From positions 959,501-1,023,500 of the forward strand of contig LVEI03000001.1 in assembly GCA_001595385.3 (NCBI GenBank): 64,000 bases of DNA, given 5' to 3'. The DNA comes from Deltaproteobacteria bacterium GWC2_55_46 (lineage in GTDB: Bacteria > Desulfobacterota > GWC2-55-46). Positions 1 through 64,000 of this stretch are shown here, piece by piece. Made by a program: the position numbers and the translations under genes. The notes beneath the pieces are model-generated. The model saw only the letters and a list, made by a program, of their open reading frames with translations, ran no database searches and was not told where the DNA came from. The number at the start of each line of letters is the position of its first letter. Position 1 is the first letter of the stretch.

Positions 1-520
1 GCCAGTAGGCGGTATCAAAGCCTCCGGCCTCCTCGAAGGCGCTCCTGCGGATGATGAGGTTCACTGTCGGGAAGTCGTCGACCTCGCGCTCTTTCTCCGG
101 CATGTACCTGTACCCGTAATTGCCGCTGGCAAGCCACGAGGAGAAGACCCGGCCGGACGCCCTCTGCCAGACTGAATCGTGCTCCGGGGTGACGGCAGGG
201 CCGCCTACAGCCGCGACGTTTTGGTCATTGAAATGCCGCACCGCCTTTTGAAGCCAGTCCTTGCGGGGGTAGGCGTCGTCGTCGAGGAACGCGAATATCT
301 CTCCCCTGGCGTAAAGCCGCGCCTGGTCCCTCTTCTCGGCCGGGCCGACGGGGCCGGTCGGGATTATCCTTGTTTTCGGGAAAGAGTCGTCAGAGGGGGA
401 GTCAGGGAATATGATCACCTCGAAGTCCTTGTAGTCAAGGGCCTGGATGTGCGCCATGGACTCCCGTATGTAATCGTTTACTTCCTTTACAGGTATGATT
501 ATGGATACGAACGGCGTCAT
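1..520 (-). CDS. Family 2 glycosyltransferase (C-terminus beyond window)
   Basis: Reading back from the ATG at 520 gives an open frame to the window edge, about 173 residues, beginning MTPFVSIIIPVKEVNDY. This is the usual start of a GT-A fold family 2 glycosyltransferase. The metal/nucleotide-binding DxD-type motif is visible as FLDDDAYP, after the conserved KRDQAR stretch where the donor-binding helix lies. The enzyme should transfer a sugar from a nucleotide sugar to a lipid-linked acceptor at the cytoplasmic face. Its ATG overlaps the stop of the flippase upstream (ATGA), so the two are co-translated in the polysaccharide operon. The C-terminus is cut by the window. Sugar specificity cannot be told. 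Confidence 0.85.
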   Translation of the reverse strand, partial: MTPFVSIIIPVKEVNDYIRESMAHIQALDYKDFEVIIFPDSPSDDSFPKTRIIPTGPVGPAEKRDQARLYARGEIFAFLDDDAYPRKDWLQKAVRHFNDQNVAAVGGPAVTPEHDSVWQRASGRVFSSWLASGNYGYRYMPEKEREVDDFPTVNLIIRRSAFEEAGGFDTAYW

Positions 521-1773
521 CGTCCGGCTATGCCCTCCAGTTTGGCTTGAGCCGGCACGAAAGAACGCCGCTCCCTCATGGCCCCGAAAAGGCCGATGAG
601 CACAAGCGCCAGGTCTACTCCGCCTGCCGCCATAACCGCCTCCGTCATTGAGCCGTGGAACCTGCTCAACAAAAACGGCAGCAGCACGCAAGCCGCCGCG
701 AGCGGGAATATAAAACCACGTCTGCGCGCAAGGCTGAAGCCTGAGAAAACGCTTACGGCAGACATGAGCGCGGCCGCCAGGGCGTAGAGCTTCAATACCG
801 GGGCCGCCTGCGCGAATGGCTCTCCGAAGAGGAAGGCAAGGACGTGGGCGGGGAACAGGACCAGCACAGGCAGGCAGATAAGCGCGGTGGCGAGAACAAA
901 CCCAAGCCCCCTGTCGAGGAGCTTTACCGCTTCAACGCCCCCCGGGCCGGGCTCCATGGACGACGGAAAAAGAGACTGTGTCATGTAATACAAGAGGAAG
1001 AGTACAGTCTTCCCCAATATGGAGGCCGCTGCATAAAGCCCGGCCTCCTCAGCCGGGAAGTAGTGCTTCACCATCAAAAGATCGATATTGGTAAGGACCG
1101 CGAAGAGGAGCGCGTAAGCGAGCGCGGCAGGGCTGCAAATGTATATGGCGGCGGAAGGCGCGGAGTCCCCGGCCCTGAACAGGTATGTCAGAAGAGGGAG
1201 CGTGGTCAGAAGGAATACAAATGCTACTGAAAGGACGAGACCGGCTACAGCGCCTGCAAGGCCGTAGCCGGATGCTACGAGGGCTGCGCCTGCCAGGAGG
1301 CGCAACGGACTTAAAAAGCCCATGCCCGCGCCGAAATACGATGACCTCCGCAGCCCCTGCAGCAACCCAAGGTTCACCGATAGAACAAAGGCAAAGAAGA
1401 GCCCCGCCCCGGTCATCGAGACCAGCCAATCGCTTCCGAAACCGAGGAATTCCGAGACCGGTTTTCTCAAGATAGTCAGTAGTACAAAGAGCGCGCCGCC
1501 GAAGAGCGCCATATGAAGCAGACTTCTTCTGTAAAGGGACGGGATGGCCCAGGCGCGTCCGCTCGATGCGAGCGAGAAGACCTCTTTCGACAGGGCTGGC
1601 ATGGTGGCCGCGGCTGGCACGCCCGCGATGAAAATAATGGAGAAGAGCGCGTTAAGCGAGCCGAAATCGCCCATTGAAAGGGACCTACTCATAACGGCCT
1701 GAAAGATACAGTTCGCCACGCTTCCCGCAAGCGTAGCCAGGAAAAGCACCGTGCCGCTTTTTAAGGCATTCAT
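517..1773 (-). CDS. Polysaccharide flippase (MOP/Wzx-like), copy 1
   Basis: A 418-residue protein made almost entirely of hydrophobic helices (about 12-14 membrane spans). It starts MNALKSGTVLFLATLAG and has a FGSLNALFS segment typical of oligosaccharide flippases of the MOP exporter superfamily. It should flip an undecaprenyl-linked glycan across the inner membrane. The flippase ending at 24294 has the same length and a near-identical N-terminal signature (LKSGTVLFLA), so these are paralogues within one cluster. It is coupled to the glycosyltransferases on both sides: a 4-base overlap downstream and a 1-base overlap upstream. Identification as a flippase is firm; the substrate is unknown. 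Confidence 0.88.
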   Translation of the reverse strand: MNALKSGTVLFLATLAGSVANCIFQAVMSRSLSMGDFGSLNALFSIIFIAGVPAAATMPALSKEVFSLASSGRAWAIPSLYRRSLLHMALFGGALFVLLTILRKPVSEFLGFGSDWLVSMTGAGLFFAFVLSVNLGLLQGLRRSSYFGAGMGFLSPLRLLAGAALVASGYGLAGAVAGLVLSVAFVFLLTTLPLLTYLFRAGDSAPSAAIYICSPAALAYALLFAVLTNIDLLMVKHYFPAEEAGLYAAASILGKTVLFLLYYMTQSLFPSSMEPGPGGVEAVKLLDRGLGFVLATALICLPVLVLFPAHVLAFLFGEPFAQAAPVLKLYALAAALMSAVSVFSGFSLARRRGFIFPLAAACVLLPFLLSRFHGSMTEAVMAAGGVDLALVLIGLFGAMRERRSFVPAQAKLEGIAGR

Positions 1774-2561
1774 CAGACCATCCCCTTCACCGCAAACGTC
1801 CCTTCCTCGAAGGCGCTGCCATAGTGCCTGATAATATGGAGCCTCAGGAATATCGCGAGCGTGTCGAGCGCCATCCTCGCCACGTCAGCCGCCTTTATCC
1901 TCCCCCAGCTCATCTGCCTTCTGAAGCTCAGTACGACAGGCGCCTCGGTTACCTTGAACCCCGCCTCATGCGCGTGCGCCAGCAGCTCTATGTCGAACGC
2001 GTACCTGCGGCAGATGACCTTTGGGAATGCCTTCTTGAGCGCGGCATGGGTGAATATCTTAAGCCCGGTCTGCGTATCCCTGAGCGGCAGGCCGAAAAGG
2101 GCCTTAAGGGCCGCGGCATACGCCCTGCTCATGATCTTTCTCGGAAGCGGGTAATCGAGCCTGGATGCCGGGTGATGCTTGGAGCCGATTATTACGTCAG
2201 AGCGCGAATCCCTCATGGCCCTCAGAAGACCTTTTATCTGCAGCGGGTGGAGGTCCAGGTCAGCGTCGAGGAAGATGACGTAGTCTCCCTGGGCGTGCTT
2301 GAAGCCCTCTTTAAGGGCGCTGCCCTTGCCCATGTTCACGGCTATTCTTACCGGGATTATGTTGCCGAATTCGAGCGCGGCCCGCCTTGCCTGAAAGAAG
2401 GTCGAATCGGCGCTTCCGTCATCGACCAGTACAAGCTCGAAGTCCCTGCCTGTCCTGCTGAAGACCGAATGCGTCTCTTTGAGGTTCTCATATATATGAT
2501 GCCCCTCATTGTAAGCGGGCATGATCACCGATATCTTTCCCCTGAAGACCCGCATATCCAC
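1773..2561 (-). CDS. Polyprenyl-phosphate sugar synthase-like GT2 (DPM1/Alg5 type)
   Basis: A 262-residue single-domain GT2 enzyme. It starts with ISVIMPAYNEGHHIYENL, has FVLVDDGSADS-like binding residues (ELVLVDDGSADST), the GKGSALKEGF segment and the FLDADLDLHP metal site, followed by RDTQTGLKIF. This pattern is typical of dolichyl/polyprenyl-phosphate mannose or glucose synthases. It lacks the C-terminal membrane pair of GtrB-like proteins. It would make a polyprenyl-phosphate-linked sugar, which is the donor used by GT-C membrane glycosyltransferases such as those encoded nearby. Its stop overlaps the flippase start by one base. Confidence 0.85.
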   Translation of the reverse strand: MDMRVFRGKISVIMPAYNEGHHIYENLKETHSVFSRTGRDFELVLVDDGSADSTFFQARRAALEFGNIIPVRIAVNMGKGSALKEGFKHAQGDYVIFLDADLDLHPLQIKGLLRAMRDSRSDVIIGSKHHPASRLDYPLPRKIMSRAYAAALKALFGLPLRDTQTGLKIFTHAALKKAFPKVICRRYAFDIELLAHAHEAGFKVTEAPVVLSFRRQMSWGRIKAADVARMALDTLAIFLRLHIIRHYGSAFEEGTFAVKGMV

Positions 2562-2830
2562 CCCTGGGAATCACAAAAACGCCTGTATGGCTTAAACATA
2601 GAGACTTGGGCAGACCACTCCACCGGAGATTGAATCCCCTGCCTTACGGATATATGCGTCTTGTGCTACAGAGTTCCCGGCGCCCGGCGGTTTTCAAGAC
2701 CGCCAGGGTATGGCAAGACAGGCTTTTTAATCGTGCGGCTTCCGAACTGTATGATAACTCTAATGCAACTTTCTCCGTTGTCAACCTGCTCTGGTTTTTT
2801 TTAAAGCCGCTATTTTTGATGGGCAAAGCT
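2562..2830. other. Structured spacer with tRNA-Ser-like anticodon arm
   Basis: This is the largest gap in the polysaccharide cluster (269 bases), and its base composition is less GC-rich than the genes around it. On the minus strand it contains GGCGGTCTTGAAAACCGCC (around 2685-2703), which matches the anticodon arm of a bacterial tRNA-Ser(UGA), with a U33 position and TGA anticodon. Around 2621-2645 lies a second hairpin resembling a T arm. The D arm and acceptor stem expected on either side are not found, so this is not a working tRNA. No convincing gene or promoter was seen. Confidence 0.4.
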
Positions 2831-3739
2831 TCAAAGAATGGAGGCCAGCTTGAGCTTTACATACCAGTAGAGGTCAACAAGTCGCGGCCCCGCCACACCA
2901 CCATGCGCAGGGATGCCGAGCCTTGACGAGGCCTTTTCAGCCAGCCTGCACCATTTGAGCCCGGGCAGGCCCCAATAGAAGTTCTGATAGAAAAGCCTGC
3001 CCGGATGCGGAGGCCGCGTGAAATCATAGGACGGGGCCCTTCTGAACCGTTCCACACTTGTCTCGAATTGCTTGAGCGCGTTCCTCTGCGTAGAATAGCA
3101 GTTGAACATCTCGGTCTTTAAGGCCCGCTCCTCTTGAGTCAGCCTTATGCTCAACATCGGGGCCGCTGTGGGCAAAAAACTGGAGGTCGCCATCTTTTTT
3201 CCGTCAGCGTGATAGGATGTGTACTCTATTATGGCAGGCGGCTCAACGTCCTCGGCTTGCATGATGATAGAGGCGGCCCTCGCGCAAAACGCCGCCGAGT
3301 CATGGTCAGGGTGGCCGCCTTCGTAAGGGTGGACAAATACTACAGATGGCTTCAGGCGCCTTAAGACCTCCAGCAGGCGCAGGGTCGCCGGCACGAGGTT
3401 ATACGAGACCTCAAGGTCTGGTATCCCGAACTCTATCATCTCAACAGGCGCCGAGCGCATGTGGTTCAGGGCCATCATAAGCTCGCCCCTCCTCGCCAGA
3501 GCGTACTCACGCCGTGTTGGAAACCCCCTGGCCTTCGCCGCCCGCATGTTCCTTGCCGCCCCGTCCGTGAGATGCAGGTAGGCGACGTTGGTGAGGTTTT
3601 TAAGAAACGCGCCCATCCCTATGGCCTCGTCGTCAGGGTGAGCGGCCATGACCAGGACCCTGGCCGAGGGGCCATCTTCAAGAAGCAACCTCATGACCTC
3701 TTCATCATATCCGTCGCGGATGAAATCAGACTGGCGCAT
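2831..3739 (-). CDS. PIG-L family deacetylase
   Basis: A 302-residue LmbE/PIG-L fold protein. The zinc-binding motif AHPDDEAIGMG is near residue 33, and the second histidine motif HPYEGGHPDHDSA is about residue 137. Members are zinc-dependent hydrolases that remove acetyl groups from N-acetylglucosamine-containing molecules, including lipid-linked sugars. In this cluster it may deacetylate an amino sugar of the glycan. The chosen ATG has a GGGAGG ribosome site about 10 bases upstream. It is followed by the structured 269-base spacer and preceded by a 58-base gap, so it may be less tightly coupled than its neighbours. Confidence 0.85.
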   Translation of the reverse strand: MRQSDFIRDGYDEEVMRLLLEDGPSARVLVMAAHPDDEAIGMGAFLKNLTNVAYLHLTDGAARNMRAAKARGFPTRREYALARRGELMMALNHMRSAPVEMIEFGIPDLEVSYNLVPATLRLLEVLRRLKPSVVFVHPYEGGHPDHDSAAFCARAASIIMQAEDVEPPAIIEYTSYHADGKKMATSSFLPTAAPMLSIRLTQEERALKTEMFNCYSTQRNALKQFETSVERFRRAPSYDFTRPPHPGRLFYQNFYWGLPGLKWCRLAEKASSRLGIPAHGGVAGPRLVDLYWYVKLKLASIL

Positions 3740-3797
3740 GATCTATCGGCCTCCCGCAAACTGGTACAGGACTATCTCTAAATGGCAGCTACAAACA

Positions 3798-5636
3798 TTA
3801 TTTCAAGCTTACAGAGGATTCGCCCCCTGTCAAACCTGAGGCGTCCGGCAGCTCGTAAAGCTCGTCCCCGTCCGCGGACATGACCAGCCTCAGATCTTTT
3901 GGCGCAACGGGCTCTGCGCCCCACTCAGGCGGATACCTCTTCTCAGGCGGGGGGGCGGCGAGCCAATCGAGTATCACAAACTTGTTGCCATGCCTGTACT
4001 TGTCCCTGTGTATGACCACATACCTTACTCCAGCTGCATTAAGCGCCTCCACCGCCCCAGTACGGTCTATTGTCCTGATGCTGGATACGAACTCATCTGG
4101 CAGCGTGCCAGCCGCCGGGCTATTCACAAGCGGCTTTCCATGGGTCCTCTGGTTGAACATGTAATCGTAGGTCGTGTACGGGTCGTCAGGCCCGCCAAAG
4201 GGGTACTCGGCGATAGCGAACTCTCCGGGTTGAACGGCAAGCCAGGCGTATACCCTGGGGGATGCGGGCCTTGTAATTCTAAAGTCCGGGAACTCCGCGA
4301 ATTCGATCATCATTATTACTGAGGCCGCCGCTATCAACGCCTTTCTGGACCTGAAGCGCCTTGAAAAGAGGGAAAAGCCAACGGCTGCAAGCACCGTAAA
4401 GGCGAGCATGGCAACACCTCCCGCCCTGGCATAGACACGCACCGAAGGGAGTACCTTGAAGAGGATATACTGCGGGAGAAAGAGTTTATGCTCTGCCGAT
4501 ACCGTCCTTGACCCGGCATCTATATCAAACTCCCCGAGCGGGATGAAGGGAGGGGCCGAGATGAGAAGCATGATGAGTGCGGCGGCGAGGAAGAGGAAAA
4601 TGGTCTGCCTTGCCTTTTCATCCGGCTTGAACGCCTTATACATGGCGAACCCGGCTAAAAACAGGAGCGCATACCCGATAAAGAGCGTGTGCTCGGTGTA
4701 CCTGTGCCCTTTGAGCGGACCGATACCGAAGTGCGGGACCGCCCAGCCCAGGAAAGGGTTGTGGACCGAAGGAAGAAGATAGTCGAGCGGCTTGGCAGAA
4801 AAGATAAAGAGGTCCGAAAGCCTCCTTGGCTCTACCCCCGCGACCCCTGCCGAAGGGGCGAGCATGCCTTTGATGGCAGGCCATGCCATCGGCAGCACTA
4901 CGATAGAGAAGGCCACTCCGGCTACGACGGCGCCATTGAAGCAATACCGGAATCCGCTCTTTTTAAGATCAGCGAGATGGAAGGAGAGGAAAACAGGTAT
5001 GAGCAGGCCGACAAAAAACCCGAAATAGGCGTTGTCTATCGTAAGGAGGCCCCAGAAGAGCCCGAAGAGCGCCGTATTTGAATAGCCCTGCTCCCTCAAC
5101 GACTTGAGGAGGAACAGGAGCGCGAGCGGGAGCCAGTAGAGGTTGGCAAAATGGGCCATCGTATGGATGACATGATATGGAGAGAAGGCATAGGCCGCGC
5201 CGAAGAGGGCGCTCGCGCCCCTGTCTCTGGTCACATAAAAAAGAAGATAATAGCTGGTAAGGGCAAGGAGCGGAAAACTTGCGAGCTTCATCAGGTTGAA
5301 GGCCGCTATGTCGCCGAAGAGCTTGACGGAGAGATACTGAATAGTTATGAAAAGGTACGGGAGCGGCGCCCCTGAGAAGTCCCATCCGAACGGGTAAGCA
5401 AGCATGCCTACTTCCGTGAACGGCAGCCCTGAAGATGTGCTGAAATCAAGCCACCAGAGCCCCCAGATGCCTGGGAGCGAGTCCCCAGGGAAGCCCAGGA
5501 AAGAGCCCCTGATATCAGCTACCAGAGGCCAGGTGTAGATGACGGCCATGAGGGATACGGCACAGAAATAAAAGGGGGCGAAAAAGGCCCCGCTTTTGAA
5601 AAGGCCCTGCCCCTTTTCTCCAGACATCTCAGTCAC
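3798..5636 (-). CDS. Polytopic membrane protein, YfhO/GT-C-like
   Basis: A 612-residue protein with about 12 membrane helices and a soluble C-terminal part of roughly 150 residues. The first extracytoplasmic loop carries GFPGDSLPGIWGLWWLDFS, the acidic-residue loop position found in GT-C type transferases. The C-terminal part includes YAWLAVQPGEFAIAEYPFGG and YVVIHRDKY, common in YfhO-like and related uncharacterised glycan membrane proteins. It probably acts on lipid-linked sugars in the periplasm, but no activity can be assigned. It overlaps the next gene upstream by 8 bases and forms a coupled set with the 231- and 317-residue membrane proteins. Confidence 0.7.
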   Translation of the reverse strand: MTEMSGEKGQGLFKSGAFFAPFYFCAVSLMAVIYTWPLVADIRGSFLGFPGDSLPGIWGLWWLDFSTSSGLPFTEVGMLAYPFGWDFSGAPLPYLFITIQYLSVKLFGDIAAFNLMKLASFPLLALTSYYLLFYVTRDRGASALFGAAYAFSPYHVIHTMAHFANLYWLPLALLFLLKSLREQGYSNTALFGLFWGLLTIDNAYFGFFVGLLIPVFLSFHLADLKKSGFRYCFNGAVVAGVAFSIVVLPMAWPAIKGMLAPSAGVAGVEPRRLSDLFIFSAKPLDYLLPSVHNPFLGWAVPHFGIGPLKGHRYTEHTLFIGYALLFLAGFAMYKAFKPDEKARQTIFLFLAAALIMLLISAPPFIPLGEFDIDAGSRTVSAEHKLFLPQYILFKVLPSVRVYARAGGVAMLAFTVLAAVGFSLFSRRFRSRKALIAAASVIMMIEFAEFPDFRITRPASPRVYAWLAVQPGEFAIAEYPFGGPDDPYTTYDYMFNQRTHGKPLVNSPAAGTLPDEFVSSIRTIDRTGAVEALNAAGVRYVVIHRDKYRHGNKFVILDWLAAPPPEKRYPPEWGAEPVAPKDLRLVMSADGDELYELPDASGLTGGESSVSLK

Positions 5637-6324
5637 CTTCTTGAGCGCCGCCCTTAACGGACCTGGCCAGTTTCAATAAGACGCCTGAAAGCATAAGAAA
5701 GTACGCCGCGGAGGCCGCGACCTCGGCGGTAGCAGGCTGCTTCGCGATCATCAATATGGCCGCCAGCATGAAAAATAAAGTACCGGCGGCCAGGAGCCCT
5801 GAAGGCAGCCCGTTGACCATTGAGACGGCCTCAGCAACCAAGCCCCTCGCCATTGAGGCAAGCCTTCGTGCCTCTGCCCCGGCCCCGTATCTATCGGCCA
5901 ATGAGATTATATGCTTCTCCAGCCGCTTTAAAAAAAAGAGCATGCCAAGGAGCATCGCAATAAACGGGGCCGAGAGGTTGAAGACCAGGAGCGCCTCTTT
6001 CGAGTAGCTGAGCGCAAGAGTATTCACAAGGCAGAGATAGGCGGCAAGCATCAACGCGTAATCCGATGTCTTTGCAGCACCGGAGAAGAGCGCGCGACGG
6101 ATGACATATACAGCGGCGAATATCATTATCGCGGATGGGAACGCTGACTTTATCTCCCATTTAAGCCCTAACGGGAAGGTGCCTGTAAGCGCCCGTACAT
6201 AAGCCTTGTAAGCGCAATATGAAAGGCTCAATCCTCCCCAGGCGGCAACCGCGTGCAGCGCCGCTCCGGAGAGATATCGCCTTAAAAGAGCGGCATTACC
6301 CCTTGATGCATCCAGGGCCTTCAT
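5629..6324 (-). CDS. Unrecognised 231-aa membrane protein
   Basis: I do not recognise this family. The 231-residue protein has about six hydrophobic helices, for example around residues 60-77 (SAIMIFAAVYVI), 88-105, 112-130 and two near the C-terminus. A basic, amphipathic linker (FLKRLEKHIISLADRYGAG) lies in the middle and a short charged tail at the end. No enzyme motif is visible. It lies between a large YfhO/GT-C-like protein (8-base overlap) and a membrane-anchored periplasmic protein (7-base gap). The three may form one membrane complex, by position only. Confidence 0.6.
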   Translation of the reverse strand: MKALDASRGNAALLRRYLSGAALHAVAAWGGLSLSYCAYKAYVRALTGTFPLGLKWEIKSAFPSAIMIFAAVYVIRRALFSGAAKTSDYALMLAAYLCLVNTLALSYSKEALLVFNLSAPFIAMLLGMLFFLKRLEKHIISLADRYGAGAEARRLASMARGLVAEAVSMVNGLPSGLLAAGTLFFMLAAILMIAKQPATAEVAASAAYFLMLSGVLLKLARSVKGGAQEGD

Positions 6325-6331
6325 AGGCTAC

Positions 6332-7285
6332 TCACCTCTTTTTTGGCCGCCTTAAGACCAATAGCAGCGCTGATATGGCAAAGGCCGCGGCGGAGACGAT
6401 AATCCCGGCCCAGATCCTTCTCTGCGGGGCGTACTCTATTACCATCCTGAAATCGCTTTCCAGCGGGTCGACGAGCCATCCGTTCGCGTAGCCGTTTACC
6501 AGAAGATGCGCCGCGGCCTCTGCCTCACGCGCATCATTAATAAAGGCCTTCCAGCCGCTGTTATACGATTCGCTGAAGACGAGAGTAAAAGGCCCCTTCG
6601 CCCCGGTTACTTGAACCTCGTACCTTGTGGGATCGGCCTTCGTAAAACGTATCTCGGGCATTGGCATGGAGAGCGGATCCTTTGCAGGGCCTATCGACGC
6701 TTCCAGCGATTCCGCCCCCTTTACCGAGAACGTGTGTCCGCCTCGCGAAAGGGAGAGCTTTCCATCAAGGCAGGCCTCCTCTCCAGGGGTCTTGCCGCCG
6801 GTTGTCACAAGCGCCTTCCCGTCCAGCATAAAAACGGCTGCGGAGCCTTCGGCGACTTTAAGACTGGCCCTTACCGAGTACTCGCCAGCCTCATCGATAA
6901 AGATAGTCTTCTCAAAAGGCTCAGGCTCATCGTCACGCTCATGGTATATAAGATGCGTTGTGCGCCAGCCGTCCGGCGACTTCTCCGCAAGCATTCGCCG
7001 CTCGGCCTCAAACTCTTGGGAGAAAGCGTTCACGAGCACTATCCTGCCGGCGGATGCCTTGTCGAACAGCGCGTCCAGCTCGCCCTTGTCCTGCATCGAT
7101 GAGAAGACCACGAAGGGATATCTGCCGGCAAGGTTGAGGTCGAGCATGGGCAGGAGCGCATCCTCGCCTCCGGCCACGACCACAGGGGCGCTCCCGAGGT
7201 CGGAGAATTCGCAGGCGCGCCCGGCCCCTGAAAAAGAGACCAGAAAAAGGGCGGCGAATAATACGTGAAAGAGCCAGCGTGTCAT
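6332..7285 (-). CDS. Secreted, C-terminally anchored beta-domain protein
   Basis: A 317-residue protein with a signal peptide (residues 1-24, ending AGRAC), a soluble periplasmic body and a C-terminal membrane helix (around 290-310, IWAGIIVSAAAFAISALLLV) followed by basic residues. The segment TLVFSESYNSGWKAF and then HLLVNGYANGWLVD resembles the C-terminal soluble part of YfhO-like and arabinofuranosyltransferase-like membrane proteins. It could be the separately encoded periplasmic domain of such a system. The start forms an ATGA overlap with the stop of gmhB. The function is inferred only from this resemblance and from context. Confidence 0.6.
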   Translation of the reverse strand: MTRWLFHVLFAALFLVSFSGAGRACEFSDLGSAPVVVAGGEDALLPMLDLNLAGRYPFVVFSSMQDKGELDALFDKASAGRIVLVNAFSQEFEAERRMLAEKSPDGWRTTHLIYHERDDEPEPFEKTIFIDEAGEYSVRASLKVAEGSAAVFMLDGKALVTTGGKTPGEEACLDGKLSLSRGGHTFSVKGAESLEASIGPAKDPLSMPMPEIRFTKADPTRYEVQVTGAKGPFTLVFSESYNSGWKAFINDAREAEAAAHLLVNGYANGWLVDPLESDFRMVIEYAPQRRIWAGIIVSAAAFAISALLLVLRRPKKR

Positions 7286-7812
7286 GAGCAGATGAGCCTT
7301 GCCGCGTCAAAAAGGCTCCCTGCCTGCTCATCTGCCAGCGGATGCCCTTCCCCGATCTTTATCGTCCGGAGACCCGCGGCCTTGCCTGCGAGCATATCCT
7401 TCTCCTCGTCGCCAACGAAAAAACTGTTCTCAACGTCTATCGCGACGCCCCTTGACTCGAAGTCCTTCACAGCCTTCAGGACCATGCCCGGCTCCGGTTT
7501 TCTGCAAGCGCAGCCCTCGTGGACGTCGTGGGGGCAGAAGTATACGGCGTCGATACTACCGCCGCTCCTTAAGAACTCGCCCATCATCCTCGCGTGTATC
7601 TCGGTGAGCTTCTCTATGGTAGAAACACCCCTGGCAATGCACCTCTGGTTGGTCACGACAACGGTTATGAAACCGGAGTCCTTCATAAGCTGGACCCCTT
7701 CGCGCGCCCCGGGGAGGAACTCGAATTCATCCCATTCCTTGACATAGTCATGGTTGAGCTTTTTGTTGATAACGCCGTCCCTGTCGATGAATACCGCCTT
7801 CATGGTCGTCAT
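7282..7812 (-). CDS. gmhB: D-glycero-D-manno-heptose 1,7-bisphosphate 7-phosphatase
   Basis: A 176-residue HAD-superfamily phosphatase. The nucleophile motif is FIDRDGVIN (residues 8-16), the second motif is VVTNQR, and the zinc-binding loop CPHDVHEGCACRKP is typical of GmhB. The final acidic motif is FFVGDEEKDMLAG. GmhB removes the 7-phosphate from heptose 1,7-bisphosphate on the way to activated heptose. In the same operon HddA (heptose-7-phosphate kinase) and HddC (guanylyltransferase) are encoded, which fits the GDP-D-glycero-alpha-D-manno-heptose pathway. The isomerase GmhA is not in this window. Start and stop both overlap neighbours as ATGA. Confidence 0.9.
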   Translation of the reverse strand: MTTMKAVFIDRDGVINKKLNHDYVKEWDEFEFLPGAREGVQLMKDSGFITVVVTNQRCIARGVSTIEKLTEIHARMMGEFLRSGGSIDAVYFCPHDVHEGCACRKPEPGMVLKAVKDFESRGVAIDVENSFFVGDEEKDMLAGKAAGLRTIKIGEGHPLADEQAGSLFDAARLICS

Positions 7813-9296
7813 TTAACGCCTCCTGTGCAAACCCCTTCTTCGAGGAGCTTTCTTTTTAGACTTGTCGATGACATCCCGGCAATGTGCCTTTTGACCTCAG
7901 CCCCAAACCTCTGTTCTATCATCTCCAGATAAGCCGGCGAGCCGAAGTATTCGTGGAATGCCCTGTCCCTGAAGCCGAGGACCTCCCTCGCCGAGAGGCA
8001 CTTCGTCGGAAGCGGCAGCATCTCGTATGAATGCTGGGAGAAGCCGTGCCATTCCCCTGGCACCGCCCAGTCCTCTTTCACCGCCATTTCATAGAGCTTT
8101 GAGCCCGGGTAGGCCATGGCGCAGTAGAAGTTGGCGAACTCGCAGTTAAGGTCAAGCGCCATATCAAGCGTTTCGCGCATCGTGGAGAGCGTATCGCCCG
8201 GAAGTCCGAAGATGTAATTGCCTATGACCCTTATCCCAGCCGCCTGTATCGCCCGCACGGTCGCTTTTATGTCCCTGGCGCGCATCCTTTTTTCCGCGCC
8301 GTCCCTCACGTCAGGGTTTGCCGATTCTATCCCCAGGGCGAGCCAGTTCACCCCTGCACGCTTCATCTTCTCGAAATTTTCCCTCTTTACGGTATCCACC
8401 CTCGCGTACGCCCAGATATTGAGCGGATACCCCCTTTCGATTATGAGGTCCGCTATCTTCATGTAATGGCGCTCGTCGAGCACAAAAAGCTCATCCGATA
8501 TCTTCAGGTTCCTGACGCCGTACCCCTCATGCAAAAGCCCTATCTCTTCGACGACCAGCTCAGGGCTCCTGTACCTTATGCCGGGCTTGCCGAAGGGGGC
8601 ATTGATACAGCAGAAGACGCATGACCACGGGCAGCCGAGGCTTGTGTATATGGCCGCGTAAGGCGACCTCTCGGATGGTGAATCAAAGCAGTGCCAGTTG
8701 TGCGCCCTGTATCTGTCCATCGGCAGCTCATCCCACGCGGCTATAGGGAGCGCCCTGTCGAGGTCGGCCATAAGCGCTGGCAGAGCGTTATGCCTTACAC
8801 GGCCGTCCTCACGCCACCAGAGGCCCGGCACGCCGGAGTACTCCCTGCCCCCCGCCTTCAAAACTGAAAGAAGCCCTTCGAAAGTCCGCTGCCCTTCCCC
8901 CTCGACGGCGAAATCGACCTTTTCTTCTTCCATCGTCCTTCGCGGCAGGGCCGAGGGATGCAAGCCCCCTATGGCGGTCCTTATCCCCTCATCCTTCAGC
9001 GCCCCGCATATCCTGCCGGCTATGGTCATGTTCTGGGTAGAGGCGGAAGGCTGCTGCCCGTAAACGATGACCCCGGCTACGAGCGGGTCCATCTCCTTTA
9101 CCATCCGCGCGGTCTCTTCAGGCGTGATGTTGAGCGCGTTAGAGTCCACAAGGCGCGCCTTAAAACCGAGCCCCTTGAGATAAGATAGAAGCGAGGCTGC
9201 CAGAAAAGGCGGCTCGACAGCCGAGAGCTCTTTGCCAAGCTCCTGATAGACCTGCCTTCTGTCGCCCGGGTTTATAAGCGCTATATCGATGCCCAT
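7809..9296 (-). CDS. B12-binding-domain radical SAM protein A
   Basis: About 495 residues. The N-terminal third is a cobalamin-binding-like Rossmann domain (IDIALINPGDRR, later AIGGLHPSALPRR and DFAVEGEGQRTFEG). The central TIM-barrel domain carries the 4Fe-4S site GCPWSCVFCC, followed by GIRYRSPELVVEEI and the LALGIESANPDVRDG segment. Such proteins typically methylate or rearrange unactivated carbons, and here the substrate may be a sugar or lipid carrier. The ATG at 9296 follows the transketolase stop with a GGGG site 6 bases upstream; an ATG at 9308 is the alternative. The stop overlaps gmhB. Confidence 0.85.
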   Translation of the reverse strand: MGIDIALINPGDRRQVYQELGKELSAVEPPFLAASLLSYLKGLGFKARLVDSNALNITPEETARMVKEMDPLVAGVIVYGQQPSASTQNMTIAGRICGALKDEGIRTAIGGLHPSALPRRTMEEEKVDFAVEGEGQRTFEGLLSVLKAGGREYSGVPGLWWREDGRVRHNALPALMADLDRALPIAAWDELPMDRYRAHNWHCFDSPSERSPYAAIYTSLGCPWSCVFCCINAPFGKPGIRYRSPELVVEEIGLLHEGYGVRNLKISDELFVLDERHYMKIADLIIERGYPLNIWAYARVDTVKRENFEKMKRAGVNWLALGIESANPDVRDGAEKRMRARDIKATVRAIQAAGIRVIGNYIFGLPGDTLSTMRETLDMALDLNCEFANFYCAMAYPGSKLYEMAVKEDWAVPGEWHGFSQHSYEMLPLPTKCLSAREVLGFRDRAFHEYFGSPAYLEMIEQRFGAEVKRHIAGMSSTSLKRKLLEEGVCTGGVK

Positions 9297-9297
9297 C

Positions 9298-10248
9298 TCA
9301 AACCCCATGGAACGATCTCTTTATCTCTTTGGCTACACAGACAGGGTCAATGCCTTTGAGCCTGTGAAGAGCCGCCCTGTCACCTATACAAAAAAGATAG
9401 CCGCCGTCAAAGCCGAAGCTTGCGAGCTTCGGCTGCGCTCCGCTATCAATGATGGCTGAAGTTATGAGGCTGTCAAGCCCGCCCTTCCCCAAAAAGCCCT
9501 CTTCGAGCGTAAATATATGGCTGTAATCCCGTATCAACTTGAGAAAGCCAACGCTATCGAATGGCGAGAGCGTGAATACGTCTATTACGCCCGCGCTTAT
9601 GCCCTCTTTTTCAAGCATGCCCGAAGCCTCCAGCGCGGTATGCGTCATATACCCGGTAGAGACCAGGCATACGCCCTTGCCTTTTTTCAGCTCTCCAAGA
9701 CCGGCCTCTATATCTGCGGCCTCTCCGTAGACGCGCTCTACAGGCTTGCCATCGAATCGCAGGTACTTCACCCCGGAACTGCGCAAGGTGTACTCCGCCA
9801 GCTGCCCTGCCAGAGCCCAATCGGACGGGGAGAAAACGGCCATATTCGGCAGCGCCCTCATTATGCTCAGGTCCTCGAGGCAATGGTGCGTCGGGCCTGA
9901 GACGTCATAGCTTAGGCCGGCGCCGACCCCTATGAGGTTCACGTTGATCTTCTTAAGCTGCCCCTGGAGGGCGAGGTTTACCCTTATCTGCTCGTATGCC
10001 CTCATTGTAAGGAACGGGGCTATGGCGTAGGCGTAGACCTTGAAGCCTTCGAGCGCAAGGCCCGCTGCCACGTTCACAAGGTTCTGCTCGGCTATCCCCA
10101 CGTTTATGAACCTGTCGCCAAAGTCCCTCCTTATGGCGTCAAGCCTGGGGGAGCCGAAATCCGCGCTCAGAATGAATATCGACCCGTCCTCCTCCATGAG
10201 CCGATGGAGCCTCTCCAGGAAAACGTCTCTCATCACGCCCTTGCTCAT
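9298..10248 (-). CDS. Transketolase-like, C-terminal subunit
   Basis: A 316-residue protein matching the pyrimidine-binding and C-terminal domains of transketolase and DXP synthase. It contains FINVGIAEQNLVNVAAGLALEG, which holds the conserved glutamate that activates thiamine diphosphate, then GPTHHCLEDLSIMRALPNM and the VFTLSPFD region. With the partner encoded just upstream (ATGA overlap) it makes a split, two-subunit transketolase that moves two-carbon ketol groups. Inside a sugar-nucleotide operon it is probably dedicated to building an unusual sugar rather than to the pentose phosphate pathway; that role is inference. Confidence 0.85.
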   Translation of the reverse strand: MSKGVMRDVFLERLHRLMEEDGSIFILSADFGSPRLDAIRRDFGDRFINVGIAEQNLVNVAAGLALEGFKVYAYAIAPFLTMRAYEQIRVNLALQGQLKKINVNLIGVGAGLSYDVSGPTHHCLEDLSIMRALPNMAVFSPSDWALAGQLAEYTLRSSGVKYLRFDGKPVERVYGEAADIEAGLGELKKGKGVCLVSTGYMTHTALEASGMLEKEGISAGVIDVFTLSPFDSVGFLKLIRDYSHIFTLEEGFLGKGGLDSLITSAIIDSGAQPKLASFGFDGGYLFCIGDRAALHRLKGIDPVCVAKEIKRSFHGV

Positions 10249-11072
10249 CTCATCCCCTCTATTATCGATTCGGCTTCGGTTGCGCTCACGTTCTTCACAT
10301 GGCTGAGCGGGTCGCTTTCAAGCGACGGCACGCCTTTACCCTTTACGGTCCTGGCCACTATAGCGCGCGGCCTGCCCGTCCGCGAGTCGGCCTTCGCGGC
10401 AAATAGCGCCTGGTAGAGCTGTTTGACGTCATGCCCGTCCACGCTTGCCGCCTCCCAGCCAAAGGCCCTGAGCTTTTCTTCTATCGGCTCTATGTCGAGC
10501 ACCTTATCGCAGAAATCCAGCATACAGGCCTTATTGGCGTCTATTATGAGCACCAGGTTGTCGAGCTTGTGATGGGGCGCGAACATGACCGCCTCCCATA
10601 CAGAGCCCTCGTAAAGCTCGCCGTCCCCGGCAAGTACGAAGACCCTCTGCCGCATACCCTTTCTTTTAAGGGCAAGGGCCATACCAGCGCCAACACCCAG
10701 CCCGTGCCCCAGCGAGCCGTTCACCGTCTCGACGCCGGGCACAACAGGGTCGGGGATGCCTCCGAGGAATGTCCCCTCCTTGCAGACGCGGGTAAGCTCT
10801 GACGGGTCGAAATAGCCAAGGTCTGCCAGGATGGGGTAGAGCGATACAGCCCCGTGCCCTTTGCTTACGATGAGCCTGTCCCTGCCATCCCACGAAGGCT
10901 CTTCCGGAGCGAAGCTCATTATCCCTCCGTAGTAAAGGACCGTGAGTATCTCCACGCATGAAAGAGAGGACGCTATCCTCGTCTCCTGCGCGCGGGCGTG
11001 TATCCTCAATGTCTCTTTCCTTACCCAGGAGGACTTTACCCTGAGATGGCCTACGAGATCTTCTACCCGCAT
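10245..11072 (-). CDS. Transketolase-like, N-terminal (TPP-binding) subunit
   Basis: A 275-residue protein with the diphosphate-binding half of transketolase. It shows SKGHGAVSLYPILADLGYF, GSLGHGLGVGAGMALA and the thiamine-diphosphate/metal motif GDGELYEGSVWEA running to NKAC. It pairs with the C-terminal subunit downstream, to which it is coupled by ATGA. Split transketolases occur in many bacteria. The location between a split partner and a GDP-fucose-synthase-like enzyme, close to a sugar 3-dehydratase, is what suggests a role in sugar chain-branching or chain-extension. Confidence 0.86.
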   Translation of the reverse strand: MRVEDLVGHLRVKSSWVRKETLRIHARAQETRIASSLSCVEILTVLYYGGIMSFAPEEPSWDGRDRLIVSKGHGAVSLYPILADLGYFDPSELTRVCKEGTFLGGIPDPVVPGVETVNGSLGHGLGVGAGMALALKRKGMRQRVFVLAGDGELYEGSVWEAVMFAPHHKLDNLVLIIDANKACMLDFCDKVLDIEPIEEKLRAFGWEAASVDGHDVKQLYQALFAAKADSRTGRPRAIVARTVKGKGVPSLESDPLSHVKNVSATEAESIIEGMR

Positions 11073-12016
11073 CTAACCCCCTTTTTCATCTTCAGGTACC
11101 ATTCGCACGTCCTCCTGATCCCGTCTTGAAGCCCCACCTTCGCGGACCATCCGAGCGAGGCGAACCTTGCGCTCTCAAGGAGCTTTCTCGCCGTCCCGTC
11201 GGGCTTCGAGGCGTCCCACGCAATCTCGCCCTCATAGCCGATCTCGCTTGAAATCATCTCCGCCAGCTCCCTTATTGAATAATCGGTCCCTGTGCCGACG
11301 TTGTAATGCTCATTTTCCATCTCCCCGGCATGTTCGAGGGCGAATATCGCGGCGTCCGCCGCGTCGTCACAATAGATGAACTCCCGCCTTGGGGTCCCTG
11401 TCCCCCATAACGTCAGGCAGGGGAAGCCTCTTTCCCTGGCGTCGGCTATCCTGGCGATGAGGGCCGCCAGGACGTGAGAGCTTACCGGGTCGAAGCTATC
11501 GCCAGGGCCGTAGATGGAGTTCGGCACCATGGCGATGAACCTTGTCGAGAGGTACTGTTCGTTGTATGCCTTGCACGCCTTTATGCCGGCGATCTTTGCT
11601 ATGGCGTAAGGCGCGCTCGTCTCCTCGATAGGCCCTGCGAGAAGGTCATCTTCCGCTATCGGCCTTGCAAGTCCCTTGGGATAGACGCATGACGAGCCGA
11701 AAAAGACGAGATCTTCCACGCCATGCCTTTTAGCGGCCTCGAAGAGGTTGTCCTGGATGATGAGGTTCACATGGAGAAAATCCGCCGGCCTGGCAATGTT
11801 GGCGGATATGCCGCCCGTAAGGCCGGCGGCGAGAAAGACCACCCTCGGCCTTTCAGCCGCGAAAAACGCATCGACCGCCCCCTGTCTCATAAGGTCAAGC
11901 TCGTCACGAGTCCTGGTCACCAGGCGCGAGTAGCCATTCTCCTTAAGCCTCCTCACGATAGCGCCTCCGAGGAGGCCGGCGTGGCCTGCCACGAATATCT
12001 TCGAGCCTCTAAACAT
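11063..12016 (-). CDS. GDP-fucose/colitose synthase-like SDR enzyme
   Basis: A 317-residue extended short-chain dehydrogenase. The nucleotide-binding glycine motif is GHAGLLGG (residues 11-18), with FLAAGLTGG and SANIARPADFLHVNLIIQDN characteristic of Fcl/WcaG. The catalytic serine lies in FFGSSCVYPKG and the catalytic Tyr-x3-Lys in PYAIAKIAG. Fcl epimerises and reduces GDP-4-keto-6-deoxymannose, and the homologous ColC does the same to the 3,6-dideoxy intermediate. A ColD-like 3-dehydratase in the same operon makes a ColC-type role as likely as fucose synthesis. No Gmd or ManC is present in the window. It overlaps its neighbours by 8 and 10 bases. Confidence 0.82.
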   Translation of the reverse strand: MFRGSKIFVAGHAGLLGGAIVRRLKENGYSRLVTRTRDELDLMRQGAVDAFFAAERPRVVFLAAGLTGGISANIARPADFLHVNLIIQDNLFEAAKRHGVEDLVFFGSSCVYPKGLARPIAEDDLLAGPIEETSAPYAIAKIAGIKACKAYNEQYLSTRFIAMVPNSIYGPGDSFDPVSSHVLAALIARIADARERGFPCLTLWGTGTPRREFIYCDDAADAAIFALEHAGEMENEHYNVGTGTDYSIRELAEMISSEIGYEGEIAWDASKPDGTARKLLESARFASLGWSAKVGLQDGIRRTCEWYLKMKKGVRCG

Positions 12017-12950
12017 TGCCGAACCTGCCGTTGTTTATTATGCGGTAGCTCTTCACAAGCTCCCTTATCCCGCCCCTCAATGTGTGCGCCGGGGCGAACC
12101 CGGTCCTTTCTATCTTCTCGTTGGATACGATATAGTCCCTCTTGTCCGGGTCTTCGCCTATCGGGGCCTCGACGTAGACGAAGCCGGGTATCTCTTCCTT
12201 TATTGCCGCGCATAGCTCGAGCTTTGAAAGATTGGCGTCGGACAGGCCGACGTTATAGGCGTTCCCCTTCATCGCGTCGAAGTTCTCCATCGCGTGCGTG
12301 AACGCCCGCGCCACGTCCCTTATATGTATGTAGTTCCTTTTAAAATGGCCTTCAAATACGACTATGAAGCGGTCTTTCACCGCCCTGTAGGTGAAGTCAT
12401 TGACGAGGAGGTCCAGCCTCATCCTCGGTGAGGCCCCGAAGACAGTAGCAAGCCTCAGGCTTACTGCGTTGCCCCGGTCGAGGATTATCCCTTCGGCCTC
12501 CATCTTGGTGCGCCCGTAGGAGGATATCGGGTTGATGGGCGTATCCTCGGTGCAGCAAGAGCCCTTCCGCCCCGCGCCGTAGCCGCTGTTGGTGGTGGGC
12601 ATGATTATCCTCTGCCCCTTCGACGCAAGCCTCGTGATGAGCGCGACCGCGTCCCTGTTCGTGGTGACAGTGCCGATACTGTCCCGGTCGCAAAGCGGCG
12701 CGCCGACAAGGGCGGCAAGCGGTATTATGTAGTCGGCCTCCTTTATGAAGGCCCGGACGGTCCCCTCTTCCCTCGCGTCTCCCCTTTCCACGCTAAAGCG
12801 CTCCGAATAGCAGCATTCAAGGAGCGGGCTCTGCCTGTACATGAAATTGTCCAGCACCTTTACGCTATGGCCGAGCTTCAATAGCTCCGGCACCAGCACA
12901 GAGCCAAGGTACCCGGCCCCACCTGTAACCGCGATACTTAGATTACCCAT
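12009..12950 (-). CDS. NAD-dependent sugar epimerase/dehydratase
   Basis: About 313 residues from the ATG at 12950, chosen because GGAGG lies 9 bases upstream; a longer in-frame start at 12986 has no such site. The NAD motif is TGGAGYLGS near the N-terminus, the active-site region is TTNSGYGAG, and the Tyr-x3-Lys is SSYGRTKMEAEG. The YIHIRDVARAF and NAYNVG segments are typical of extended SDR sugar enzymes. It should epimerise, dehydrate or reduce a nucleotide sugar, but the substrate is unclear. It could act on GDP-heptose or on the product of the 3-dehydratase. Confidence 0.8.
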   Translation of the reverse strand: MGNLSIAVTGGAGYLGSVLVPELLKLGHSVKVLDNFMYRQSPLLECCYSERFSVERGDAREEGTVRAFIKEADYIIPLAALVGAPLCDRDSIGTVTTNRDAVALITRLASKGQRIIMPTTNSGYGAGRKGSCCTEDTPINPISSYGRTKMEAEGIILDRGNAVSLRLATVFGASPRMRLDLLVNDFTYRAVKDRFIVVFEGHFKRNYIHIRDVARAFTHAMENFDAMKGNAYNVGLSDANLSKLELCAAIKEEIPGFVYVEAPIGEDPDKRDYIVSNEKIERTGFAPAHTLRGGIRELVKSYRIINNGRFGNV

Positions 12951-13008
12951 ATCAAACGCCTCCGATTTAAAAGATCGAAATAACATGCCTTCAAGAATAA
13001 CGCCCTCA

Positions 13009-14175
13009 TCACAGCCCTACCCTTAGCGTCTCGTAGAGGTGGTCTATCTTGTCCCTTATGTCCTGCGGGTGGTTGCCCACGAAAAAGCCGTTGTAGTGGG
13101 CGATGTCCGCGTTCCCGCACCCGGCGACCGTGTAGTCGTAATATCTGACAACGTCATGCCTCAATATGTTCCCGCCGGTTATTATCCTGTACTCGATACC
13201 AGCGCCCTTAAGCCTTTCGAGCACCTGTTTCCTCTCAAGGCCGGAGGCCGGGTCTACTATCATCGTGAATGAGAACCATGAGCTCTCCCCTACCTCCTCC
13301 TGTATGATGAACCTTCTGTCGTCCTTGAAAAGGCCCACAAAATGCGCCGCGTTCTTTCTCCTCAGAGACACGAACTCGTCGAGCTTCTTTAACTGCCTTT
13401 TACCTATCGCCCCGTGTATCTCGCCGGGCCTCAGGTTGTACCCCGGCAATATGAACCTGTAGGCCTCGAAGAAGTCATCGTCATTTCTCTCGAATATCGG
13501 GCTGTCCTCGTCCTGGTCCCTTGTCCAGCCGTGGTTCCTCATGGCCTTGAGGAGGTTGTAGACCTCCTTGTCGTCTGTGAGCGCTAACCCTCCCTCCATG
13601 GTCGAGATATGATGGGAGAAAAATGTGGAGAAGGTGTTCACCAGGCCGAAGGTGCCCGTGTACCTGCCGCCAAACCTGGCGCCCATCGACTCGCAGTTGT
13701 CCTCGAAGAGGATAAGCCCCTTCTCCTCGCAGAGCCGCGTTATCTCGTCGAACCTGCAAGGGTTGCCGAGTATGCTTACCGCTACGATCATGCGCGTGCG
13801 CTCGGTGACGGCGGCCTTCAACGCTTCGATGTCGTAGTTGAGGGTCCTCAAATCCACATCGACGAACCTTAGCTTAAGCCCGTACTGGTGGAGAGGATGA
13901 AAGGTGGTCGACCAGGATATGCAAGGCACTATAACCTCGTCCCCCCTTTTAAGGGGGTTTTTGCTTCTGTAGAAGAGCGACGCTACCGATATGAGGTTCG
14001 CCGAAGAGCCGGAATTGACCATCACCGCGTACTTCATCCCGAAGCGGCTGGCGAACTCCTCCTCGAACTCCCGGACGTGCCGCCCCATGGTATATGAGCC
14101 GCCGCTTACCACCTCCAGTATCGCTTCCCTCTCGTCATCAGACCATGTGCTGCTCGCAAGACCGAACCGAGACAC
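13009..14175 (-). CDS. PLP-dependent sugar 3-dehydratase (ColD/RfbH-like, His variant)
   Basis: A 388-residue member of the DegT/DnrJ/EryC1/StrS fold. Phosphate-binding NSGSSANLIS and the PLP aspartate in FEDNCESMGA are present. Where aminotransferases carry the Schiff-base lysine (KNxxxxEGG), this protein reads SHHISTMEGG, so a histidine at about residue 188 replaces the lysine. In this family that change marks 3-dehydratases such as ColD and DdhC/RfbH, which remove the 3-hydroxyl from a 4-keto-6-deoxy sugar nucleotide, rather than transaminases. Its neighbours are heptose kinase (10-base gap) and an epimerase. The substrate, whether GDP-4-keto-6-deoxymannose or a heptose analogue, is not decided. 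Confidence 0.83.
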   Translation of the reverse strand: MSRFGLASSTWSDDEREAILEVVSGGSYTMGRHVREFEEEFASRFGMKYAVMVNSGSSANLISVASLFYRSKNPLKRGDEVIVPCISWSTTFHPLHQYGLKLRFVDVDLRTLNYDIEALKAAVTERTRMIVAVSILGNPCRFDEITRLCEEKGLILFEDNCESMGARFGGRYTGTFGLVNTFSTFFSHHISTMEGGLALTDDKEVYNLLKAMRNHGWTRDQDEDSPIFERNDDDFFEAYRFILPGYNLRPGEIHGAIGKRQLKKLDEFVSLRRKNAAHFVGLFKDDRRFIIQEEVGESSWFSFTMIVDPASGLERKQVLERLKGAGIEYRIITGGNILRHDVVRYYDYTVAGCGNADIAHYNGFFVGNHPQDIRDKIDHLYETLRVGL

Positions 14176-14185
14176 GGCGCCCCCC

Positions 14186-15181
14186 TTACTTGTAGTTTGG
14201 TTTATAGACGATTATCTCCGAGCCGTTGAACTCGAACTTGAACGGTATATGAATATACCCATTAAGAGCTTCCTTTACCCTTTCCTGGTCCTCGGGCTCG
14301 GCGTAGAAGAGGATAAACCCACCGCCGCCGGCGCCCAACAGCTTCCCCCCGACCGCGCCGTTATTGACCGCAGTGGAGTATAAGGCGTCTATTTCGTCGT
14401 TGCTTATCCTCTTTGAAAGCCGCCTCTTTATCTGCCATGTGGCGTCAAGTAGCCTTCCGAAGGGGCTGAAGTCCACGGAGCCTGAGGTGAGTATCCTGTG
14501 CGCCTCGTCGACAAGCCCCTGCATCTCGCGAAGCTCCTCCCTGTTCTTCGAGGTGTTCCGTATCTGCTCCTCGGCTATCTCGGATGCGTATCTCGATATG
14601 CCCGTAAAAAAGAGCATGAACTTGCTCTCGAAGGCCTTAAGCCTCTTTGCGTCCATGATGATCGGCTTCACCATTATGTTGCCGTTCTGCAGAAATTCGA
14701 TGGTGTTCAGCCCCCCGCTCGCGGCCCAGACCTGGTCCTGAGAGCCCACGTTCTCTCTTATGAGGTTCTGTTCTATATGGATCGCCTCCCTGTAGAGATC
14801 CTCCTTCGTTATTCTCTTCCCCTCTATGGCGTAAAGCGCGTTCAGAAGCCCCACAGTGAAGGCAGAGCTGGAGCCCATGCCTGAGCGGGCCGGGATGTCG
14901 CCGTCATGGTGTATCTCCACACCGTAGCCGATATTCAGGTACTTGAGGGTCTCCTTCACGGAGGGGTGCTGTATCTCGTTCATATCCGTGACCGTCTCTA
15001 CCTTTGAATAGGCTATCCTGTGCCTGTGCTTGAAAAACGGCGGCAGCTCCCTGCATGTTATGTAGCAGTACTTGTCTATGGCGGTCCCGAGGACCTTCCC
15101 GCCGTTTTCCATGTACCAGGACGGATAGTCTGTCCCGCCCCCGAAAAACGATATCCTGTGCGGCGTGCGCGTAATGATCAT
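14186..15181 (-). CDS. hddA: D-glycero-alpha-D-manno-heptose 7-phosphate kinase
   Basis: A 331-residue GHMP kinase. It starts MIITRTPHRISFFGGGTDYP, the typical HddA N-terminus, and has the ATP-binding motif ARSGMGSSSAFTVGLLNA and the C-terminal GAVGGKLLGAGGGGF motif. It phosphorylates C1 of heptose 7-phosphate in the GDP-linked D-glycero-alpha-D-manno-heptose branch used for S-layer and capsule glycans. GmhB and an HddC-like enzyme are in the same operon. Length and order agree with known hddA genes. Confidence 0.9.
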   Translation of the reverse strand: MIITRTPHRISFFGGGTDYPSWYMENGGKVLGTAIDKYCYITCRELPPFFKHRHRIAYSKVETVTDMNEIQHPSVKETLKYLNIGYGVEIHHDGDIPARSGMGSSSAFTVGLLNALYAIEGKRITKEDLYREAIHIEQNLIRENVGSQDQVWAASGGLNTIEFLQNGNIMVKPIIMDAKRLKAFESKFMLFFTGISRYASEIAEEQIRNTSKNREELREMQGLVDEAHRILTSGSVDFSPFGRLLDATWQIKRRLSKRISNDEIDALYSTAVNNGAVGGKLLGAGGGGFILFYAEPEDQERVKEALNGYIHIPFKFEFNGSEIIVYKPNYK

Positions 15182-15212
15182 GGCTTTCCTTTCCGCTGCG
15201 AATCGTTCTGCG

Positions 15213-15911
15213 CTACATCCCCTTAAGATATTCCTGGGCCGACCTGTATGTCTCAGGGAGCCCTATGTCTATGAACCTGCCATAGACTATGTACCCGTAT
15301 CCACCGTACCTGAGATAGCCGGGCAGAAGAGCGGTCTCGAGGGAGAGCGGTCTCACGCGCTCGTCCTCGATCAAAGGCCGTTCAAAGACATAGACGCCGG
15401 CGTTTATAAGCCCCGGGCAGGCCCTCTGCTCTTTTTCGCCAAAGGAGACGATCCGGCTCTCGGCGTTCACCTCGACCCTCCCGTACCTCCGGCAGTCGGC
15501 TGCCTCTTTCAATACCATGGTGAATGGAGAGCCGCTCTCGCGGTGGAAGCTTAAGAGGTCGGCGATATCAGCTTCGACGTATGAGTCCCCGTTCAGGACC
15601 AGCAACTCACTGGAGCCGGTAAGCTTCCCGGCCTTGATAAGGGCGCCTCCAGTGCCGAGCGGCTCGTCCTCGCGGGAGAAGACAAGCTCAAATGAGTAGC
15701 CGGAGGCATTGGCGTAGCGCTCTATTATCTTCTCGGCCCTGTAGCCAACGGCGAGGACCACCCGCCCGACCACCCCGGAGCTGTCGAGCTGCTTTAAGAG
15801 CAGGTCGAGAAAAGGCCTGCCGTTCACTTCCGCGAGCGGCTTGGGCAGGTCCGGCACCGCGCTCTTTAGCCTTGTGCCAAGCCCTCCGGCAAGTATTACC
15901 GCCTCTGTCAT
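15213..15911 (-). CDS. hddC: Heptose-1-phosphate guanylyltransferase-like nucleotidyltransferase
   Basis: About 232 residues from the ATG at 15911, supported by a GGGAGGGG site 3 bases away and an ATGA overlap with the stop of the upstream oxidoreductase. The N-terminal nucleotide-binding signature AVILAGGLGTRLKSA is followed by DLPKPLAEVNGRPFLD. LGTGGALIKAG and LVLNGDSYVEAD supply the sugar-phosphate and metal sites. This is the HddC/RmlA-like nucleotidyltransferase family. Adjacency to HddA makes GDP-heptose formation the best assignment, but family members also use other hexose-1-phosphates. Confidence 0.83.
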   Translation of the reverse strand: MTEAVILAGGLGTRLKSAVPDLPKPLAEVNGRPFLDLLLKQLDSSGVVGRVVLAVGYRAEKIIERYANASGYSFELVFSREDEPLGTGGALIKAGKLTGSSELLVLNGDSYVEADIADLLSFHRESGSPFTMVLKEAADCRRYGRVEVNAESRIVSFGEKEQRACPGLINAGVYVFERPLIEDERVRPLSLETALLPGYLRYGGYGYIVYGRFIDIGLPETYRSAQEYLKGM

Positions 15912-17113
15912 AAGCCCCTCCCGTCCTTTTCCACGTAACCGGATACCACGCGCTTCGCGAACTCCATCGAGCACGTGAAGGCCGGTGAAATGGCGTTCAA
16001 GATATGTATGCTGTCCTCTGCCCCTTCGACGAGGAAGTCCATGACCAGCTCTTTTTTCTCCCAGTCGACCAGCTGTGGCCTTATGCCGGCCTTTGATGAA
16101 GGCTCGAGGTCACTCGAGGAAAGCCCGTTTACAAGAGAGCGCGCGTCCCTGTAGAAAAAACCCGGCAGATACTTCCCGGTCTCCGAGATGGCCACATCCC
16201 TGAACGGACGGTTCACGGCGAAAAGGGCCGCCTCACGCCCTATTATCTCAAGCGCCTCCATGCTCAACCCGGAGAGCACTCCGTAATTCTCTCTGCCGAA
16301 AGCCGGCATAGCGGTCGGCCCGGCAAATACCTCTCCCGAAGAGCTACGGGTGAAGTGCACACCAAGGAACGGGTTCCTCGGGTCAGGCACCGGATAGATA
16401 TTGCCTTTCACGAGCCTTGCCTTCTCCTCCTTGAGCCTCCTGTAGATACCCTTGAACGGGATGAGCTTGAGACCAATGCCCGCGCCGAAGGCATGCGCCA
16501 CGCGGTCGCTATAGGCACCCGCCGCGTTTATGAAGAGGCCGAAGCCTATATTGCCCATGCTTGTCCGGGCCGCGCCACGGGCCGCAAGACCCAGAAAAGA
16601 GGTCGCCGTCAGAAGCCTCACCCCGGCGGCGGCGAGGTCGGATTGCAGACAGGCAAGGACCGCTTTCGGATCGATCACGGCCGTGTCGCGGCAGAAAAGC
16701 GCTACGGAGCTGGTCCTGGCAAACGGCTCGATCTCCCCAAGCCTTGCCTCGTCTATTATCTCGACATCCGCCCCGTTCCCGGCCGCGCGCCTGTAAAGCC
16801 CCTCTATGGCCTCGGCCTCTGATTCGTTCTTCGCCACTATCACCTTGCCCGTTTCGACAAGGGGCACGCCCTTGCGCCTGCAGTACTCCTTCATGAGCCT
16901 GTTGCCGCTTGCGCAGCACTCGGCCCTCATGCTGCCGGGGCTGTAGTAGACGCCCGCGTGAAGGACACCGCTCATCCTCCCTGAGGCGTGCCTGCCGGGG
17001 GCGTCCTCCTTTTCGATGACGGTGATATCGCGATAGCCTCGCAGCGCGAGCTCCCTCGCGATCGTAAGGCCGACTATCCCTGCCCCGCATATGAGGATCT
17101 CTGTCCTGTCCAT
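15908..17113 (-). CDS. FAD-dependent L-2-hydroxyglutarate oxidase-like enzyme
   Basis: About 401 residues from the ATG at 17113, which overlaps the upstream glycosyltransferase stop by one base (TGATG). The frame continues further upstream, but only inside that neighbour. The N-terminus is ILICGAGIVGLTIARELALRG, a FAD-binding Rossmann motif, followed by GRHASGRMSGVLHAGVYY and CASGNRLMKEYC, features of LhgO and related DadA-fold oxidases. It would oxidise a 2-hydroxy acid such as L-2-hydroxyglutarate. Its place in a polysaccharide operon is unusual; it may handle a side product or a hydroxy-acid decoration of the glycan. Confidence 0.8.
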   Translation of the reverse strand: MDRTEILICGAGIVGLTIARELALRGYRDITVIEKEDAPGRHASGRMSGVLHAGVYYSPGSMRAECCASGNRLMKEYCRRKGVPLVETGKVIVAKNESEAEAIEGLYRRAAGNGADVEIIDEARLGEIEPFARTSSVALFCRDTAVIDPKAVLACLQSDLAAAGVRLLTATSFLGLAARGAARTSMGNIGFGLFINAAGAYSDRVAHAFGAGIGLKLIPFKGIYRRLKEEKARLVKGNIYPVPDPRNPFLGVHFTRSSSGEVFAGPTAMPAFGRENYGVLSGLSMEALEIIGREAALFAVNRPFRDVAISETGKYLPGFFYRDARSLVNGLSSSDLEPSSKAGIRPQLVDWEKKELVMDFLVEGAEDSIHILNAISPAFTCSMEFAKRVVSGYVEKDGRGL

Positions 17114-18234
17114 CAGGCCTCGATAAGCTCCTGGAACTCCACCCTTGGAAGCCCCGCTATATATCCCGAAATATTTTCCCTGAACTCGTCCTGCATCAAA
17201 TGAAGCTTCAGCGCCGCCCCGACAAATTCTTCTCCCCGGGGCTCTATGACAAGCCCCAGCCTGTTGTCGCTTATCACCCCGGCCATAACGCCAGCCCCCG
17301 GTGTCGTTATGACCGGAAGGAGGAACTGGAGGTAGTGAACGAGCTTGCCGGGGATCGTATACGAAGAATAGCTGTCGGGGCTTGTGAGGAGGTTCACCCC
17401 GCAAAAACAGTCCGAGACCGCCTGCGGAAGCCTATCCCTTTCAACGAACCCCAAAAGCTCCACGTGCTCCTCTATACGGAAGTCTCCGGCCATCCTCCTT
17501 ATCCTTTCATAGCCTCCGGATGGGCCTATGAACTTTAGCGCCACGTCCTGCTTCTCCCTTATCTTCTTAAGGGCCCCCATTATTATCTCAAGGCCCGAAT
17601 CCTCCCTTACGTTCCCCAGAAAACATATCTTCCTTCTCGCGCCCTTTTTGACCTCAAGCGCCTTTACCTTCATGTTGAAATGGTACAGCTCCTCTTTCCT
17701 CGCTATCGCCCTGCCCCAGAACCTGAGCCGGGCCTCTGTTATCCTGTGCGTGCTGTTGAGGACAAGGCTTGCGGACCTGCATGCCGCGTAGTCAGCCGCT
17801 ATGAAAAGCATGCCCCACAGGGACTTTTTGATCCCGGCCCCCCTCTTTTCCGGCATAAGCCAGTCGCCGGGGAGATAGACTATGCTGCCGCAGAGGCCGA
17901 ACTTCCTCAGGGCCCCCGCGATCGCGGCGGCGAACGTGTTCTCTATCCAGCACAGGCGCGGCCTGTGACGTATGCATATGGCTGTAAAAAGCCTCGCGTA
18001 AACGGCAAGGTCGAAAAGAAAAATAAGAGGTGAAAATAAATTGTTGAGCCTTTCTCCCTTGAACCTGAAAAGCCCTACCACCTGTTTGCCCTCGCCCCCG
18101 GGCATATGGACGACCTTTATCCTGCCGTCGAAGCCGAGGACAAGGACGATAGAGTCGGCGCTGTAGGCAAGGACGTCCTCTACAAGGGCGTCCGTGTCAA
18201 ACGAGTCTGTCTTGAATACGAGTATTTCGGCCAT
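17113..18234 (-). CDS. GT-B glycosyltransferase (family 4-like)
   Basis: A 373-residue two-domain protein. The C-terminal half has the GT4 pattern: ICFLGNVREDSGLEIIMGAL, then VALKFIGPSGG, HVELLGFVERDRLPQAVS and the donor-site region SSYTIPGKLVHYLQFLLPVI. The N-terminal half is divergent and includes a GDWLMPEKRG loop. It should transfer a sugar from a nucleotide donor at the cytoplasmic face. The conserved C-terminal glutamate motif is weaker than in typical GT4 enzymes, so the family assignment is good but the activity is untested. Confidence 0.8.
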   Translation of the reverse strand: MAEILVFKTDSFDTDALVEDVLAYSADSIVLVLGFDGRIKVVHMPGGEGKQVVGLFRFKGERLNNLFSPLIFLFDLAVYARLFTAICIRHRPRLCWIENTFAAAIAGALRKFGLCGSIVYLPGDWLMPEKRGAGIKKSLWGMLFIAADYAACRSASLVLNSTHRITEARLRFWGRAIARKEELYHFNMKVKALEVKKGARRKICFLGNVREDSGLEIIMGALKKIREKQDVALKFIGPSGGYERIRRMAGDFRIEEHVELLGFVERDRLPQAVSDCFCGVNLLTSPDSYSSYTIPGKLVHYLQFLLPVITTPGAGVMAGVISDNRLGLVIEPRGEEFVGAALKLHLMQDEFRENISGYIAGLPRVEFQELIEA

Positions 18235-18249
18235 GGCGTCCTGTGAGGC

Positions 18250-20004
18250 TCAGATCCCTGACGAATAGATCCTGGGGAGCATCATTCCTTTCGATTCAAA
18301 TATCGTGATATCGCCGAAAGAGCGGGAGCCCATATTCCCGGCAAAGAACCTCTTGAGCTCGCCCGCGCTCTCCCGCTCAGCGAACCTGTACCTTGGTATG
18401 GCGCTCCTGTTTACGGAGACCATGCCGATGTTATAAAGGCCCAGCAGCCGTTCGTAGCCCGCGTTTCTCAGCCCCGAATACAAGGCCTCGGTGCCTTTGC
18501 CATAGATGATGAAAGGCCTCCCGGTATTTGAGAAAACCGGGTCTACGCCGGAGTATAATCTGTCCCCGTACATCCTGAACGTCACAGCGTAATACTCTTT
18601 ATTGCCGGGAAAGGTAAGCACCCTGAAATCTCCTTTGGCGCGCTCAACGTATCGCCTTGCCTCCATGAAGCCGGGCTTGTCCCTGTATGCCAACGTCTCA
18701 ACGTCGCCGGCCCATGTGTATCCCTCAATCTCGCCCACCGCCGATTCAGGGAACAACTGCCCGGTGAAGAGCGGAACGCTGAAGAAAAGAAGGTATGCCG
18801 AGATGGCGATATCAAACGCCTTCCCGCTCTTCTTAAAGAGCCTTGTCGAGATGAGCATAAGGAGCGCCATAAGCGAGAAGAGGAATAGCACTCCGAATTT
18901 CTCTATCGGACCCTTGAAGATATTGAAGAAAGGCGCGTGCTCGAAGAGGAAGGCGTAGAGCAGGCCAAAGGGATGGCTGGTGCCTTTAGCGAGAAATGCC
19001 GCTACAAGGCACGCGAGAAAAGCGGTCAGTACTGCCAGATCCCTCCTGCCGTCTATCCGGGTAGCGGCGTACACGCCAGCTATCGCAACTGGAATGGCTG
19101 AAAAGAGCACGGCGGGCGCTGAGTTATAAAACGCCCCGAAAAAGTTCTCGTAAGGGTTTACGGTAAAGCCGGTGCGGAGCATCATCACCCTCGGCAGAAT
19201 GAGGTCGCTGCTCGATACCACAAGGTCCAGAAAAGAGCTTGCGGTCTCACCCGTGTACATCCTCGCCGCTGCCCCGGAAGAGACGAAGGAAAAGAGGTTC
19301 ACTATCCACCACGCGTTGAAAATGATGAACGACAGGAGGACGATAAGATAATTACCCGCAGCCTCCCTCAAATCGAAGCTGCCGCCTGAGGCAAACCGGG
19401 CAAGCAGAACTGAAAGCAATATCGAAAGCTGCAATATCGCCATGAGCGGCGGGTTCGTGTTGGCGAAGGCCAGCAGCGTCGATACGGCCCCGAAATAGAA
19501 AAAGAGCCTTAAGCCCTGTCCGTAAAACCTTAAGATGACCCAGAAGAAAAGCATCATGGCCGCCGGCGTTATCGCAAGCGACATGTTGAGCCTCGAAAAA
19601 TATGAGAACGAAAGCGGGTTCAGCACGAAAAAGGCCGAAAGGAGAAAGCACCTGATCGGCGTGACCTTAAGCTCTACGCAGACGAGGTAAGCGGAGGCGA
19701 ACATGAGGAAGTAGAGCGAAAAGTTCAGGACGAGCTTGACCGCCCAAACGTCCATGAAGGTCTCAAGGAGCGAGAGCATGGCCGGCAGGGGCCATACCGC
19801 CTCTACTGCGTAATTCGGCGTCCCGAGGCCGTCTTCCGACCAGGCGTAGAAATACCTTAGCACGCCTGAGTAGGAGAGATGGAAATCCCCGTCCCCTCCA
19901 AGCGGAAAGGACCCGCCGCTGAAGCTCTGGGAGATGCCTATGGCAAGAGCGAGCGAAAAGGCTGCGAAATGGAAGAACCTGTTTTCAAGCAGACCGCCGT
20001 ACAT
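18250..20004 (-). CDS. Large polytopic membrane protein, GT-C/arabinofuranosyltransferase-like
   Basis: About 584 residues with 12 or more membrane helices and a soluble tail of around 130 residues. The first loop, GGSFPLGGDGDFHLSYSG, holds acidic residues at the place of the GT-C catalytic loop. The tail includes FRVLTFPGNKEYYAV and YGDRLYSGVDPVF, similar to periplasmic tails of YfhO-like proteins. It probably uses a polyprenyl-phosphate sugar. The ATG at 20004 lies just after the methyltransferase stop behind a GAGG; an ATG at 20025 would overlap that gene by 16 bases and lacks a ribosome site. Confidence 0.68.
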   Translation of the reverse strand: MYGGLLENRFFHFAAFSLALAIGISQSFSGGSFPLGGDGDFHLSYSGVLRYFYAWSEDGLGTPNYAVEAVWPLPAMLSLLETFMDVWAVKLVLNFSLYFLMFASAYLVCVELKVTPIRCFLLSAFFVLNPLSFSYFSRLNMSLAITPAAMMLFFWVILRFYGQGLRLFFYFGAVSTLLAFANTNPPLMAILQLSILLSVLLARFASGGSFDLREAAGNYLIVLLSFIIFNAWWIVNLFSFVSSGAAARMYTGETASSFLDLVVSSSDLILPRVMMLRTGFTVNPYENFFGAFYNSAPAVLFSAIPVAIAGVYAATRIDGRRDLAVLTAFLACLVAAFLAKGTSHPFGLLYAFLFEHAPFFNIFKGPIEKFGVLFLFSLMALLMLISTRLFKKSGKAFDIAISAYLLFFSVPLFTGQLFPESAVGEIEGYTWAGDVETLAYRDKPGFMEARRYVERAKGDFRVLTFPGNKEYYAVTFRMYGDRLYSGVDPVFSNTGRPFIIYGKGTEALYSGLRNAGYERLLGLYNIGMVSVNRSAIPRYRFAERESAGELKRFFAGNMGSRSFGDITIFESKGMMLPRIYSSGI

Positions 20005-20009
20005 CGACC

Positions 20010-20633
20010 TCAGACCTTCCTGCATTCGAATATGGCATTATGGAAAAGCGGCAGGGACAGAAAACGGGTAAAGCCGTACCACCCTGTAACGCCGTAAAAG
20101 ACCCTGTGCGCCCGTATGACCCTGAACCCGGAGAGAGCGAGAAGACCCCTTAGCTCGCTGAAGGTATATTCCCTCACATGCCTGGCGTAAGGGTCGCCCT
20201 CTTTTTCCTCGCCATATGGGAACTTCCTCCTTCCAATGATGCTCAGCAGGACCCCATAGGGCCTGTTCCTGTTCGGGGTCGAGATGACCAGCACGCCGTC
20301 CTTCTTTAGGACCCTCCTCATCTCTCCAAGCAGGGACCACGGCGCGGCGAGGTGCTCTATCACGTCAAAAGAGAGCACAAGGTCAAAAGATGCGTCAGGG
20401 TACGGCAGCCCCTGCTCCATGATGTCAGCGGTCCTGTGCCTTATTCTCCTCGACGTTTCGGGCGCGAGCCAGTCCTTGAAATCGACCCCGCATACCTTTC
20501 TCGTCCCGTCATCGAACAAAAGGGTACGCGTCCCGTCACCGCAGCCGACGTCGAGAAAATCGATCTTCTCCCGGTGTCTACCGGAAACTTCCGAAAGCAC
20601 CTTCCTTATGGCGTCCATATGCCGTCTTATCAT
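20010..20633 (-). CDS. Class I SAM-dependent methyltransferase
   Basis: A 207-residue Rossmann-fold methyltransferase. Motif I is FLDVGCGDGTRTLLF (residues about 25-39), followed by VCGVDFKDW, LVLSFDVIEHLAAPWSLLGE (motif II/III) and KKDGVLVISTPNRNRP. It is most like UbiG/Coq3-type small-molecule methyltransferases found in glycan clusters, where they methylate sugar hydroxyls or end groups. It begins with an ATGA overlap on the stop of the radical SAM gene. The acceptor is unknown. Confidence 0.82.
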   Translation of the reverse strand: MIRRHMDAIRKVLSEVSGRHREKIDFLDVGCGDGTRTLLFDDGTRKVCGVDFKDWLAPETSRRIRHRTADIMEQGLPYPDASFDLVLSFDVIEHLAAPWSLLGEMRRVLKKDGVLVISTPNRNRPYGVLLSIIGRRKFPYGEEKEGDPYARHVREYTFSELRGLLALSGFRVIRAHRVFYGVTGWYGFTRFLSLPLFHNAIFECRKV

Positions 20634-22105
20634 CTGACCTGCTTCAGGTACTCCTTCGCGAGGTCTTTTATCCCCAGGAAGTACTCCCTTTTCTTCCTGC
20701 TCATTACGACCCTCTTAAGGTACCCCGGCGACAGGTAATCTGGCAGGAACGTAAAGATGGAGTTGTACTTCTTGTGGTTCCTATAATAAAAATCCGCGAA
20801 GTCCATGGAGTGCGCCGCGAAACGGAACCTCTCTTCTTTCACGAGCTTAAGGGGCGGCTCGCCGAGCATCCAGTACTCTGAGGGCTTGAGCCCGAGCCCC
20901 GAATCGTTATATATCTCTGTCCCGATATAAGGGATAAAGACGTTGAACGATGTGACCGATGGCTTTATATCGTCCAGGAGCCTCAACGTGTCGTTCACCT
21001 CGACCTCGGTCTCCCCGGGCACGTTCACGAGTATGTTGGCGAAGGTGCGCATGCCTATCTTCCTGCAGGCCCGGAATACCTCCTTTGTCTGCCCCACGCT
21101 GATCCCTTTTTTAAGCCTCTTTAAGACCGTCTCTGACCCGGACTCGACCCCGAGGTCGACCTGCACGCAGCCCGCTTTCTTCATCTTGGCCAGGACAGCC
21201 TCGTTCAGGCTGTTTATCCTTGCCGAGCAGCTCCAGACAAGGTTGAGCTTGCGCTTCAAAAGCTCATCGCATATCCCGGAGACCAGGTCGCGCCGGAGGG
21301 TAAAATTGTCGTCTATGAAATAGAACGAATCTATGCCGTACCGTTCCTTCAATAGCTCTATCTCGTCCGCGACGTTCGCGGCGGTCCTGCACCGAAGCGA
21401 CTTGCCGGGGGCCATGGTCTTGCGTAGCTCGGCGCTCACGCAGAAGGTGCACAGGGACGGGCAACCCCTTCCGACCAGGAGATAGAACGAAGACAGGAAA
21501 AGGCCCCTTACCGCGTACGGGTTGGGCGCCGTGTACCAGTTCATGTCGACCTTGTCATAGGCCGGCATGGCAAGAGAGTCGAGGTCGTGCAGCAGCGGCC
21601 TCGCGGGGGTCTCCTGATAGCCGCCGCCCTGGTCCTGAAAGGCTATCCCCTTGATCTTCCCGTGCCCTTTGCCACAGTCAAGCAGCTCGCGGCAGAGCTC
21701 CGGGAACGTCTCCTCTCCTTCGCCTATTACGGCGAAGTCCACGGGGCTTCCGGGGAAGAAGAAGTCCTGCGGCTTTAAGGTGGCGTGTACGCCCCCGACG
21801 ACTATCTTTATCCCGCTCAGGCGCTCCTTTATCCTGGCGGCGAGATAGAGAGCGTCGTTGAATTCGGGGGTGAAGCAGGAGATCCCGGCGATCCTGGGCT
21901 TCTCCCTTTCGATCGCGCCGAGTATCTCATCGACCACCTCTGTCTTCCTCTGCCCCGACACATCGGAGAAAGAGATAGGGTCGATGATCGACGAGCTTAT
22001 ACCGCCTCTTTCGAGAGCGGAGGCAAGGTACATAAGCGCCAAAGGCGGCCTGTGGTGGTTGTATGCCCTTTTGGGCGGAGAGATAAGGCAGACCTCAGTC
22101 CCCAT
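20630..22105 (-). CDS. B12-binding-domain radical SAM protein B
   Basis: A 491-residue protein with an N-terminal B12-binding-like domain (VCLISPPKRAYNHHRPPLAL, VGGVHATLKPQDF, DFAVIGEGEETFPEL) and a radical SAM domain with the cluster motif GRGCPSLCTFCVS. VQVDLGVESGSETVLKRLKKG is the conserved segment downstream. It is a relative of the other radical SAM gene ending at 7809 but differs clearly in sequence. Enzymes of this architecture often methylate carbon or phosphorus centres. It overlaps both methyltransferase neighbours by 4 and 11 bases, suggesting joint modification of one substrate. Confidence 0.85.
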   Translation of the reverse strand: MGTEVCLISPPKRAYNHHRPPLALMYLASALERGGISSSIIDPISFSDVSGQRKTEVVDEILGAIEREKPRIAGISCFTPEFNDALYLAARIKERLSGIKIVVGGVHATLKPQDFFFPGSPVDFAVIGEGEETFPELCRELLDCGKGHGKIKGIAFQDQGGGYQETPARPLLHDLDSLAMPAYDKVDMNWYTAPNPYAVRGLFLSSFYLLVGRGCPSLCTFCVSAELRKTMAPGKSLRCRTAANVADEIELLKERYGIDSFYFIDDNFTLRRDLVSGICDELLKRKLNLVWSCSARINSLNEAVLAKMKKAGCVQVDLGVESGSETVLKRLKKGISVGQTKEVFRACRKIGMRTFANILVNVPGETEVEVNDTLRLLDDIKPSVTSFNVFIPYIGTEIYNDSGLGLKPSEYWMLGEPPLKLVKEERFRFAAHSMDFADFYYRNHKKYNSIFTFLPDYLSPGYLKRVVMSRKKREYFLGIKDLAKEYLKQVR

Positions 22106-23060
22106 TTTTCTTGTCCTTTCTGCATATGATGAACATCGTCTCCGAGGCTTTCATGACTGACAATACCGGCTTGGCCCCGAGCGAAAGCGCCAGGACTACA
22201 GGCGCGAGGGCTATCTTCATCGACCTGGGCCTCAACGCGCCGGTAACGCTGTGGTAAAGGTCGAGCGGGTACTCCATGACAGGGTAAGAGACCTTGACGG
22301 GTTTGAGGCCGGCCTTCATGAGCGCGAAAGACGCGCTCTCGCTGTCGTAATGGAAGAGGTGCCTTGGCGCATCGAGGTGGAACCACCTGTTCCCGCCTAG
22401 CGCAAAGCCCGCGCCTTTGATATTCGGGATGCCCAGCACAAATACCCCGTTCGGGGCGAGCACCCTCCGTGCCTCTTTCAGAAGCCTTACCGGGTCAGAC
22501 GCGTGCTCGAGCACATGCCACATGGTAACAGCGTCGAAATGCCCTTCCGGGAAGCCGCACTGGCAGAGCTCGCTTCTGAAGACCCTGATGCCCTTCGCCT
22601 TTGTAAGCTTATGCCCTGCCGCGCTCGGCTCTACCCCGTATGCCTTCCAGCCCTTCCTCCCAATGAAACTCTCAAGGAAGCTCCCGTCCCCGCAGCCCAC
22701 GTCAAGTATCCTGCCGCCTCTTGCGAACCGCTCTATGAGGGCCCGTTTCCTTGCGTTCGAGAAGCTTGTGAACGCCTTCTCAAGTGTAGCCAAAACCCCG
22801 GCACGCCTGTAGTATCCCCTGTCATAGCAGGCCTTGAGCCTGGATGCTTCCGGACAGGGGTCGATGTATATGATGCGGCAACCCCTGCACCGCACTAACC
22901 TGAAGAGCTCGCCAGACAAGAGACAAGCGCCGTGCGCGTCGGGGGCCTCGATGACCGGCTCTGGCGCTTGTCTGGAACCGCACAGGACGCACCGGCCTTC
23001 CACCCTGCCGTCAGCCGCAAAACCATCATGGGTCTCTCCATTCAAGGAAACGCACCTCAT
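22095..23060 (-). CDS. SAM methyltransferase with N-terminal zinc-finger-like domain
   Basis: About 321 residues from the ATG at 23060, which makes an ATGA overlap with the glycosyltransferase stop; an alternative at 23096 would overlap by 40 bases. The N-terminus has CVLCGSRQ and VRCRGCRIIYIDP, two Cys pairs forming a likely zinc site. Then comes motif I ILDVGCGDGSFLESF, and WHVLEHASDPVRLLKEARR with LAPNGVFVLGIPN. This architecture is common among methyltransferases in surface-polysaccharide loci. A hydrophobic C-terminal stretch may associate it with the membrane. Confidence 0.83.
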   Translation of the reverse strand: MRCVSLNGETHDGFAADGRVEGRCVLCGSRQAPEPVIEAPDAHGACLLSGELFRLVRCRGCRIIYIDPCPEASRLKACYDRGYYRRAGVLATLEKAFTSFSNARKRALIERFARGGRILDVGCGDGSFLESFIGRKGWKAYGVEPSAAGHKLTKAKGIRVFRSELCQCGFPEGHFDAVTMWHVLEHASDPVRLLKEARRVLAPNGVFVLGIPNIKGAGFALGGNRWFHLDAPRHLFHYDSESASFALMKAGLKPVKVSYPVMEYPLDLYHSVTGALRPRSMKIALAPVVLALSLGAKPVLSVMKASETMFIICRKDKKNGD

Positions 23061-24292
23061 GGGTTCTGCCCCATATAGCGCTCGACTATAGACCACGCAT
23101 TCGCCTCCGAGAAGCGCTCAAGGGCGTAGCCCCGCGCGCGCGATTGCATCTCGGCGAGCCTTAAAGGTGACCTGCAGAGCGCCTCGATCGCGCGGACCAG
23201 CTCAGCTGCTGAAGGTTCGACGAGCACGCCGACAGAGCTGTCGATGGCCTCCGGTATGCCGCCTTTTCTTGAAGCCACGACCGGCGTGCCGCATGAAAGC
23301 GCTTCTATGATCACCCTTCCGAAGCCCTCTTCGTTCTTCGACGGCACGCAGAGGATATCGGCCGCGCTGTAGTGCAGTGGGAGCATCCTGTTGGCGACCT
23401 TTCCCCTGAATATGATGTTACCGGCCTTCTCGGCGGCCGACCTTATCTCCCCGGCGAGCGGCCCGTCCCCTATGAAGACGAAATCGATATCACCAAGGCT
23501 CTTTGCGGCCTCAAGGAGAAGCTCCATGCCCTTGACCTCGATAAACCTGCCGACGAAAAGTACGACGGGCCTTTCATCCAGCCCAAGGCTTCTTTTAGCC
23601 TCGTCCCTGGACACGGGCCTGAACGTATCCTGGTCCACCCAGTAGGTATAGGTAGAGACAATGCCCTCTTTGACCCCGATGCTCACCATCTCTTTTTTAG
23701 ATGCCCTTGAAAGCGCGAGCACGGCCTCGGCCCCGGAAAGCGTCCACCTCACGGCCCTGGCTGTAAATGACCCCGGCTTAAAGCCGTATACCGCGTGCGT
23801 GCTGGCCATGTAGCGCTTGCCGAAGAGCCGGCATAGGAGCCTTGCCACAAAGGCGGCGTTAAAGCCCTGCGCGTGGACTATATCTATCGAACGCCACTTG
23901 AAGGCGAGAAAGACAGCTGTCCAGATGAAGAGCCAGGGGGTTATATAAAGGAACTCGAGCAGCGGATATTTCTCGAGCTTATGAAACAGGCCCATCCCTA
24001 TCCACGGGACCCGTATTACCGATACGTTCCCGTCGGCCTCAAGATATTTCCCCTTCGCGCGGGTGGTTATGGGCTGAAAGGCAAGTATCGAAACGCCAAG
24101 GCGCCCGTCTTTTCTCAGGAACGATGCGAGATCCTTAAGGTGCGTTTCCACCCCTCCGATGTTAGGCTCGTAGAAAGGCGTGAGTATAAGCACGCCTGGC
24201 GCGTTTTCATGTAAAAGACCCGCCGCCGGCATGCCCTGGGCCGGCACCTTCTCTTCGTTATCCCTTGAAATTATATTCGATGAGATAGCCAT
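23057..24292 (-). CDS. Family 4 glycosyltransferase
   Basis: A 411-residue GT-B enzyme. The acceptor domain has TPFYEPNIGGVETHLKDLASFL; the donor domain has VVLFVGRFIEVKGMELLLEA, FVFIGDGPLAGE and the EX7E motif region EEGFGRVIIEALSCGTPVVAS. A hydrophobic stretch near residues 105-130 (WLFIWTAVFLAF) suggests monotopic membrane attachment. These are standard for retaining GT4 enzymes that add hexoses to lipid-linked oligosaccharides. It is second in the operon, following the flippase by one base. Confidence 0.88.
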   Translation of the reverse strand: MAISSNIISRDNEEKVPAQGMPAAGLLHENAPGVLILTPFYEPNIGGVETHLKDLASFLRKDGRLGVSILAFQPITTRAKGKYLEADGNVSVIRVPWIGMGLFHKLEKYPLLEFLYITPWLFIWTAVFLAFKWRSIDIVHAQGFNAAFVARLLCRLFGKRYMASTHAVYGFKPGSFTARAVRWTLSGAEAVLALSRASKKEMVSIGVKEGIVSTYTYWVDQDTFRPVSRDEAKRSLGLDERPVVLFVGRFIEVKGMELLLEAAKSLGDIDFVFIGDGPLAGEIRSAAEKAGNIIFRGKVANRMLPLHYSAADILCVPSKNEEGFGRVIIEALSCGTPVVASRKGGIPEAIDSSVGVLVEPSAAELVRAIEALCRSPLRLAEMQSRARGYALERFSEANAWSIVERYMGQNP

Positions 24293-24293
24293 C

Positions 24294-25550
24294 TTAACCA
24301 GCGCTTTCCGCTTTGAGCCTGACCCCGTTCCACGCCTTCCTTTCGCGCATTACAGAGGCCAGGTTATAGGCGGCTACGATGAGATTCACGGCTGTCATCA
24401 CAAGGACGGTGCTCTTGAGGCTCCCCTGGAACATATTAAGGAGAGCGGCAAGGATGACGCTCCCGGCGATCAGCGAATATATGAAGCCTGTCTTGCCCCT
24501 CGCGAGGTTGAAGCTCATCAGCACGCTCACGACCGCCATGGAGACCATCGCGAGCCCATAATATTTCAGGAGCGGGGCTGCCTCCGAGAACCTGGCCCCG
24601 AAAAGGGTCCTTATCGCCAGCTCCGGGAAGAGTACAAAGCAGATAACGCCGGCTATAGAGAATACGCAGGTGAGGAGAAGTCCCCTGTCCAGCACCCTGT
24701 AGATGTCGCCGCCACGCGCGTGCGAATCCGTTATTATGGGGAATAGCGCCAGCACGAAGGCTGACGGCAGATAGAGGATGGTCTTTCCAAGGACCGATAC
24801 CGCGGAATAGAGCCCAGCCTCATCCGGGCTGGCCCAGTGCTTTACCGTTATCATGTCGATGTTGGTCATGGCTGTGAACGCGAGCGACGAGACGAGCACG
24901 GGGACGCTGTAGGACGCTATGTCAATGGTAGCCTTTCTCGCCCCCGGACTTTTCCTTAAGAGGCCGGCAAGCGGGAATGCCGTCATCGCTATGACGAAGA
25001 GGCCCGGGAGGGCCACAGCGGCTACCGCCCCGTTGAGGCCGAGGCCAGCAAGCACGAAGATGACGCCGAGGGCGAGCCTTGAGGCCGAGCCAAGCCATAT
25101 CCCGGCGCCAAAGTGCCAGAACTTTTGAAGGCCCTGGAGCATCCCCATGTTCACAGTCATGGCGAAGGAAAAGACCAGCCCGAAGCCGACGATTATTATG
25201 GGGACCCTGCTGTCGAGCTTAAGATAGGCGGCAACCGGGGCGCTAAAGAAGGCCAGCGCCGCGAAGACGGCCGCCCCGGCGGCGGTGGTGAATAGAAGCG
25301 AGTTCCTGTAGAACCGCGCGACACTTTCCGCCTCTCCCCTCGCGTTGAACGTAGACGCGTACCTGGCGACAACAAGCATGACCGTCCCCGTTGGAATACC
25401 CAGTATCGATGTCACTGAAAGTACCGCGTTAAGCGCCCCGTAATCGGTCAGGTCAAGCCGCCTGCTCATGAAGAACTGAAAGAAGTAATTACAGAAGTTC
25501 CCCGCCATCGAGGCAAGGAAGAGTACGGTACCGCTTTTGAGCAAGCCCAT
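24294..25550 (-). CDS. Polysaccharide flippase (MOP/Wzx-like), copy 2, first gene of the operon
   Basis: A 418-residue protein with about 12-14 membrane helices and the N-terminus MGLLKSGTVLFLASMAGN. I start at the ATG at 25550 because the paralogue ending at 517 begins at the equivalent residue and has the same length; a TTG at 25586 would add 12 residues. An AGGGG site precedes the ATG by about 8 bases. Conserved LTDYGALNAVLSV and ALFPIITDSHARG are flippase-like. It should translocate the lipid-linked glycan. It is the promoter-proximal gene of the cluster. Confidence 0.87.
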   Translation of the reverse strand: MGLLKSGTVLFLASMAGNFCNYFFQFFMSRRLDLTDYGALNAVLSVTSILGIPTGTVMLVVARYASTFNARGEAESVARFYRNSLLFTTAAGAAVFAALAFFSAPVAAYLKLDSRVPIIIVGFGLVFSFAMTVNMGMLQGLQKFWHFGAGIWLGSASRLALGVIFVLAGLGLNGAVAAVALPGLFVIAMTAFPLAGLLRKSPGARKATIDIASYSVPVLVSSLAFTAMTNIDMITVKHWASPDEAGLYSAVSVLGKTILYLPSAFVLALFPIITDSHARGGDIYRVLDRGLLLTCVFSIAGVICFVLFPELAIRTLFGARFSEAAPLLKYYGLAMVSMAVVSVLMSFNLARGKTGFIYSLIAGSVILAALLNMFQGSLKSTVLVMTAVNLIVAAYNLASVMRERKAWNGVRLKAESAG

Positions 25551-25617
25551 CCATACAACCCCTGGCCGTTTTTCTCCGGCGTACAACCGGAGGATTAATA
25601 CCGCGCTTTAAGGGGTA

Positions 25618-25645
25618 ACTATAATGCGGTTTTCCTGACTGTCAA
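25618..25645 (-). promoter_or_regulatory. Sigma-70-type promoter for the polysaccharide operon
   Basis: On the minus strand a perfect -35 TTGACA (25640-25645) is separated by 16 bases from TATAGT (25618-25623), five of six matches to the -10 consensus. Transcription would begin near 25611, about 60 bases before the first flippase ATG. No comparably good promoter was seen within the next 25 kb of tightly packed minus-strand genes, so this may drive the whole cluster. Confidence 0.65.
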
Positions 25646-25783
25646 ATCGGCTGGGGGTTGTTCTGGAGGATGGGCATGCCGAACCGGTCAGGCGGCTTTC
25701 ATGGGAACAAGCCGCCACGACATGACCCGGAACAAGCGAGCAGAGGCGGCAAAGCTGTTGAAAAGAACGCGACGAGGCGCGCT

Positions 25784-26035
25784 TCAGGGCTGTAGCCTTT
25801 CCTGGTATTCCCTTATAGTGTCGAGCAGCTCTTCGTACTCATGGTATCCCTGGTCGAAATCCTCGACATACGCGGCTATTATCTCAAGCTCGTCCGGGTC
25901 TATCGATTCGTCATTGGTAATGGCGTTAAGGACGTTATCGAGCACGTACTGGACGTCCTCCGGATGTTCGATCTGTTCAAGATGGCCCCTGTAATCAGAA
26001 AGCAGGTCATAAAGCTCTACGGTGTCTTCGTTCAT
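25784..26035 (-). CDS. Small acidic hypothetical protein (83 aa)
   Basis: I do not recognise this 83-residue protein. It is strongly acidic, with many Glu and Asp and few basic residues, and is predicted all-helical, with a pattern suggesting a small helical bundle (YDLLSDYRGHLEQIEHPED and DELEIIAAYVEDFDQGYHEY). The ATG has an AGGTGA ribosome site about 8 bases upstream. It stands alone, divergent from the sigma-54 activator gene at 26203 and upstream of the polysaccharide operon. It could be a small regulatory or binding protein, but nothing in the sequence proves that. Confidence 0.6.
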   Translation of the reverse strand: MNEDTVELYDLLSDYRGHLEQIEHPEDVQYVLDNVLNAITNDESIDPDELEIIAAYVEDFDQGYHEYEELLDTIREYQERLQP

Positions 26036-26125
26036 TTTTCTGTCACCTTGCCTCTGTATTGGTGGTGCGGCGCTAATAGATAATATAGCACAAGCTCGCG
26101 TATGTGGCGGCCAGCTCCCAGGGGC

Positions 26126-26155
26126 TTGTATTCCATGGTTTTTTCAGATTATAAT
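26126..26155 (+). promoter_or_regulatory. Probable promoter of the NtrC-family regulator
   Basis: A perfect -10 TATAAT (26150-26155) lies 18 bases after TTGTAT (26126-26131), a three-of-six -35. It would start transcription about 40 bases before the regulator's ATG at 26203. The -10 is convincing; the -35 is weak, so an activator may be needed. Confidence 0.45.
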
Positions 26156-26202
26156 GCAAAAAGGCCAGGATTAAACCCAAGGTCCCGCTGGAGAGGTCGC
26201 GT

Positions 26203-27516
26203 ATGGCGAAAATACTGGTGCTCGATGACGATAGTATCTTCCGTAAGACCCTGTGCAGGGCCCTTTTAGCCAGAGGCCATGAGGCGACCCCTGCCGAAGA
26301 CGGCGCAAAGGCCGTGGACCTCGCGTCAACCAGGCGCTTTGACGTAGCCATCATCGACATGATGATGCCCGGCATGAACGGCACACAGGCGCTTGTGGCG
26401 ATAAAAGAGGCCCAGCCCTCTGTGGCCTGCATCGTCCTCACGGGCTACGGCTCCATCGCTGACGCCGTGAAATCGATCAGGCTCGGCGGGTATCATTACC
26501 TTACGAAGCCGTGCGACATCCAGGAAATAGAAGACCTCATCGCCGCGATAAAGCCCGATAGCGAGCCAGCCGCCGGAGAGGAGCGATACCAGGGGATTAT
26601 AGGTGTGAGCCCCGGCATAAAGGATGTCGTGCGCTTTATCAAGCGTGTCAAGGACTCCAATCTGCCGGTGCTTATCATGGGAGAGAGCGGCACCGGCAAA
26701 GAGCTTGTCGCGCAGGCGCTCCACTTCGACAGCAGGCGCAAGGACGCGCCCTTTATCGCCATGAACTGCGCGTGCTTGAAGCCCGGGCTCCTTGAAAACG
26801 AGCTTTTCGGCCATGTAAAGGGCGCTTTCACAGGGGCGGCAGACCAGAAAGAAGGCCTGGTGAAGGCCGCGGACAATGGCACGCTTTTCATAGACGAGAT
26901 CGGCGACCTTGACCTCTCCGTGCAGGCGGCCCTCCTGCGTTTCATAGAGACCGGCACATACAGGCCGCTCGGGTCGAGCAAGGAGATACACGTCACCACA
27001 AGGATAATAACCGCCATAAACAAGGACATAGAGGAAGAGGTGGCGAGCAAACGGTTCAGGCTGGACCTGTACTACAGGCTGAACGTCTGCAGGGTGCACA
27101 TACCGCCGCTTCGGAGGCGGCCTGAGGACATACCCGCGCTGGCAAACTACTTCCTGAGGAATATTTCAGTCGCCGAGGGGCGCAATTATGCCTTTACGCC
27201 GGAGACTATGGAACTCCTTGTAAGGCATGACTGGCCCGGAAACGTGCGCGAGCTTCTACACCTGGTACAGAGGGCGGCTGTTCTAAGCCCCGAGGACGTT
27301 ATAACGGCCGCCCAGGTGATGAAGTCTATAGGCAGAAGGCATGCGCCATCGACCGCCCAGGCCCAATCGCTTGAGGAGATGGAAAGGGGCTGCATCCTGT
27401 CGGTACTCTCCGCGAACGGGTGGAACATAAGCCGGTCCGCGAAGGCCCTCAATATCGACAGAAGGACCCTTCAGAGGAAGATGACCAAATACGCCATCAG
27501 AAGGCTGGCCCGCTGA
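26203..27516 (+). CDS. Sigma-54-dependent response regulator (NtrC family)
   Basis: A 437-residue regulator with three domains. The receiver (residues 1-115) has phospho-acceptor D52 in AIIDMMMPGMNG and the TKPCD lysine near 102. The AAA+ domain has Walker A GESGTGKE (160-167), the sigma-54-contacting GAFTGA loop (207-212), Walker B TLFIDEIGDL and arginine finger RFRLDLYYRL. A Fis-type helix-turn-helix lies at the C-terminus (SRSAKALNIDRRTLQRKM). It activates RNA polymerase with sigma-54 when phosphorylated. No kinase gene is adjacent, so it is an orphan; the targets are unknown. Confidence 0.93.
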   Translation: MAKILVLDDDSIFRKTLCRALLARGHEATPAEDGAKAVDLASTRRFDVAIIDMMMPGMNGTQALVAIKEAQPSVACIVLTGYGSIADAVKSIRLGGYHYLTKPCDIQEIEDLIAAIKPDSEPAAGEERYQGIIGVSPGIKDVVRFIKRVKDSNLPVLIMGESGTGKELVAQALHFDSRRKDAPFIAMNCACLKPGLLENELFGHVKGAFTGAADQKEGLVKAADNGTLFIDEIGDLDLSVQAALLRFIETGTYRPLGSSKEIHVTTRIITAINKDIEEEVASKRFRLDLYYRLNVCRVHIPPLRRRPEDIPALANYFLRNISVAEGRNYAFTPETMELLVRHDWPGNVRELLHLVQRAAVLSPEDVITAAQVMKSIGRRHAPSTAQAQSLEEMERGCILSVLSANGWNISRSAKALNIDRRTLQRKMTKYAIRRLAR

Positions 27517-27529
27517 GCCTCTACCGTCC

Positions 27530-27557
27530 GCCCGCAGGCGCGCCATCATCTGCGGGC
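27530..27557. terminator. Hairpin between convergent genes
   Basis: GCCCGCAG (27530-27537) pairs perfectly with CTGCGGGC (27550-27557) over a 12-base loop, between the convergent regulator and TrpD2-like genes and reaching into the latter's last codons. There is no T run on either side, so intrinsic termination is doubtful; it may be a factor-dependent or mRNA-end structure. Confidence 0.35.
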
Positions 27558-28571
27558 AGCCTTGGCGTACGCGCGAAACCTTTTTATCGCCTCTCCGGAA
27601 CGGAGGCTCGCTTCAGCCCCTTCCCTTGCCTCTTTCAACCCATTGAAAATGCCCGCCGAATAGAGCAGCACCGAGGCGGTGTAGACGGCCCAGCCCCTTC
27701 CAGGACCTTCCTTTCCTTCCAGTACGGAGGAATTAAGCGCGGCATCCGCCTTTATATCGGTGAAAGGATAATTCGCCGCCTCGACCCCCATTCCTTTCGG
27801 GTCGAACGACTCAGACGTGCTTCCATCAATCGTCCCGCTGATGTACCTGGTCTCCCTCGCCGGGAAAGGCTCGACACCTCCTTCCGCCCCCTTGACGACG
27901 GTCCACCTCGTGAACCCGGCCTCTTTCGCCAGGTGTTCGAGGTTCTGGAAGAACGGCTCGTGGAAGATGCCGCATACGAGCTTTGTGGTCCCGAACGGGT
28001 TCAACGCCTTCTCGATGACATTGACAAAGGTCCTCATGCCGAACTCCCTTCTTAAGGGGAGTATCCCGAATAGCTCTGGCGAATATACCGACTGATGGGC
28101 GTAGGCGAATCCCGCCTCGGCGAAGCACTCCTTTATGCCTTCCTCCCCTTCCGGCATGCCAGCGCCCATCTCAAGCAGGACATCATGGAAGGTCGGCGCG
28201 CAATTGGCCGGGACCATGGTAGAGCCGTGGCTTACCGCCTTGAGCCCGGCCCCTGCGGCTATGAATATGGCGGAAGGAAGTATATGGGAGCCCCTTGCCT
28301 TGCCGTCGTAGTTCGCCGATATGCACAACGCCTCCGTGCTGCCTGGCAGGTCGATAGTGACCATCGACTCTTTTACCGCGTCCATGAAGCCCGATAACTC
28401 ATCCCTGGACTCTCCCTTGATCCTCATGGAGGAGAAGAAGGCCCCGGTCTGGATATCTGTCGCCCTGCCAGAGATTATCTCCCTGAAGGCCGTCTTCGCC
28501 CCTTCTCTCGAAAGGTCCTTCGAGCCCTCCTTGCCTCTTCCTACCACCTTTATGAATTCCAGTATGCCCAT
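27546..28571 (-). CDS. TrpD2-like phosphoribosyltransferase-fold protein
   Basis: About 341 residues from the ATG at 28571, which has a GGTGA site 5 bases upstream; an extension to 28670 adds an unconserved tail. The sequence has the TrpD layout: an N-terminal helical domain (MGILEFIKVVGRGKEGS), NYDGKARGSHILPSAIFIAAGAG, then HGSTMVPANCAPTFHDVL and GMRTFVNVIEKALNPFG. True anthranilate phosphoribosyltransferases carry HGNR and SSGSADVLEALG here; their absence and the lack of other trp genes point to the TrpD2/YbiB group, whose members bind nucleic acid. Divergent from gyrB. Confidence 0.78.
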   Translation of the reverse strand: MGILEFIKVVGRGKEGSKDLSREGAKTAFREIISGRATDIQTGAFFSSMRIKGESRDELSGFMDAVKESMVTIDLPGSTEALCISANYDGKARGSHILPSAIFIAAGAGLKAVSHGSTMVPANCAPTFHDVLLEMGAGMPEGEEGIKECFAEAGFAYAHQSVYSPELFGILPLRREFGMRTFVNVIEKALNPFGTTKLVCGIFHEPFFQNLEHLAKEAGFTRWTVVKGAEGGVEPFPARETRYISGTIDGSTSESFDPKGMGVEAANYPFTDIKADAALNSSVLEGKEGPGRGWAVYTASVLLYSAGIFNGLKEAREGAEASLRSGEAIKRFRAYAKAARR

Positions 28572-28723
28572 AAAAATCACCCGTCTGATTGGAGTTTTTT
28601 TTAAAAACCTTCTCAGTATATCATAAAAACAGGATGGCGGTCCGCAACCCCTTCCATGCACGGTTTTCAACCATTTTTAGCTGAATACAGGCGGATCAGG
28701 CCCTCTTCCCTCCCTCTTTTTTC

Positions 28724-28753
28724 TGGAAAAAATCCGCGTTTTCGTGCTAAAAT
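28724..28753 (+). promoter_or_regulatory. Possible gyrB promoter
   Basis: TAAAAT (28748-28753) is a good -10, with TGGAAA (28724-28729) 18 bases upstream as a four-of-six -35. It would give a leader of about 70 bases to the gyrB start at 28830. The gap between the divergent TrpD2-like gene and gyrB is otherwise AT-rich and without genes. Confidence 0.35.
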
Positions 28754-28826
28754 GATAGTTTGAAATTCCGCCTCTTTCATCTTTATCCACGGCGTAAAAC
28801 CTAATCTCGTAAGAGAAAGGAACTGA

Positions 28827-31277
<2,451 letters not shown>

Positions 31278-31340
31278 CCGGTCGGCTCAAAAACTAAAAA
31301 TCAGACTCAGCCAGCTAAAAGAACCCAGGGGATATAACGA

Positions 31341-32165
31341 ATGCACAGCAAAAAAGCCCAGCGAATAGGCCTTTACATAGACGTCGCCAACATAACCCGG
31401 AACGGCGGCTACGGCATGCGCTTTGACGCGCTCCGGGACTTCGCCTGCAGGGACAGCGGCGAGCCGATAAGGCTCAACGCCTACGTCGCGTATGACGAAG
31501 AGAGGGCCAAGACCGACCATGATTACAGGGACCGGACCTTCAACTTCCACTCGACACTCAGGGACTACGGCTACAAGGTCATTGAAAAGATCGTCAGCTG
31601 GTATACGGACGAGTCGGGGAACAGATTCGGCAAGGCCAACGCCGACCTCGACATGGCCGTAGACGCCCTCCTTCAGTCGGAGAACCTCGATAAGGTCATG
31701 ATGGCCACCGGCGACGGCGATTTCATACAGGTTGTGAGGGCCCTTCAGAACAAAGGCTGCAGGGTCGAGGCGGTCGCCTTCCAGAACGTATCGTCGAACC
31801 TGAAAAGAGAAGTCGACCTTTTCATGTCAGGCTTTCTTGTACCTAACCTCCTCCCCATACAGGACGCCGACCCCAAGAAGAACTGGGGCGAGGTGGGCTC
31901 GCGCGTAAGGGGCATCTGCTACACCTTCAATAAATCCAAGAACTTCGGCTTCATGAGGTATCTTTCAAGGATCGGCCCCGGCCTCTGGATAACCGACACC
32001 CGCCGCTCCGACTCTCCGTTCGGCACCGCCTTCGCCCATGAATCGAGCTTCGGCCCCGGCATAGACATAGCCATGCTCCCGAGCAGGGACCTCATATTCG
32101 AGTTCGACCTCACGCAGGGAGAAAAAGGCATGCAGGCGACGAACATCGTGAAGATATTCCCTTAA
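31341..32165 (+). CDS. NYN-domain (LabA-like) nuclease fused to a cold-shock-like domain
   Basis: A 274-residue protein of two parts. Residues 8-165 are a NYN/PIN-like domain with the acidic metal-site residues D14 (LYIDVANI), D102/D104 (ANADLDMAVDAL) and D125/D127 (ATGDGDFIQ). Residues about 187-274 look like an OB-fold cold-shock domain: VRGICYTFNKSKNFGFMRY, then AFAHESSF and LIFEFDLTQGEKGMQATNIV, which follow the CSD strand order. NYN proteins cleave RNA, and the second domain would bind single-stranded RNA. An AGGGGA site precedes the ATG. It is probably co-transcribed with gyrB and ends at a strong terminator. Confidence 0.82.
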   Translation: MHSKKAQRIGLYIDVANITRNGGYGMRFDALRDFACRDSGEPIRLNAYVAYDEERAKTDHDYRDRTFNFHSTLRDYGYKVIEKIVSWYTDESGNRFGKANADLDMAVDALLQSENLDKVMMATGDGDFIQVVRALQNKGCRVEAVAFQNVSSNLKREVDLFMSGFLVPNLLPIQDADPKKNWGEVGSRVRGICYTFNKSKNFGFMRYLSRIGPGLWITDTRRSDSPFGTAFAHESSFGPGIDIAMLPSRDLIFEFDLTQGEKGMQATNIVKIFP

Positions 32166-32176
32166 CGGACCAGATT

Positions 32177-32214
32177 TAAAAAAGCCCCTGCCGCAACCGG
32201 CAGGGGCTTTTTTT
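32177..32214. terminator. Strong bidirectional intrinsic terminator
   Basis: An 11-base perfect stem (AGCCCCTGCCG at 32183-32193 with its complement at 32198-32208) around a CAAC loop, flanked by an A run on the left and TTTTTTT on the right. It therefore works for both the NYN gene and the convergent tatC, whose stop is at 32213. Confidence 0.92.
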
Positions 32215-32944
32215 ATTTCTTCTTCCCGAATATGGAAGCGACGACTATGCCCATGACGTAAAGGACGGCAAGGGGGCCGGCCATGAGCATCTGATTGAAT
32301 ACGTCAGGCGTGGGCGTGAGTACCGCCGAGGCGACGAGGATGGCGACTATCGCGTACCTCCACCAGGCGACGAGTTGGCGGGCAGAGACTATCCCAAGCC
32401 TTGAGAGCACGAGTATGGCAAGGGGGAGCTGGAAGACGAGGCCGAAGGCGAGTAGAAGCCTTGTAGCCATCGAGAAGTACTGCCCCATCGATAGAAATGG
32501 CTTTAATCCCTGCGTTGAATAACTGAGCAGGTACTTGAAACCAAAGGGGAAGACGACCTTGAAGGCGAAGGCGGCGCCAGAGACGAAGAGGACGACCGAG
32601 AATATGACGATGAATATGAACCAACGCCTCTCATCCCTGTAGAGGCCCGGTGCCACAAAGGCCCATACCTGGTAGACAACGACCGGGCTCGCAATGACCA
32701 GCCCGGCCAGAAGGGCGACCTTCAGGTAGATGAAAAACGGCTCGACCACCCCGGTAAATACCATGAAGTCCTGCCCCTGGGGCAGGGCCTCAAGGAGCGG
32801 AGAGGCCAAAAGCCAGTAGAGCCTGTCAGAGTAATAATAAGCGGCTAAAAAACCCGCGGCGACTGCGATAACGGATATGATGAGCCTTTGCCGCAGCTCG
32901 GCCAGGTGGCCGGTAAACGACATCCTCTTTTCTTCCCCGGCCAT
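32213..32944 (-). CDS. tatC: Sec-independent protein translocase TatC
   Basis: A 243-residue protein with six membrane helices. The N-terminus FTGHLAELRQRLI carries the conserved helix that binds the twin-arginine signal. VVYQVWAFVAPGLYRDERR is the best-conserved loop with the FxxPGL-type motif. FEVNLGL-like helices follow (LLLAFGLVFQLPLAILVLSRLG). TatC recognises folded proteins carrying RR signal peptides and passes them to TatA/B. tatA lies 2 bases upstream, and the gene ends in the shared terminator. Confidence 0.94.
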   Translation of the reverse strand: MAGEEKRMSFTGHLAELRQRLIISVIAVAAGFLAAYYYSDRLYWLLASPLLEALPQGQDFMVFTGVVEPFFIYLKVALLAGLVIASPVVVYQVWAFVAPGLYRDERRWFIFIVIFSVVLFVSGAAFAFKVVFPFGFKYLLSYSTQGLKPFLSMGQYFSMATRLLLAFGLVFQLPLAILVLSRLGIVSARQLVAWWRYAIVAILVASAVLTPTPDVFNQMLMAGPLAVLYVMGIVVASIFGKKK

Positions 32945-32946
32945 CC

Positions 32947-33171
32947 CTACTCCTTATCAGCCTGGCCGGAGACCGGCGCCTCGGGCTTGCCGTCCTTTTG
33001 CTCGGCCCTGGCCGCCTCCATGAAACTCTTTTTTACCTCTTCGCCGGCCTTCCTGAATTCAGAATATGCCTTCCCGAGCGCCCTGGCTACAGCCGGGAGC
33101 TTCTCCGGCCCCAGGGCGATAAGGGCGACGATGACGACGAGTACCAGTTCGCTTAGACCGATGCCGAACAT
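32947..33171 (-). CDS. tatA: Twin-arginine translocase TatA/TatB-type subunit
   Basis: A 74-residue protein with the classic layout: one N-terminal membrane helix (residues 5-20, LSELVLVVIVALIALG), the hinge GPEKLP, an amphipathic helix (VARALGKAYSEFRKAGEEVK) and a charged, flexible tail. The Glu at residue 8 in the helix resembles TatB, while the length resembles TatA. In bacteria with a single gene such proteins may do both jobs. It is followed directly by tatC. Confidence 0.9.
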   Translation of the reverse strand: MFGIGLSELVLVVIVALIALGPEKLPAVARALGKAYSEFRKAGEEVKKSFMEAARAEQKDGKPEAPVSGQADKE

Positions 33172-33176
33172 CCGGA

Positions 33177-33638
33177 TTACCTCGGGGGCGGGACCACAAA
33201 TACCGGGCAGGCCGCCTTTCTCATGACCCGCTCGGTCGTGCTGCCGAACAATACCCTGTCTATGCGGGCCTTGCCGAATGTGCCCATCACGACAACGTCT
33301 ATGGCGCTTCCATTTATCACCTTGAGTATTTCCTTATATGGCTCGCCGTCGAGCACGCGAGACTCAAGGTTCCTGTATCCTTTGAACCTCATCTCGCAAA
33401 AACGCCTGAGCATCTCTGTCGCGCTCTCCATCATCTCCTCGTCGAGCTTGTCAAAAGGGAGGTGCGGCAGGTAAAAACCCCTGGCCTCGCGCGAGGTATC
33501 CACCACATGGACGACGTATAACTTCGCCTTGTAAGCTTCCGCGAGCGACAGGGCGTATGAGGCCGCGTGGATGGATGCGCCTGTAAAATCGGTTGGGAAG
33601 AGGACCTTCTGGATCCTGAGCTTCTGTTTTGGGAGCAT
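33177..33638 (-). CDS. Universal stress protein (UspA family)
   Basis: A 153-residue single-domain protein. VLFPTDFTGASIHAASYAL is the N-terminal strand-helix of the fold, and the ATP-binding loop is VVMGTFGKARIDRVLFGST, ending with RVMRKAACPVFVV. The GxxGx9GS motif fits the nucleotide-binding subgroup, although the first glycine context (GTFGKA) is slightly unusual. It stands upstream of tatA by 5 bases and may share its transcript. The role is stress survival in general; the specific signal is unknown. Confidence 0.9.
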   Translation of the reverse strand: MLPKQKLRIQKVLFPTDFTGASIHAASYALSLAEAYKAKLYVVHVVDTSREARGFYLPHLPFDKLDEEMMESATEMLRRFCEMRFKGYRNLESRVLDGEPYKEILKVINGSAIDVVVMGTFGKARIDRVLFGSTTERVMRKAACPVFVVPPPR

Positions 33639-33734
33639 GGCGGCAACCTCTTTTTATGGCCTCAGGGCTATCTCACGATTCATCTTATATTAAGCATATC
33701 AGCTTTTCAACCCCATTTGGGGGCGTCCCTCCCG

Positions 33735-34889
33735 CTAAAGACAGAGCCCCTTGATCCCATCGACCACCTTCTCCCTGATAGCCTTCGGGCTTGGCAGTTC
33801 CCTGCCCTTCATGCCATCCAGTATAAGGGGCTTCAAAAGCCTTTCGAACTCGCCGCCGCAAGAGCACTTTGGGATATTATCCATCGGCACGACCTTTCTT
33901 GCCCCGCATGAAGAGCACCTCAGGACGTCCTTGGCTCCAGACCATTTGCCTTTTTTAGCGAGAGGCTTGCCTTCAATCTCCATTATATCCATGCTGAAGT
34001 CCACTACAGGGGCGTTGCTTATGCAAGTGCCGACGCCAAAGGCGTCTACCAGCGGGGCAAGCCTTACTACCTCCGCCTCGTCAAGCCCCCCTGAGGCGAA
34101 GAGCTTGACCTCTTTAAAGCCCCTAAGGTCGAGTTCCCATCGGACCTCCTCGAAAATCCGGTAGAAGTCCCCGCGCCTGGACGACGGTGTGTCGAGCCTC
34201 ACGGCGAAAAGTCGCCCCCCCATCGCCTCGGCCACCCTTATAGATTCGAACTTCTCGTCGTTGAAGGTATCGACAAGCGCGACCCTTTTTACCCTGGCGT
34301 CAACCGATTCGTCAAAGGCCTTTATCGCCTCGACCGTATCTCCGAGGACGAGTATCAGGGCGTGGGGCATTGTGCCCATCGGGTCAATATCCAGCAACTC
34401 TGCGCTCACGATGACCGCCACGCCGTCGCAGCCGCCTATGAACGCTGCCCGTTCTATCATCGGCGCCACGACCGGGTGCATCCTCCTTGCCCCGAAGCTC
34501 ACGACCGTCCTTTCGCCAGCTGCTATCCTTATCCTCGCCGATTTGGTGGCCACACCGGTTGCCTGGCATAGAAGGCCCAAAAGGGCGGTCTCAAAGACGC
34601 AGAACTCCTGGTAGCTCCCCTCTATCTCCATGACAGGCTCCCAGGGGAAGAATACCTCGCCCTCGGCCATAGACCGGATATTGACCTTCCTGCCTTCCAT
34701 AAGGTAAGCGGCCTCTTCGACCCCGGCGAGCACCCCCCAGCCGTAATCACCCGGGAGCGTTTTGGCGAATAGCTCGGCCCTTACCCTCTTGTCCACGCCC
34801 CTTGCCTTGAGTATCTCGAGCGTCCTCGCGAAGTAGACGTCCGTCACCCTGCCAGCCTTGATGTCACGCGGGTCTGATATGTGAAACAT
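33735..34889 (-). CDS. pncB: Nicotinate phosphoribosyltransferase with C-terminal zinc ribbon
   Basis: A 384-residue type II phosphoribosyltransferase of the NAD salvage pathway, converting nicotinate and PRPP to NaMN. It begins with DIKAGRVTDVYFARTLEIL, has VVSFGARRMHPVVAPMIERAAF and the phosphate-binding region LFASGGLDEAEVVRLAPLVDAFGVGT. Near the C-terminus C325, C328, C342 and C344 (CSSCGARK and CSCGG) form a zinc ribbon, as in the short archaeal and some bacterial forms. It stands alone between universal stress protein and rhomboid genes. Confidence 0.9.
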   Translation of the reverse strand: MFHISDPRDIKAGRVTDVYFARTLEILKARGVDKRVRAELFAKTLPGDYGWGVLAGVEEAAYLMEGRKVNIRSMAEGEVFFPWEPVMEIEGSYQEFCVFETALLGLLCQATGVATKSARIRIAAGERTVVSFGARRMHPVVAPMIERAAFIGGCDGVAVIVSAELLDIDPMGTMPHALILVLGDTVEAIKAFDESVDARVKRVALVDTFNDEKFESIRVAEAMGGRLFAVRLDTPSSRRGDFYRIFEEVRWELDLRGFKEVKLFASGGLDEAEVVRLAPLVDAFGVGTCISNAPVVDFSMDIMEIEGKPLAKKGKWSGAKDVLRCSSCGARKVVPMDNIPKCSCGGEFERLLKPLILDGMKGRELPSPKAIREKVVDGIKGLCL

Positions 34890-34916
34890 CCGGGACCTCC
34901 GTCAGGATCGATGTCT

Positions 34917-35582
34917 TTACATGGCGCGCGCGAACACCTTGTAGAAAAAAGCTACCGCCACGCCCGTAATAAAGCCGCCTATATGCGCGAACCAGGCCAC
35001 CCCGCCTTGAGCGCCGACACCGGAGCTCAATACCTGGAAAAGGAACCAGACCCCCAGGAATATGACGGCCGGGAGCCTCGTCATGCCTATAAAGAGAGGC
35101 AGGATGACAAGGGTATTTACCTGCGCCCTCGGGTACATCAGGAAGTATGCCCCCAGGACACCGGCTATGGCGCCGCTCGCCCCGACCATGGGCATGGTGG
35201 AACCGGGCTCGATGGCTATATGGGTCATGCTCGCGGCTACCCCGGCGGCAAGATAGAAGATGAGAAACCTTACATGGCCGAACCTGTCCTCGACGTTGTC
35301 CCCGAATATCCAGAGAAAGAGCATGTTACCGCCGACGTGAAGCACCCCACCATGGACGAACATCGCCGTAAAAATGGTCAGCGGGACCGGTATAAGGCCC
35401 TTTGGGCCGATATCTGAAAGGGTAGTTATCTCGAGCGGTATGGCGGCTGTCTTGTAGATGAAGCGCTCTACGCCCGCCCCGAGCGTAAGCTCAAAGATAA
35501 AGACCGCGACGTTGACGGCCACGAGCGCCACGGTCACATATGGATAGGTGCTCGAAGGTATATTGTCCTTTATGGGTATCAT
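34917..35582 (-). CDS. Rhomboid family intramembrane serine protease
   Basis: A 221-residue protein with about six membrane helices. The catalytic serine lies in GASGAIAGVLGAYFLMYPRA and the catalytic histidine in VAWFAHIGGFITGVAVAF. An amphipathic loop with FVHGGVLHVGGNMLFLWIFGDNVE contains the conserved HxxxN region. Rhomboids cut membrane-spanning helices of substrate proteins. The N-terminus IPIKDNIPSSTYPYVT is typical of the GlpG-like bacterial group. It overlaps the upstream lipoprotein gene by 4 bases. Confidence 0.92.
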   Translation of the reverse strand: MIPIKDNIPSSTYPYVTVALVAVNVAVFIFELTLGAGVERFIYKTAAIPLEITTLSDIGPKGLIPVPLTIFTAMFVHGGVLHVGGNMLFLWIFGDNVEDRFGHVRFLIFYLAAGVAASMTHIAIEPGSTMPMVGASGAIAGVLGAYFLMYPRAQVNTLVILPLFIGMTRLPAVIFLGVWFLFQVLSSGVGAQGGVAWFAHIGGFITGVAVAFFYKVFARAM

Positions 35583-36094
35583 GCGCCGGGCTTCTTCCCT
35601 TCACGTACGGGCAGTCCCTCGACAGGCCGGCCTGTCCTTTCCGCCTCCAGACCCGCGAGAGCCACCTCTGTATTATATATTATCTCAAATGCCGTGGTCT
35701 TGTCCTTGAACAAGAGTCCTCTCCTGGCATTCACGCTGAGCCTTGTCAATGTCGGCGTAAGCCTCTCAAGGGTGATAGATATGTCATGCGCGCGGGTCGT
35801 CGCGGTTATCTCTACATTGTACTCCCCGTGCTCCACCTTATCTACCCGGAGAGACATCATCATGGCGGCCTTGAGGGTGGCGCGCTCGACCTCCTCGACG
35901 GGGTTTGTCATCGTCCTGTAAGCTATATTGGTGAGGGTATACGAGATGCCGCCGCCAGCGCCGGCGATGACCGCTGGCAGCGCAACCGGCAGCAGCGGCG
36001 CAACCGGCGCCGCGCACCCTGAAAGGCCCGCCAGGGCTCCCAAGACTCCCAGGACTCCGATGATGAGCGCCTTTGCGGCTTTTGACAAGGACAT
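35579..36094 (-). CDS. DUF3568-like lipoprotein
   Basis: A 171-residue protein with a lipoprotein signal (residues 1-27, lipobox LSGC) and a small alpha/beta body. GGGISYTLTNIAYRTMTN, followed by VEEVERATLKAAMMMS and VNARRGLLFKDKTTAFEII, is the pattern of short DUF3568-type lipoproteins. The Cys would be lipidated and the protein held at the outer or inner membrane facing the periplasm. A GGAGG site precedes the ATG. Coupling to a rhomboid gene by overlap may be functional or chance; no activity is known. Confidence 0.72.
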   Translation of the reverse strand: MSLSKAAKALIIGVLGVLGALAGLSGCAAPVAPLLPVALPAVIAGAGGGISYTLTNIAYRTMTNPVEEVERATLKAAMMMSLRVDKVEHGEYNVEITATTRAHDISITLERLTPTLTRLSVNARRGLLFKDKTTAFEIIYNTEVALAGLEAERTGRPVEGLPVREGKKPGA

Positions 36095-36170
36095 ACGCCT
36101 CCGTTGGATAAAACAGGGAAGAACAACTAATTATAGCAGAGAGGGGGGATTTGCCGCTTTTTCCATAAAA

Positions 36171-36198
36171 TTGACAGGTTTTCGTAATGTGATACCCT
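36171..36198 (+). promoter_or_regulatory. Promoter for nitroreductase-tpx pair
   Basis: A perfect -35 TTGACA (36171-36176), a 16-base spacer, and TACCCT (36193-36198), a three-of-six -10. It would produce a leader of about 30 bases to the ATG at 36237. The weak -10 suggests a regulated or modest promoter. Confidence 0.5.
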
Positions 36199-36236
36199 TT
36201 AACTAAAGGCTTTTGGTCCATATGAAGGAGGTCCAG

Positions 36237-36872
36237 ATGGACACCATCCATGCGATAAAGGAACGCCGCTCCATAAACTTCTTCGACCCCGCGAAAACAC
36301 TCTCCGATAGCGCCATAGATGAGCTCCTCCGGCTCGCCAACCTCGCTCCTTCGTCATTTAATCTCCAGCCCTGGAGGGTGGTCGTGGTCTCTCAAGCTGA
36401 AAGTAAAAAAACGCTCCGCAGGTGCGCCATGAACCAGCAGAAGGTGGAGGAGGCCTCGGTGGTACTCATCATGGCGGCCGACCCGGACGGCGTTGAGGAG
36501 AACATGGACAGGGTGCTCGAAAGCTGGTTGGCGCTTGGCTTCATGAAGCCCGAGATGAGGAAAACCTACTCCGATATGATGTTGAGCCTTTACGGGGCCA
36601 GGGACAGCCTTACGCGGAAGCTTTTCGCGGTCAAGAATACGGCCCTTTTCGCGATGAACCTCATGCTCGCCGCCAAGGGCCTGGGGCTTGATACCCACCC
36701 GATGGACGGGTTTGACGAGGGCTGTGTAAAAAAAGAGTTCAACATACCGGAGCGGATGATAATCCCCATGCTCGTCGCGATCGGGTCTCTGAAGCCCGGT
36801 GTAAACCTCGCTCCGAGGGCATTCAGGAGGGAGCTTGCAGAGTTCGTAAGCCACGAGACTTACGGAAAGTGA
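36237..36872 (+). CDS. Nitroreductase family protein
   Basis: About 211 residues from the ATG at 36237, chosen because AAGGAGG lies 5 bases upstream; the ATG at 36213 has nothing comparable. It has the FMN-binding N-terminus AIKERRSINFFDP, LRLANLAPSSFNLQPWRVVVV, and the C-terminal segment IPMLVAIGSLKPG. These enzymes use FMN and NAD(P)H to reduce nitro compounds, quinones or related electrophiles. It is followed 7 bases later by tpx, suggesting a redox-stress pair. Confidence 0.9.
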   Translation: MDTIHAIKERRSINFFDPAKTLSDSAIDELLRLANLAPSSFNLQPWRVVVVSQAESKKTLRRCAMNQQKVEEASVVLIMAADPDGVEENMDRVLESWLALGFMKPEMRKTYSDMMLSLYGARDSLTRKLFAVKNTALFAMNLMLAAKGLGLDTHPMDGFDEGCVKKEFNIPERMIIPMLVAIGSLKPGVNLAPRAFRRELAEFVSHETYGK

Positions 36873-36879
36873 GGATAAA

Positions 36880-37410
36880 ATGGAAAGGAAAAACAGGATA
36901 ACGTTCCTTGGGAAGCCGGTGACACTGGTCGGCCCGGAGCTTAAGGCGGGGGACAAGTCCCCTGACTTCATACTCGTGGACAGTGACCTTAACGAAGTGA
37001 CTCTCAAGGACTTCAATGGCAAGGTAAAGCTAATAAGCGTGGCGGTATCGATAGACACGAGTGTCTGCGACCAGCAGCTCCGCAGTTTCAACGAAAAGGC
37101 GGCCTCGCTCGGCAATGGGGTAGCTGTCCTGAACGTCACGATGGACCTGCCCTTTGCGCTCAAGAGGTTCTGCAGTACCGCCGGCATAGACAGGGCAAAG
37201 GCGCTGTCGGATTTCAGGTACGCCTCGTTCGGGGAAAATTACGGGGTGCTCATGAAGGAGTTGAGGTTCCTGGCTCGCGCGGTCTTCGTGGTCGACGCCA
37301 AAGACAATATCGCGTACTCGGAGATAGTCTCCGAGGCGACACACAGCGTCAACTTTGAGAACGCCCTTAAGGCCGCCACAGAGCTTATCGCGAAAGGCAA
37401 GGCCGCGTAG
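36880..37410 (+). CDS. tpx: Thiol peroxidase (Tpx)
   Basis: A 176-residue atypical two-cysteine peroxiredoxin. The peroxidatic cysteine is C63 in SIDTSVCDQQL and the resolving cysteine is C98 in LKRFCSTAGID. The N-terminus ITFLGKPVTLVGPELKAGDK is diagnostic of Tpx. It reduces hydrogen and organic peroxides with electrons from thioredoxin. It lies behind the nitroreductase and converges on the aldo/keto reductase, with only 8 bases between stops. Length and motifs are complete. Confidence 0.96.
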   Translation: MERKNRITFLGKPVTLVGPELKAGDKSPDFILVDSDLNEVTLKDFNGKVKLISVAVSIDTSVCDQQLRSFNEKAASLGNGVAVLNVTMDLPFALKRFCSTAGIDRAKALSDFRYASFGENYGVLMKELRFLARAVFVVDAKDNIAYSEIVSEATHSVNFENALKAATELIAKGKAA

Positions 37411-37418
37411 CAGCCCCC

Positions 37419-38243
37419 TTAAGGTTTGTAGAACATGAGCTGCCTGGCGTACGGCTCTATCATCTGGGTGAACCTCTGTACCTCTTTGTACTTTAGAGGC
37501 TGGAATTCGCTTGCGGCCTCGGCGTTCTCGTTCATCTGGTCTATATTGTCGCATCCTACCACGGCGGTAGATATGGGCTGGGTGAGGGCGTAGCTTAGAA
37601 GGAGCCTCCTGGGCGCCTGGAAAAGGCCCTTCATATAGACCTTCATCCCGGCGATGGCGGTGTCTTTGGCGCTTGCCAGCGGCACTACCTCATCGAGAAA
37701 GCATTTATAGAAAGGCTCCGCCGGGTTTACGGGCACGAGCACGGCGTCAAAGTCAAAAGACTCAAGGCATTTTTTGATAATCAACGGGTCGTGGTGGCCG
37801 GTGACGCCGATGTATTTCACAAGGCCCTTATCCCTTGCGTGGATAAAGCCCTCGATCGCGCCTTCAGGGCCGAAAATCTTATTCACCTCGTCGTCGGTCC
37901 TCACGTCGTGTATGTACCAGAGGTCAAGGTAGTCGGTCTTCATGTTCCGGAGCGTCTCCTCAAGGTGCCCAAGGACCCCTTTTTTGTCCCTCGCGTGGGA
38001 CTTGCTCGCCAGCAACACCTTATCCCTGCGCTCCTTAAGGGCGAGGCCGTAGTAGGCTTCGCTCCCAGAGTATGCCCGGGCCGATTCCATGTAGTTTATC
38101 CCAAGGTCGAGGGCGGTATTTATGAGGGCGTCGGCCTCTTTTTCCTTACCGAAGGTCCTTAATACGCCCTCGCCTCCGAGGCCGAGTATAGTAACGTCAA
38201 CGCCTGTCCTTCCGAACTTTCTTTTTGGTATCGGTCTATCCAT
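37419..38243 (-). CDS. Aldo/keto reductase family protein
   Basis: A 274-residue TIM-barrel reductase. Barrel motifs are KFGRTGVDVTILGLGGEG and LDLWYIHDVRTDDEV, with the active-site histidine. The lysine is in VLLASKSHARDKKG. The usual DTAxxYG motif reads YMESARAYSGSE, so the catalytic Asp is replaced by Glu, while the Tyr remains. KYIGVTGHHDP and AVVGCDNIDQMNEN supply the rest of the NADPH fold. It lacks the C-terminal ferredoxin found in some relatives. The substrate is unknown and activity may be altered. Confidence 0.85.
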   Translation of the reverse strand: MDRPIPKRKFGRTGVDVTILGLGGEGVLRTFGKEKEADALINTALDLGINYMESARAYSGSEAYYGLALKERRDKVLLASKSHARDKKGVLGHLEETLRNMKTDYLDLWYIHDVRTDDEVNKIFGPEGAIEGFIHARDKGLVKYIGVTGHHDPLIIKKCLESFDFDAVLVPVNPAEPFYKCFLDEVVPLASAKDTAIAGMKVYMKGLFQAPRRLLLSYALTQPISTAVVGCDNIDQMNENAEAASEFQPLKYKEVQRFTQMIEPYARQLMFYKP

Positions 38244-38354
38244 ATGAGTAGTATAGCGGCCTTTCGGTCTGTTTTGTGTAAAGCTTATTTATATACCAAC
38301 GGAGTGCCGAGGTAAATGCCAATCTGAGAAGCTTTCCTTGCGGAGGCTGCCAGG

Positions 38355-39128
38355 ATGAAAGAAAGAGAGCACCCCGTAGCGTCGATGCTCAGAAGAAGGG
38401 GCTTCGAGGTACTGCTCTCAAACCCGACGGAGTACCTCTTTTTTCCGCCAGACCTTGAGAGCGCGTTCGAAGACGAGCTCTACGAGATGCTCAAGAAGTA
38501 CTCCTTCAGGCTCTTCATAAGAGAGGTCATAAAGAACAGGCGCTCTTTCAGGGCCGGCGACCTCCTGAAGTACTCGACCCTTGAATGGGTGGAGCGGTAT
38601 CTAAGGTTCCTCCTCGACCGCGGGGTGATAGACGAGGCCGGGGGCGGGACTTACAGGCTTAAATCAGAGGCGGTATTCAGTTTCGGGGATACACTTGAAT
38701 GGTTCGTGGCAAACATCTTTGAAAGGGAGTTCTCCTCCCCCGCGCTCTGGGGGGTGAGGCTTGGCGGCGGGTCTGTCGGCGGTGATTACGACGTGGTAGC
38801 GGAGGTAGAAGGAGAGCTCGTATACGTTGAGGTGAAGTCCTCTCCGCCGAAGAACATCGAGGAGACAGAGGTCCTGGCCTTCATGTCGAGGGCGCTTGAC
38901 CTTAAGCCCTCGCTCGCCATATTTCTCGAGGATACGCGCCTTCGCATGAAGGACAAGATCATGCCATTTTTCGAGAAGGTCCTTGAGGGCAGGCATATTG
39001 ACAGGGTACAGGACGAGACCTTCTCTGCAGAGGGCAGGGTCTTCATAACGAACAGCGCCCCGGGGCTCGTAGCCAACCTCGCCCTGTGCCTCAAGGGGCA
39101 CTTAAGGCGGCGCGGTTTCTGGGATTAG
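38355..39128 (+). CDS. Unrecognised protein with PD-(D/E)xK nuclease-like core
   Basis: I do not recognise the family of this 257-residue protein. The N-terminal half (residues 45-105) has the helix pattern of a winged helix, with DLLKYSTLEWVERYLRFLL then GGGTYRLKS. The C-terminal half has an acid pair GGDYDVVAEVEGELVYVEVK, with D146, E159 and K161 spaced like the D-ExK triad of restriction-like nucleases, preceded by a Glu in LEWFVANIFER. It resembles DUF234-type or Holliday-resolvase-like nuclease domains. A GGAGG site lies about 10 bases before the ATG. It stands alone, divergent from the reductase. Confidence 0.65.
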   Translation: MKEREHPVASMLRRRGFEVLLSNPTEYLFFPPDLESAFEDELYEMLKKYSFRLFIREVIKNRRSFRAGDLLKYSTLEWVERYLRFLLDRGVIDEAGGGTYRLKSEAVFSFGDTLEWFVANIFEREFSSPALWGVRLGGGSVGGDYDVVAEVEGELVYVEVKSSPPKNIEETEVLAFMSRALDLKPSLAIFLEDTRLRMKDKIMPFFEKVLEGRHIDRVQDETFSAEGRVFITNSAPGLVANLALCLKGHLRRRGFWD

Positions 39129-39242
39129 CCTCCACAAGGAGTATTCTCAGCCCTTGTCTTTCGCTTTATATCATACGCTCCCTTTGTTTAAAAAAGTTAC
39201 CACCGTTTACGGATCTTAGTCAAATGCCCCGCAGCGCCCCTT

Positions 39243-39259
39243 CGGGCAAGACTTGCCCG
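39243..39259. promoter_or_regulatory. Perfect 17-base palindrome upstream of deoC
   Basis: CGGGCAAGACTTGCCCG is palindromic around a single central A and ends about 28 bases before the deoC ATG at 39288. It could be a repressor operator or an mRNA hairpin near the ribosome site. No T run follows, so it is not an intrinsic terminator. Confidence 0.4.
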
Positions 39260-39287
39260 TGAGGCGATTATCTGCTATCTTCGAGCG

Positions 39288-39959
39288 ATGGAGCACATAA
39301 CGCTTGCCGCCATTATCGACCAGACCCTCCTCAAGCCTGAAGCGACGCGGAGCGATATCGCGAAGTTCATAGAGAAGTCCGCCCCGTACGGCTTCGCCAC
39401 CCTTTGCCTGCCGCCATGCCACGTAAAAGAAGCCTTCCGGATGCTTAAAGGAAGCCAGGCAAAGATAAGCACCGTCACAGGCTTTCCGCTCGGCTTTCAA
39501 TCTGAAGGGATAAAACTCCTGGAGGCAAAAAAGGCCGTGGACGACGGCGCCGCTGAAGTCGATATGGTCATGAACATCTCTCTTTTCAGGTCCGGTGAAT
39601 ATGGCGCTGTCGCGGACGAGATAAGCGGGGTGGTCCATGCCCTGCCCGATACGGTCGTAAAGGTCATCATAGAGACTGGTTTCCTTACGGATGATGAAAA
39701 GATAAAGGCTCTTGAGGCTTCTGTCAGCGCGGGGGCGCAGTATGTCAAGACCTCTACCGGCTTCAATCCGGGCAAGGCGACCGTCCATGACGTCTTGCTA
39801 CTCACAAAGGCTGCTGCCGGCAGGATAAAAATCAAGGCATCGGGCGGAATAAGGGGCCTTGAAGACGCGCTCAGGATGATCGAGGCCGGGGCCGGAAGGC
39901 TTGGCACAAGCGCGGGGGCTGATATAATAGAAGAGTTGACGGCGCGCGCCGGTATGTGA
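39288..39959 (+). CDS. deoC: Deoxyribose-phosphate aldolase
   Basis: A 223-residue class I aldolase. IDQTLLKPEATRSDIAKFIE is the N-terminal signature, VTGFPLGFQ and AAEVDMVMNISLF follow, and the Schiff-base lysine lies in YVKTSTGF; the phosphate site is IKASGGIRGLEDALRMIEAGAGRLGTS in part. It splits 2-deoxyribose 5-phosphate into acetaldehyde and glyceraldehyde 3-phosphate. The ribosome site is weak (only a GAG before the ATG). The next gene codes for an adenosine-specific kinase, so the pair points to nucleoside salvage. Confidence 0.95.
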   Translation: MEHITLAAIIDQTLLKPEATRSDIAKFIEKSAPYGFATLCLPPCHVKEAFRMLKGSQAKISTVTGFPLGFQSEGIKLLEAKKAVDDGAAEVDMVMNISLFRSGEYGAVADEISGVVHALPDTVVKVIIETGFLTDDEKIKALEASVSAGAQYVKTSTGFNPGKATVHDVLLLTKAAAGRIKIKASGGIRGLEDALRMIEAGAGRLGTSAGADIIEELTARAGM

Positions 39960-39987
39960 AGTCATGACGCGACGTATAGGGGGCGAA

Positions 39988-40470
39988 ATGGAGCTTAAAT
40001 CCATCAAGGTCGAAATACCGGAAGGGGCCAACGTCATCATCGGCCAGACCCATTTCATAAAGACCGTCGAGGACCTCTATGAGATCATAAGGACTACGGT
40101 GCCTGAGGCCAGATTCGGGGTCGCGCTCTGCGAAGCGTCTGGCCCGTGCCTTATACGGGTCGAGGGAAACGACGAGGCCATGAAAAAATCCGCCGCTGAC
40201 AACGCCATCGCCATCGGCGCTGGCCACCTGTTCGTGATAATCCTCAAGGGAGCATTCCCCATAAACGTACTGAACCCGATCAAGGACTGCCAGGAGGTAT
40301 GCAATATCTTCTGCGCCACCGCCAACCCGCTTCAGGTGATAGTCGCCAAGACAGACCAGGGCAAGGGTGTCGTGGGCGTAATAGACGGCTTTAGCCCTCT
40401 TATGGTGGAAAGTGAAAAGGACAGGGAAGAAAGGAAGACCTTTTTAAGGAAGATAGGGTACAAGCTTTAG
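39988..40470 (+). CDS. Adenosine-specific kinase family protein
   Basis: About 160 residues from the ATG at 39988, which has a GGGGG site 5 bases upstream; an earlier ATG at 39964 is possible. The sequence MELKSIKVEIPEGANVIIGQ, EARFGVALCEASGPCLIRVEG and INVLNPIKDCQEVCNIFCATANP in part is characteristic of the small adenosine-specific kinase family (COG1839/PF04008). Several Cys are conserved. Function is assigned by family only. It follows deoC closely and converges with the HD-GYP gene after 14 bases. Confidence 0.87.
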   Translation: MELKSIKVEIPEGANVIIGQTHFIKTVEDLYEIIRTTVPEARFGVALCEASGPCLIRVEGNDEAMKKSAADNAIAIGAGHLFVIILKGAFPINVLNPIKDCQEVCNIFCATANPLQVIVAKTDQGKGVVGVIDGFSPLMVESEKDREERKTFLRKIGYKL

Positions 40471-40484
40471 CTGGCTGCCAAGGC

Positions 40485-41554
40485 CTAATCCCTGTGCAGC
40501 TCATAGATCTCGTCAAACTCGTCAACGGCCTTAAGGAAAGCGTCAAGCACACCCGGGTCGAAATGCTCCGGCTCGGTCCTGCCGTCACCCTGAGTGATTA
40601 TCCGCACCGTCTCTTCATGGCTCATGGCATTCTTGTAGGGCCTTTTGCTCCTCAAGGCATCGTACTGGTCCACAAGCATTACGATCCTGCCTTCGAGCGG
40701 TATATCCTCCCCCTTGAGCCCTGACGGATAGCCGGTGCCGTCCCAGCGCTCGTGGTGGTTCCTTGCTATGACGGCGGCTGCCTGGATGGAAGCATAGGGA
40801 GAGTCCAGGAGCATCTTCTCGCCTATGATCGTGTGTCCCTTCATCACCTCGAACTCATCATACGTAAGCGGTCCCGGCTTAAGGAGTATGCCGTCCGGGA
40901 TGCCGATCTTGCCGATGTCATGCATGGAACTTGCGAAGGTTATCGTCTCGACAAGCTCCGGCGAGGCCCCTACCGCCTCGGCGAGCCTCCCGGAGTACAG
41001 CCCTATCCTCCTGATGTGCGCCCCTGTGTCGCTGTCCCTGAACTCTGCTATGTGCGTTATCCTGTAGACCAGCTCCTTGCTTGTGTCCTTTACCATCTGA
41101 AGGGCCTGCGCAAGCTCCGAGGTCCTTCTCTTTACCTCCTCCTCAAGGCGGCGCTTGTAGCTCTTCTCCATCTGGATGAGCTTGTTGTACTTCACGGCCT
41201 TCTCGATGGCATGCAGGAGGTACTCTGGCTTATACGGCTTTATTATGAAGTCGAAGGCGCCCCTTTTGATGGCGTTTACCGCCATGTCAAGCTCCGCGTA
41301 CGCGGTCATGAGGATGACAGGCACATCCCTGTCGGCTGACCTTATCTTCTCGAGAAGGTCTATGCCTGAGGTGCCCGGCATCTTTATGTCCGTCAGGACC
41401 GCGTCGGGGACAGAGGCCCTGAAACTACTAAGGGCCTCCTCGGCGTTTTTGCAGATCGTCACCTTATAGCCGTAACCGGAGAGCAGCAACGCGGTGCTGT
41501 CCAGCACGAAGGCGTTATCGTCCACGACTATTATCGAGCTCAAAGCCTCTGGCG

Positions 41555-41558
<4 letters not shown>
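40485..41558 (-). CDS. Response regulator with HD-GYP cyclic-di-GMP phosphodiesterase domain
   Basis: About 357 residues from the ATG at 41558, which overlaps the kinase stop as ATGA. The receiver (residues 10-125) has [14 protein letters not shown], phospho-acceptor Asp in [14 protein letters not shown] and the FIIKPYKP lysine. A coiled-coil linker ([20 protein letters not shown]) leads to the HD-GYP domain: [55 protein letters not shown]. Such proteins hydrolyse cyclic-di-GMP under phosphorylation control. Translational coupling to the hybrid kinase makes that kinase the likely partner. Confidence 0.92.
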
Positions 41559-44572
<3,014 letters not shown>

Positions 44573-44765
44573 ATATACCGCCCGGCGCTAACTATGGGAT
44601 TAAAAAGGCAGAGCCGGCCTTTGCCAAGAATGAGGATGGAGGATGGCAGATGGGAATAGTCACTCGGAGGTGCAGGTGCGTACCGGACAACTCGCCACAT
44701 ACGTTGAGGAGAGTTTACCCTGTATTCTGCTTAAGAATCAAGACAATTCGATGAAGGGGCCTCTC

Positions 44766-45311
44766 TCAGGGCCCATCGCAGGAGTAGGCTACCGATAGCT
44801 CTTCCACCCACCCATCGCCTGTTACCAGGGCGATAAGCGTTACGCAGGGCTGGATATCCAAGCGGTACTCGACCAGACCATTGTCCCTGTACGTTTCCGT
44901 AAGGCCCGGATTATCGGCCAGAAGCTTTTTCTCGGAAAGGCTTCCGAGTTCGTGGAGCTCGGAGACCATGACGAGTTTTTTTTCGGAGTCGAAGAAAAGG
45001 GAGTACATGGTCTGCCAGGGGTTATATACCGTCTTTAGCTCCGGAAGACCATCGGCAGACAGGGCAGGAAAGGCTTCTACAGGGCGTACATCGCCGTCAT
45101 AAGGGCCCAGCGGAGGCTGAGGGTGCATCCTGACGGCCTCTTCGACGGTAGTCCGGCCCAGGATGAGGTCCCCGGCCTTCTCCCCGTTTGTAAGGATGGA
45201 AGGAAAGACATAAGCGGCTTCACCCCCCTTTTTAGCGGGACCCGCGATGGCATTGGAGAAAAAAAGGAAAAAAAATACAAAGACAGCTGAACCGACAGCC
45301 GAACTTCTCAA
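44766..45311 (-). CDS. Secreted hypothetical protein (181 aa)
   Basis: I do not recognise this family. A signal peptide is clear (residues 1-23, cleavage near SNAIAG). The mature part has ILTNGEKAGDLILGRTTVEEAVR, reminiscent of small periplasmic proteins with an internal repeat-like beta fold, then FFDSEKKLVMVSELHELG and two Cys (PCVTLIALVTG; SVAYSCDGP) that could form a disulfide. The nearby genes concern signalling and respiration. It is preceded by a 76-base gap and has no evident operon partner. A periplasmic role is the only safe statement. Confidence 0.6.
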   Translation of the reverse strand: MRSSAVGSAVFVFFFLFFSNAIAGPAKKGGEAAYVFPSILTNGEKAGDLILGRTTVEEAVRMHPQPPLGPYDGDVRPVEAFPALSADGLPELKTVYNPWQTMYSLFFDSEKKLVMVSELHELGSLSEKKLLADNPGLTETYRDNGLVEYRLDIQPCVTLIALVTGDGWVEELSVAYSCDGP

Positions 45312-45387
45312 AGAGAGTCTCCTCTACTCAAGGCAGGATGGGCATTTTTTTGAAATTTAACATCATTTCGGGGCTTTTTCAATATCC

Positions 45388-46263
45388 TTAAGTGGTCTTC
45401 GACTCGATGATCTCCCTTACGGCTCGCCTTATCTCGCTTATGGACGCCGGCTTCTGGATGACCTTAAGGTTATTCTCTCTCAATAACCTTAGCCGCTCCG
45501 GGTCTGTGGTGGAGGTAAAAAAGACGAACCTGGGTTTAAGCCGCGGGAACCTTTCCACAGCCCTGCGGTAGAGCTCTACCCCGTCCATCACGGGCATGTC
45601 TATGTCAGCGATGATGGCGGAGAAGGTCCCCGACCCCAAAATCCTGAGGGCCTCATCCCCGTTCATTGCCGCCTCCAGCGTCCCTTCGCCCTCGAGGACC
45701 GACTTGAGGAGCTTAAGGTTCATCTCCCTGTCCTCGACGATGAGTATCCGGTCTTTCAATATCTTCGGGAACTGAATGGCCCTCTTCCAGAGCTCCTCGT
45801 ATTCGGGCCTTTGCACGAGGAAAGCCTTTATCCGCTTATCGTGCCCCTCAATATCATGAGCTGCTGAAGAGAACTGCCTTGGGGAGCTCTCCTTGAGCTC
45901 GTCCATGACATAGAAGAGAAGACTATTCAGCTCTGAGAATTCGATGGAGATGATATGGTCGATAAGCTCATCCTTTGAAAGCCCCCTGCCGGCAAGCTTT
46001 TCAGACAGCTCATTGAAGGGCTTTTCTACCTTCCGCCTGGTCTCCGGGTCAATGGATATGAATGAGCCGTCCTGCTGGCCCCGGATGGACTCTCCAGCCG
46101 TAACCAACAGCTCGTGGTGCAGCCCTTCATCGATCGAGAGCTGCCGCAAAAGTTCCGAGAGGTCCAAGTCGTCATGAAATACGCGCGCGGCATCGGCGTA
46201 AAGCCTTTGCGCCGATGCCTCTACCCTGGAAAGCCAGCCTATGATCTCATTGAGGGTTTTCAT
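45388..46263 (-). CDS. Ferritin-like domain fused to a response-regulator receiver
   Basis: About 291 residues. Residues 1-165 look like a four-helix ferritin/rubrerythrin-like domain: WLSRVEASAQRLYADAARVF (first Glu), SIDEGLHHELL (ExxH), ISIEFSELNSLLFYVM (Glu) and HDIEGHDKRIKAF, an imperfect second metal motif. Residues about 168-290 are a receiver: RILIVEDREMNLKLLKS, Asp in AIIADIDMPVMDG, and VIQKPASISE. An iron or oxygen-sensitive input to a two-component output is plausible but inferred. Upstream starts at ATG 46272, ATG 46302 and TTG 46311 are possible; none has a strong ribosome site. Confidence 0.72.
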   Translation of the reverse strand: MKTLNEIIGWLSRVEASAQRLYADAARVFHDDLDLSELLRQLSIDEGLHHELLVTAGESIRGQQDGSFISIDPETRRKVEKPFNELSEKLAGRGLSKDELIDHIISIEFSELNSLLFYVMDELKESSPRQFSSAAHDIEGHDKRIKAFLVQRPEYEELWKRAIQFPKILKDRILIVEDREMNLKLLKSVLEGEGTLEAAMNGDEALRILGSGTFSAIIADIDMPVMDGVELYRRAVERFPRLKPRFVFFTSTTDPERLRLLRENNLKVIQKPASISEIRRAVREIIESKTT

Positions 46264-46408
46264 CGCGAACATATTCCAAACAGAATATAGCAGAACTTTC
46301 ATCGATGACAATCAGGGGGAATGCGGGGCGAGGCGGCAAGGTTTAATGGATGCAAAACTGTCCAGCCCGGAAGGGGCCGGACATACAGGGAGGTGAGCGG
46401 CGATACGG

Positions 46409-47173
46409 CTAAATGTCGCCGCTTTTTCTGGCCTTTCGGACCACATAAACGGCTGTGGCCATAAGGCTCGACCAAAACAGAAAACCGAGGCCTATCATGG
46501 CGAACATGCTATAGTCGGGCCTGTAGGTCCCTGTCCTGGGGTCGTAGGTATAGCATATGGACTTCAAAAAGCCGATGAGCCCTGATGGCGCCGCGCCATA
46601 GGAGGGGCTCTCAAGGTCCCTGGACTGTGCGACGGCGTCAAGAAGGGCCGTACGGTCTATCTCTGTGCCGTAGATGCGCTTGAAGACCCTGCCGTCCGGC
46701 CCGATGACAACGGCCATGTTCGGATGGTCAAAGCCTGAATCGGACTTTGTATAGGCGAACCCAGCCTCCTTTATGAGCTTCTCCATCGCCTCCCTGTCTG
46801 AGGAGGCGAACCTCCAGGAGCTGAAGTCATCCGTGAACTGGCGGCCGTAGTTGCCAAGGGCTTCAGGGGTATCCCTCTCCGTATCAAAGCCTATGGTAAC
46901 AGATGTGAAGCCAGTGCCGAAATCAGAGCCTGGGGATGCAAAAATGCCCTTGAGGCTCGCTGTGAGCGTGCCGCATGTATGGACGCAGGAGGTATATATG
47001 AAACTTACGACCAGCGGCTTGCCATAAAGGGAGCTCAAGGCGAACCTCCTGCCGCCCTGGTCGATAAGCTTGACGTCGGCCAGCTTCCCCCCCGGAGGGA
47101 CCTCGGCTGAGGCGCTTCCCAGGGGGGCGAAAAAGACGATCATCGCGAATATGACGGATAGAAAGGTCCTCAT
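46409..47173 (-). CDS. SCO1/SenC copper chaperone for cytochrome oxidase
   Basis: A 254-residue protein with a signal peptide (1-23), a thioredoxin-fold Sco domain and a C-terminal membrane helix (about 225-245) not found in most Sco proteins. The copper-binding CxxxC is C63/C67 in YTSCVHTCGTL, with the conserved His150 in SDSGFDHPNMAVV. FTSVTIGFDTERDTPE is the other hallmark. It delivers copper to the CuA site of subunit II. It is the last gene of the oxidase operon, 9 bases after ctaB. Confidence 0.93.
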   Translation of the reverse strand: MRTFLSVIFAMIVFFAPLGSASAEVPPGGKLADVKLIDQGGRRFALSSLYGKPLVVSFIYTSCVHTCGTLTASLKGIFASPGSDFGTGFTSVTIGFDTERDTPEALGNYGRQFTDDFSSWRFASSDREAMEKLIKEAGFAYTKSDSGFDHPNMAVVIGPDGRVFKRIYGTEIDRTALLDAVAQSRDLESPSYGAAPSGLIGFLKSICYTYDPRTGTYRPDYSMFAMIGLGFLFWSSLMATAVYVVRKARKSGDI

Positions 47174-47182
47174 AATGGCTAT

Positions 47183-48037
47183 CTACCCCACTCCGACTTC
47201 CAGGAACACACCGGCGAAAAGTATCGCCAGATAGGCCATCGAGACCTTGAAGTTCTTCCAGGCTATCTCCTTCGTGGTATTTCTGACCAATCTCGCGTTC
47301 CAGTAGAGAAAATAAGCGCCAGCGGCTGTGGCCGCGACCGCATACAGGACGCCGAAGTAACCGAGGAAGACCGGCAGGAGGGAGGAGCCGACAAGCAGGA
47401 CGGTATTGATCGCGATATAGACGGCGGCCTTCCTGTCGCCGACCACATTGGGGAGCATGGGCACACCGGCCCTCTCATAGTCATCCCTGTGCACAATGGC
47501 GAAGCTCCAGAAATGCGAAGGCGTCCAGAAGAACATCACTACCGAGAGCATTACGGCGGTGGCGCAAAACTCCGGCTCGGCAGAGGCGCCGCCGGCGAGC
47601 ACCGCGAAGCTTCCGGCAAGTCCGCCGACGATGATATTGAGCCAGCTACGGCGTTTGAGCCACACAGTATATACGATAGCGTAGACGAAAGCGCCCAGGA
47701 AGAGGTGGAGCGCCACCATGTAATTTAGCTCAAGAAGAGAGATCGCAACCGACAACCCGAGGAGCACAGCCGCGGCGATAGGGGCTGCGGCGGGCGGGCA
47801 ATTTGAGGCCAGGGGCCTGCCCCTGGTCCTCTTCATCACCGAGTCTATGTCCCTGTCAAAGTAATGGTTGAGCGCGCTGGCGGCTGCCGCCGCGGCCATG
47901 GTGGCCAGGACGAGGAAAGCGAACTTCCCTGCCGTCAATCCGTACGGAGCTGCGGCAAGCCCTACGACCGCGCTCAGGGTAATAAGCCAGCATATCCTGA
48001 GCTTGAAAAGCGGCAGGTACTTGGCTATCCCGTGCAT
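47183..48037 (-). CDS. ctaB: Protoheme IX farnesyltransferase (heme O synthase)
   Basis: A 284-residue polytopic prenyltransferase with about nine membrane helices. The prenyl-diphosphate/magnesium motif is LNHYFDRDIDSVMKRTRGRPL, and the second site is FWTPSHFWSFAIVHRDDYERAG. It adds a farnesyl group to heme B to give heme O for the oxidase. A strong GGAGGAGG site precedes the ATG. It lies between the 46-residue Cys protein and sco1. No ctaA (heme A synthase) is visible, so this oxidase may use heme O or ctaA may lie elsewhere. Confidence 0.96.
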   Translation of the reverse strand: MHGIAKYLPLFKLRICWLITLSAVVGLAAAPYGLTAGKFAFLVLATMAAAAAASALNHYFDRDIDSVMKRTRGRPLASNCPPAAAPIAAAVLLGLSVAISLLELNYMVALHLFLGAFVYAIVYTVWLKRRSWLNIIVGGLAGSFAVLAGGASAEPEFCATAVMLSVVMFFWTPSHFWSFAIVHRDDYERAGVPMLPNVVGDRKAAVYIAINTVLLVGSSLLPVFLGYFGVLYAVAATAAGAYFLYWNARLVRNTTKEIAWKNFKVSMAYLAILFAGVFLEVGVG

Positions 48038-48062
48038 GGCCTCCTCCTTTTCTGTTTAAGGT

Positions 48063-48203
48063 TCATGGCTTTCTTGAACGCCTGCACCTTTCGTATATGG
48101 GACAGCCGCCCGGCCCCGGCTTGCAGGCCGGGCATGTCCCGGCATCATCGCTTGCTTCCCCTGAAGGCCCCTTTAGGCCGTCATCCGTCCCCAATTGGTC
48201 CAT
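48063..48203 (-). CDS. 46-aa Cys-rich microprotein in the oxidase operon
   Basis: A short frame fills the gap between coxA and ctaB. The ATG at 48203 is 12 bases after the coxA stop and has an AAAGGA site at 4-5 bases. It encodes 46 residues: an acidic N-terminus (MDQLGTDDGLKGPSGEASDD) and a basic Cys-rich C-terminus, TCPACKPG then GCPIYERCRRSRKP. The four Cys follow C-x2-C-x6-C-x5-C, a possible zinc- or copper-binding knuckle. It ends 25 bases before the ctaB start. I do not recognise the family; coding status rests on position, ribosome site and Cys pattern. Confidence 0.55.
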   Translation of the reverse strand: MDQLGTDDGLKGPSGEASDDAGTCPACKPGPGGCPIYERCRRSRKP

Positions 48204-48214
48204 ACGTCCTTTCG

Positions 48215-49840
48215 CTATTTGCCGTACCCGTAAGGGTCCCACTTCTCAGGGATCTTCAGCTCTCCGCCCCAGTTGCCGGGAGGCGGCGGCGAAGAGGCAT
48301 GCGTCCACTCGAGCGAACGCGAGCCCCAGGGGTTCTGCGGGGCCTTCTTGCCCCATATAGCCCCGTGTATCCAGGAGATGAGCACCACTACCGCCCCGAG
48401 GAATATTATGTACGATCCCCACGTGGCCCACTGCTGCAACGGCTCTATCTCAGGGAACTGCTGATAGTCGTAGTAGCGCCTCGGCATGCCCATGACGCCC
48501 ATTATCATCGTCAGCATGAAGGTTATGTTCACCCCTACGAAGAAAAGGAGGAAGCCGAGCTTGCCGAGTGTCTCGTTGTACATCTTGCCGGTCATCTTGG
48601 GGAAGGCATAATACGTCCCCCCGATGATAGCCGTTGTCACCGAGACGGCCATAACGTAGTGGAAGTGGCCAGGCATCCAGTAGGTGTCGGTAAGGTGGAT
48701 GTAGATAGCCGACATGGCGTTGGGTATGCCGGTCAGTCCCCCTATGAGGAAGAGGAAGAGAAAGCCGACCGCGTACCACATGGGGGTCTGGTACAGGATG
48801 GAGCCCTTATAAAGGGTCCCGACCAGAGCTATCATAAGGAGCCCGACCGGGACGCTTATGATGAGCGTGGTGAAGACCTGTATGAGGACAAGCCAGTCAG
48901 GCACGCCGGCGGTGTAGAGGTGATGCACCCAGACTATGCCGGAGAGCGCCACGACGCCGAGGACACCATAATAGATGGTCTTCTTGAAGTTGAATATCGC
49001 GTTCCTGGAGAATGTCGCCACTATCTCGTAGATCATCCCTATGGCGGGCAGGAATATGACGTAGACCGCCGGGTGCGAGTAGAACCAGAAGAGGTTCTCG
49101 TATATGAGCGCGCTCCCGCCTGCCGCCGCGTCGAAGAAGTGGGTGCCCACGTACTTGTCGAAAGAGAGCATGGTCACGGCCACGCCGAGGATCGGGACGA
49201 ATATGAGCTGGATTATGAAGGCCGCGAGCGTGCACCAGACAAACATGTTGAGCTTGCCCCAGGTCACCCCGGGCGCCCTCATGTGGATTATCGTGGTAAG
49301 GAAGTTCACGCCGCCCACGATCGATGAGAAGCCGATGAGAAGCACTGTAAAGGTATAGAATGCCGTGTTGCCGCCCGTTACGATAGAATACGGCGGATAG
49401 CCGGTCCACATGATGTCCGGAGGGTCGGGGATCACGAACGTAAGGAGCGCGAGCACGACACCCATGAGGAAGAGCCAGAAGCTAAAGGCGTTGAGCCTCG
49501 GGAAGGCCACGTCCTTGGCGCCTATCATGAGTGGCACGTAGAAGTTCGCGAAGAACCCGGTAAGCGCCGGTATCTGGAAGCCGAGTATCATAGCGGCCCC
49601 GTGGAAGTAGAGCCATACGTTATAGCTGCCAGGGTTATCTGTCACCGTCGGCCCGAGGCTCGCCAGCTCCGTCCTCATGAGCATGGCCATGAGCCCTGCC
49701 ACGAAGAAGGCGGCGAACGAGCCGATCAGGTACAGGACCGCGACCCTCTTGTGGTCGGTCGTGAAGACCCATTCCTTGAGGCTGAACTTCGAGTGCGCCC
49801 CGACGGAGGCATGTACTGGTTCAGCGACTGTTGAGCTCAT
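48215..49840 (-). CDS. coxA: Cytochrome c oxidase subunit I (heme-copper oxidase, A2-like)
   Basis: A 541-residue protein with 12 or more membrane helices and the heme and CuB histidines. FFANFYVPLMIGAKDVAFPR precedes RLNAFSFWLF, part of the D-channel region. The CuB site reads FWFYSHPAVYVIFLPAIGM: the Glu of the HPEVY motif is replaced, and YSHP appears instead, which marks type A2 oxidases. DTYWMPGHFHYVMAV carries heme and CuB ligands. It forms the catalytic core that reduces oxygen to water and pumps protons. The start overlaps the subunit II stop (TAATG) with GGAGGTGA upstream. Confidence 0.96.
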   Translation of the reverse strand: MSSTVAEPVHASVGAHSKFSLKEWVFTTDHKRVAVLYLIGSFAAFFVAGLMAMLMRTELASLGPTVTDNPGSYNVWLYFHGAAMILGFQIPALTGFFANFYVPLMIGAKDVAFPRLNAFSFWLFLMGVVLALLTFVIPDPPDIMWTGYPPYSIVTGGNTAFYTFTVLLIGFSSIVGGVNFLTTIIHMRAPGVTWGKLNMFVWCTLAAFIIQLIFVPILGVAVTMLSFDKYVGTHFFDAAAGGSALIYENLFWFYSHPAVYVIFLPAIGMIYEIVATFSRNAIFNFKKTIYYGVLGVVALSGIVWVHHLYTAGVPDWLVLIQVFTTLIISVPVGLLMIALVGTLYKGSILYQTPMWYAVGFLFLFLIGGLTGIPNAMSAIYIHLTDTYWMPGHFHYVMAVSVTTAIIGGTYYAFPKMTGKMYNETLGKLGFLLFFVGVNITFMLTMIMGVMGMPRRYYDYQQFPEIEPLQQWATWGSYIIFLGAVVVLISWIHGAIWGKKAPQNPWGSRSLEWTHASSPPPPGNWGGELKIPEKWDPYGYGK

Positions 49841-50589
49841 TATGCTTCACCTCCTGTGCTTTCTGCTTTTTTCGGCTTGTTTTCCTCAACCCATTTCCGG
49901 AACTCGGCCTCTGGCATCACGATGACCTTGCCGTACATGCCCGAGTGCATGGTGCCGCAGTACTCGGCGCAGGTCAAGACGTGCTCGCCTATCCCTTTCG
50001 CGTTGAACCAGAGATGGGTCTGCGAACCCGGCACCATGTCCCATTTGACCTTGTAGTCGGGCACGAAGAAGGCGTGCACGACGTCCCTGCTGGTGAGGTT
50101 CACCTTTATGGCCTTGCCCTCCGGGACCCTGAGCTCGTTGGTGGCGGTGATGCCTTCGGGGTAGGTTATATCAAATCCCCACATATACCCCTCGACCGCT
50201 ACCTCGTAGGATTCAGCGGGAGGGGTCCTCATCTTCTGCCACTGCTCGAAGTTCTTGGCGGCCAGGAATATGTCATCTGCAATGAAGAGGAAGGCCGGTA
50301 TGAATATCCAGCCCGCGGCGGCGAGCTGAGAGAGCTTAACTCCCTTGCCCTCCTCATCGCTGTTCTTCCTCCTGTACTTCACGAGAAGATAGATTATGAC
50401 AATGGCGAATAAGCCGCCTATCAAGCCGATGTCCCACATCATCTCATTCCAGAGGTGCCACCAGCCTTCGGTGATGTCAGGAACCGCTCCAGCCACCGCC
50501 GCAGCTTCCCCGGCCGCTTCCTTGGCCATGGAGGCCGCGGGCGCGAGGAGAGCGGGGACTGTCAGCAGCCATTTGATCTTTTTCATCAT
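49840..50589 (-). CDS. coxB: Cytochrome c oxidase subunit II
   Basis: About 249 residues from the ATG at 50589, behind GGAGAGGGA; longer frames extend into coxC. A signal peptide (MMKKIKWLLTVPALLAPAAS), two membrane helices and a periplasmic cupredoxin domain are visible. The dinuclear CuA site is CAEYCGTMHSGMYGKVIVMP, with all ligands present, and the aromatic YMWGFDITYPEG region carries electrons from cytochrome c. No fused cytochrome c domain follows, so it is not a caa3-type subunit. It lies between coxC and coxA. Confidence 0.95.
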   Translation of the reverse strand: MMKKIKWLLTVPALLAPAASMAKEAAGEAAAVAGAVPDITEGWWHLWNEMMWDIGLIGGLFAIVIIYLLVKYRRKNSDEEGKGVKLSQLAAAGWIFIPAFLFIADDIFLAAKNFEQWQKMRTPPAESYEVAVEGYMWGFDITYPEGITATNELRVPEGKAIKVNLTSRDVVHAFFVPDYKVKWDMVPGSQTHLWFNAKGIGEHVLTCAEYCGTMHSGMYGKVIVMPEAEFRKWVEENKPKKAESTGGEA

Positions 50590-50618
50590 TCCCTCTCCTT
50601 TCATTTTTGTCCTGCGGC

Positions 50619-51386
50619 CTACCAGAAATAGACCTGCGACACGACAAAGAACCATACTATGTCGACGAAGTGCCAGTACATGGAAGCCGCGCTCACGAAC
50701 GTCTTGTTGATCTTCCCGGCAAGGGCCGGCAGAAGGACGGCTACGAATATTCCAAGGCCGACCATCACGTGCGAGCCGTGGAAACCGGTAATGGAGAAGA
50801 AGGAGGTCGAGAAGATGTTGGTATCGAACTTGAAGCCCTCATGATAGAGCTCTGTCCATTCAAACGCCGACATCCCGAGGAAGCCCAACCCCAAGACCAT
50901 CGTGGTAACGAGCCAGAAGATGAAGCTGCTCCTGTTGTAGTGCTCCGGCTCCACGTACTTCTCCGCCATATGGATCGTGAAGCTCGACGAGACCAGTATG
51001 ACTGTCATTATGATAGGCACTATCGTAGATATCTCCGGCGTGCCGGCTGGCGGCCAGAAAGGCGCCGTAAGCCTTGTTGCCCAGTATGCCGCGAAAAAAC
51101 CCACGAAAAGCAGCGCCTCAGCGACTATGAAGAACGGCATCGCCCAGATGCTTAGACCTTCGCTGATGCCATGCTCGTCCGCGATCCCCTCTCTTACCCA
51201 GCCAGCTATCGACAACAGGACCAGCGGGGCGCCGATCCCAAGACAGATGGTCGCGTAAAGCGGCTTCTGGTAAACGAAATAGAAGCCGAAGGAGAGCGGG
51301 ATCAGGAACAATATGCCCACGCTGACCAGCATGGGCCATATGCTCGTGTGCCAACCCAACTCATGTGCATGCCCGTGCCCGTTCAT
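50619..51386 (-). CDS. coxC: Cytochrome c oxidase subunit III
   Basis: A 255-residue protein with about seven membrane helices. It opens with a His-rich NGHGHAHELGWH, and includes IVAEALLFVGFFAAYW (the conserved Glu of the lipid/proton region), FSITGFHGSHVMVGLG and YWHFVDIVWFFVVSQVYFW at the end, the classic subunit III tail. It stabilises subunit I and its proton uptake. It is the first structural gene, 18 bases after the rrf2-type regulator and 29 bases before coxB. Confidence 0.95.
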   Translation of the reverse strand: MNGHGHAHELGWHTSIWPMLVSVGILFLIPLSFGFYFVYQKPLYATICLGIGAPLVLLSIAGWVREGIADEHGISEGLSIWAMPFFIVAEALLFVGFFAAYWATRLTAPFWPPAGTPEISTIVPIIMTVILVSSSFTIHMAEKYVEPEHYNRSSFIFWLVTTMVLGLGFLGMSAFEWTELYHEGFKFDTNIFSTSFFSITGFHGSHVMVGLGIFVAVLLPALAGKINKTFVSAASMYWHFVDIVWFFVVSQVYFW

Positions 51387-51404
51387 TCATTCCACCTCCT
51401 GAAT

Positions 51405-51845
51405 TTATTTGGATAATTCGGGTCTGTTTAGTCCACTTTTATTGCCAAAAAAAAGCATTATCCCGCCTATATTCTCTGAGGACAGCACCTCCGCCACGCT
51501 CTTCGCGCATCTTTTCAAGACCCCGTAGAGCTGGCAGCCGGGTGAGTCCGGGCATTCTTCCTCCTTTCTAATGCATCTTGCTTCGACCGGGCCGTCTATA
51601 GCCTCGACCACATCAAGGAGCGTTATCATCCTCGGCGCCCTGGAGAGCATGAATCCGCCGTCCCTGCCCCTTGTAGAGGATATTATCCCCCTTGACGCGA
51701 GAGTCCGGAATATCTTCGCGAGATACTGCTTGGATATACCGGTGGCCCTGGATATCTCCTCGACGCCTGTGAAATCATCAGTTTTTGAGGCGATGTACAC
51801 GAGGCCGGCAATCGCGTACTCGGAACCCTTGCTCAACGTGAACAA
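51405..51845 (-). CDS. Rrf2 family transcriptional regulator with Fe-S-type cysteines
   Basis: A 146-residue regulator starting with TTG at 51845, with a GGGAG site about 6 bases before it. The winged helix has FTLSKGSEYAIAGLVYIAS, ISRATGISKQYLAKIFRTLA and TRGRDGGFMLSRAP. The C-terminal loop has C91, C98 and C104 (RCIRKEEECPDSPGC), the three-Cys arrangement of Fe-S-binding Rrf2 proteins such as IscR and NsrR. It probably senses oxygen, nitric oxide or Fe-S status. It is the first gene of the oxidase operon, which it probably regulates. Confidence 0.9.
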   Translation of the reverse strand: MFTLSKGSEYAIAGLVYIASKTDDFTGVEEISRATGISKQYLAKIFRTLASRGIISSTRGRDGGFMLSRAPRMITLLDVVEAIDGPVEARCIRKEEECPDSPGCQLYGVLKRCAKSVAEVLSSENIGGIMLFFGNKSGLNRPELSK

Positions 51846-51930
51846 AGAGAGCTCCCTTGTGGTGGTTCGCCTGCCGGATGGCCCCGGCCGATGGAACCTG
51901 GTTTCTGTACAGATTTACACTCGTATTAAT

Positions 51931-51946
51931 AGCAATGAACGTGCCA
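51931..51946 (-). promoter_or_regulatory. Consensus sigma-54 promoter for the rrf2-cox operon
   Basis: On the minus strand TGGCACGTTCATTGCT matches the sigma-54 consensus TGGCACG-N4-TTGC(T/A) at every defined base, with the -24 box at 51940-51946 and the -12 box at 51931-51935. Transcription would begin near 51920, about 75 bases before the rrf2 TTG start. A good enhancer candidate lies upstream at 52088-52111. Sigma-54 control needs an activator of the NtrC type; one is encoded at 26203-27516 in this window. Confidence 0.72.
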
Positions 51947-52087
51947 TGACGGATGGGTTTGATTTTCAAGGCTTTTTATTTGGATTTTTTAAGCGCCAGA
52001 CAAAAGGTGCGGCAGAATGGCAGTATAAGGCAGGCTGTTGATTCACAAAAAAACGTTAAAAAACAGATAATTGAGCTTAAAATGAGC

Positions 52088-52111
52088 ATTCATGCCGCAT
52101 GCGGCATGAAT
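52088..52111. promoter_or_regulatory. 24-base perfect palindrome, candidate enhancer (UAS)
   Basis: ATTCATGCCGCA (52088-52099) is followed directly by its exact reverse complement (52100-52111), so all 24 bases are symmetrical. It is centred about 180 bases upstream of the predicted sigma-54 start, the usual distance for an activator's binding site. There is no T run, so it is not a terminator for the kinase gene just upstream, which ends at 52127. Binding by a specific activator is inference. Confidence 0.6.
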
Positions 52112-52126
52112 TCACATAAATAGAAG

Positions 52127-53233
52127 CTATATAGAGCTCTCTTCTTCTCCGTCGGGAGAAACTTTTGTCGCGTCCAAAAGGGGGATCAGCAGGTCTACCC
52201 TCGTCTGTCCCGGAACGCTTTCTACCCGTATCTCGCCCTTCAGGTCCCTCATGATGCCGTAGCTCACGGAAAGGCCAAGGCCGGTGCCCTTGCCAACCGA
52301 TTTCGTCGTAAAAAATGGCTCGAAGACCCTCTTCAAAAGCTCCTTCGGTATGCCGGGGCCGTTGTCGGCCACGCTCACCTTTACGAAGCCTGACGCCGCG
52401 GATGTGGAGACCTCTACGGCTCCGCCGCCGCTCTCCTCGGCCGCCTCGATGGCGTTTTTGATGACGTTGAAGAGCACCTGCCTGAAACGGTCAGGGTCGG
52501 TAAGGACGACAGGCAGCCCGGGGTCGAGCGACTCCCTTAGCTCCACAGGCCCTCCGTGCCTGCCCTTCTTCACGAACTCCAACGTCCTGGAGACCAGGGA
52601 ATTCATGTCAGTCGGAACGGTGCGGGAGGCCCCGCCGCTTGAGAAACCGAGGAGGTCGTTTATGATGCCCTTGCACCTGTTTATCTCGCCCTTCATGTCG
52701 GAGAGGTACTCGCGGAGCATCTCCTTCGGCACTCTCTCCTGAGGCATCTCTATCGCGCGCTCAAGCTCGGCGGATATTATTGAGATGGTCCCGAGCGGGG
52801 TGTTGAGCTCATGGGCTATACCTGCCGCGAACTGGCCTATGGCGGCCATCTTCTCGATCTTTTCCATCAGCTCTTCCTGCTCTATCTTTATAAGGCGCTT
52901 GCCTGTCACGTCCATTACTATCTCCAGGACGCTCCCTGGCACTCCGCCCTCCCCGAGTACGGGTATGGCTATTACCTCAAGGCTTTTCTGCGTGCCATTT
53001 TTTTCAAGGGAGAACTCGTAATGGGCCGGCGTGCTCAAGTCGATGGCCCTGCCTGTCGGACAGATCTTGCAGAACTCCTGGCCGTAGCTGGCTATCCTGT
53101 AACAGGCCCTTCTCTGCCCGATGTCAGGGCCGAACCAGCCTCTGGCCTTCAGGTTCATCCATTGTATCCTGTGGCGGCAATCTATGAAGACGACAGCCGC
53201 GTCCAGGTTATCAAGCGCCTCTTCTATCTGCAT
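52127..53233 (-). CDS. Soluble PAS sensor histidine kinase
   Basis: A 368-residue cytoplasmic kinase without membrane helices. The N-terminal PAS domain (residues 3-112) has three Cys, C44, C55 and C58, in [19 protein letters not shown], a CxxCP form suited to redox, metal or heme sensing. The phospho-acceptor H141 is in [16 protein letters not shown], and ATPase boxes are [22 protein letters not shown] and [13 protein letters not shown]. It is upstream of the sigma-54 promoter of the oxidase operon and on the same strand. No partner regulator is adjacent; an NtrC-type activator is a natural guess. Confidence 0.92.
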
Positions 53234-53258
53234 CTTTTCCCGGTAATTCCTTAATGTG

Positions 53259-53288
53259 ATTATACTCTGAACGGCAGCCGCTTCACAA
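53259..53288 (-). promoter_or_regulatory. Promoter of the PAS histidine kinase gene
   Basis: On the minus strand TTGTGA (53283-53288), an 18-base spacer and a perfect TATAAT (53259-53264) lie about 25 bases before the kinase ATG at 53233. The element has the same -35, spacer and -10 as the promoter of the TPR protein at 55962-55991. Confidence 0.6.
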
Positions 53289-53311
53289 GCTGTGTTACAT
53301 GCCGGCCAGGG

Positions 53312-53340
53312 TTTACGCCGGGGCGCGGAATTGGTATAGA
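53312..53340 (+). promoter_or_regulatory. Promoter of the small alpha/beta-barrel protein gene
   Basis: TTTACG (53312-53317) and TATAGA (53335-53340) are separated by 17 bases, four of six matches each. Transcription would begin near 53347, shortly before the AAGGAGG site and ATG at 53371. This also argues against the longer frame that starts at 53299, upstream of the -35. Confidence 0.45.
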
Positions 53341-53370
53341 CTTAAATATGGGAATGAAAGGAGGACCGGT

Positions 53371-53658
53371 ATGGCATACCTTTTTATATACCACGAGGTG
53401 GCTGATTTCAAGAGATGGAAACCTGTATACGACGAGCATGAGCCCGCCAGGCGCAAGGCCGGCCTCAAGGAGGTCCTGCTCCTCCAGGGAACTGACAACC
53501 CCAGGGAGGTCGTGCTCCTTTTCGAGACCGGGGACATAAGGAAAGCCCGCGATTTTCTGGCGTCCGACGACCTCAAAGATGCCATGCGGCGGGCCGGGGT
53601 CACCGGGAAGCCGGATATCCGCTTCCTGGAAAAACCAGCGCTCCGCAAGGCGGCATAA
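53371..53658 (+). CDS. Small dimeric alpha/beta-barrel-like protein (95 aa)
   Basis: A 95-residue protein from the ATG at 53371, which has AAGGAGG 7 bases upstream. The strand-helix pattern MAYLFIYHEVADFKRWKPVY, then KEVLLLQGTDNPREVVLLFE and KARDFLASDDLKDAMRRAG resembles dimeric alpha/beta-barrel (ABM/cyclase-like) domains. Such proteins may bind or degrade small aromatic or heme-like molecules. No catalytic residue is evident. It is a single-gene unit with its own promoter and a bidirectional terminator after it. Confidence 0.72.
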   Translation: MAYLFIYHEVADFKRWKPVYDEHEPARRKAGLKEVLLLQGTDNPREVVLLFETGDIRKARDFLASDDLKDAMRRAGVTGKPDIRFLEKPALRKAA

Positions 53659-53680
53659 GGGGACCTGAAAAGCATCAAAT

Positions 53681-53716
53681 AAAAGAGGGGTTGCGAAAGA
53701 GCGACCCCTCTCTTTT
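53681..53716. terminator. Bidirectional intrinsic terminator
   Basis: A stem of GGGGTTGC with GCGACCCC (one G-T pair), extended by AGA/TCT, is flanked by AAAA on the left and a T-rich tract on the right. It lies between the convergent alpha/beta-barrel gene and the TPR protein gene, whose stop is at 53715, and can serve both. Confidence 0.82.
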
Positions 53717-55913
53717 ATTTTTTGGGTAAGCGCTTGAGCCTGGCTATCATTTGGCTGGCTCTCGTCTTGTCAAGGCTCCCGGCTTTCGAGCTTTCGATGA
53801 ACTCTTTATAATGCCCTATCGCCTCATCGTTGGCCCCCTTCGCCATCAAGGCATCAGCGACCCTTAAATGCGCCTCGGTATCGAATGGGTCGATCCTCAA
53901 TACCACCTTGAACTCCCTTATAGCCTCGTCCATCTTCCCCGAGGCGTAATAGGCCCTGCCCAGGACAAAATGGGAGTCAGCGTTGCCTGGATTGAGGTCA
54001 ACGGCCACCCTGGATTCTTCAGCCGCCCTGCCGAAGTCGCCCTTTAAAAGATAGAGGGCCCCGAGGTTGTTGTGGGCCTCGGCATAGTCCGGTTTAAGCT
54101 CGACGGCCTTCAGATACTCTTTCTCAGCCATATCGAGCCTTCCCGCCAGGTAATGGACGTTTCCGAGGTTATTGCGCCCCACTACATAGCCAGGGTCGGC
54201 CTTGAGCGCGGCCATATAAGCCTGCCCGGCCTTATCGAGCATGCGGGCTGTGAAATAGATATTCCCGATGCTGTTGTAGGCCTCCGCGTGGCCAGGGTCG
54301 AGCCTTATGACCTCGATGAACTGCTCGATCGCCTCCTCATTCCTTGAACGGGCGCTCAAAACCAGCCCCAGGTTATAGCGGGCGATATTATCAGCGGGGT
54401 CTATCCTCAACGCGGCCGTGTACTCCTGTATAGCGGGGTCTGCCAGGTTGTTACTTATGAAGAGGTTCCCCAGGTTGGTATGCGGCTCCGCGTAATCAGG
54501 GTCAAGCTCGATGGCCTTTCTATATTCCCGGACGGCGTCGTCCCCGCGCCCGGCGTCCCTGTAGATCTTGCCGAGGTCGAAATGTACGGTAGCCCTCCCG
54601 GGGCTCTTGCCGACTATATCCTGGTATAGCGACAACGGGTCCTTCCAGACGAGGTTCCTCGCGTATGTAGCCGCGCCAAGGGAGGCGGTGATGACGATAA
54701 CGGCAAGAGTAGCCGCGTGCCTTGCCCTGCCCCATCCCTTTCGGCGAGCATATTCAAAGATGAACAACAGGGATCCGGAAGCTGCCGCCGATGCCCCGGC
54801 AAGCGGGAGATAGAGCCTGTGCTCGAATATGACGTCCCTTATCGGCACAACGGAAGATTCGACCGAAAGGGCCATGAAGAACCAGAGTACGCCTGCGGAA
54901 GCCAGAAGCCCGTAAGGGTTTCTATGCTTACGCGAACGGAAAAAGAGATAGAGCGCTGAAAAAAAGATGGCTGCAAGGAAGACGAACGAGGCGGCCACCA
55001 TGGGCTCAAAGAAGCCCTTTGAAAGCCTGAAGTCATAGAGGAGGTTCTGGTCTATCGGCAAAAAGAGAAGCCTTATGTACGTTGATACGACCCTGAACTG
55101 GGTCATGAGGTAGTCGTATCTTGAAAGGGTAAGAAGCTCGTCCAGCTGCGCCAGCCGTATCTTCTCGTCTATGCCGGACCCGGCTGCCGGGGCGAGCATC
55201 TCAAGCGGTATCACCAGGGCGGCAAGCACGAACGGAGCGAGCCTTAAAAGCCTCGCCCTGAGCCTCTCCTGCGAGTTAAAGAAGGCGAAATCATAAAGGA
55301 CTATCACAAACGGAAGGGTAAAGCTAATCTCCTTTGTCTTCTGCGCGGCAACGGCGCTGACTACAGAGAGAGCGAATATCGACAGGCTCTTCCATGAACG
55401 CGAGGCTGAAAGGCGCCATCTTATGAACGTAACGAGCGAAAGGAGATAGAAAAAGGCCGCGAGCGAGGCGAACCTCTGGGTCACGTAGGTCACAGCCTCT
55501 GTCTGCACCGGGTGAAGGGCGAACAGGAGCGCGGATAAAGCCCCGGCGTAAAACGCGAGCCCCCCGCGTCCCCCAGTCGCATCGGACATAAGGGGTGTCC
55601 TGAAGGTCAACGAGACCAGCGCGAATACCAGGACAGAATTTATCGCGTGGACTATCACGTTCACAAGGTGATAGCCGAAGGGGTCGAAGCCGCCGAGGCT
55701 GAAGTTCAGGGCAAAGGAAAGGTAGGCTATATATCTCGTCCCCGCGGGGGGCCAGAAGGCGGAGAGGCTTCTTATCTCGTCGTTTTCCAGGATGTACATC
55801 CTGTCGTCCAAAACGAACGGTGAACGAAGGACCTGAGAGTAGACCAGGAGGATCGCGGCAAAGAGCAGCAGTACCAACGCCGGGGTCCTGTATTTTTTGT
55901 ACGATCCCTTCAT
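53715..55913 (-). CDS. TMTC-like membrane protein with C-terminal TPR repeats
   Basis: A 732-residue protein in two halves. The N-terminal half has about 10-12 membrane helices: VLDDRMYILENDE in the first loop (acidic GT-C-like site), FGYHLVNVIVHAINSVLVF and LFALHPVQTEAVTYVTQR, as in TMTC-type O-mannosyltransferase-like proteins. The C-terminal half (from about residue 450) has around seven or eight TPR units, such as AVREYRKAIELDPDYAEPH and AEKEYLKAVELKPDYAEAHN. It probably transfers a sugar from a polyprenyl donor to secreted protein targets. It has its own promoter. Confidence 0.82.
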   Translation of the reverse strand: MKGSYKKYRTPALVLLLFAAILLVYSQVLRSPFVLDDRMYILENDEIRSLSAFWPPAGTRYIAYLSFALNFSLGGFDPFGYHLVNVIVHAINSVLVFALVSLTFRTPLMSDATGGRGGLAFYAGALSALLFALHPVQTEAVTYVTQRFASLAAFFYLLSLVTFIRWRLSASRSWKSLSIFALSVVSAVAAQKTKEISFTLPFVIVLYDFAFFNSQERLRARLLRLAPFVLAALVIPLEMLAPAAGSGIDEKIRLAQLDELLTLSRYDYLMTQFRVVSTYIRLLFLPIDQNLLYDFRLSKGFFEPMVAASFVFLAAIFFSALYLFFRSRKHRNPYGLLASAGVLWFFMALSVESSVVPIRDVIFEHRLYLPLAGASAAASGSLLFIFEYARRKGWGRARHAATLAVIVITASLGAATYARNLVWKDPLSLYQDIVGKSPGRATVHFDLGKIYRDAGRGDDAVREYRKAIELDPDYAEPHTNLGNLFISNNLADPAIQEYTAALRIDPADNIARYNLGLVLSARSRNEEAIEQFIEVIRLDPGHAEAYNSIGNIYFTARMLDKAGQAYMAALKADPGYVVGRNNLGNVHYLAGRLDMAEKEYLKAVELKPDYAEAHNNLGALYLLKGDFGRAAEESRVAVDLNPGNADSHFVLGRAYYASGKMDEAIREFKVVLRIDPFDTEAHLRVADALMAKGANDEAIGHYKEFIESSKAGSLDKTRASQMIARLKRLPKK

Positions 55914-55961
55914 CTCTGGTCGAATGCTTCTTGTCCTGCAAGATGGCGATTTTATCGCGTC

Positions 55962-55991
55962 ATTATATACCTTTGAATTTGTATTTCACAA
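55962..55991 (-). promoter_or_regulatory. Promoter of the TMTC-like gene
   Basis: On the minus strand TTGTGA (55986-55991), an 18-base spacer and a perfect TATAAT (55962-55967) lie about 50 bases before the ATG at 55913. It is identical in design to the promoter of the PAS kinase at 53259-53288. Confidence 0.6.
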
Positions 55992-56071
55992 TGGATATTT
56001 GTTCTAAAGGCGCAAGAGCGGACAGGACAAGACGGCGACAGCGAAAAACGAAACTCATTCAGGCTGCCAAA

Positions 56072-56713
56072 TTACTTCTTGAGCTTGAACCCTATGCTCA
56101 CCTCCATCCTGCCTGTCTGGCCAGGGGGCCCGTCATTGAACGGCGCGGCCCTCTCGATCGCCTCGCAGGCGGCCTTATTGAGGACATCGCATTTGCAGGG
56201 CTTGACCACTTTAACGTCAGCTACGGACCCGTCTGTCTTTATCCTGAAGCTCACGAGCACCTCTCCCTCGTAGCCACGCTCTCTTGCCCACCTCGGGTAG
56301 AGCTTCGCCCTGTCTATCTTTCGTATCACATAGCCGCCGAATGCCGCGCCGTCTGCTTCAGCAGGAGTCTCTACAACGGCCGCGGGGGCCGTGGCCTCTG
56401 TTTTTATAGCGGCCTGCGGCTTCGCGCCTTCAACGGGCAAGGGCGGAGCCGCTACAGGCGCCCTCGCGACAGGCTCGACAGCGGCATCCATACCGGCCCT
56501 GGGCACTTCCGCTTGAGGCTCCATTTGCGCCTTGACCGGCTCCACCCTTCTCCGCGCCTCTTTTTCTTTTTCGATCGTCTCCCCAACGAGTTCTATCTGC
56601 GTATAGGCGTATGGCTGATTGACACCTTTTGGGAAAAGGCCACCGAGCGCGGCCAGGAGGATGACATGCGCGATTGCTGAGAACGCGAGCGTTGTATTAA
56701 GCTTTACCGCCAT
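56072..56713 (-). CDS. tonB: TonB energy transducer
   Basis: A 213-residue TonB. One N-terminal membrane helix (residues 9-27), a Pro/Ala-rich periplasmic spacer with repeated PVA, EP and AP units, and a C-terminal domain from about residue 139 with YPRWARERGYEGEVLVSFRI and TDGSVADVKVVK. Unusually, PCKCD and another Cys occur in that domain. It links the proton-driven ExbB/ExbD motor (not in this window) to the outer-membrane receptor. It follows the CPCC protein by 9 bases, ending the metal-uptake operon. Confidence 0.93.
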   Translation of the reverse strand: MAVKLNTTLAFSAIAHVILLAALGGLFPKGVNQPYAYTQIELVGETIEKEKEARRRVEPVKAQMEPQAEVPRAGMDAAVEPVARAPVAAPPLPVEGAKPQAAIKTEATAPAAVVETPAEADGAAFGGYVIRKIDRAKLYPRWARERGYEGEVLVSFRIKTDGSVADVKVVKPCKCDVLNKAACEAIERAAPFNDGPPGQTGRMEVSIGFKLKK

Positions 56714-56722
56714 TTCAGCTGC

Positions 56723-57919
56723 CTATCTTCCTATTACGAATATCGTCTTAAAGTTTCTCATGTCCTGCTTTTGCCAGGCGACGAGCACCTCGCCCTTGCC
56801 GTTTACAGATATCACGGGGCTGCCTGCTTTTCTGGCGTCGCTATTGAGCTTAAGTCTGAAAGCCTTCCCGCTCTCGCGAGACTCGAAGATAATGTCGCTT
56901 GCCACAGGTGTCGTCTCCTGCCATGCCAGCAGCAGCTCCTCTCCCCTCAAGGCCGATGTCACGTTATCAGGGAAACCTTTTTTATGAGCTATCCTTTCCT
57001 TCGTGAAGCTCTTTCCCCCATCGGCTGATGCGGCAAGGAATATCCCAGGCTCCCCGTCTATCTCGGCATACCACGAAACGAAGAGCCCGCCTCTGCCATC
57101 GGCCATGACAGACGGCCCCCTGTGAGGGCATCCGGCTATTTCCCATCTGTCGTTCCCGACGATTGCCGGGGCGCCAAAGGCCGCGCCTTTTCCGGATGAT
57201 ACGACGACCTCTCTTACATCGCCTGGAAAGGTCTTCCGCCAGGCAACTACGACCGAGCCATCACTGCCTGTGGCGAGCGCTGTCCTGCAGCATGGGCAGG
57301 AACCGTAATCGACAGGGGTATTAGCCGCGAAGCTCCTGCCGCCGTCCCTGGATACCGCGATAAAAGTAGCTGGCCCCTTCGCCTCCTTCTCCCTGCCGTC
57401 GAGCCATGCGGCATATACAGCGCCGTCAGGGGCGATGGCGATAGAGGCGAAGCCGGCTGACGCGGGGACCTTGTTGTCATTTACCCTGGCCGAAGGCCAG
57501 AAGCTCCTTCCGCCATCCGTAGACCTCGCGACCATCAGGTCAGAGGCAAAAGGTCCTCCGCTTCTTTTTGAGCTCCACGCGAGGTAGATCTCTCCCTTTG
57601 GGCCAAGCGCCATGGCCGGGGGCTCATGTGCTGACAACGGCGCGTCTTCCGCCCCGTTCACCTTCACTTCAGGGGAAAATCTCTTTCCATAATCGCCGGA
57701 GGCGATGAGATAGACCGAGATCCCTTCCTTTTCCTCCTCCGTCCACGCCACATAGAGCATGCCGTCATCTCCCAACAGAGCCGCCGGCGGAGAGACCGAC
57801 TTTGAACGGTGGTCTATGACGGCCTGCGGGCCGAAAGATACGCCCCCCCGGGCTGCGGGAGGCAAAGAGACAAAGAAGAGCAATGCGAATAACGCTAAAG
57901 TATACTTTTTCATGGCCAT
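56723..57919 (-). CDS. Secreted BNR/sialidase-fold protein with CPCC motif
   Basis: About 398 residues with a signal peptide and a beta-propeller built from BNR/Asp-box repeats: STDGGRSFWPSA, SRDGGRSFAANTP and SADGGKSFTKER. Between blades the motif YGSCPCCRTALATGSDGSV contains three Cys, and a later GCPHRGPSVM adds a Cys and a His, so a metal or heme site is likely. Sialidase catalytic residues are not evident, so enzymatic glycan cleavage is unlikely. It lies between the receptor and tonB genes and may collect or pass on a metal. The start could also be the ATG at 57913 or 57937. Confidence 0.75.
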   Translation of the reverse strand: MAMKKYTLALFALLFFVSLPPAARGGVSFGPQAVIDHRSKSVSPPAALLGDDGMLYVAWTEEEKEGISVYLIASGDYGKRFSPEVKVNGAEDAPLSAHEPPAMALGPKGEIYLAWSSKRSGGPFASDLMVARSTDGGRSFWPSARVNDNKVPASAGFASIAIAPDGAVYAAWLDGREKEAKGPATFIAVSRDGGRSFAANTPVDYGSCPCCRTALATGSDGSVVVAWRKTFPGDVREVVVSSGKGAAFGAPAIVGNDRWEIAGCPHRGPSVMADGRGGLFVSWYAEIDGEPGIFLAASADGGKSFTKERIAHKKGFPDNVTSALRGEELLLAWQETTPVASDIIFESRESGKAFRLKLNSDARKAGSPVISVNGKGEVLVAWQKQDMRNFKTIFVIGR

Positions 57920-57921
57920 CC

Positions 57922-60042
57922 CTATTCCCCCTTCCACCTGTAGACCAGCCCGGCGAATAACGACTGAGGTGTCCCCGGCGTATAGAGCGCTTCGCCGGAA
58001 GAGCTCTTTGCCGCCTTTTCAGCGTAATGCCTGTCAAGGAGGTTAGTGGCCTTGAGATAGACTTCCCACTGAGGTGTCAGGTAATACGAGGTCCTTAAGT
58101 TCACCAGGTCGTGCCCGCCATACTTTTCGGTATTGGCGTCGTCGAGCCAGTAGCTCCCGAGATGGACCCATTCGATCTCAGCAGCGCCCCCGTTGAGGAA
58201 CGCCGGGGTGAAATCGACCCTTACGCTCAGGTTATGCCTCGGGGCCACGGGCATCTCTTTGCCGCTGAAATCAGTACTCCCTGATACCCGCCATTCGTCA
58301 TACTCGTGCATGGAATAAGAGTAGCTTACGCCAAGACCGACCCTGTCGACCGGCTTCACTTCAAGGCCGACCTCTATCCCCTTGTGCACGGTCTTCCCGG
58401 CGTTGAGCCTCTGGCTGTCCCCCGGCGCTGCATTGAAGGTCACGATATCGTCCTTCTTCTCCATGTAATAGACTGATGTCTCGAAGCGCGCCTTTTCGCC
58501 AAGAGCGCCCTTCAAGCCCGTCTCGTAGCTGTAGACCTTTACCGGGTCGAGGTCGACCGCTGTAGCAGCGGTGCCCCCGGCCCTGAAGATATCCCCTGTT
58601 GAGGGTATCCTGAAGCCCTGGTTATAGGAGGCGAAGAGGCTTACCTTATCGGTCAGCTCGTATGTGGCCCCTGCCTTTGGGGAGAGCCTCGACCACGACC
58701 TGTAGGTCGATCCGGGCCTGTTCAGGCTTGTGGTGAGGTTGTTCGTGTAGTCATAGGCAAGGTCGTCATAGCGCGCGCCAAGGGTGAGGCGGAGCTTCTC
58801 CGCGGGAGAGAGCTCTATCTGCGTATACGGAGAGATGCCGATAAACGTCGCGTCGAAATCGTAGTTATTCGCATCCGACGTAGCATAGCTATAGCCCGTA
58901 TACTTGAGCGTGGAAGTATCCCTCGTTATGTCGAGCCGCCTCTCTTCGTACTGGCCGGGGCTGTAGTCGAGGTCTACCCCGATTATAAACCGGGTCCTCA
59001 TCGGCGCGAAATCCCTCCTGTACTTGGCAAGAAGGCCAAGGGAGTAAAAATCAGTCGTAGACTCATAGCCCATGTAGACTGAAGGGTCTGCCCCGGACTT
59101 GAAGATGGCCCACTCGGGAAGCAGTTCCATCCTGTTCTTTCTAAAGTACGGGATGACGCTTACGAGTGCGTTATCTCCGATCTCATGTTCGAGGTCGGTC
59201 GACAGCCTGAACGAATCGACGTTCCTGTAGTCGAAGGTCTGGTAGTTGTACCAGGGCCTGTCGTCATAGTCGGCCCTGGAAAGGGGCGCGCCTCCGCTCG
59301 TCTCCTGCTCTATCCCGGAGTACGAGAGTATCGTCTTCAAGCTCGTCGCATAGGTGCTCACATGGTCCCATCGAAGAGTCGCGCTCTGGCGGTCGTAGAG
59401 CTTTCTTTCGCGCCATCCCCCTGAATGGGTAACGTTGAGGTCGAGCCTGTACCCATTATCTCCGATGGTGTTGCCGCCGCTGGCGAGGAGCCTCACCCAG
59501 TCGTATGAGCCTATCTCGGGGTTAAGCTCGACCTCAGGCGTAAGCGGGGCGGGCCTGGTCATGATGTTTATCGTGCCGCCGATGGAGTCGCTCCCGTAAA
59601 GGGCCGTTCCAGTGCCCTTTATCACCTCTATCCTGCCGGCCCCGGGGACGTTGACCTCATAAAGGGCGTTATGGTTGAAAAAGCCGGTCGACCTTATCGG
59701 CACGCCATCCTCGAGGAAGAGATATACCGGGCTTGTCGTAAGGGGCTGGCGTATGGAGGTGGTGTGCCCCTCGCCGCCTGTGGAGCTGACCCAGACGCCA
59801 GGGACCCTGTTCATCACCTCGGCCGGGTGGGTGGGCCTCACCCTCTGTATCTCATCTCCTTTTATGGCGCCTGTGGCCGCGGGTATCTCTTTGGCGGGTT
59901 CGGCCTCCCTTGTGCCGGTTACGGTTACCTCGCCTATATACTCAGCCTCTTCGGCAAAGGCGCTTTGAAAGATGGGCATGAGGGCCGCAAGGGCCGCGCA
60001 CAAGCCGGTCTTACTGATAAAGATCCAATTCCTGTACTGCAT
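57922..60042 (-). CDS. TonB-dependent outer-membrane receptor
   Basis: A 706-residue receptor. A signal peptide and the TonB box (EVTVTG) lead to the plug: EVMNRVPGVWVSSTGGEG, SPVYLFLEDGVPIRSTGFFN, GAGRIEVIKGTGTALYGSDS and IGGTINIMTRPA. A 22-strand barrel with alternating aromatic residues fills the rest, ending FAGLVYRWKGE. It imports a scarce metal chelate or cofactor across the outer membrane. The ligand cannot be read from the sequence; its neighbours (CPCC protein, TlpA, Cys/His/Met-rich protein) favour a soft metal such as copper. Confidence 0.92.
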   Translation of the reverse strand: MQYRNWIFISKTGLCAALAALMPIFQSAFAEEAEYIGEVTVTGTREAEPAKEIPAATGAIKGDEIQRVRPTHPAEVMNRVPGVWVSSTGGEGHTTSIRQPLTTSPVYLFLEDGVPIRSTGFFNHNALYEVNVPGAGRIEVIKGTGTALYGSDSIGGTINIMTRPAPLTPEVELNPEIGSYDWVRLLASGGNTIGDNGYRLDLNVTHSGGWRERKLYDRQSATLRWDHVSTYATSLKTILSYSGIEQETSGGAPLSRADYDDRPWYNYQTFDYRNVDSFRLSTDLEHEIGDNALVSVIPYFRKNRMELLPEWAIFKSGADPSVYMGYESTTDFYSLGLLAKYRRDFAPMRTRFIIGVDLDYSPGQYEERRLDITRDTSTLKYTGYSYATSDANNYDFDATFIGISPYTQIELSPAEKLRLTLGARYDDLAYDYTNNLTTSLNRPGSTYRSWSRLSPKAGATYELTDKVSLFASYNQGFRIPSTGDIFRAGGTAATAVDLDPVKVYSYETGLKGALGEKARFETSVYYMEKKDDIVTFNAAPGDSQRLNAGKTVHKGIEVGLEVKPVDRVGLGVSYSYSMHEYDEWRVSGSTDFSGKEMPVAPRHNLSVRVDFTPAFLNGGAAEIEWVHLGSYWLDDANTEKYGGHDLVNLRTSYYLTPQWEVYLKATNLLDRHYAEKAAKSSSGEALYTPGTPQSLFAGLVYRWKGE

Positions 60043-60060
60043 GGAAGATATCTCCTTGTC

Positions 60061-60597
60061 TCATTCATTCAGAAGCTTCTCGAAGAACCTTTTTGAAGGA
60101 CCGCTGTCCCATTCCCTCGGGCCGACTATCCTGCCCTTTATCTTTCCGTCCCTCCCTATTATGTAGCTCGTGGGAAAGACCGTAGCGCCGTACGCCGCCG
60201 AGACATCTCCCGCTGGGTCAAGCAGCACGGGGAAGGTGACTTCGTGCATCCTGCACACCTCGCCCACCCTGTGCATGCCGCCCTTGTCTCCTGCTATGGA
60301 GACTATGGCAAGCCCACTGGGGCCGAGCTCTTTCCATAGCGCCTCGAGGGCCGGCATCTCTTCAAGGCATGGCTCGCACCACGTCGCCCAGAAGTTAAGG
60401 AGCGTTACATTGCCTTTGAAATCAGCAAGGCGCCAGGCCTTTCCGTCAACGCCGGGAAGGGTAAAGTCCGGCGGCAGGGTAAGGCCCCTGGACTGGACTA
60501 CGCCCATACCGGCATTGTCCTTGCAGTGGGCCGGCATGGCAAAGAGAAATAGCGCAATGACCGCCAATAGAAGCGGCCTCGCGGCTCGACAGCGCAT
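60061..60597 (-). CDS. TlpA-like periplasmic thioredoxin
   Basis: A 178-residue secreted thioredoxin-fold protein. Signal peptide residues 1-24; FTLPGVDGKAWRLADFKGNV and NFWATWCEPCLEEMPALEAL hold the active site C74-x2-C77. LLDPAGDVSAAYGATVFPTS contains the cis-proline. Two more Cys occur, one at the end of the signal region and one in EVCRMHEVTF. TlpA-type proteins keep CuA/Sco or receptor cysteines reduced. It lies 18 bases before the receptor gene and shares its strand. Confidence 0.92.
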   Translation of the reverse strand: MRCRAARPLLLAVIALFLFAMPAHCKDNAGMGVVQSRGLTLPPDFTLPGVDGKAWRLADFKGNVTLLNFWATWCEPCLEEMPALEALWKELGPSGLAIVSIAGDKGGMHRVGEVCRMHEVTFPVLLDPAGDVSAAYGATVFPTSYIIGRDGKIKGRIVGPREWDSGPSKRFFEKLLNE

Positions 60598-60683
60598 AAA
60601 AGACCTCCTTCAGGCCGCAGACGCAATAGCGCTTAATGTTTATTTAAGAGATTTAGCCAGGATGCGGAAAAAATCCAAAACAT

Positions 60684-60765
60684 GTCATTCTGATGGAGCG
60701 GCAGCGACCGAAGAATCTCGCGCACCGATTTTCAGGCGAGATTCTTCGCATTCGCTCAGAATGAC
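60684..60765. repeat. MITE-like imperfect inverted repeat
   Basis: Left end GTCATTCTGA (60684-60693) and right end TCAGAATGAC (60756-60765) are perfect inverted copies. Inner arms carry GAAGAATCTCGC and GCGAGATTCTTCGC. The whole is about 82 bases and folds into a long hairpin. Elements of this kind are scattered in many bacterial genomes as non-autonomous repeats. It is between the Cys/His/Met-rich gene and tlpA. No second copy was seen in the window. Confidence 0.72.
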
Positions 60766-60808
60766 CGTCAAGTGAGTTTTTTCAGCAGCCTGTCAGGTGA
60801 ACCGGACT

Positions 60809-61255
60809 TTAATTGGAAGCTGGCGGCCTGTCTGTGAGGCCTTGTGGAGGGTCTGTATAAACGGTGCTTTGCGAGCAGATATTGGCGCTGCCGCAATCGA
60901 CGAGACGAACACCGCCCATTGACGTAAGGTAATCAGTTTCGGATATCGTGGAGGAGACCCCCGAGGCGCCTTCATCTTCGCAGGATATGACGCAGCATGG
61001 GCTGTGGTCACTATCGGACGAGCTGTTCTCATCTTCCACGTTCGAGACATGGCAGATAAGGCCATTGCCGCCGTCGCCGTCCGCGTGATGGCCATGGCCT
61101 GCGCCATGTTTATTACCGTGCATGGGGCAAGCGTCGCCATGGGTGCATTCATGGACAGGGCCGACCGAGCAGGACCCGGCAGAAGCCTTCACAAGCTGGC
61201 TGAATATGGGAGAGAGCATGAGCAAGACTAAGATTAAGGAAAGGTACCTGGTCAT
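60809..61255 (-). CDS. Secreted Cys/His/Met-rich metal-binding protein
   Basis: About 148 residues from the ATG at 61255; a GTG at 61261 would add two residues. A signal peptide (ending near VKASAG) leads to a cluster of likely ligands: HECTHGDACPMHGNKHGAG, then HGHH, ICHV, SPCCVISC. The mix of Cys, His and Met is characteristic of copper- or zinc-binding periplasmic proteins. A 12-base palindrome TTTAACGTTAAA (61269-61280) lies just upstream and could be an operator. It is separated from tlpA by a 211-base gap containing the inverted repeat. Confidence 0.68.
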   Translation of the reverse strand: MTRYLSLILVLLMLSPIFSQLVKASAGSCSVGPVHECTHGDACPMHGNKHGAGHGHHADGDGGNGLICHVSNVEDENSSSDSDHSPCCVISCEDEGASGVSSTISETDYLTSMGGVRLVDCGSANICSQSTVYTDPPQGLTDRPPASN

Positions 61256-61410
61256 ATCCACAAGGATTTTTAACGTTAAACCGTGAGGAGCAATGATATC
61301 CGCAGATGCCGGAGATCAGGTCATGTTCACAGAATATCATTTTTTTCCGCTTGAGGCAAGCAGGGGTTAAACTGGATAAAAAGCGCAAGAGAAAAACCCG
61401 CAGGTTAAAA

Positions 61411-61518
61411 TCATCGGCTTATCATCTTTTTTATCCCGAGAACGCCCTTAAGGCGTCCTTCTATTATGAACTCCACGGTGGTCGACACGATGTAAAGCGC
61501 GGCGGCTATTCCTTCCTC
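61411..61518 (-). pseudogene. C-terminal remnant of a potassium-channel gene
   Basis: Downstream of the GT-C gene and overlapping its stop, another frame encodes about 35 residues: EEGIAAALYIVSTTVEFIIE, then GRLKGVLGIKKMISR and a stop. This is the pattern at the end of the pore-lining helix and the linker before the RCK domain of bacterial potassium channels, with the ...VEG.L...LG..KM... run. The filter and first helix are absent. It therefore appears to be a fragment left after recombination; codon use looks native. Confidence is moderate as the match is short. Confidence 0.45.
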
Positions 61519-63215
61519 ACATAGACCTTCAAGCGCTCCGATTCGGTCGCTGCTATCGGGGTGCGGTAGAGGTGCCTGATACCCTCGTAGTGCAGGTCCG
61601 GGATGTTATTTACCGGATGGTCCCTGACCTGCAAGGCGACCTTCTCGTACTCGGCCTTTTGCATGAAGTAATTGAACGCGTCGACATACGGGAAGCCGGC
61701 CCAGGAACGCCTGTGGATTATAACGTCTGGCACCTCTTTCATGTCCTCCCGGATAGTGTTAAATCTATACCCGACCACTACCTTGCTTCCAAGGTAATAC
61801 ATCAAGGAGGCCTCTTCGTAGTTTGTGGCTATGACGAGCCCCTCCGTATTCTCATAATTCTCCTTTACGTAAGAGACTATCGCGTCGACGGGACCGCTAT
61901 ATTGATGGGTAAGCTCGTAGATATGCCCTGAGAGGTCTTTCATCTTATTGAGGCCGTTGATGAAGAGAAGGGCTGCGGCCGCGGATACGAATACTGCCTG
62001 CCGTCTCTTTCGGGCGGCTTCCGCCCCCCTGCCCAGGAGAGCGAATATCGAGAAGGCGTCCAGGAGCAAAATGATGGGCAGGACAGGCAACAGGACTATG
62101 AAGTAGTGCGTGGACATGATCAACGGATTTACCGCTGTAACAAGGACATGGACTATAAAAAAGAGGGTCAGAAGGTTAGAGACACGGACCTTTTCGGCAG
62201 CGGCGCCAAAGGGCCCGGCCCCTGAAAGGCGGTCCCGGACGATAAGGCAGGCAAGGACCCCCTTCATAAAAAGGGCCAGATAGAGGAACTCGTACTGCGC
62301 GAAATAATGAATTATATTGGCGATGTTTCTGATGTATTGTCCTGGGCCGAAATTATCCGTGGACGCAACGCTTACGACTTCCATCGTCCTGAAGAAAACG
62401 ATAGGCGGGACGACGGTCAGAACCGACGCGAAGATCGGGATGAAGGGCTTGAGATCGCGTATGCCTGGAAGAGTAAAGGCCTTGCCTGACCCTTTTAGCG
62501 GCCACATACGCTTTACGAGCGCCAGTGATTCACAAAGCCCGATAAAGCCTATCAATACGAAATAGGTCGGGTAAAACGCGTTGTATATGAGAAAGAGCGC
62601 GGCTACGGAGACCGCGGCGTAAAGACCGAAGCTCAACCGGCCCAGCAGCCTGTGGTTTATGAAAAAATAGAGCACGATGGCGGATAAAAGTATTACAGGC
62701 GAATAATAACGGGCCTCCCTCAGGTGCAGCGCCAGTGAGACAGACAAAAGGGCGAAGAGGGCGAAGAGCGAGTAGAAAAGGAGCTTCCCCGGCCGCCTCT
62801 TTTCAAAGAGGCCTCCCGCCAAAGCAGCCATAACGATCATCCCAACGAGACCCGTAAGAGCGAAAGGCGCCCTGAAAAGGAACGTCCTGGCATAGATGTC
62901 TTCCGCCTTCTGAGCGAGCCACGCGCCCGGGACAGCCCAGTAGTAGCACAGGAGCGGGTCGGCGGTGAACATGTCGTGTTCGTTGACCCCAAGGCGCATG
63001 TCGACAGGATGGACATATAGCACGTTCTTGCCGTCATGGACCTTCGGGTAGCCGTACTCCAGCACACGGGTGGCGAACATGGCCGTGTCGCCCTCGTCGT
63101 TCCAGAGGAGCGGATAGGAGAGGTGCTTCCCGACGCTCACGCTGAAGAGTATTGCCAGGACCGCAAGAAGTGCTAGAAGAAGCCTGTTGACGTTTTTATT
63201 CTTTTCGCTCGGCAT
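61506..63215 (-). CDS. GT-C membrane glycosyltransferase (GT39/ArnT-like)
   Basis: A 569-residue protein with about 11-13 membrane helices. The first loop has YPLLWNDEGDTAMFATRVLE, with the acidic cluster (D, E, D) typical of GT-C catalytic loops in the PMT/ArnT group. FIPIFASVLTVVPPIVFFR and LIMSTHYFIVLLPVLPIILL are later helices; the last 130 residues are soluble and include IVSYVKENYENTEGLVIATNY. It would transfer a sugar from a polyprenyl phosphate donor in the periplasm. It lies 82 bases downstream of a methyltransferase and may belong to another surface-glycan set. Confidence 0.82.
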   Translation of the reverse strand: MPSEKNKNVNRLLLALLAVLAILFSVSVGKHLSYPLLWNDEGDTAMFATRVLEYGYPKVHDGKNVLYVHPVDMRLGVNEHDMFTADPLLCYYWAVPGAWLAQKAEDIYARTFLFRAPFALTGLVGMIVMAALAGGLFEKRRPGKLLFYSLFALFALLSVSLALHLREARYYSPVILLSAIVLYFFINHRLLGRLSFGLYAAVSVAALFLIYNAFYPTYFVLIGFIGLCESLALVKRMWPLKGSGKAFTLPGIRDLKPFIPIFASVLTVVPPIVFFRTMEVVSVASTDNFGPGQYIRNIANIIHYFAQYEFLYLALFMKGVLACLIVRDRLSGAGPFGAAAEKVRVSNLLTLFFIVHVLVTAVNPLIMSTHYFIVLLPVLPIILLLDAFSIFALLGRGAEAARKRRQAVFVSAAAALLFINGLNKMKDLSGHIYELTHQYSGPVDAIVSYVKENYENTEGLVIATNYEEASLMYYLGSKVVVGYRFNTIREDMKEVPDVIIHRRSWAGFPYVDAFNYFMQKAEYEKVALQVRDHPVNNIPDLHYEGIRHLYRTPIAATESERLKVYVRKE

Positions 63216-63297
63216 GCCGGTATTTTTATATAATTTCGCTTAAAAAAACAAGCCTGATCAGAAACAGGGAAGGCGCGGAAGCGGTTAATGAACGGGC

Positions 63298-64000
63298 CTA
63301 CGGTTTTCTCGCCATGCACGTGACCGAACCGCCTACAGGGAAAGAGATGAGCCCCAATAAACCAGCCTCAAACCTCGGGAACAGAAAAAGAATACGGTTG
63401 AGGAGCGGGTTTATCTTCCGCACGTCCGATTCGGATTCTACTCTGCTCCTTTTTTTAAGCAGCCTGAGGATGAGGATGAGAGGAAAAAGGAAAAAATTGA
63501 AATAGGAGAGTTTTTCTATTACAAGGCCGCATGAGGCCATAAGCTCCCTCATATCCGCGGCGTTGTAGCGCTTCTTGCCGTGCATCGACTTGTCATGGGG
63601 GCCGTACAGGAACATCCACGCGGGTTCGCTCAGGATGACGCGGCCGCCCTTCTTAAGGGTCCTTGCAAGCTCTCTCAGGACGGTCTGGTCGTCGCGGACG
63701 TTGCGGTGGTAAAAGACATCTATGGCAGTTACTACGTCAAAGGTCTCGTCTTGGAAGGGCAACGATTCCGCTGTCCCCCGCGCGAGGTTGGGAAGTCCTC
63801 TTTTCCTGCAGTACGATAGCGCTGTCGTTGAGAAGTCGATCCCGTATGGGCTGCCGTACCTGCCGAGCTTTGAGAGGAGGCCGCCTGTCCCGCAGCCCAC
63901 GTCGAGTATCTTCTTGCCTTGAGAGGCCGGCAACCTTTTGAAAAGACCGAGAAGGATCTCATGCTTCCCCCTGAACCACCAGTAGGAATCCTCCATCTCG
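63298..64000 (-). CDS. Class I SAM methyltransferase (N-terminus beyond window)
   Basis: At least 232 residues. The start lies at or before the window edge: an internal ATG occurs at 63996, but the preceding codon is an in-frame GAG and related proteins usually begin a little earlier with a xEDxxWWF segment. DSYWWFRGKHEILLGLFKRL precedes motif I, ILDVGCGTGGLLSKLG, then DVVTAIDVFYHRNVRDDQ and KKGGRVILSEPAW. A C-terminal hydrophobic region and a basic RLLKKRSR stretch suggest membrane contact. The acceptor is unknown. Confidence 0.85.
   Translation of the reverse strand, partial: EMEDSYWWFRGKHEILLGLFKRLPASQGKKILDVGCGTGGLLSKLGRYGSPYGIDFSTTALSYCRKRGLPNLARGTAESLPFQDETFDVVTAIDVFYHRNVRDDQTVLRELARTLKKGGRVILSEPAWMFLYGPHDKSMHGKKRYNAADMRELMASCGLVIEKLSYFNFFLFPLILILRLLKKRSRVESESDVRKINPLLNRILFLFPRFEAGLLGLISFPVGGSVTCMARKP

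Follow-up and report, generated by a model that had tools for sequence, protein, structure and literature searches.

How is the transcription of a cytochrome oxidase operon controlled in Deltaproteobacteria bacterium GWC2_55_46, and by which proteins and DNA sites? Enzymes of the aa3 type are usually regarded as housekeeping oxidases. A sigma-54 promoter is fully dependent on its activator, so its presence before such an operon would imply a tight on/off switch for the oxidase. We address this question in the window, i.e., the whole stretch of 64,000 nucleotides that was analysed (contig LVEI03000001.1, positions 959,501 to 1,023,500), and in related genomes.

The initial annotation had read the operon as rrf2-coxC-coxB-coxA-ctaB-sco1, and Rrf2, COX3, COX2, COX1, UbiA and SCO1 domains are indeed encoded in that order:

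51405..51845, minus strand: rrf2, Rrf2-family regulator, first gene of the operon, with a TTG start (PF02082, TIGR00738)
50619..51386, minus strand: coxC, cytochrome c oxidase subunit III (PF00510)
49840..50655, minus strand: coxB, subunit II with a CuA site and without heme c (TIGR02866, CuA motif)
48215..49840, minus strand: coxA, subunit I, A2-type (PF00115, FYSHP motif)
47183..48037, minus strand: ctaB, heme O synthase-type UbiA prenyltransferase (PF01040)
46409..47173, minus strand: sco1, copper chaperone SCO1/SenC (PF02630)

The true start of coxB probably lies a little inside the reading frame 49840..50655. CoxB carries the CuA motif CAEYCGTMHSGM, and a motif search found no CXXCH in this protein; together with the FYSHP motif of CoxA, this CuA site without heme c marks the enzyme, as judged from its motifs, as an A2-type aa3 cytochrome c oxidase. 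Several heme-copper oxidase-type matches and one bd-type match were obtained in the same genome, and the aa3 oxidase is therefore one branch of several. Regarding the leader gene, a search of relatives identified six close Rrf2 orthologs in the genus and family, with 66-77% identity. Three cysteines (C91, C98, and C104) located in the ligand loop are candidate Fe-S ligands and are kept in the relatives presenting a complete C-terminus. With an Rrf2 fold and these three cysteines, the protein fits the family of Fe-S regulators, its cluster being putative. A 10-bp palindrome, TCTGTACAGA (window 51903-51912), is located just downstream of the predicted transcription start and represents a candidate Rrf2 operator, which is kept only loosely in G003.

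Upstream of rrf2, the promoter expected to drive the operon is the following:

51931..51946, minus strand: sigma-54 -24/-12 element, TGGCACG-N4-TTGCT, with a predicted +1 at about 51920

On the minus strand, positions 51946-51931 read TGGCACGTTCATTGCT, and placing the GC at -13/-12 sets the predicted +1 at 51920. The element shows the TGGCAY-N5-TTGC arrangement that defines a sigma-54 promoter, with GG at -24 and GC at -12, correctly spaced before rrf2. A consensus-matching site facing the rrf2-cox operon had already been proposed here; it is exact, and a pattern search of the whole window for TGGCACG-N4-TTGCW returned this site only. The genome harbors 10 exact sites of this kind, compared to none for the pattern read backwards, and a single rpoN gene (PF04552). 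Loss of the -24/-12 element, or of the palindrome described below, from related genomes had been fixed beforehand as a ground for abandoning the proposal, and both are conserved in six relatives. Indeed, the exact -24/-12 element precedes rrf2 at the same place in all seven orthologs of the genus and family (the window and the six relatives), amid an N4 spacer and flanks that vary. We see next to no chance that the match is fortuitous and that a sigma-70 promoter drives the operon instead: sigma-70-like matches are present in the region, but those listed nearby on the minus strand sit at the start of the kinase gene and none before rrf2, and a fortuitous match is at odds with both the seven conserved sites and the count of 10 against none in the control. 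As a separate observation, five of the 10 exact sites lie within 46 kb (G000:C1:46900-92800) and several of them precede flagellar-looking genes, where sigma-54 sites are generally expected.

Two further elements lie upstream of the promoter:

52088..52111, no strand: S1, candidate enhancer site, a 24-bp perfect palindrome with the core TGCCGCATGCGGCA at 52093-52106
52008..52014, minus strand: S2, candidate enhancer half-site (TGCCGCA; its left arm is degenerate) located upstream of the -24 element at a distance of about 69 bp

The palindrome had been described as perfect over 24 bp and located about 180 bp from the start; its sequence, ATTCATGCCGCATGCGGCATGAAT, agrees, and its centre lies about 179 bp from the predicted +1. 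Its inner 22 bp have no second site in the genome within 3 mismatches. The half-site S2 had not been reported before and is added here. Across the seven orthologous promoters, whose S1 alignment core is TGNCGCATGCGGCA, the core TGCCGCATGCGGCA is exact in six and has one mismatch in the seventh, and the TGCCGCA of S2 is invariant in all seven. Distances upstream of the -24 vary little, from 143 to 154 bp for the centre of S1 and from 61 to 72 bp for S2, and the alignment of the seven promoters thus exhibits three conserved islands (S1 core, S2, and -24/-12) amid poorly conserved intergenic DNA. This conservation designates S1 and S2 as putative distal enhancer sites of the sigma-54 promoter. 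The S2 region of four relatives (GCGGCATTNTGCCGC / GCGGCATTCTGCCGC) resembles or exactly matches the RegR box, published as GNGRCRTTNNGNCGC (PMC5506826), and the boxes of RegA, PrrA, and RegR are degenerate and species-dependent (PMC5506826). The left arm of this RegR-like box is decayed in the window. S1 also precedes sigma-54 sites in other families, and G031 and G033 have weak or degenerate enhancer sites. Some candidates were set aside, namely exact S1 matches inside coding genes in G051 and G056, one exact S1 match without a sigma-54 site in G057, and a 10-bp inverted repeat (51845-51854/52134-52143) that was judged to result from chance.

The palindrome begins 15 bases past the stop codon of the upstream kinase gene, scores as a terminator-like stem and, as RNA, folds better than shuffled sequences in the three cases tested. 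Part of the conservation of S1 could therefore reflect 3'-end formation, and S1 might mainly be a terminator or an mRNA 3'-end hairpin of the kinase (or kinase-activator) gene rather than an enhancer. The sequence of the outer arms is different in G019, G003, and G020, yet they still pair over at least 15 bp, so that a double role including the mRNA 3' end is possible. However, arms cross-paired between genomes already give 46% as compared to the 59% observed, and true covariation is therefore modest. A terminator needs only pairing, whereas the sequence of the S1 core is fixed. Moreover, no U-run directly follows the stem in this genome, most members of the genus have none, and S2, which is no hairpin, repeats the identical 7-mer at a near-fixed distance from the -24. 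The invariant core, the missing U-run in most members of the genus and the S2 repeat favour recognition of S1 by a protein, and we regard a hairpin as an unlikely main function.

A sensor kinase is encoded just beyond the palindrome:

52127..53233, minus strand: HK1, soluble PAS-HisKA-HATPase_c sensor kinase with the cysteine triad C44, C55, and C58

As initially noticed, this gene at 52127-53233 encodes a PAS kinase with a CxxCP motif: its N-terminus is PAS-like and includes FCKICP, and HisKA and HATPase_c domains follow. The cysteine pattern C[YF][RK]...FC-x2-CP is found in all 19 kinase sequences listed, among them HK2, the paralog of HK1 in the same genome. In the AlphaFold model, the surroundings of the cysteines are predicted with low confidence (pLDDT about 50). 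No transmembrane segment was detected in HK1, its highest hydrophobic 19-mer being not above 1.43, and a domain search gave no match to a globin domain. Its score against the NCBIfam model ActS_PrrB_HisK is 89.6 bits for a cut-off of 350. Having no recognizable membrane sensor, HK1 appears to stand outside the RegB/PrrB kinase family.

The activator proposed for this promoter is encoded at a distance, on the opposite strand:

26203..27516, plus strand: NtrC-type activator with REC, AAA+ with GAFTGA, and a RegA/RoxR-like HTH

Its REC domain (PF00072) contains the phospho-acceptor Asp in IIDMMMPGM, its AAA+ domain (PF00158) has the Walker A motif and the GAFTGA loop, and its C-terminal HTH is of the Fis type (PF02954). 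Searched alone, this HTH has as its best solved-structure match 3rqi (E 6.7e-6), a short RegA/RoxR-like response regulator, and it matches PrrA (1umq) weakly (E 0.18). The HTH is thus related to that of RegA, PrrA, and RoxR, but the AAA+ domain sets the protein apart from these short REC-HTH regulators.

The initial annotation had suggested this protein as the activator, possibly phosphorylated by the PAS kinase next to the palindrome, and the relatives speak for both. In five of the six, the genes orthologous to these two are neighbours and immediately precede the palindrome and the rrf2-cox sigma-54 site. In G019, G004, G005, and G002 the pair is adjacent and directly upstream of S1; the kinases are about 62-70% and the activators about 62-66% identical to the proteins of the window, and the two genes overlap by a base in places. 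In G001 the pair is also adjacent and upstream, with both reading frames interrupted, and in G003 the activator is directly upstream and the contig ends inside it. S1, S2, and the sigma-54 site of G001 (L045 10860-13065) are intact despite the broken frames, which may come from sequencing error or recent decay. The pair is split, by about 25 kb, in the genome of the window only, and comparison of gene orders supports well that this genome split an ancestral kinase-activator pair. In a tree, the activator of the window and the kinase-adjacent activators form one clade with support of 100/100, from which the other activators of the genome are excluded. A family profile, which itself contained the sequence of the window's activator, gave 837 bits for this protein and 410 for the next activator of the genome. 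By these comparisons, 26203-27516 is the clear ortholog of the kinase-adjacent activators.

The sigma-54 promoter could also be real and be driven by another protein, HK1 having lost its partner at the split. The genome offers a choice of about 18 full-length sigma-54 activators, and about 25 kb separate HK1 from the gene at 26203-27516, which is on the other strand; being unlinked to the kinase, this activator could have changed partnership. However, 26203-27516 is alone among them in clustering with the activators encoded next to the kinase and in retaining their IDRRTLQRK recognition region. Moreover, with S1 and S2 still in place in this genome, a matching reader protein is expected there too. 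We therefore hold the recruitment of another activator to be very unlikely and retain 26203-27516 as the partner of HK1.

Beyond the family, the PAS domain of the kinase was found in 21 of the 63 genomes of a class-wide search. The activator follows the kinase in those fetched neighbourhoods that are complete enough to read, and similarly in three Nitrospirae/Nitrospinota MAGs. The genes next to the pair vary. In G031, which belongs to another family, the pair is adjacent and downstream of the rrf2-cox operon; G032 has it before sigma-54-coxCBA without rrf2, with an outer-membrane barrel gene between; and G050 presents the activator, then a sigma-54 site, then coxC. The pair precedes a sigma-54-like site followed by an outer-membrane barrel gene and a bd-type subunit in G020, that of a cupredoxin gene in G048, and, in G057, that of a gene for an outer-membrane-like protein and a second one for a diiron-type, oxygen-binding protein, G059 being similar. 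In G053 the neighbours of the pair are rrf2 and another heme-copper oxidase, and in the Nitrospirae MAG L054 it adjoins a divergent cydAB. Several of these targets are again preceded by S1 and S2. In G060, S1, S2, and the sigma-54 site are kept before the same outer-membrane-like gene as in G057, and the kinase-activator pair was not found in this 62%-complete genome. Two observations may be added on these loci: the region upstream of rrf2 in G031 (L047 5300-6010) has several long inverted repeats around the sigma-54 site, resembling insertions of mobile elements, and the target in G057 (L084 746-2549) is an unannotated outer-membrane-like protein beside an ODP-family (PF19583) metallo-beta-lactamase-fold protein.

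A genome-wide search for half-sites upstream of sigma-54 sites, as advised in the initial annotation, was performed in 12 genomes with the compound pattern TGCCGCA-N45-75-TGGCAY-N6-TGC. It gave nine matches, all of them at promoters belonging to this system, and the reversed controls gave none; of the nine, seven are at rrf2-cox, one is in G058, and one is a second match in the genome of the window, which thus has two, compared to none reversed. In this second promoter (G000:C1 about 2551467-2553644; L092 3468-5645), S2 is perfect and S1, TGCCTCATGCGTCA, is degenerate; its sigma-54 site reads TGGCACCCCTATTGCA. It lies between an outer-membrane beta-barrel gene (G000:C1:2551467-2552147) and HK2, the second copy of the cysteine-PAS kinase. 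After the rrf2-cox operon, the beta-barrel gene is likely the second target of this activator, and the arrangement of sites suggests a two-promoter regulon.

As established for these families, dimers of NtrC-type activators occupy paired distal sites and, once assembled, remodel the sigma-54 polymerase. Along these lines, the rrf2-cox control region is very probably a sigma-54-driven one in which HK1 and 26203-27516 act as a cognate two-component pair through the enhancers S1 and S2. HK1 would read redox or oxygen, a signal suggested by the cysteine triad, the RegA-like reader and the targets, and would phosphorylate the activator. The phosphorylated regulator would then bind as dimers to S1 (TGCCGCA/TGCGGCA) and to the half-site S2, oligomerise into an AAA+ ring and open the sigma-54 polymerase waiting at 51931-51946, leading to transcription of rrf2, coxC-coxB-coxA and the assembly genes ctaB and sco1. 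Rrf2, encoded first, may exert negative feedback on the operon, and the promoter of the beta-barrel gene is a predicted further target of the same regulator, perhaps acting with the second PAS kinase. We also lean, less firmly, towards a previously undescribed redox regulon extending across the class. It would combine a cysteine-PAS kinase with a sigma-54 activator bearing a RegA-type DNA reader on an NtrC chassis, attached in different families to different oxidases and electron-transfer genes (aa3 with or without Rrf2, bd, another heme-copper oxidase, a cupredoxin, and a diiron-type protein), with the ancestral pair split and two promoters kept in the present genome.

An uncultured deltaproteobacterial lineage thereby gains a concrete and testable circuit of oxygen or redox control with predicted DNA sites, and the signature of these sites, a half-site followed after about 60 bp by a -24/-12 element, has enough specificity for regulon prediction across genomes. 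The circuit also links RegA-type redox DNA recognition with sigma-54 enhancer activation, which are usually treated apart.

The initial annotation had known of no sigma-54 control of an A2 oxidase through this arrangement. For an aa3 target, no case was found in the open literature, most subscription papers being outside its scope; the main texts of a Geobacter RpoN regulon paper and of a cross-phylum sigma-54 paper include no oxidase. Sigma-54 control of the cbb3 and cyd oxidases is already published, and the general idea is therefore less unprecedented than was supposed. In Myxococcus xanthus, the NtrC-like regulator NmpR of the NmpRSTU system relies on sigma-54 to control a cbb3 oxidase as well as other genes of oxygen use (PMC11841059). 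Common to both systems are a response regulator of the NtrC type, a pair of enhancer sites, sigma-54 promoters, a terminal oxidase among the targets and an association with oxygen. However, the NmpR site GCGCA-N5-TGCGC differs from TGCCGCATGCGGCA, the sensor of NmpRSTU is a relay of a protoglobin kinase and a hybrid kinase instead of a PAS kinase, and its target is cbb3, with no rrf2 leader gene described, instead of aa3 with an rrf2 leader. Similarly, the cyd operon of Acidithiobacillus ferrooxidans has a mapped sigma-54 start and the activator gene AFE_0957 upstream (PMC5506826), and thus has in common a terminal oxidase with a promoter of the -24/-12 type and, next to it, a gene for a sigma-54 activator (here, in the relatives), but it encodes cytochrome bd rather than aa3 and no palindrome was assigned to its activator. 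With RegB/RegA, PrrB/PrrA, RegS/RegR, and RoxS/RoxR, the present system shares the RegA/RoxR-like HTH (3rqi, and 1umq weakly) and, in four relatives, an S2 resembling or matching the RegR box; oxidases are classic targets of RegB/RegA-type systems, and HK1 likewise has conserved cysteines. RegA-type regulators, however, are without AAA+ and do not open sigma-54 promoters themselves, whereas the activator described here has this domain, and the membrane protein RegB contrasts with HK1, a soluble kinase carrying a PAS domain. NtrB/NtrC offers a soluble PAS kinase, a REC-AAA+-Fis activator and distal palindromic enhancers as well, but differs by its target, nitrogen rather than respiration, by its DNA site, and by the cysteine triad found here in the PAS domain. 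As far as the open literature shows, what is new here is thus the combination of an aa3 target with an Rrf2 leader, a cysteine-PAS kinase, a RegA-like reader on an NtrC chassis, and TGCCGCA sites.

Follow-up and report, generated by a model that had tools for sequence, protein, structure and literature searches.

To our knowledge, few systems have been described by which Gram negative bacteria import copper or sense it before it does harm. In Bordetella pertussis, the TonB-dependent receptor (TBDT) operon cruR-crtA(bfrG)-PepSY_TM is controlled by copper through CruR, in a manner that depends on a CXXC motif and, about 45 residues after it, a RAPP sequence (PMC9426467), and the operon has been linked to copper and to respiratory oxidases (PMC9426467, PMC12914433). 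CruR-type arrest has been reported in vitro (PMC12992588), and arrest-peptide uORFs with RAPP or RGPP near the C-terminus have been described, in numerous phyla, ahead of genes related to TonB or Cu (PMC12992588, PMC10987492). In this study, we found that a 64,000-nucleotide stretch of the genome of Deltaproteobacteria bacterium GWC2_55_46 (the whole stretch analysed, hereafter the window) contains five minus-strand ORFs which, in order of transcription, encode a Cys/His-rich leader, a TlpA-like thioredoxin, a TBDT, a CPCC beta-propeller, and TonB. These genes probably constitute a copper-acquisition operon under the control of a copper-sensing, CruR-like nascent-chain leader. The relevant features of the window are as follows.

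60809..61261, minus strand: leader ORF, 150 aa, starting at GTG 61261 or ATG 61255
60598..60808: gap with a hairpin-forming repeat at about 60676-60775
60061..60597, minus strand: TlpA/ResA-like exported thioredoxin, 178 aa
57922..60042, minus strand: TBDT, 706 aa
56723..57919 (ATG start) or 56723..57937 (GTG start), minus strand: CPCC propeller, 398 or 404 aa, the GTG start adding 6 aa
56072..56713, minus strand: dedicated TonB, 213 aa
46409..51845, minus strand: Rrf2, COX3, COX2, COX1, UbiA-family, and SCO1 genes (copper-requiring, aa3-type terminal oxidase), in operon order from 51845 to 46409

The ORF coordinates bear out what an earlier note, made from the letters of the window, had said of the layout: five genes on one strand with short gaps (18 bp between tlpA and the receptor gene, 9 bp between the propeller gene and tonB, and a 16 bp overlap or a 2 bp gap between receptor and propeller genes, with the GTG or the ATG start, respectively), except for the repeat-bearing 211 bp between leader and tlpA. 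The motifs it had read in the propeller (GSCPCCRTA and GCPHRG) and in the small first ORF (CTHGDACPMHG and HGHH) are all present, and the copper-requiring oxidase operon which it had placed a few kilobases away lies, with SCO1, 4.2 kb from tonB, beyond genes for a histidine kinase and a TPR protein and a small plus-strand ORF. A search upstream of the leader gave no promoter-like site. The gene order and the motifs recur in relatives and across phyla; thus, the arrangement is not due to chance. Some relatives also have genes for SCO1, PCuAC, CusF, or thioredoxin-like proteins nearby.

The first ORF has a hydrophobic, signal-like N-terminus and a middle part rich in Cys, His, and Met. It ends in TDRPPASN and a stop codon, a C-terminus (DRPPASN) on which the earlier note had not remarked, so that Pro-Pro stands 3 residues from the end (RPP codons 60821-60829). 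The nearest Cys motif, CC-VISC (residues 89-94, about 60980-60997), has its last Cys 51 residues before Pro-Pro, and Cys123 and Cys129 lie 22 and 16 residues before it, in the zone kept free of Cys by most leaders. The leader fragment of the congener L053 ends in FDRPPAS. Like CruR, the window leader is the first gene of a TBDT operon and is followed by a long gap. It matched no Pfam or NCBIfam model at E up to 1, and membership in DUF2946 (PF11162, the family of CruR) was rejected because the Pfam scan gave no such match. Assignment to the NCBIfam family 'HYC_CC_PP' was also rejected; none of the family matches of 49 leaders is to such a model, and the name was not found in the papers listed by a literature search.

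Leaders of this kind are widespread among relatives. The scan kept 80 of 133 relatives, which together with the window make 81 loci. In 28 of these, the receptor was incomplete or under 1 kb of upstream sequence was available, and they were set aside; the counts refer to the other 53, in which a full-length TBDT precedes the propeller and the upstream sequence spans 1 kb or more. A signal-like ORF within 1.5 kb upstream, with at least two Cys and with Pro-Pro in its last 14 residues, was found in 38/53 loci, compared with 9/484 control windows from the same loci, and the next commonest terminal dipeptide, LL, was found in 11/53. With a Cys-spacing criterion added, the figures were 38/53 for the loci, 2/53 for the opposite strand, and 5/484 for the control windows. 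All 38 leaders have Cys 44-58 or 60-72 residues before Pro-Pro (shuffles mean 26.3, with 0/2000 reaching 38), and 33 of them have no Cys nearer than 44 residues (shuffles mean 5.4, maximum 11 in 500). The 49 leaders fall into 13 BLASTP clusters, and Cys occurs 44-72 residues before Pro-Pro across all 13. Pedobacter or Chitinophaga leaders have an FHPP tail. The gap between leader and the next gene has a median of 160 bp (162 bp for CruR), and a C-rich/G-poor peak at the 3' end of the leader reaches or exceeds the 90th percentile in 35/43, for which Pro codons may partly account. Ten of the 53 loci (L072, L076, L085, L086, L087, L111-L114, and L132) have no Pro-Pro leader, even in a wider view. 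The leaders of L053, L061, L069, L070, L075, L104, and L126 were missed or cut by the greedy ORF caller and are outside the 49; the counted leader of L061 is a different, downstream ORF.

The earlier note had regarded the Cys/His/Met-rich protein as a secreted copper binder. Its position in the operon, the terminal Pro-Pro, and the distances of its Cys residues are instead in keeping with a regulatory leader that acts as a nascent chain, and the role given to it is probably wrong. That the small ORF encodes a stable secreted copper carrier or buffer with no regulatory role is unlikely: the signal-like N-terminus, the CTHG, CPMHG, and HGHH motifs, and the richness in His and Met of several relatives' leaders agree with a carrier, whereas the evidence against it is the terminal Pro-Pro, the sole invariant pair of the leader alignment (A3) at a mean column identity of 12%, the position ahead of the receptor in 38/53 loci, and the lack of Cys in the last 44 residues in 33/38. 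In addition, 4 of the 49 leaders match DUF2946 and fill the same place ahead of the same receptor-propeller pair, and the product of CruR itself was reportedly not detected by proteomics (PMC9426467). Judged by its sequence, the small first gene resembles a built-in copper sensor, which would stall the ribosome to switch the other genes on or off, more closely than a metal carrier.

The 211-bp gap between leader and tlpA is enlarged by the repeat, which has the appearance of a short repeat element that was inserted there. It has seven matches in the genome including itself, and three of the others show 75-81% identity over more than 80 bp; the region 60560-60870 folds with a z of -4.07. In the congener L053, the corresponding gap is just 59 bp, without the insertion.

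The receptor has both a Plug (7.2e-17) and a barrel (5e-52) domain in Pfam, and its model has a pLDDT of 88.3. Compared as a profile (A7) with solved receptors, it is nearest to PqqU (1.6e-107), followed by CrtA (1.5e-57) and FecA (about 2e-57), and OprC gave about 1e-22 over a partial match. With the receptor sequence alone, OprC is absent among the 39 matches. In the fold comparison (VIA-align), PqqU is in the top row, tied with FhuA and others, and neither CrtA nor OprC is among the 50 rows listed. Identification of the receptor as CrtA or OprC was rejected on the comparisons by profile and by sequence. Considering that PqqU/YncD is the nearest solved receptor by profile, and that siderophore and B12 models match below their cut-offs, the receptor might import an organic cofactor or chelate, for example PQQ, or iron or cobalamin complexes, with the propeller as a redox partner. 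This is quite improbable, since the receptor scores 114 bits with NCBIfam PqqU (NF041535, cut-off 1200) and 136 bits with BtuB (TIGR01779, cut-off 599.7), and since three His residues (H93, H124, and H553, conserved in 37/47, 36/47, and 45/47) are not His in PqqU, to which the identity is about 20%. Regulatory sites also speak against it. The earlier note had held that a Fur box or a cobalamin riboswitch would count against copper, and neither was found: control by a cobalamin or other riboswitch was rejected for lack of any Rfam match in 44000-64000, and control by Fur because no Fur-box-like site appeared when as many as 3 mismatches to a 19-bp consensus were allowed.

The thioredoxin matches AhpC-TSA (2.9e-25), having an AhpC-TSA/Redoxin domain with a CxxC (WCEPC), and matches the NCBIfam ResA model (NF002854, 9.3e-28) and the TlpA model below their cut-offs. 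TonB matches TonB_C (4.5e-15), and in many relatives tonB is preceded by ExbB and ExbD. No PepSY domain was found by Pfam among the five genes.

The propeller is a secreted BNR/Asp-box beta-propeller (BNR_2, PF13088, 4.1e-9, 36.6 bits against a cut-off of 31.4; model pLDDT 94.4, pTM 0.90) with two motifs, C208-P-C210-C211 and W259..G263-C264-P-H266. Among 76 propellers, these residues of metal-ligand type are conserved, C208 in 75, C210, C211, and C264 in all, and H266 in 73; at position 319, the window has Asn, as against His in 67/76. C-x-C-C and GC(P) are kept by propeller relatives across phyla, and loci chosen by one motif carry the other too (21/21 and 52/53). Foldseek aligned it to sialidase-like propellers with TM up to 0.64, and the best-matching sialidase alignments stop before the CPCC region. 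A search of the window's own genome for a 'CGLSCC' OMP gave one distant match (E 4e-12). The propeller was found in no copper paper searched, and a search of openly available papers listed no title joining a BNR or sialidase-like propeller with copper and TonB; 'sialidase', 'propeller', and 'TlpA' do not occur in PMC12914433, nor 'sialidase' and 'BNR' in PMC9426467.

In all 11 annotated plasmid neighbourhoods opened, copper genes lie beside the propeller gene (multicopper oxidases, CopC/CopD, CusA-type efflux, and P-type ATPases), and such genes were also present in one of four control stretches of the same plasmids. Since these propellers are in resistance or efflux islands without a TBDT, the propeller need not mean uptake, and it may be asked whether the window operon serves defence, with propeller and thioredoxin capturing periplasmic copper and the receptor doing something else. 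We give this a similarly small chance, because 56/81 loci have a complete ORF of receptor size immediately ahead of the propeller, often together with the import machinery ExbB/ExbD/TonB, and no efflux gene was recognised by Pfam among the five genes of the window.

Cys/His sites do not discriminate between metals, and would suit an operon for another metal, most likely zinc, with the same type of leader. DUF2946 genes do appear in the list of genes down-regulated in a Caulobacter Zur study, next to czr efflux genes and close to a TBDT (PMC4176598), but zinc is the least probable of the alternatives, given the copper genes beside plasmid propellers, the SCO1, PCuAC, and CusF neighbours in relatives, and the oxidase and SCO1 genes beside the window operon.

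The copper role is thus well supported, albeit unproven, and the link to the oxidase does not discriminate, as COX1 is present in 30/30 genomes of the family. For the copper-acquisition operon, we infer import, stalling, and the direction of regulation as follows. At low copper, the ribosome translating the leader would stall at DRPP beside the stop codon, like CruR at RAPP, and would block Rho, or an RNA hairpin, from silencing the downstream genes, so that receptor, propeller, TlpA, and TonB would be made. When copper is present, it would bind the Cys cluster, which, about 50 residues upstream, would sit outside the ribosome; the stall would be released and the operon turned down. Powered by its own TonB, the receptor may import a copper complex through the outer membrane. 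In the periplasm, the propeller may take or hold copper at its C-x-C-C/GCPH site, and the TlpA-like thioredoxin may keep this site or the copper reduced. Copper would then be supplied to heme-copper oxidases, including the one with SCO1 4 kb away. Of the earlier proposal of outer-membrane copper import for respiration, the copper and respiratory setting is supported, and import by the receptor is still presumptive.

Tentatively, copper-sensing arrest-peptide leaders may be a cross-phylum class united by architecture rather than by homology (the nascent chain is exported and has its Cys cluster 45-70 residues before a stop-codon Pro-Pro), freely exchanged before a conserved module of TBDT and C-x-C-C propeller in genomes labelled Deltaproteobacteria, Nitrospinota, Acidobacteria, Bacteroidetes, and Proteobacteria, and the propeller may represent a novel type of copper protein in the periplasm, common to uptake operons and copper-resistance islands. 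If so, this would provide a concrete copper-uptake module far beyond the proteobacterial CruR/CrtA case, and a widespread 'sialidase family protein' would be named as a copper protein. It would also suggest that ribosome-stalling copper sensors have repeatedly arisen or diverged while obeying a single rule of geometry, a metal site just outside the ribosome and Pro-Pro at the end, and the architecture criterion would be a way to find leaders that RAPP/RGPP searches miss.

Among known systems, sialidase-like BNR/Asp-box propellers have BNR_2 in common with the window propeller, which differs by its C-x-C-C and W..GCPH motifs, and PqqU/YncD, the best solved match of the receptor, differs at the three His positions. 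CutF of Rhodobacter capsulatus cutFOG likewise senses copper as an exported nascent chain, in which a Cys motif precedes the proline-rich end by 45 residues; unlike the window leader, it is a DUF2946 member and is reported to act with the opposite sign to that proposed here, copper raising a multicopper oxidase through an mRNA stem-loop (PMC9973294). The cruR operon of B. pertussis, like the window, begins with a short, exported, Cys-containing ORF with a C-terminal Pro-Pro, followed by a long gap and a TBDT (PMC9426467, PMC12914433). In contrast to CruR, the window leader is not a DUF2946 protein, ends in DRPP rather than RAPP, and has CC-VISC in place of CXXC, at a distance of 51 residues from Pro-Pro instead of about 45 (PMC9426467); the receptor is PqqU-like, not CrtA, and propeller, TlpA, and TonB replace PepSY_TM. 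The RAPP/RGPP arrest-peptide uORFs are also small secretory ORFs with Pro-Pro near the C-terminus (PMC12992588, PMC10987492), whereas 41 of the 49 leaders found here have neither RAPP nor RGPP. Furthermore, Cu-related uORFs of that type were reportedly not found in Bacteroidota (PMC12992588), whereas 17 of the 22 Bacteroidota-labelled loci here have a leader.

The most economical account of the locus is a copper-acquisition operon with a CruR-like, non-DUF2946 nascent-chain sensor, in which the C-x-C-C propeller would act as periplasmic copper partner. Of the copper uptake proposed in the earlier note, copper as the metal is inferred most firmly, and the direction in which it is transported least so. 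Regulation by the nascent chain is strongly suggested by comparison of sequences. The five minus-strand genes with short gaps and their quoted motifs were all confirmed in the window, as was the nearby oxidase operon. Four genes received Pfam calls (TonB_C, BNR_2 propeller, TonB-dependent receptor (TBDT) and AhpC-TSA/TlpA-like), and the small first ORF gave zero Pfam or NCBIfam matches at E up to 1.

60809-61261, minus strand: small first ORF of 150 aa (leader)
60598-60808: 211-bp gap between leader and tlpA
51845-46409: neighbouring operon, Rrf2-COX3-COX2-COX1-UbiA-family-SCO1

As for the iron- or cobalamin-responsive control considered earlier, no Fur-box-like site (at most 3 mismatches to a 19-bp consensus) was found, and there was no Rfam match, to a cobalamin riboswitch or otherwise, across 44000-64000. 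The 211-bp gap contains a strong hairpin-forming repeat (fold z -4.07) with three further copies at 75-81% in the window genome; in the congener L053 the repeat is absent and the gap is 59 bp. The repeat probably reached its place by insertion into the leader-tlpA gap.

The small ORF had been read as a metal-binding secreted protein; its motifs are present, but its end, TDRPPASN-stop, and its CruR-like layout point to a leader. In its nearest relative of the same genus, L053, the contig covers only the 3' portion of the ORF; over 75 residues the two leaders agree in some of the Cys area and at the C-terminus (TDRPPAS in the window, FDRPPAS in L053).

With propeller and receptor as queries, the gene set was recovered in same-family and same-class genomes in the order small ORF, TlpA, (second small ORF), TBDT, propeller, ExbB, ExbD, TonB, each small ORF ending x-P-P a few residues short of the stop. 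A single scan across 84,980 species genomes yielded 133 relatives, of which 80 were kept, labelled Deltaproteobacteria, Nitrospinota, Acidobacteria, Gemmatimonadetes, Bacteroidetes, alpha-, beta- and gammaproteobacteria, and others. A distant relative from the same phylum (L041:10608-11078) has, one after another, TonB, a propeller (25% identical, CPCC retained), an ORF of TBDT size and a short protein rich in Cys (CRRCSMY..CRYCG) that may resemble DUF2318.

From these 80 loci and the window, a mechanical test for leaders took the 53 in which the propeller is immediately preceded by a complete receptor-sized ORF, with 1 kb or more of upstream sequence. A leader, defined as a signal-like ORF within 1.5 kb upstream with at least 2 Cys and Pro-Pro (PP) in the last 14 residues, was found in 38/53 loci vs 9/484 control windows of the same loci. 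Adding a Cys-spacing rule, derived from the same data, gave 38/53, with 2/53 on the opposite strand and 5/484 in controls. Four of the 15 remaining loci (L056, L065, L116, L117) carry a leader farther upstream, that of L061 is truncated by the contig end, and ten of the 53 have none in wider upstream views. All 38 leaders place a Cys at 44-58 or 60-72 residues ahead of PP (mean of shuffles 26.3; 0/2000 reach 38), and 33 of them lack Cys over the 44 residues next to PP (mean of shuffles 5.4, maximum 11 in 500); the window leader (C123, C129) is one of the five exceptions. About 44 residues is roughly the length hidden in the ribosome tunnel. A similar tunnel argument is made for CutF, the DUF2946 copper-sensor leader of Rhodobacter capsulatus, in PMC9973294.

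A set of 49 leaders falls into 13 BLASTP clusters, with a DUF2946 match in 4 and a CopL match in 1. Eight end in RAPP or RGPP and 41 otherwise, FHPP being the commonest tail (12 of 49). A survey of RAPP/RGPP uORFs (PMC12992588) places them ahead of TonB- and Cu-related genes across many phyla but, by its own account, located none of the Cu-related kind in Bacteroidota, whereas here 17/22 Bacteroidota-labelled loci have a leader. The median gap to the next gene is 160 bp, and in 35/43 a C-rich/G-poor peak near the leader end reaches or exceeds the 90th percentile found for coding sequence of receptor and propeller; a Rho site would require such a peak, to which Pro codons may contribute.

Two similar leaders occur per operon in L064:4483-6962 and L066:4596-7410, one ahead of the TlpA-side genes and the other ahead of the TBDT, an arrangement that would suit separate attenuation of the two parts. 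In two same-family genomes (L038:6439-8529, L043:7625-9629) a window-type leader (ends RPERPPSTIL, SIDRPPSPFLF) heads a different operon, in which a Phenol_MetA_deg protein of outer-membrane-like type, starting CGLSCCLAGAATSG, comes next and a TlpA-like gene follows; in L056, L061, L064 and L065, homologues that start ACDxC are located upstream of TlpA.

Across 76 aligned propellers, C210, C211 and C264 are kept in all, C208 in 75 and H266 in 73; position 319 is His in 67 and N in the window. Loci were fetched via either of two patterns (CPCC or GCP); W..GC occurs in 21/21 fetched only by CPCC and C-x-C-C in 52/53 fetched only by GCP, and the way the loci were fetched therefore does not explain the joint conservation. 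By fold, the confident model (pLDDT 94.4) comes closest, at TM up to 0.64, to sialidase-like and related glycoside propellers.

Annotated plasmid relatives, of which one query gave 62 records and the window protein 67, go by "sialidase family protein", a name that probably misleads. Copper genes, including multicopper oxidases, CopC/CopD, azurin, copper-binding proteins and CusA, lie within 6-7 kb in all 11 plasmid neighbourhoods opened (L141-L151, selected to span genera; copper islands of Rhodobacterales, Methylomagnum and Runella), vs 1 of 4 distant stretches of the same plasmids, a small control. C-x-C-C and GCP are present in the 10 of these 11 propellers checked. Most of these neighbourhoods are resistance islands that lack a TBDT. 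In the methanotroph Methylomagnum (L143:5827-7385) the propeller is followed by copC, with amoA/amoB ~5 kb away.

By profile, the receptor is nearest PqqU/YncD (1.6e-107); CrtA, the copper TBDT of the CruR operon (9RVQ), scores 1.5e-57 and is thus not closer than FecA, while OprC is at ~1e-22. The fold comparison also lists PqqU first (Z 38.5), but level with FhuA and others. Unlike PqqU, which has non-His residues there, the receptors keep H93 and H124 in the plug region (37/47, 36/47) and H553 in the barrel (45/47). An essential His is reported for copper import by CrtA in PMC12914433. According to PMC12992588, CruR arrest has been shown in vitro, and RDPP is partly permissive in other arrest peptides. 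The window ORF has its layout in common with CruR, but CruR belongs to DUF2946, to which the window ORF has no match. We therefore file the window system as one that would work like CruR/CrtA without being a member, because DUF2946, the RAPP end and the CruR Cys spacing were each tested and are each lacking in the window leader.
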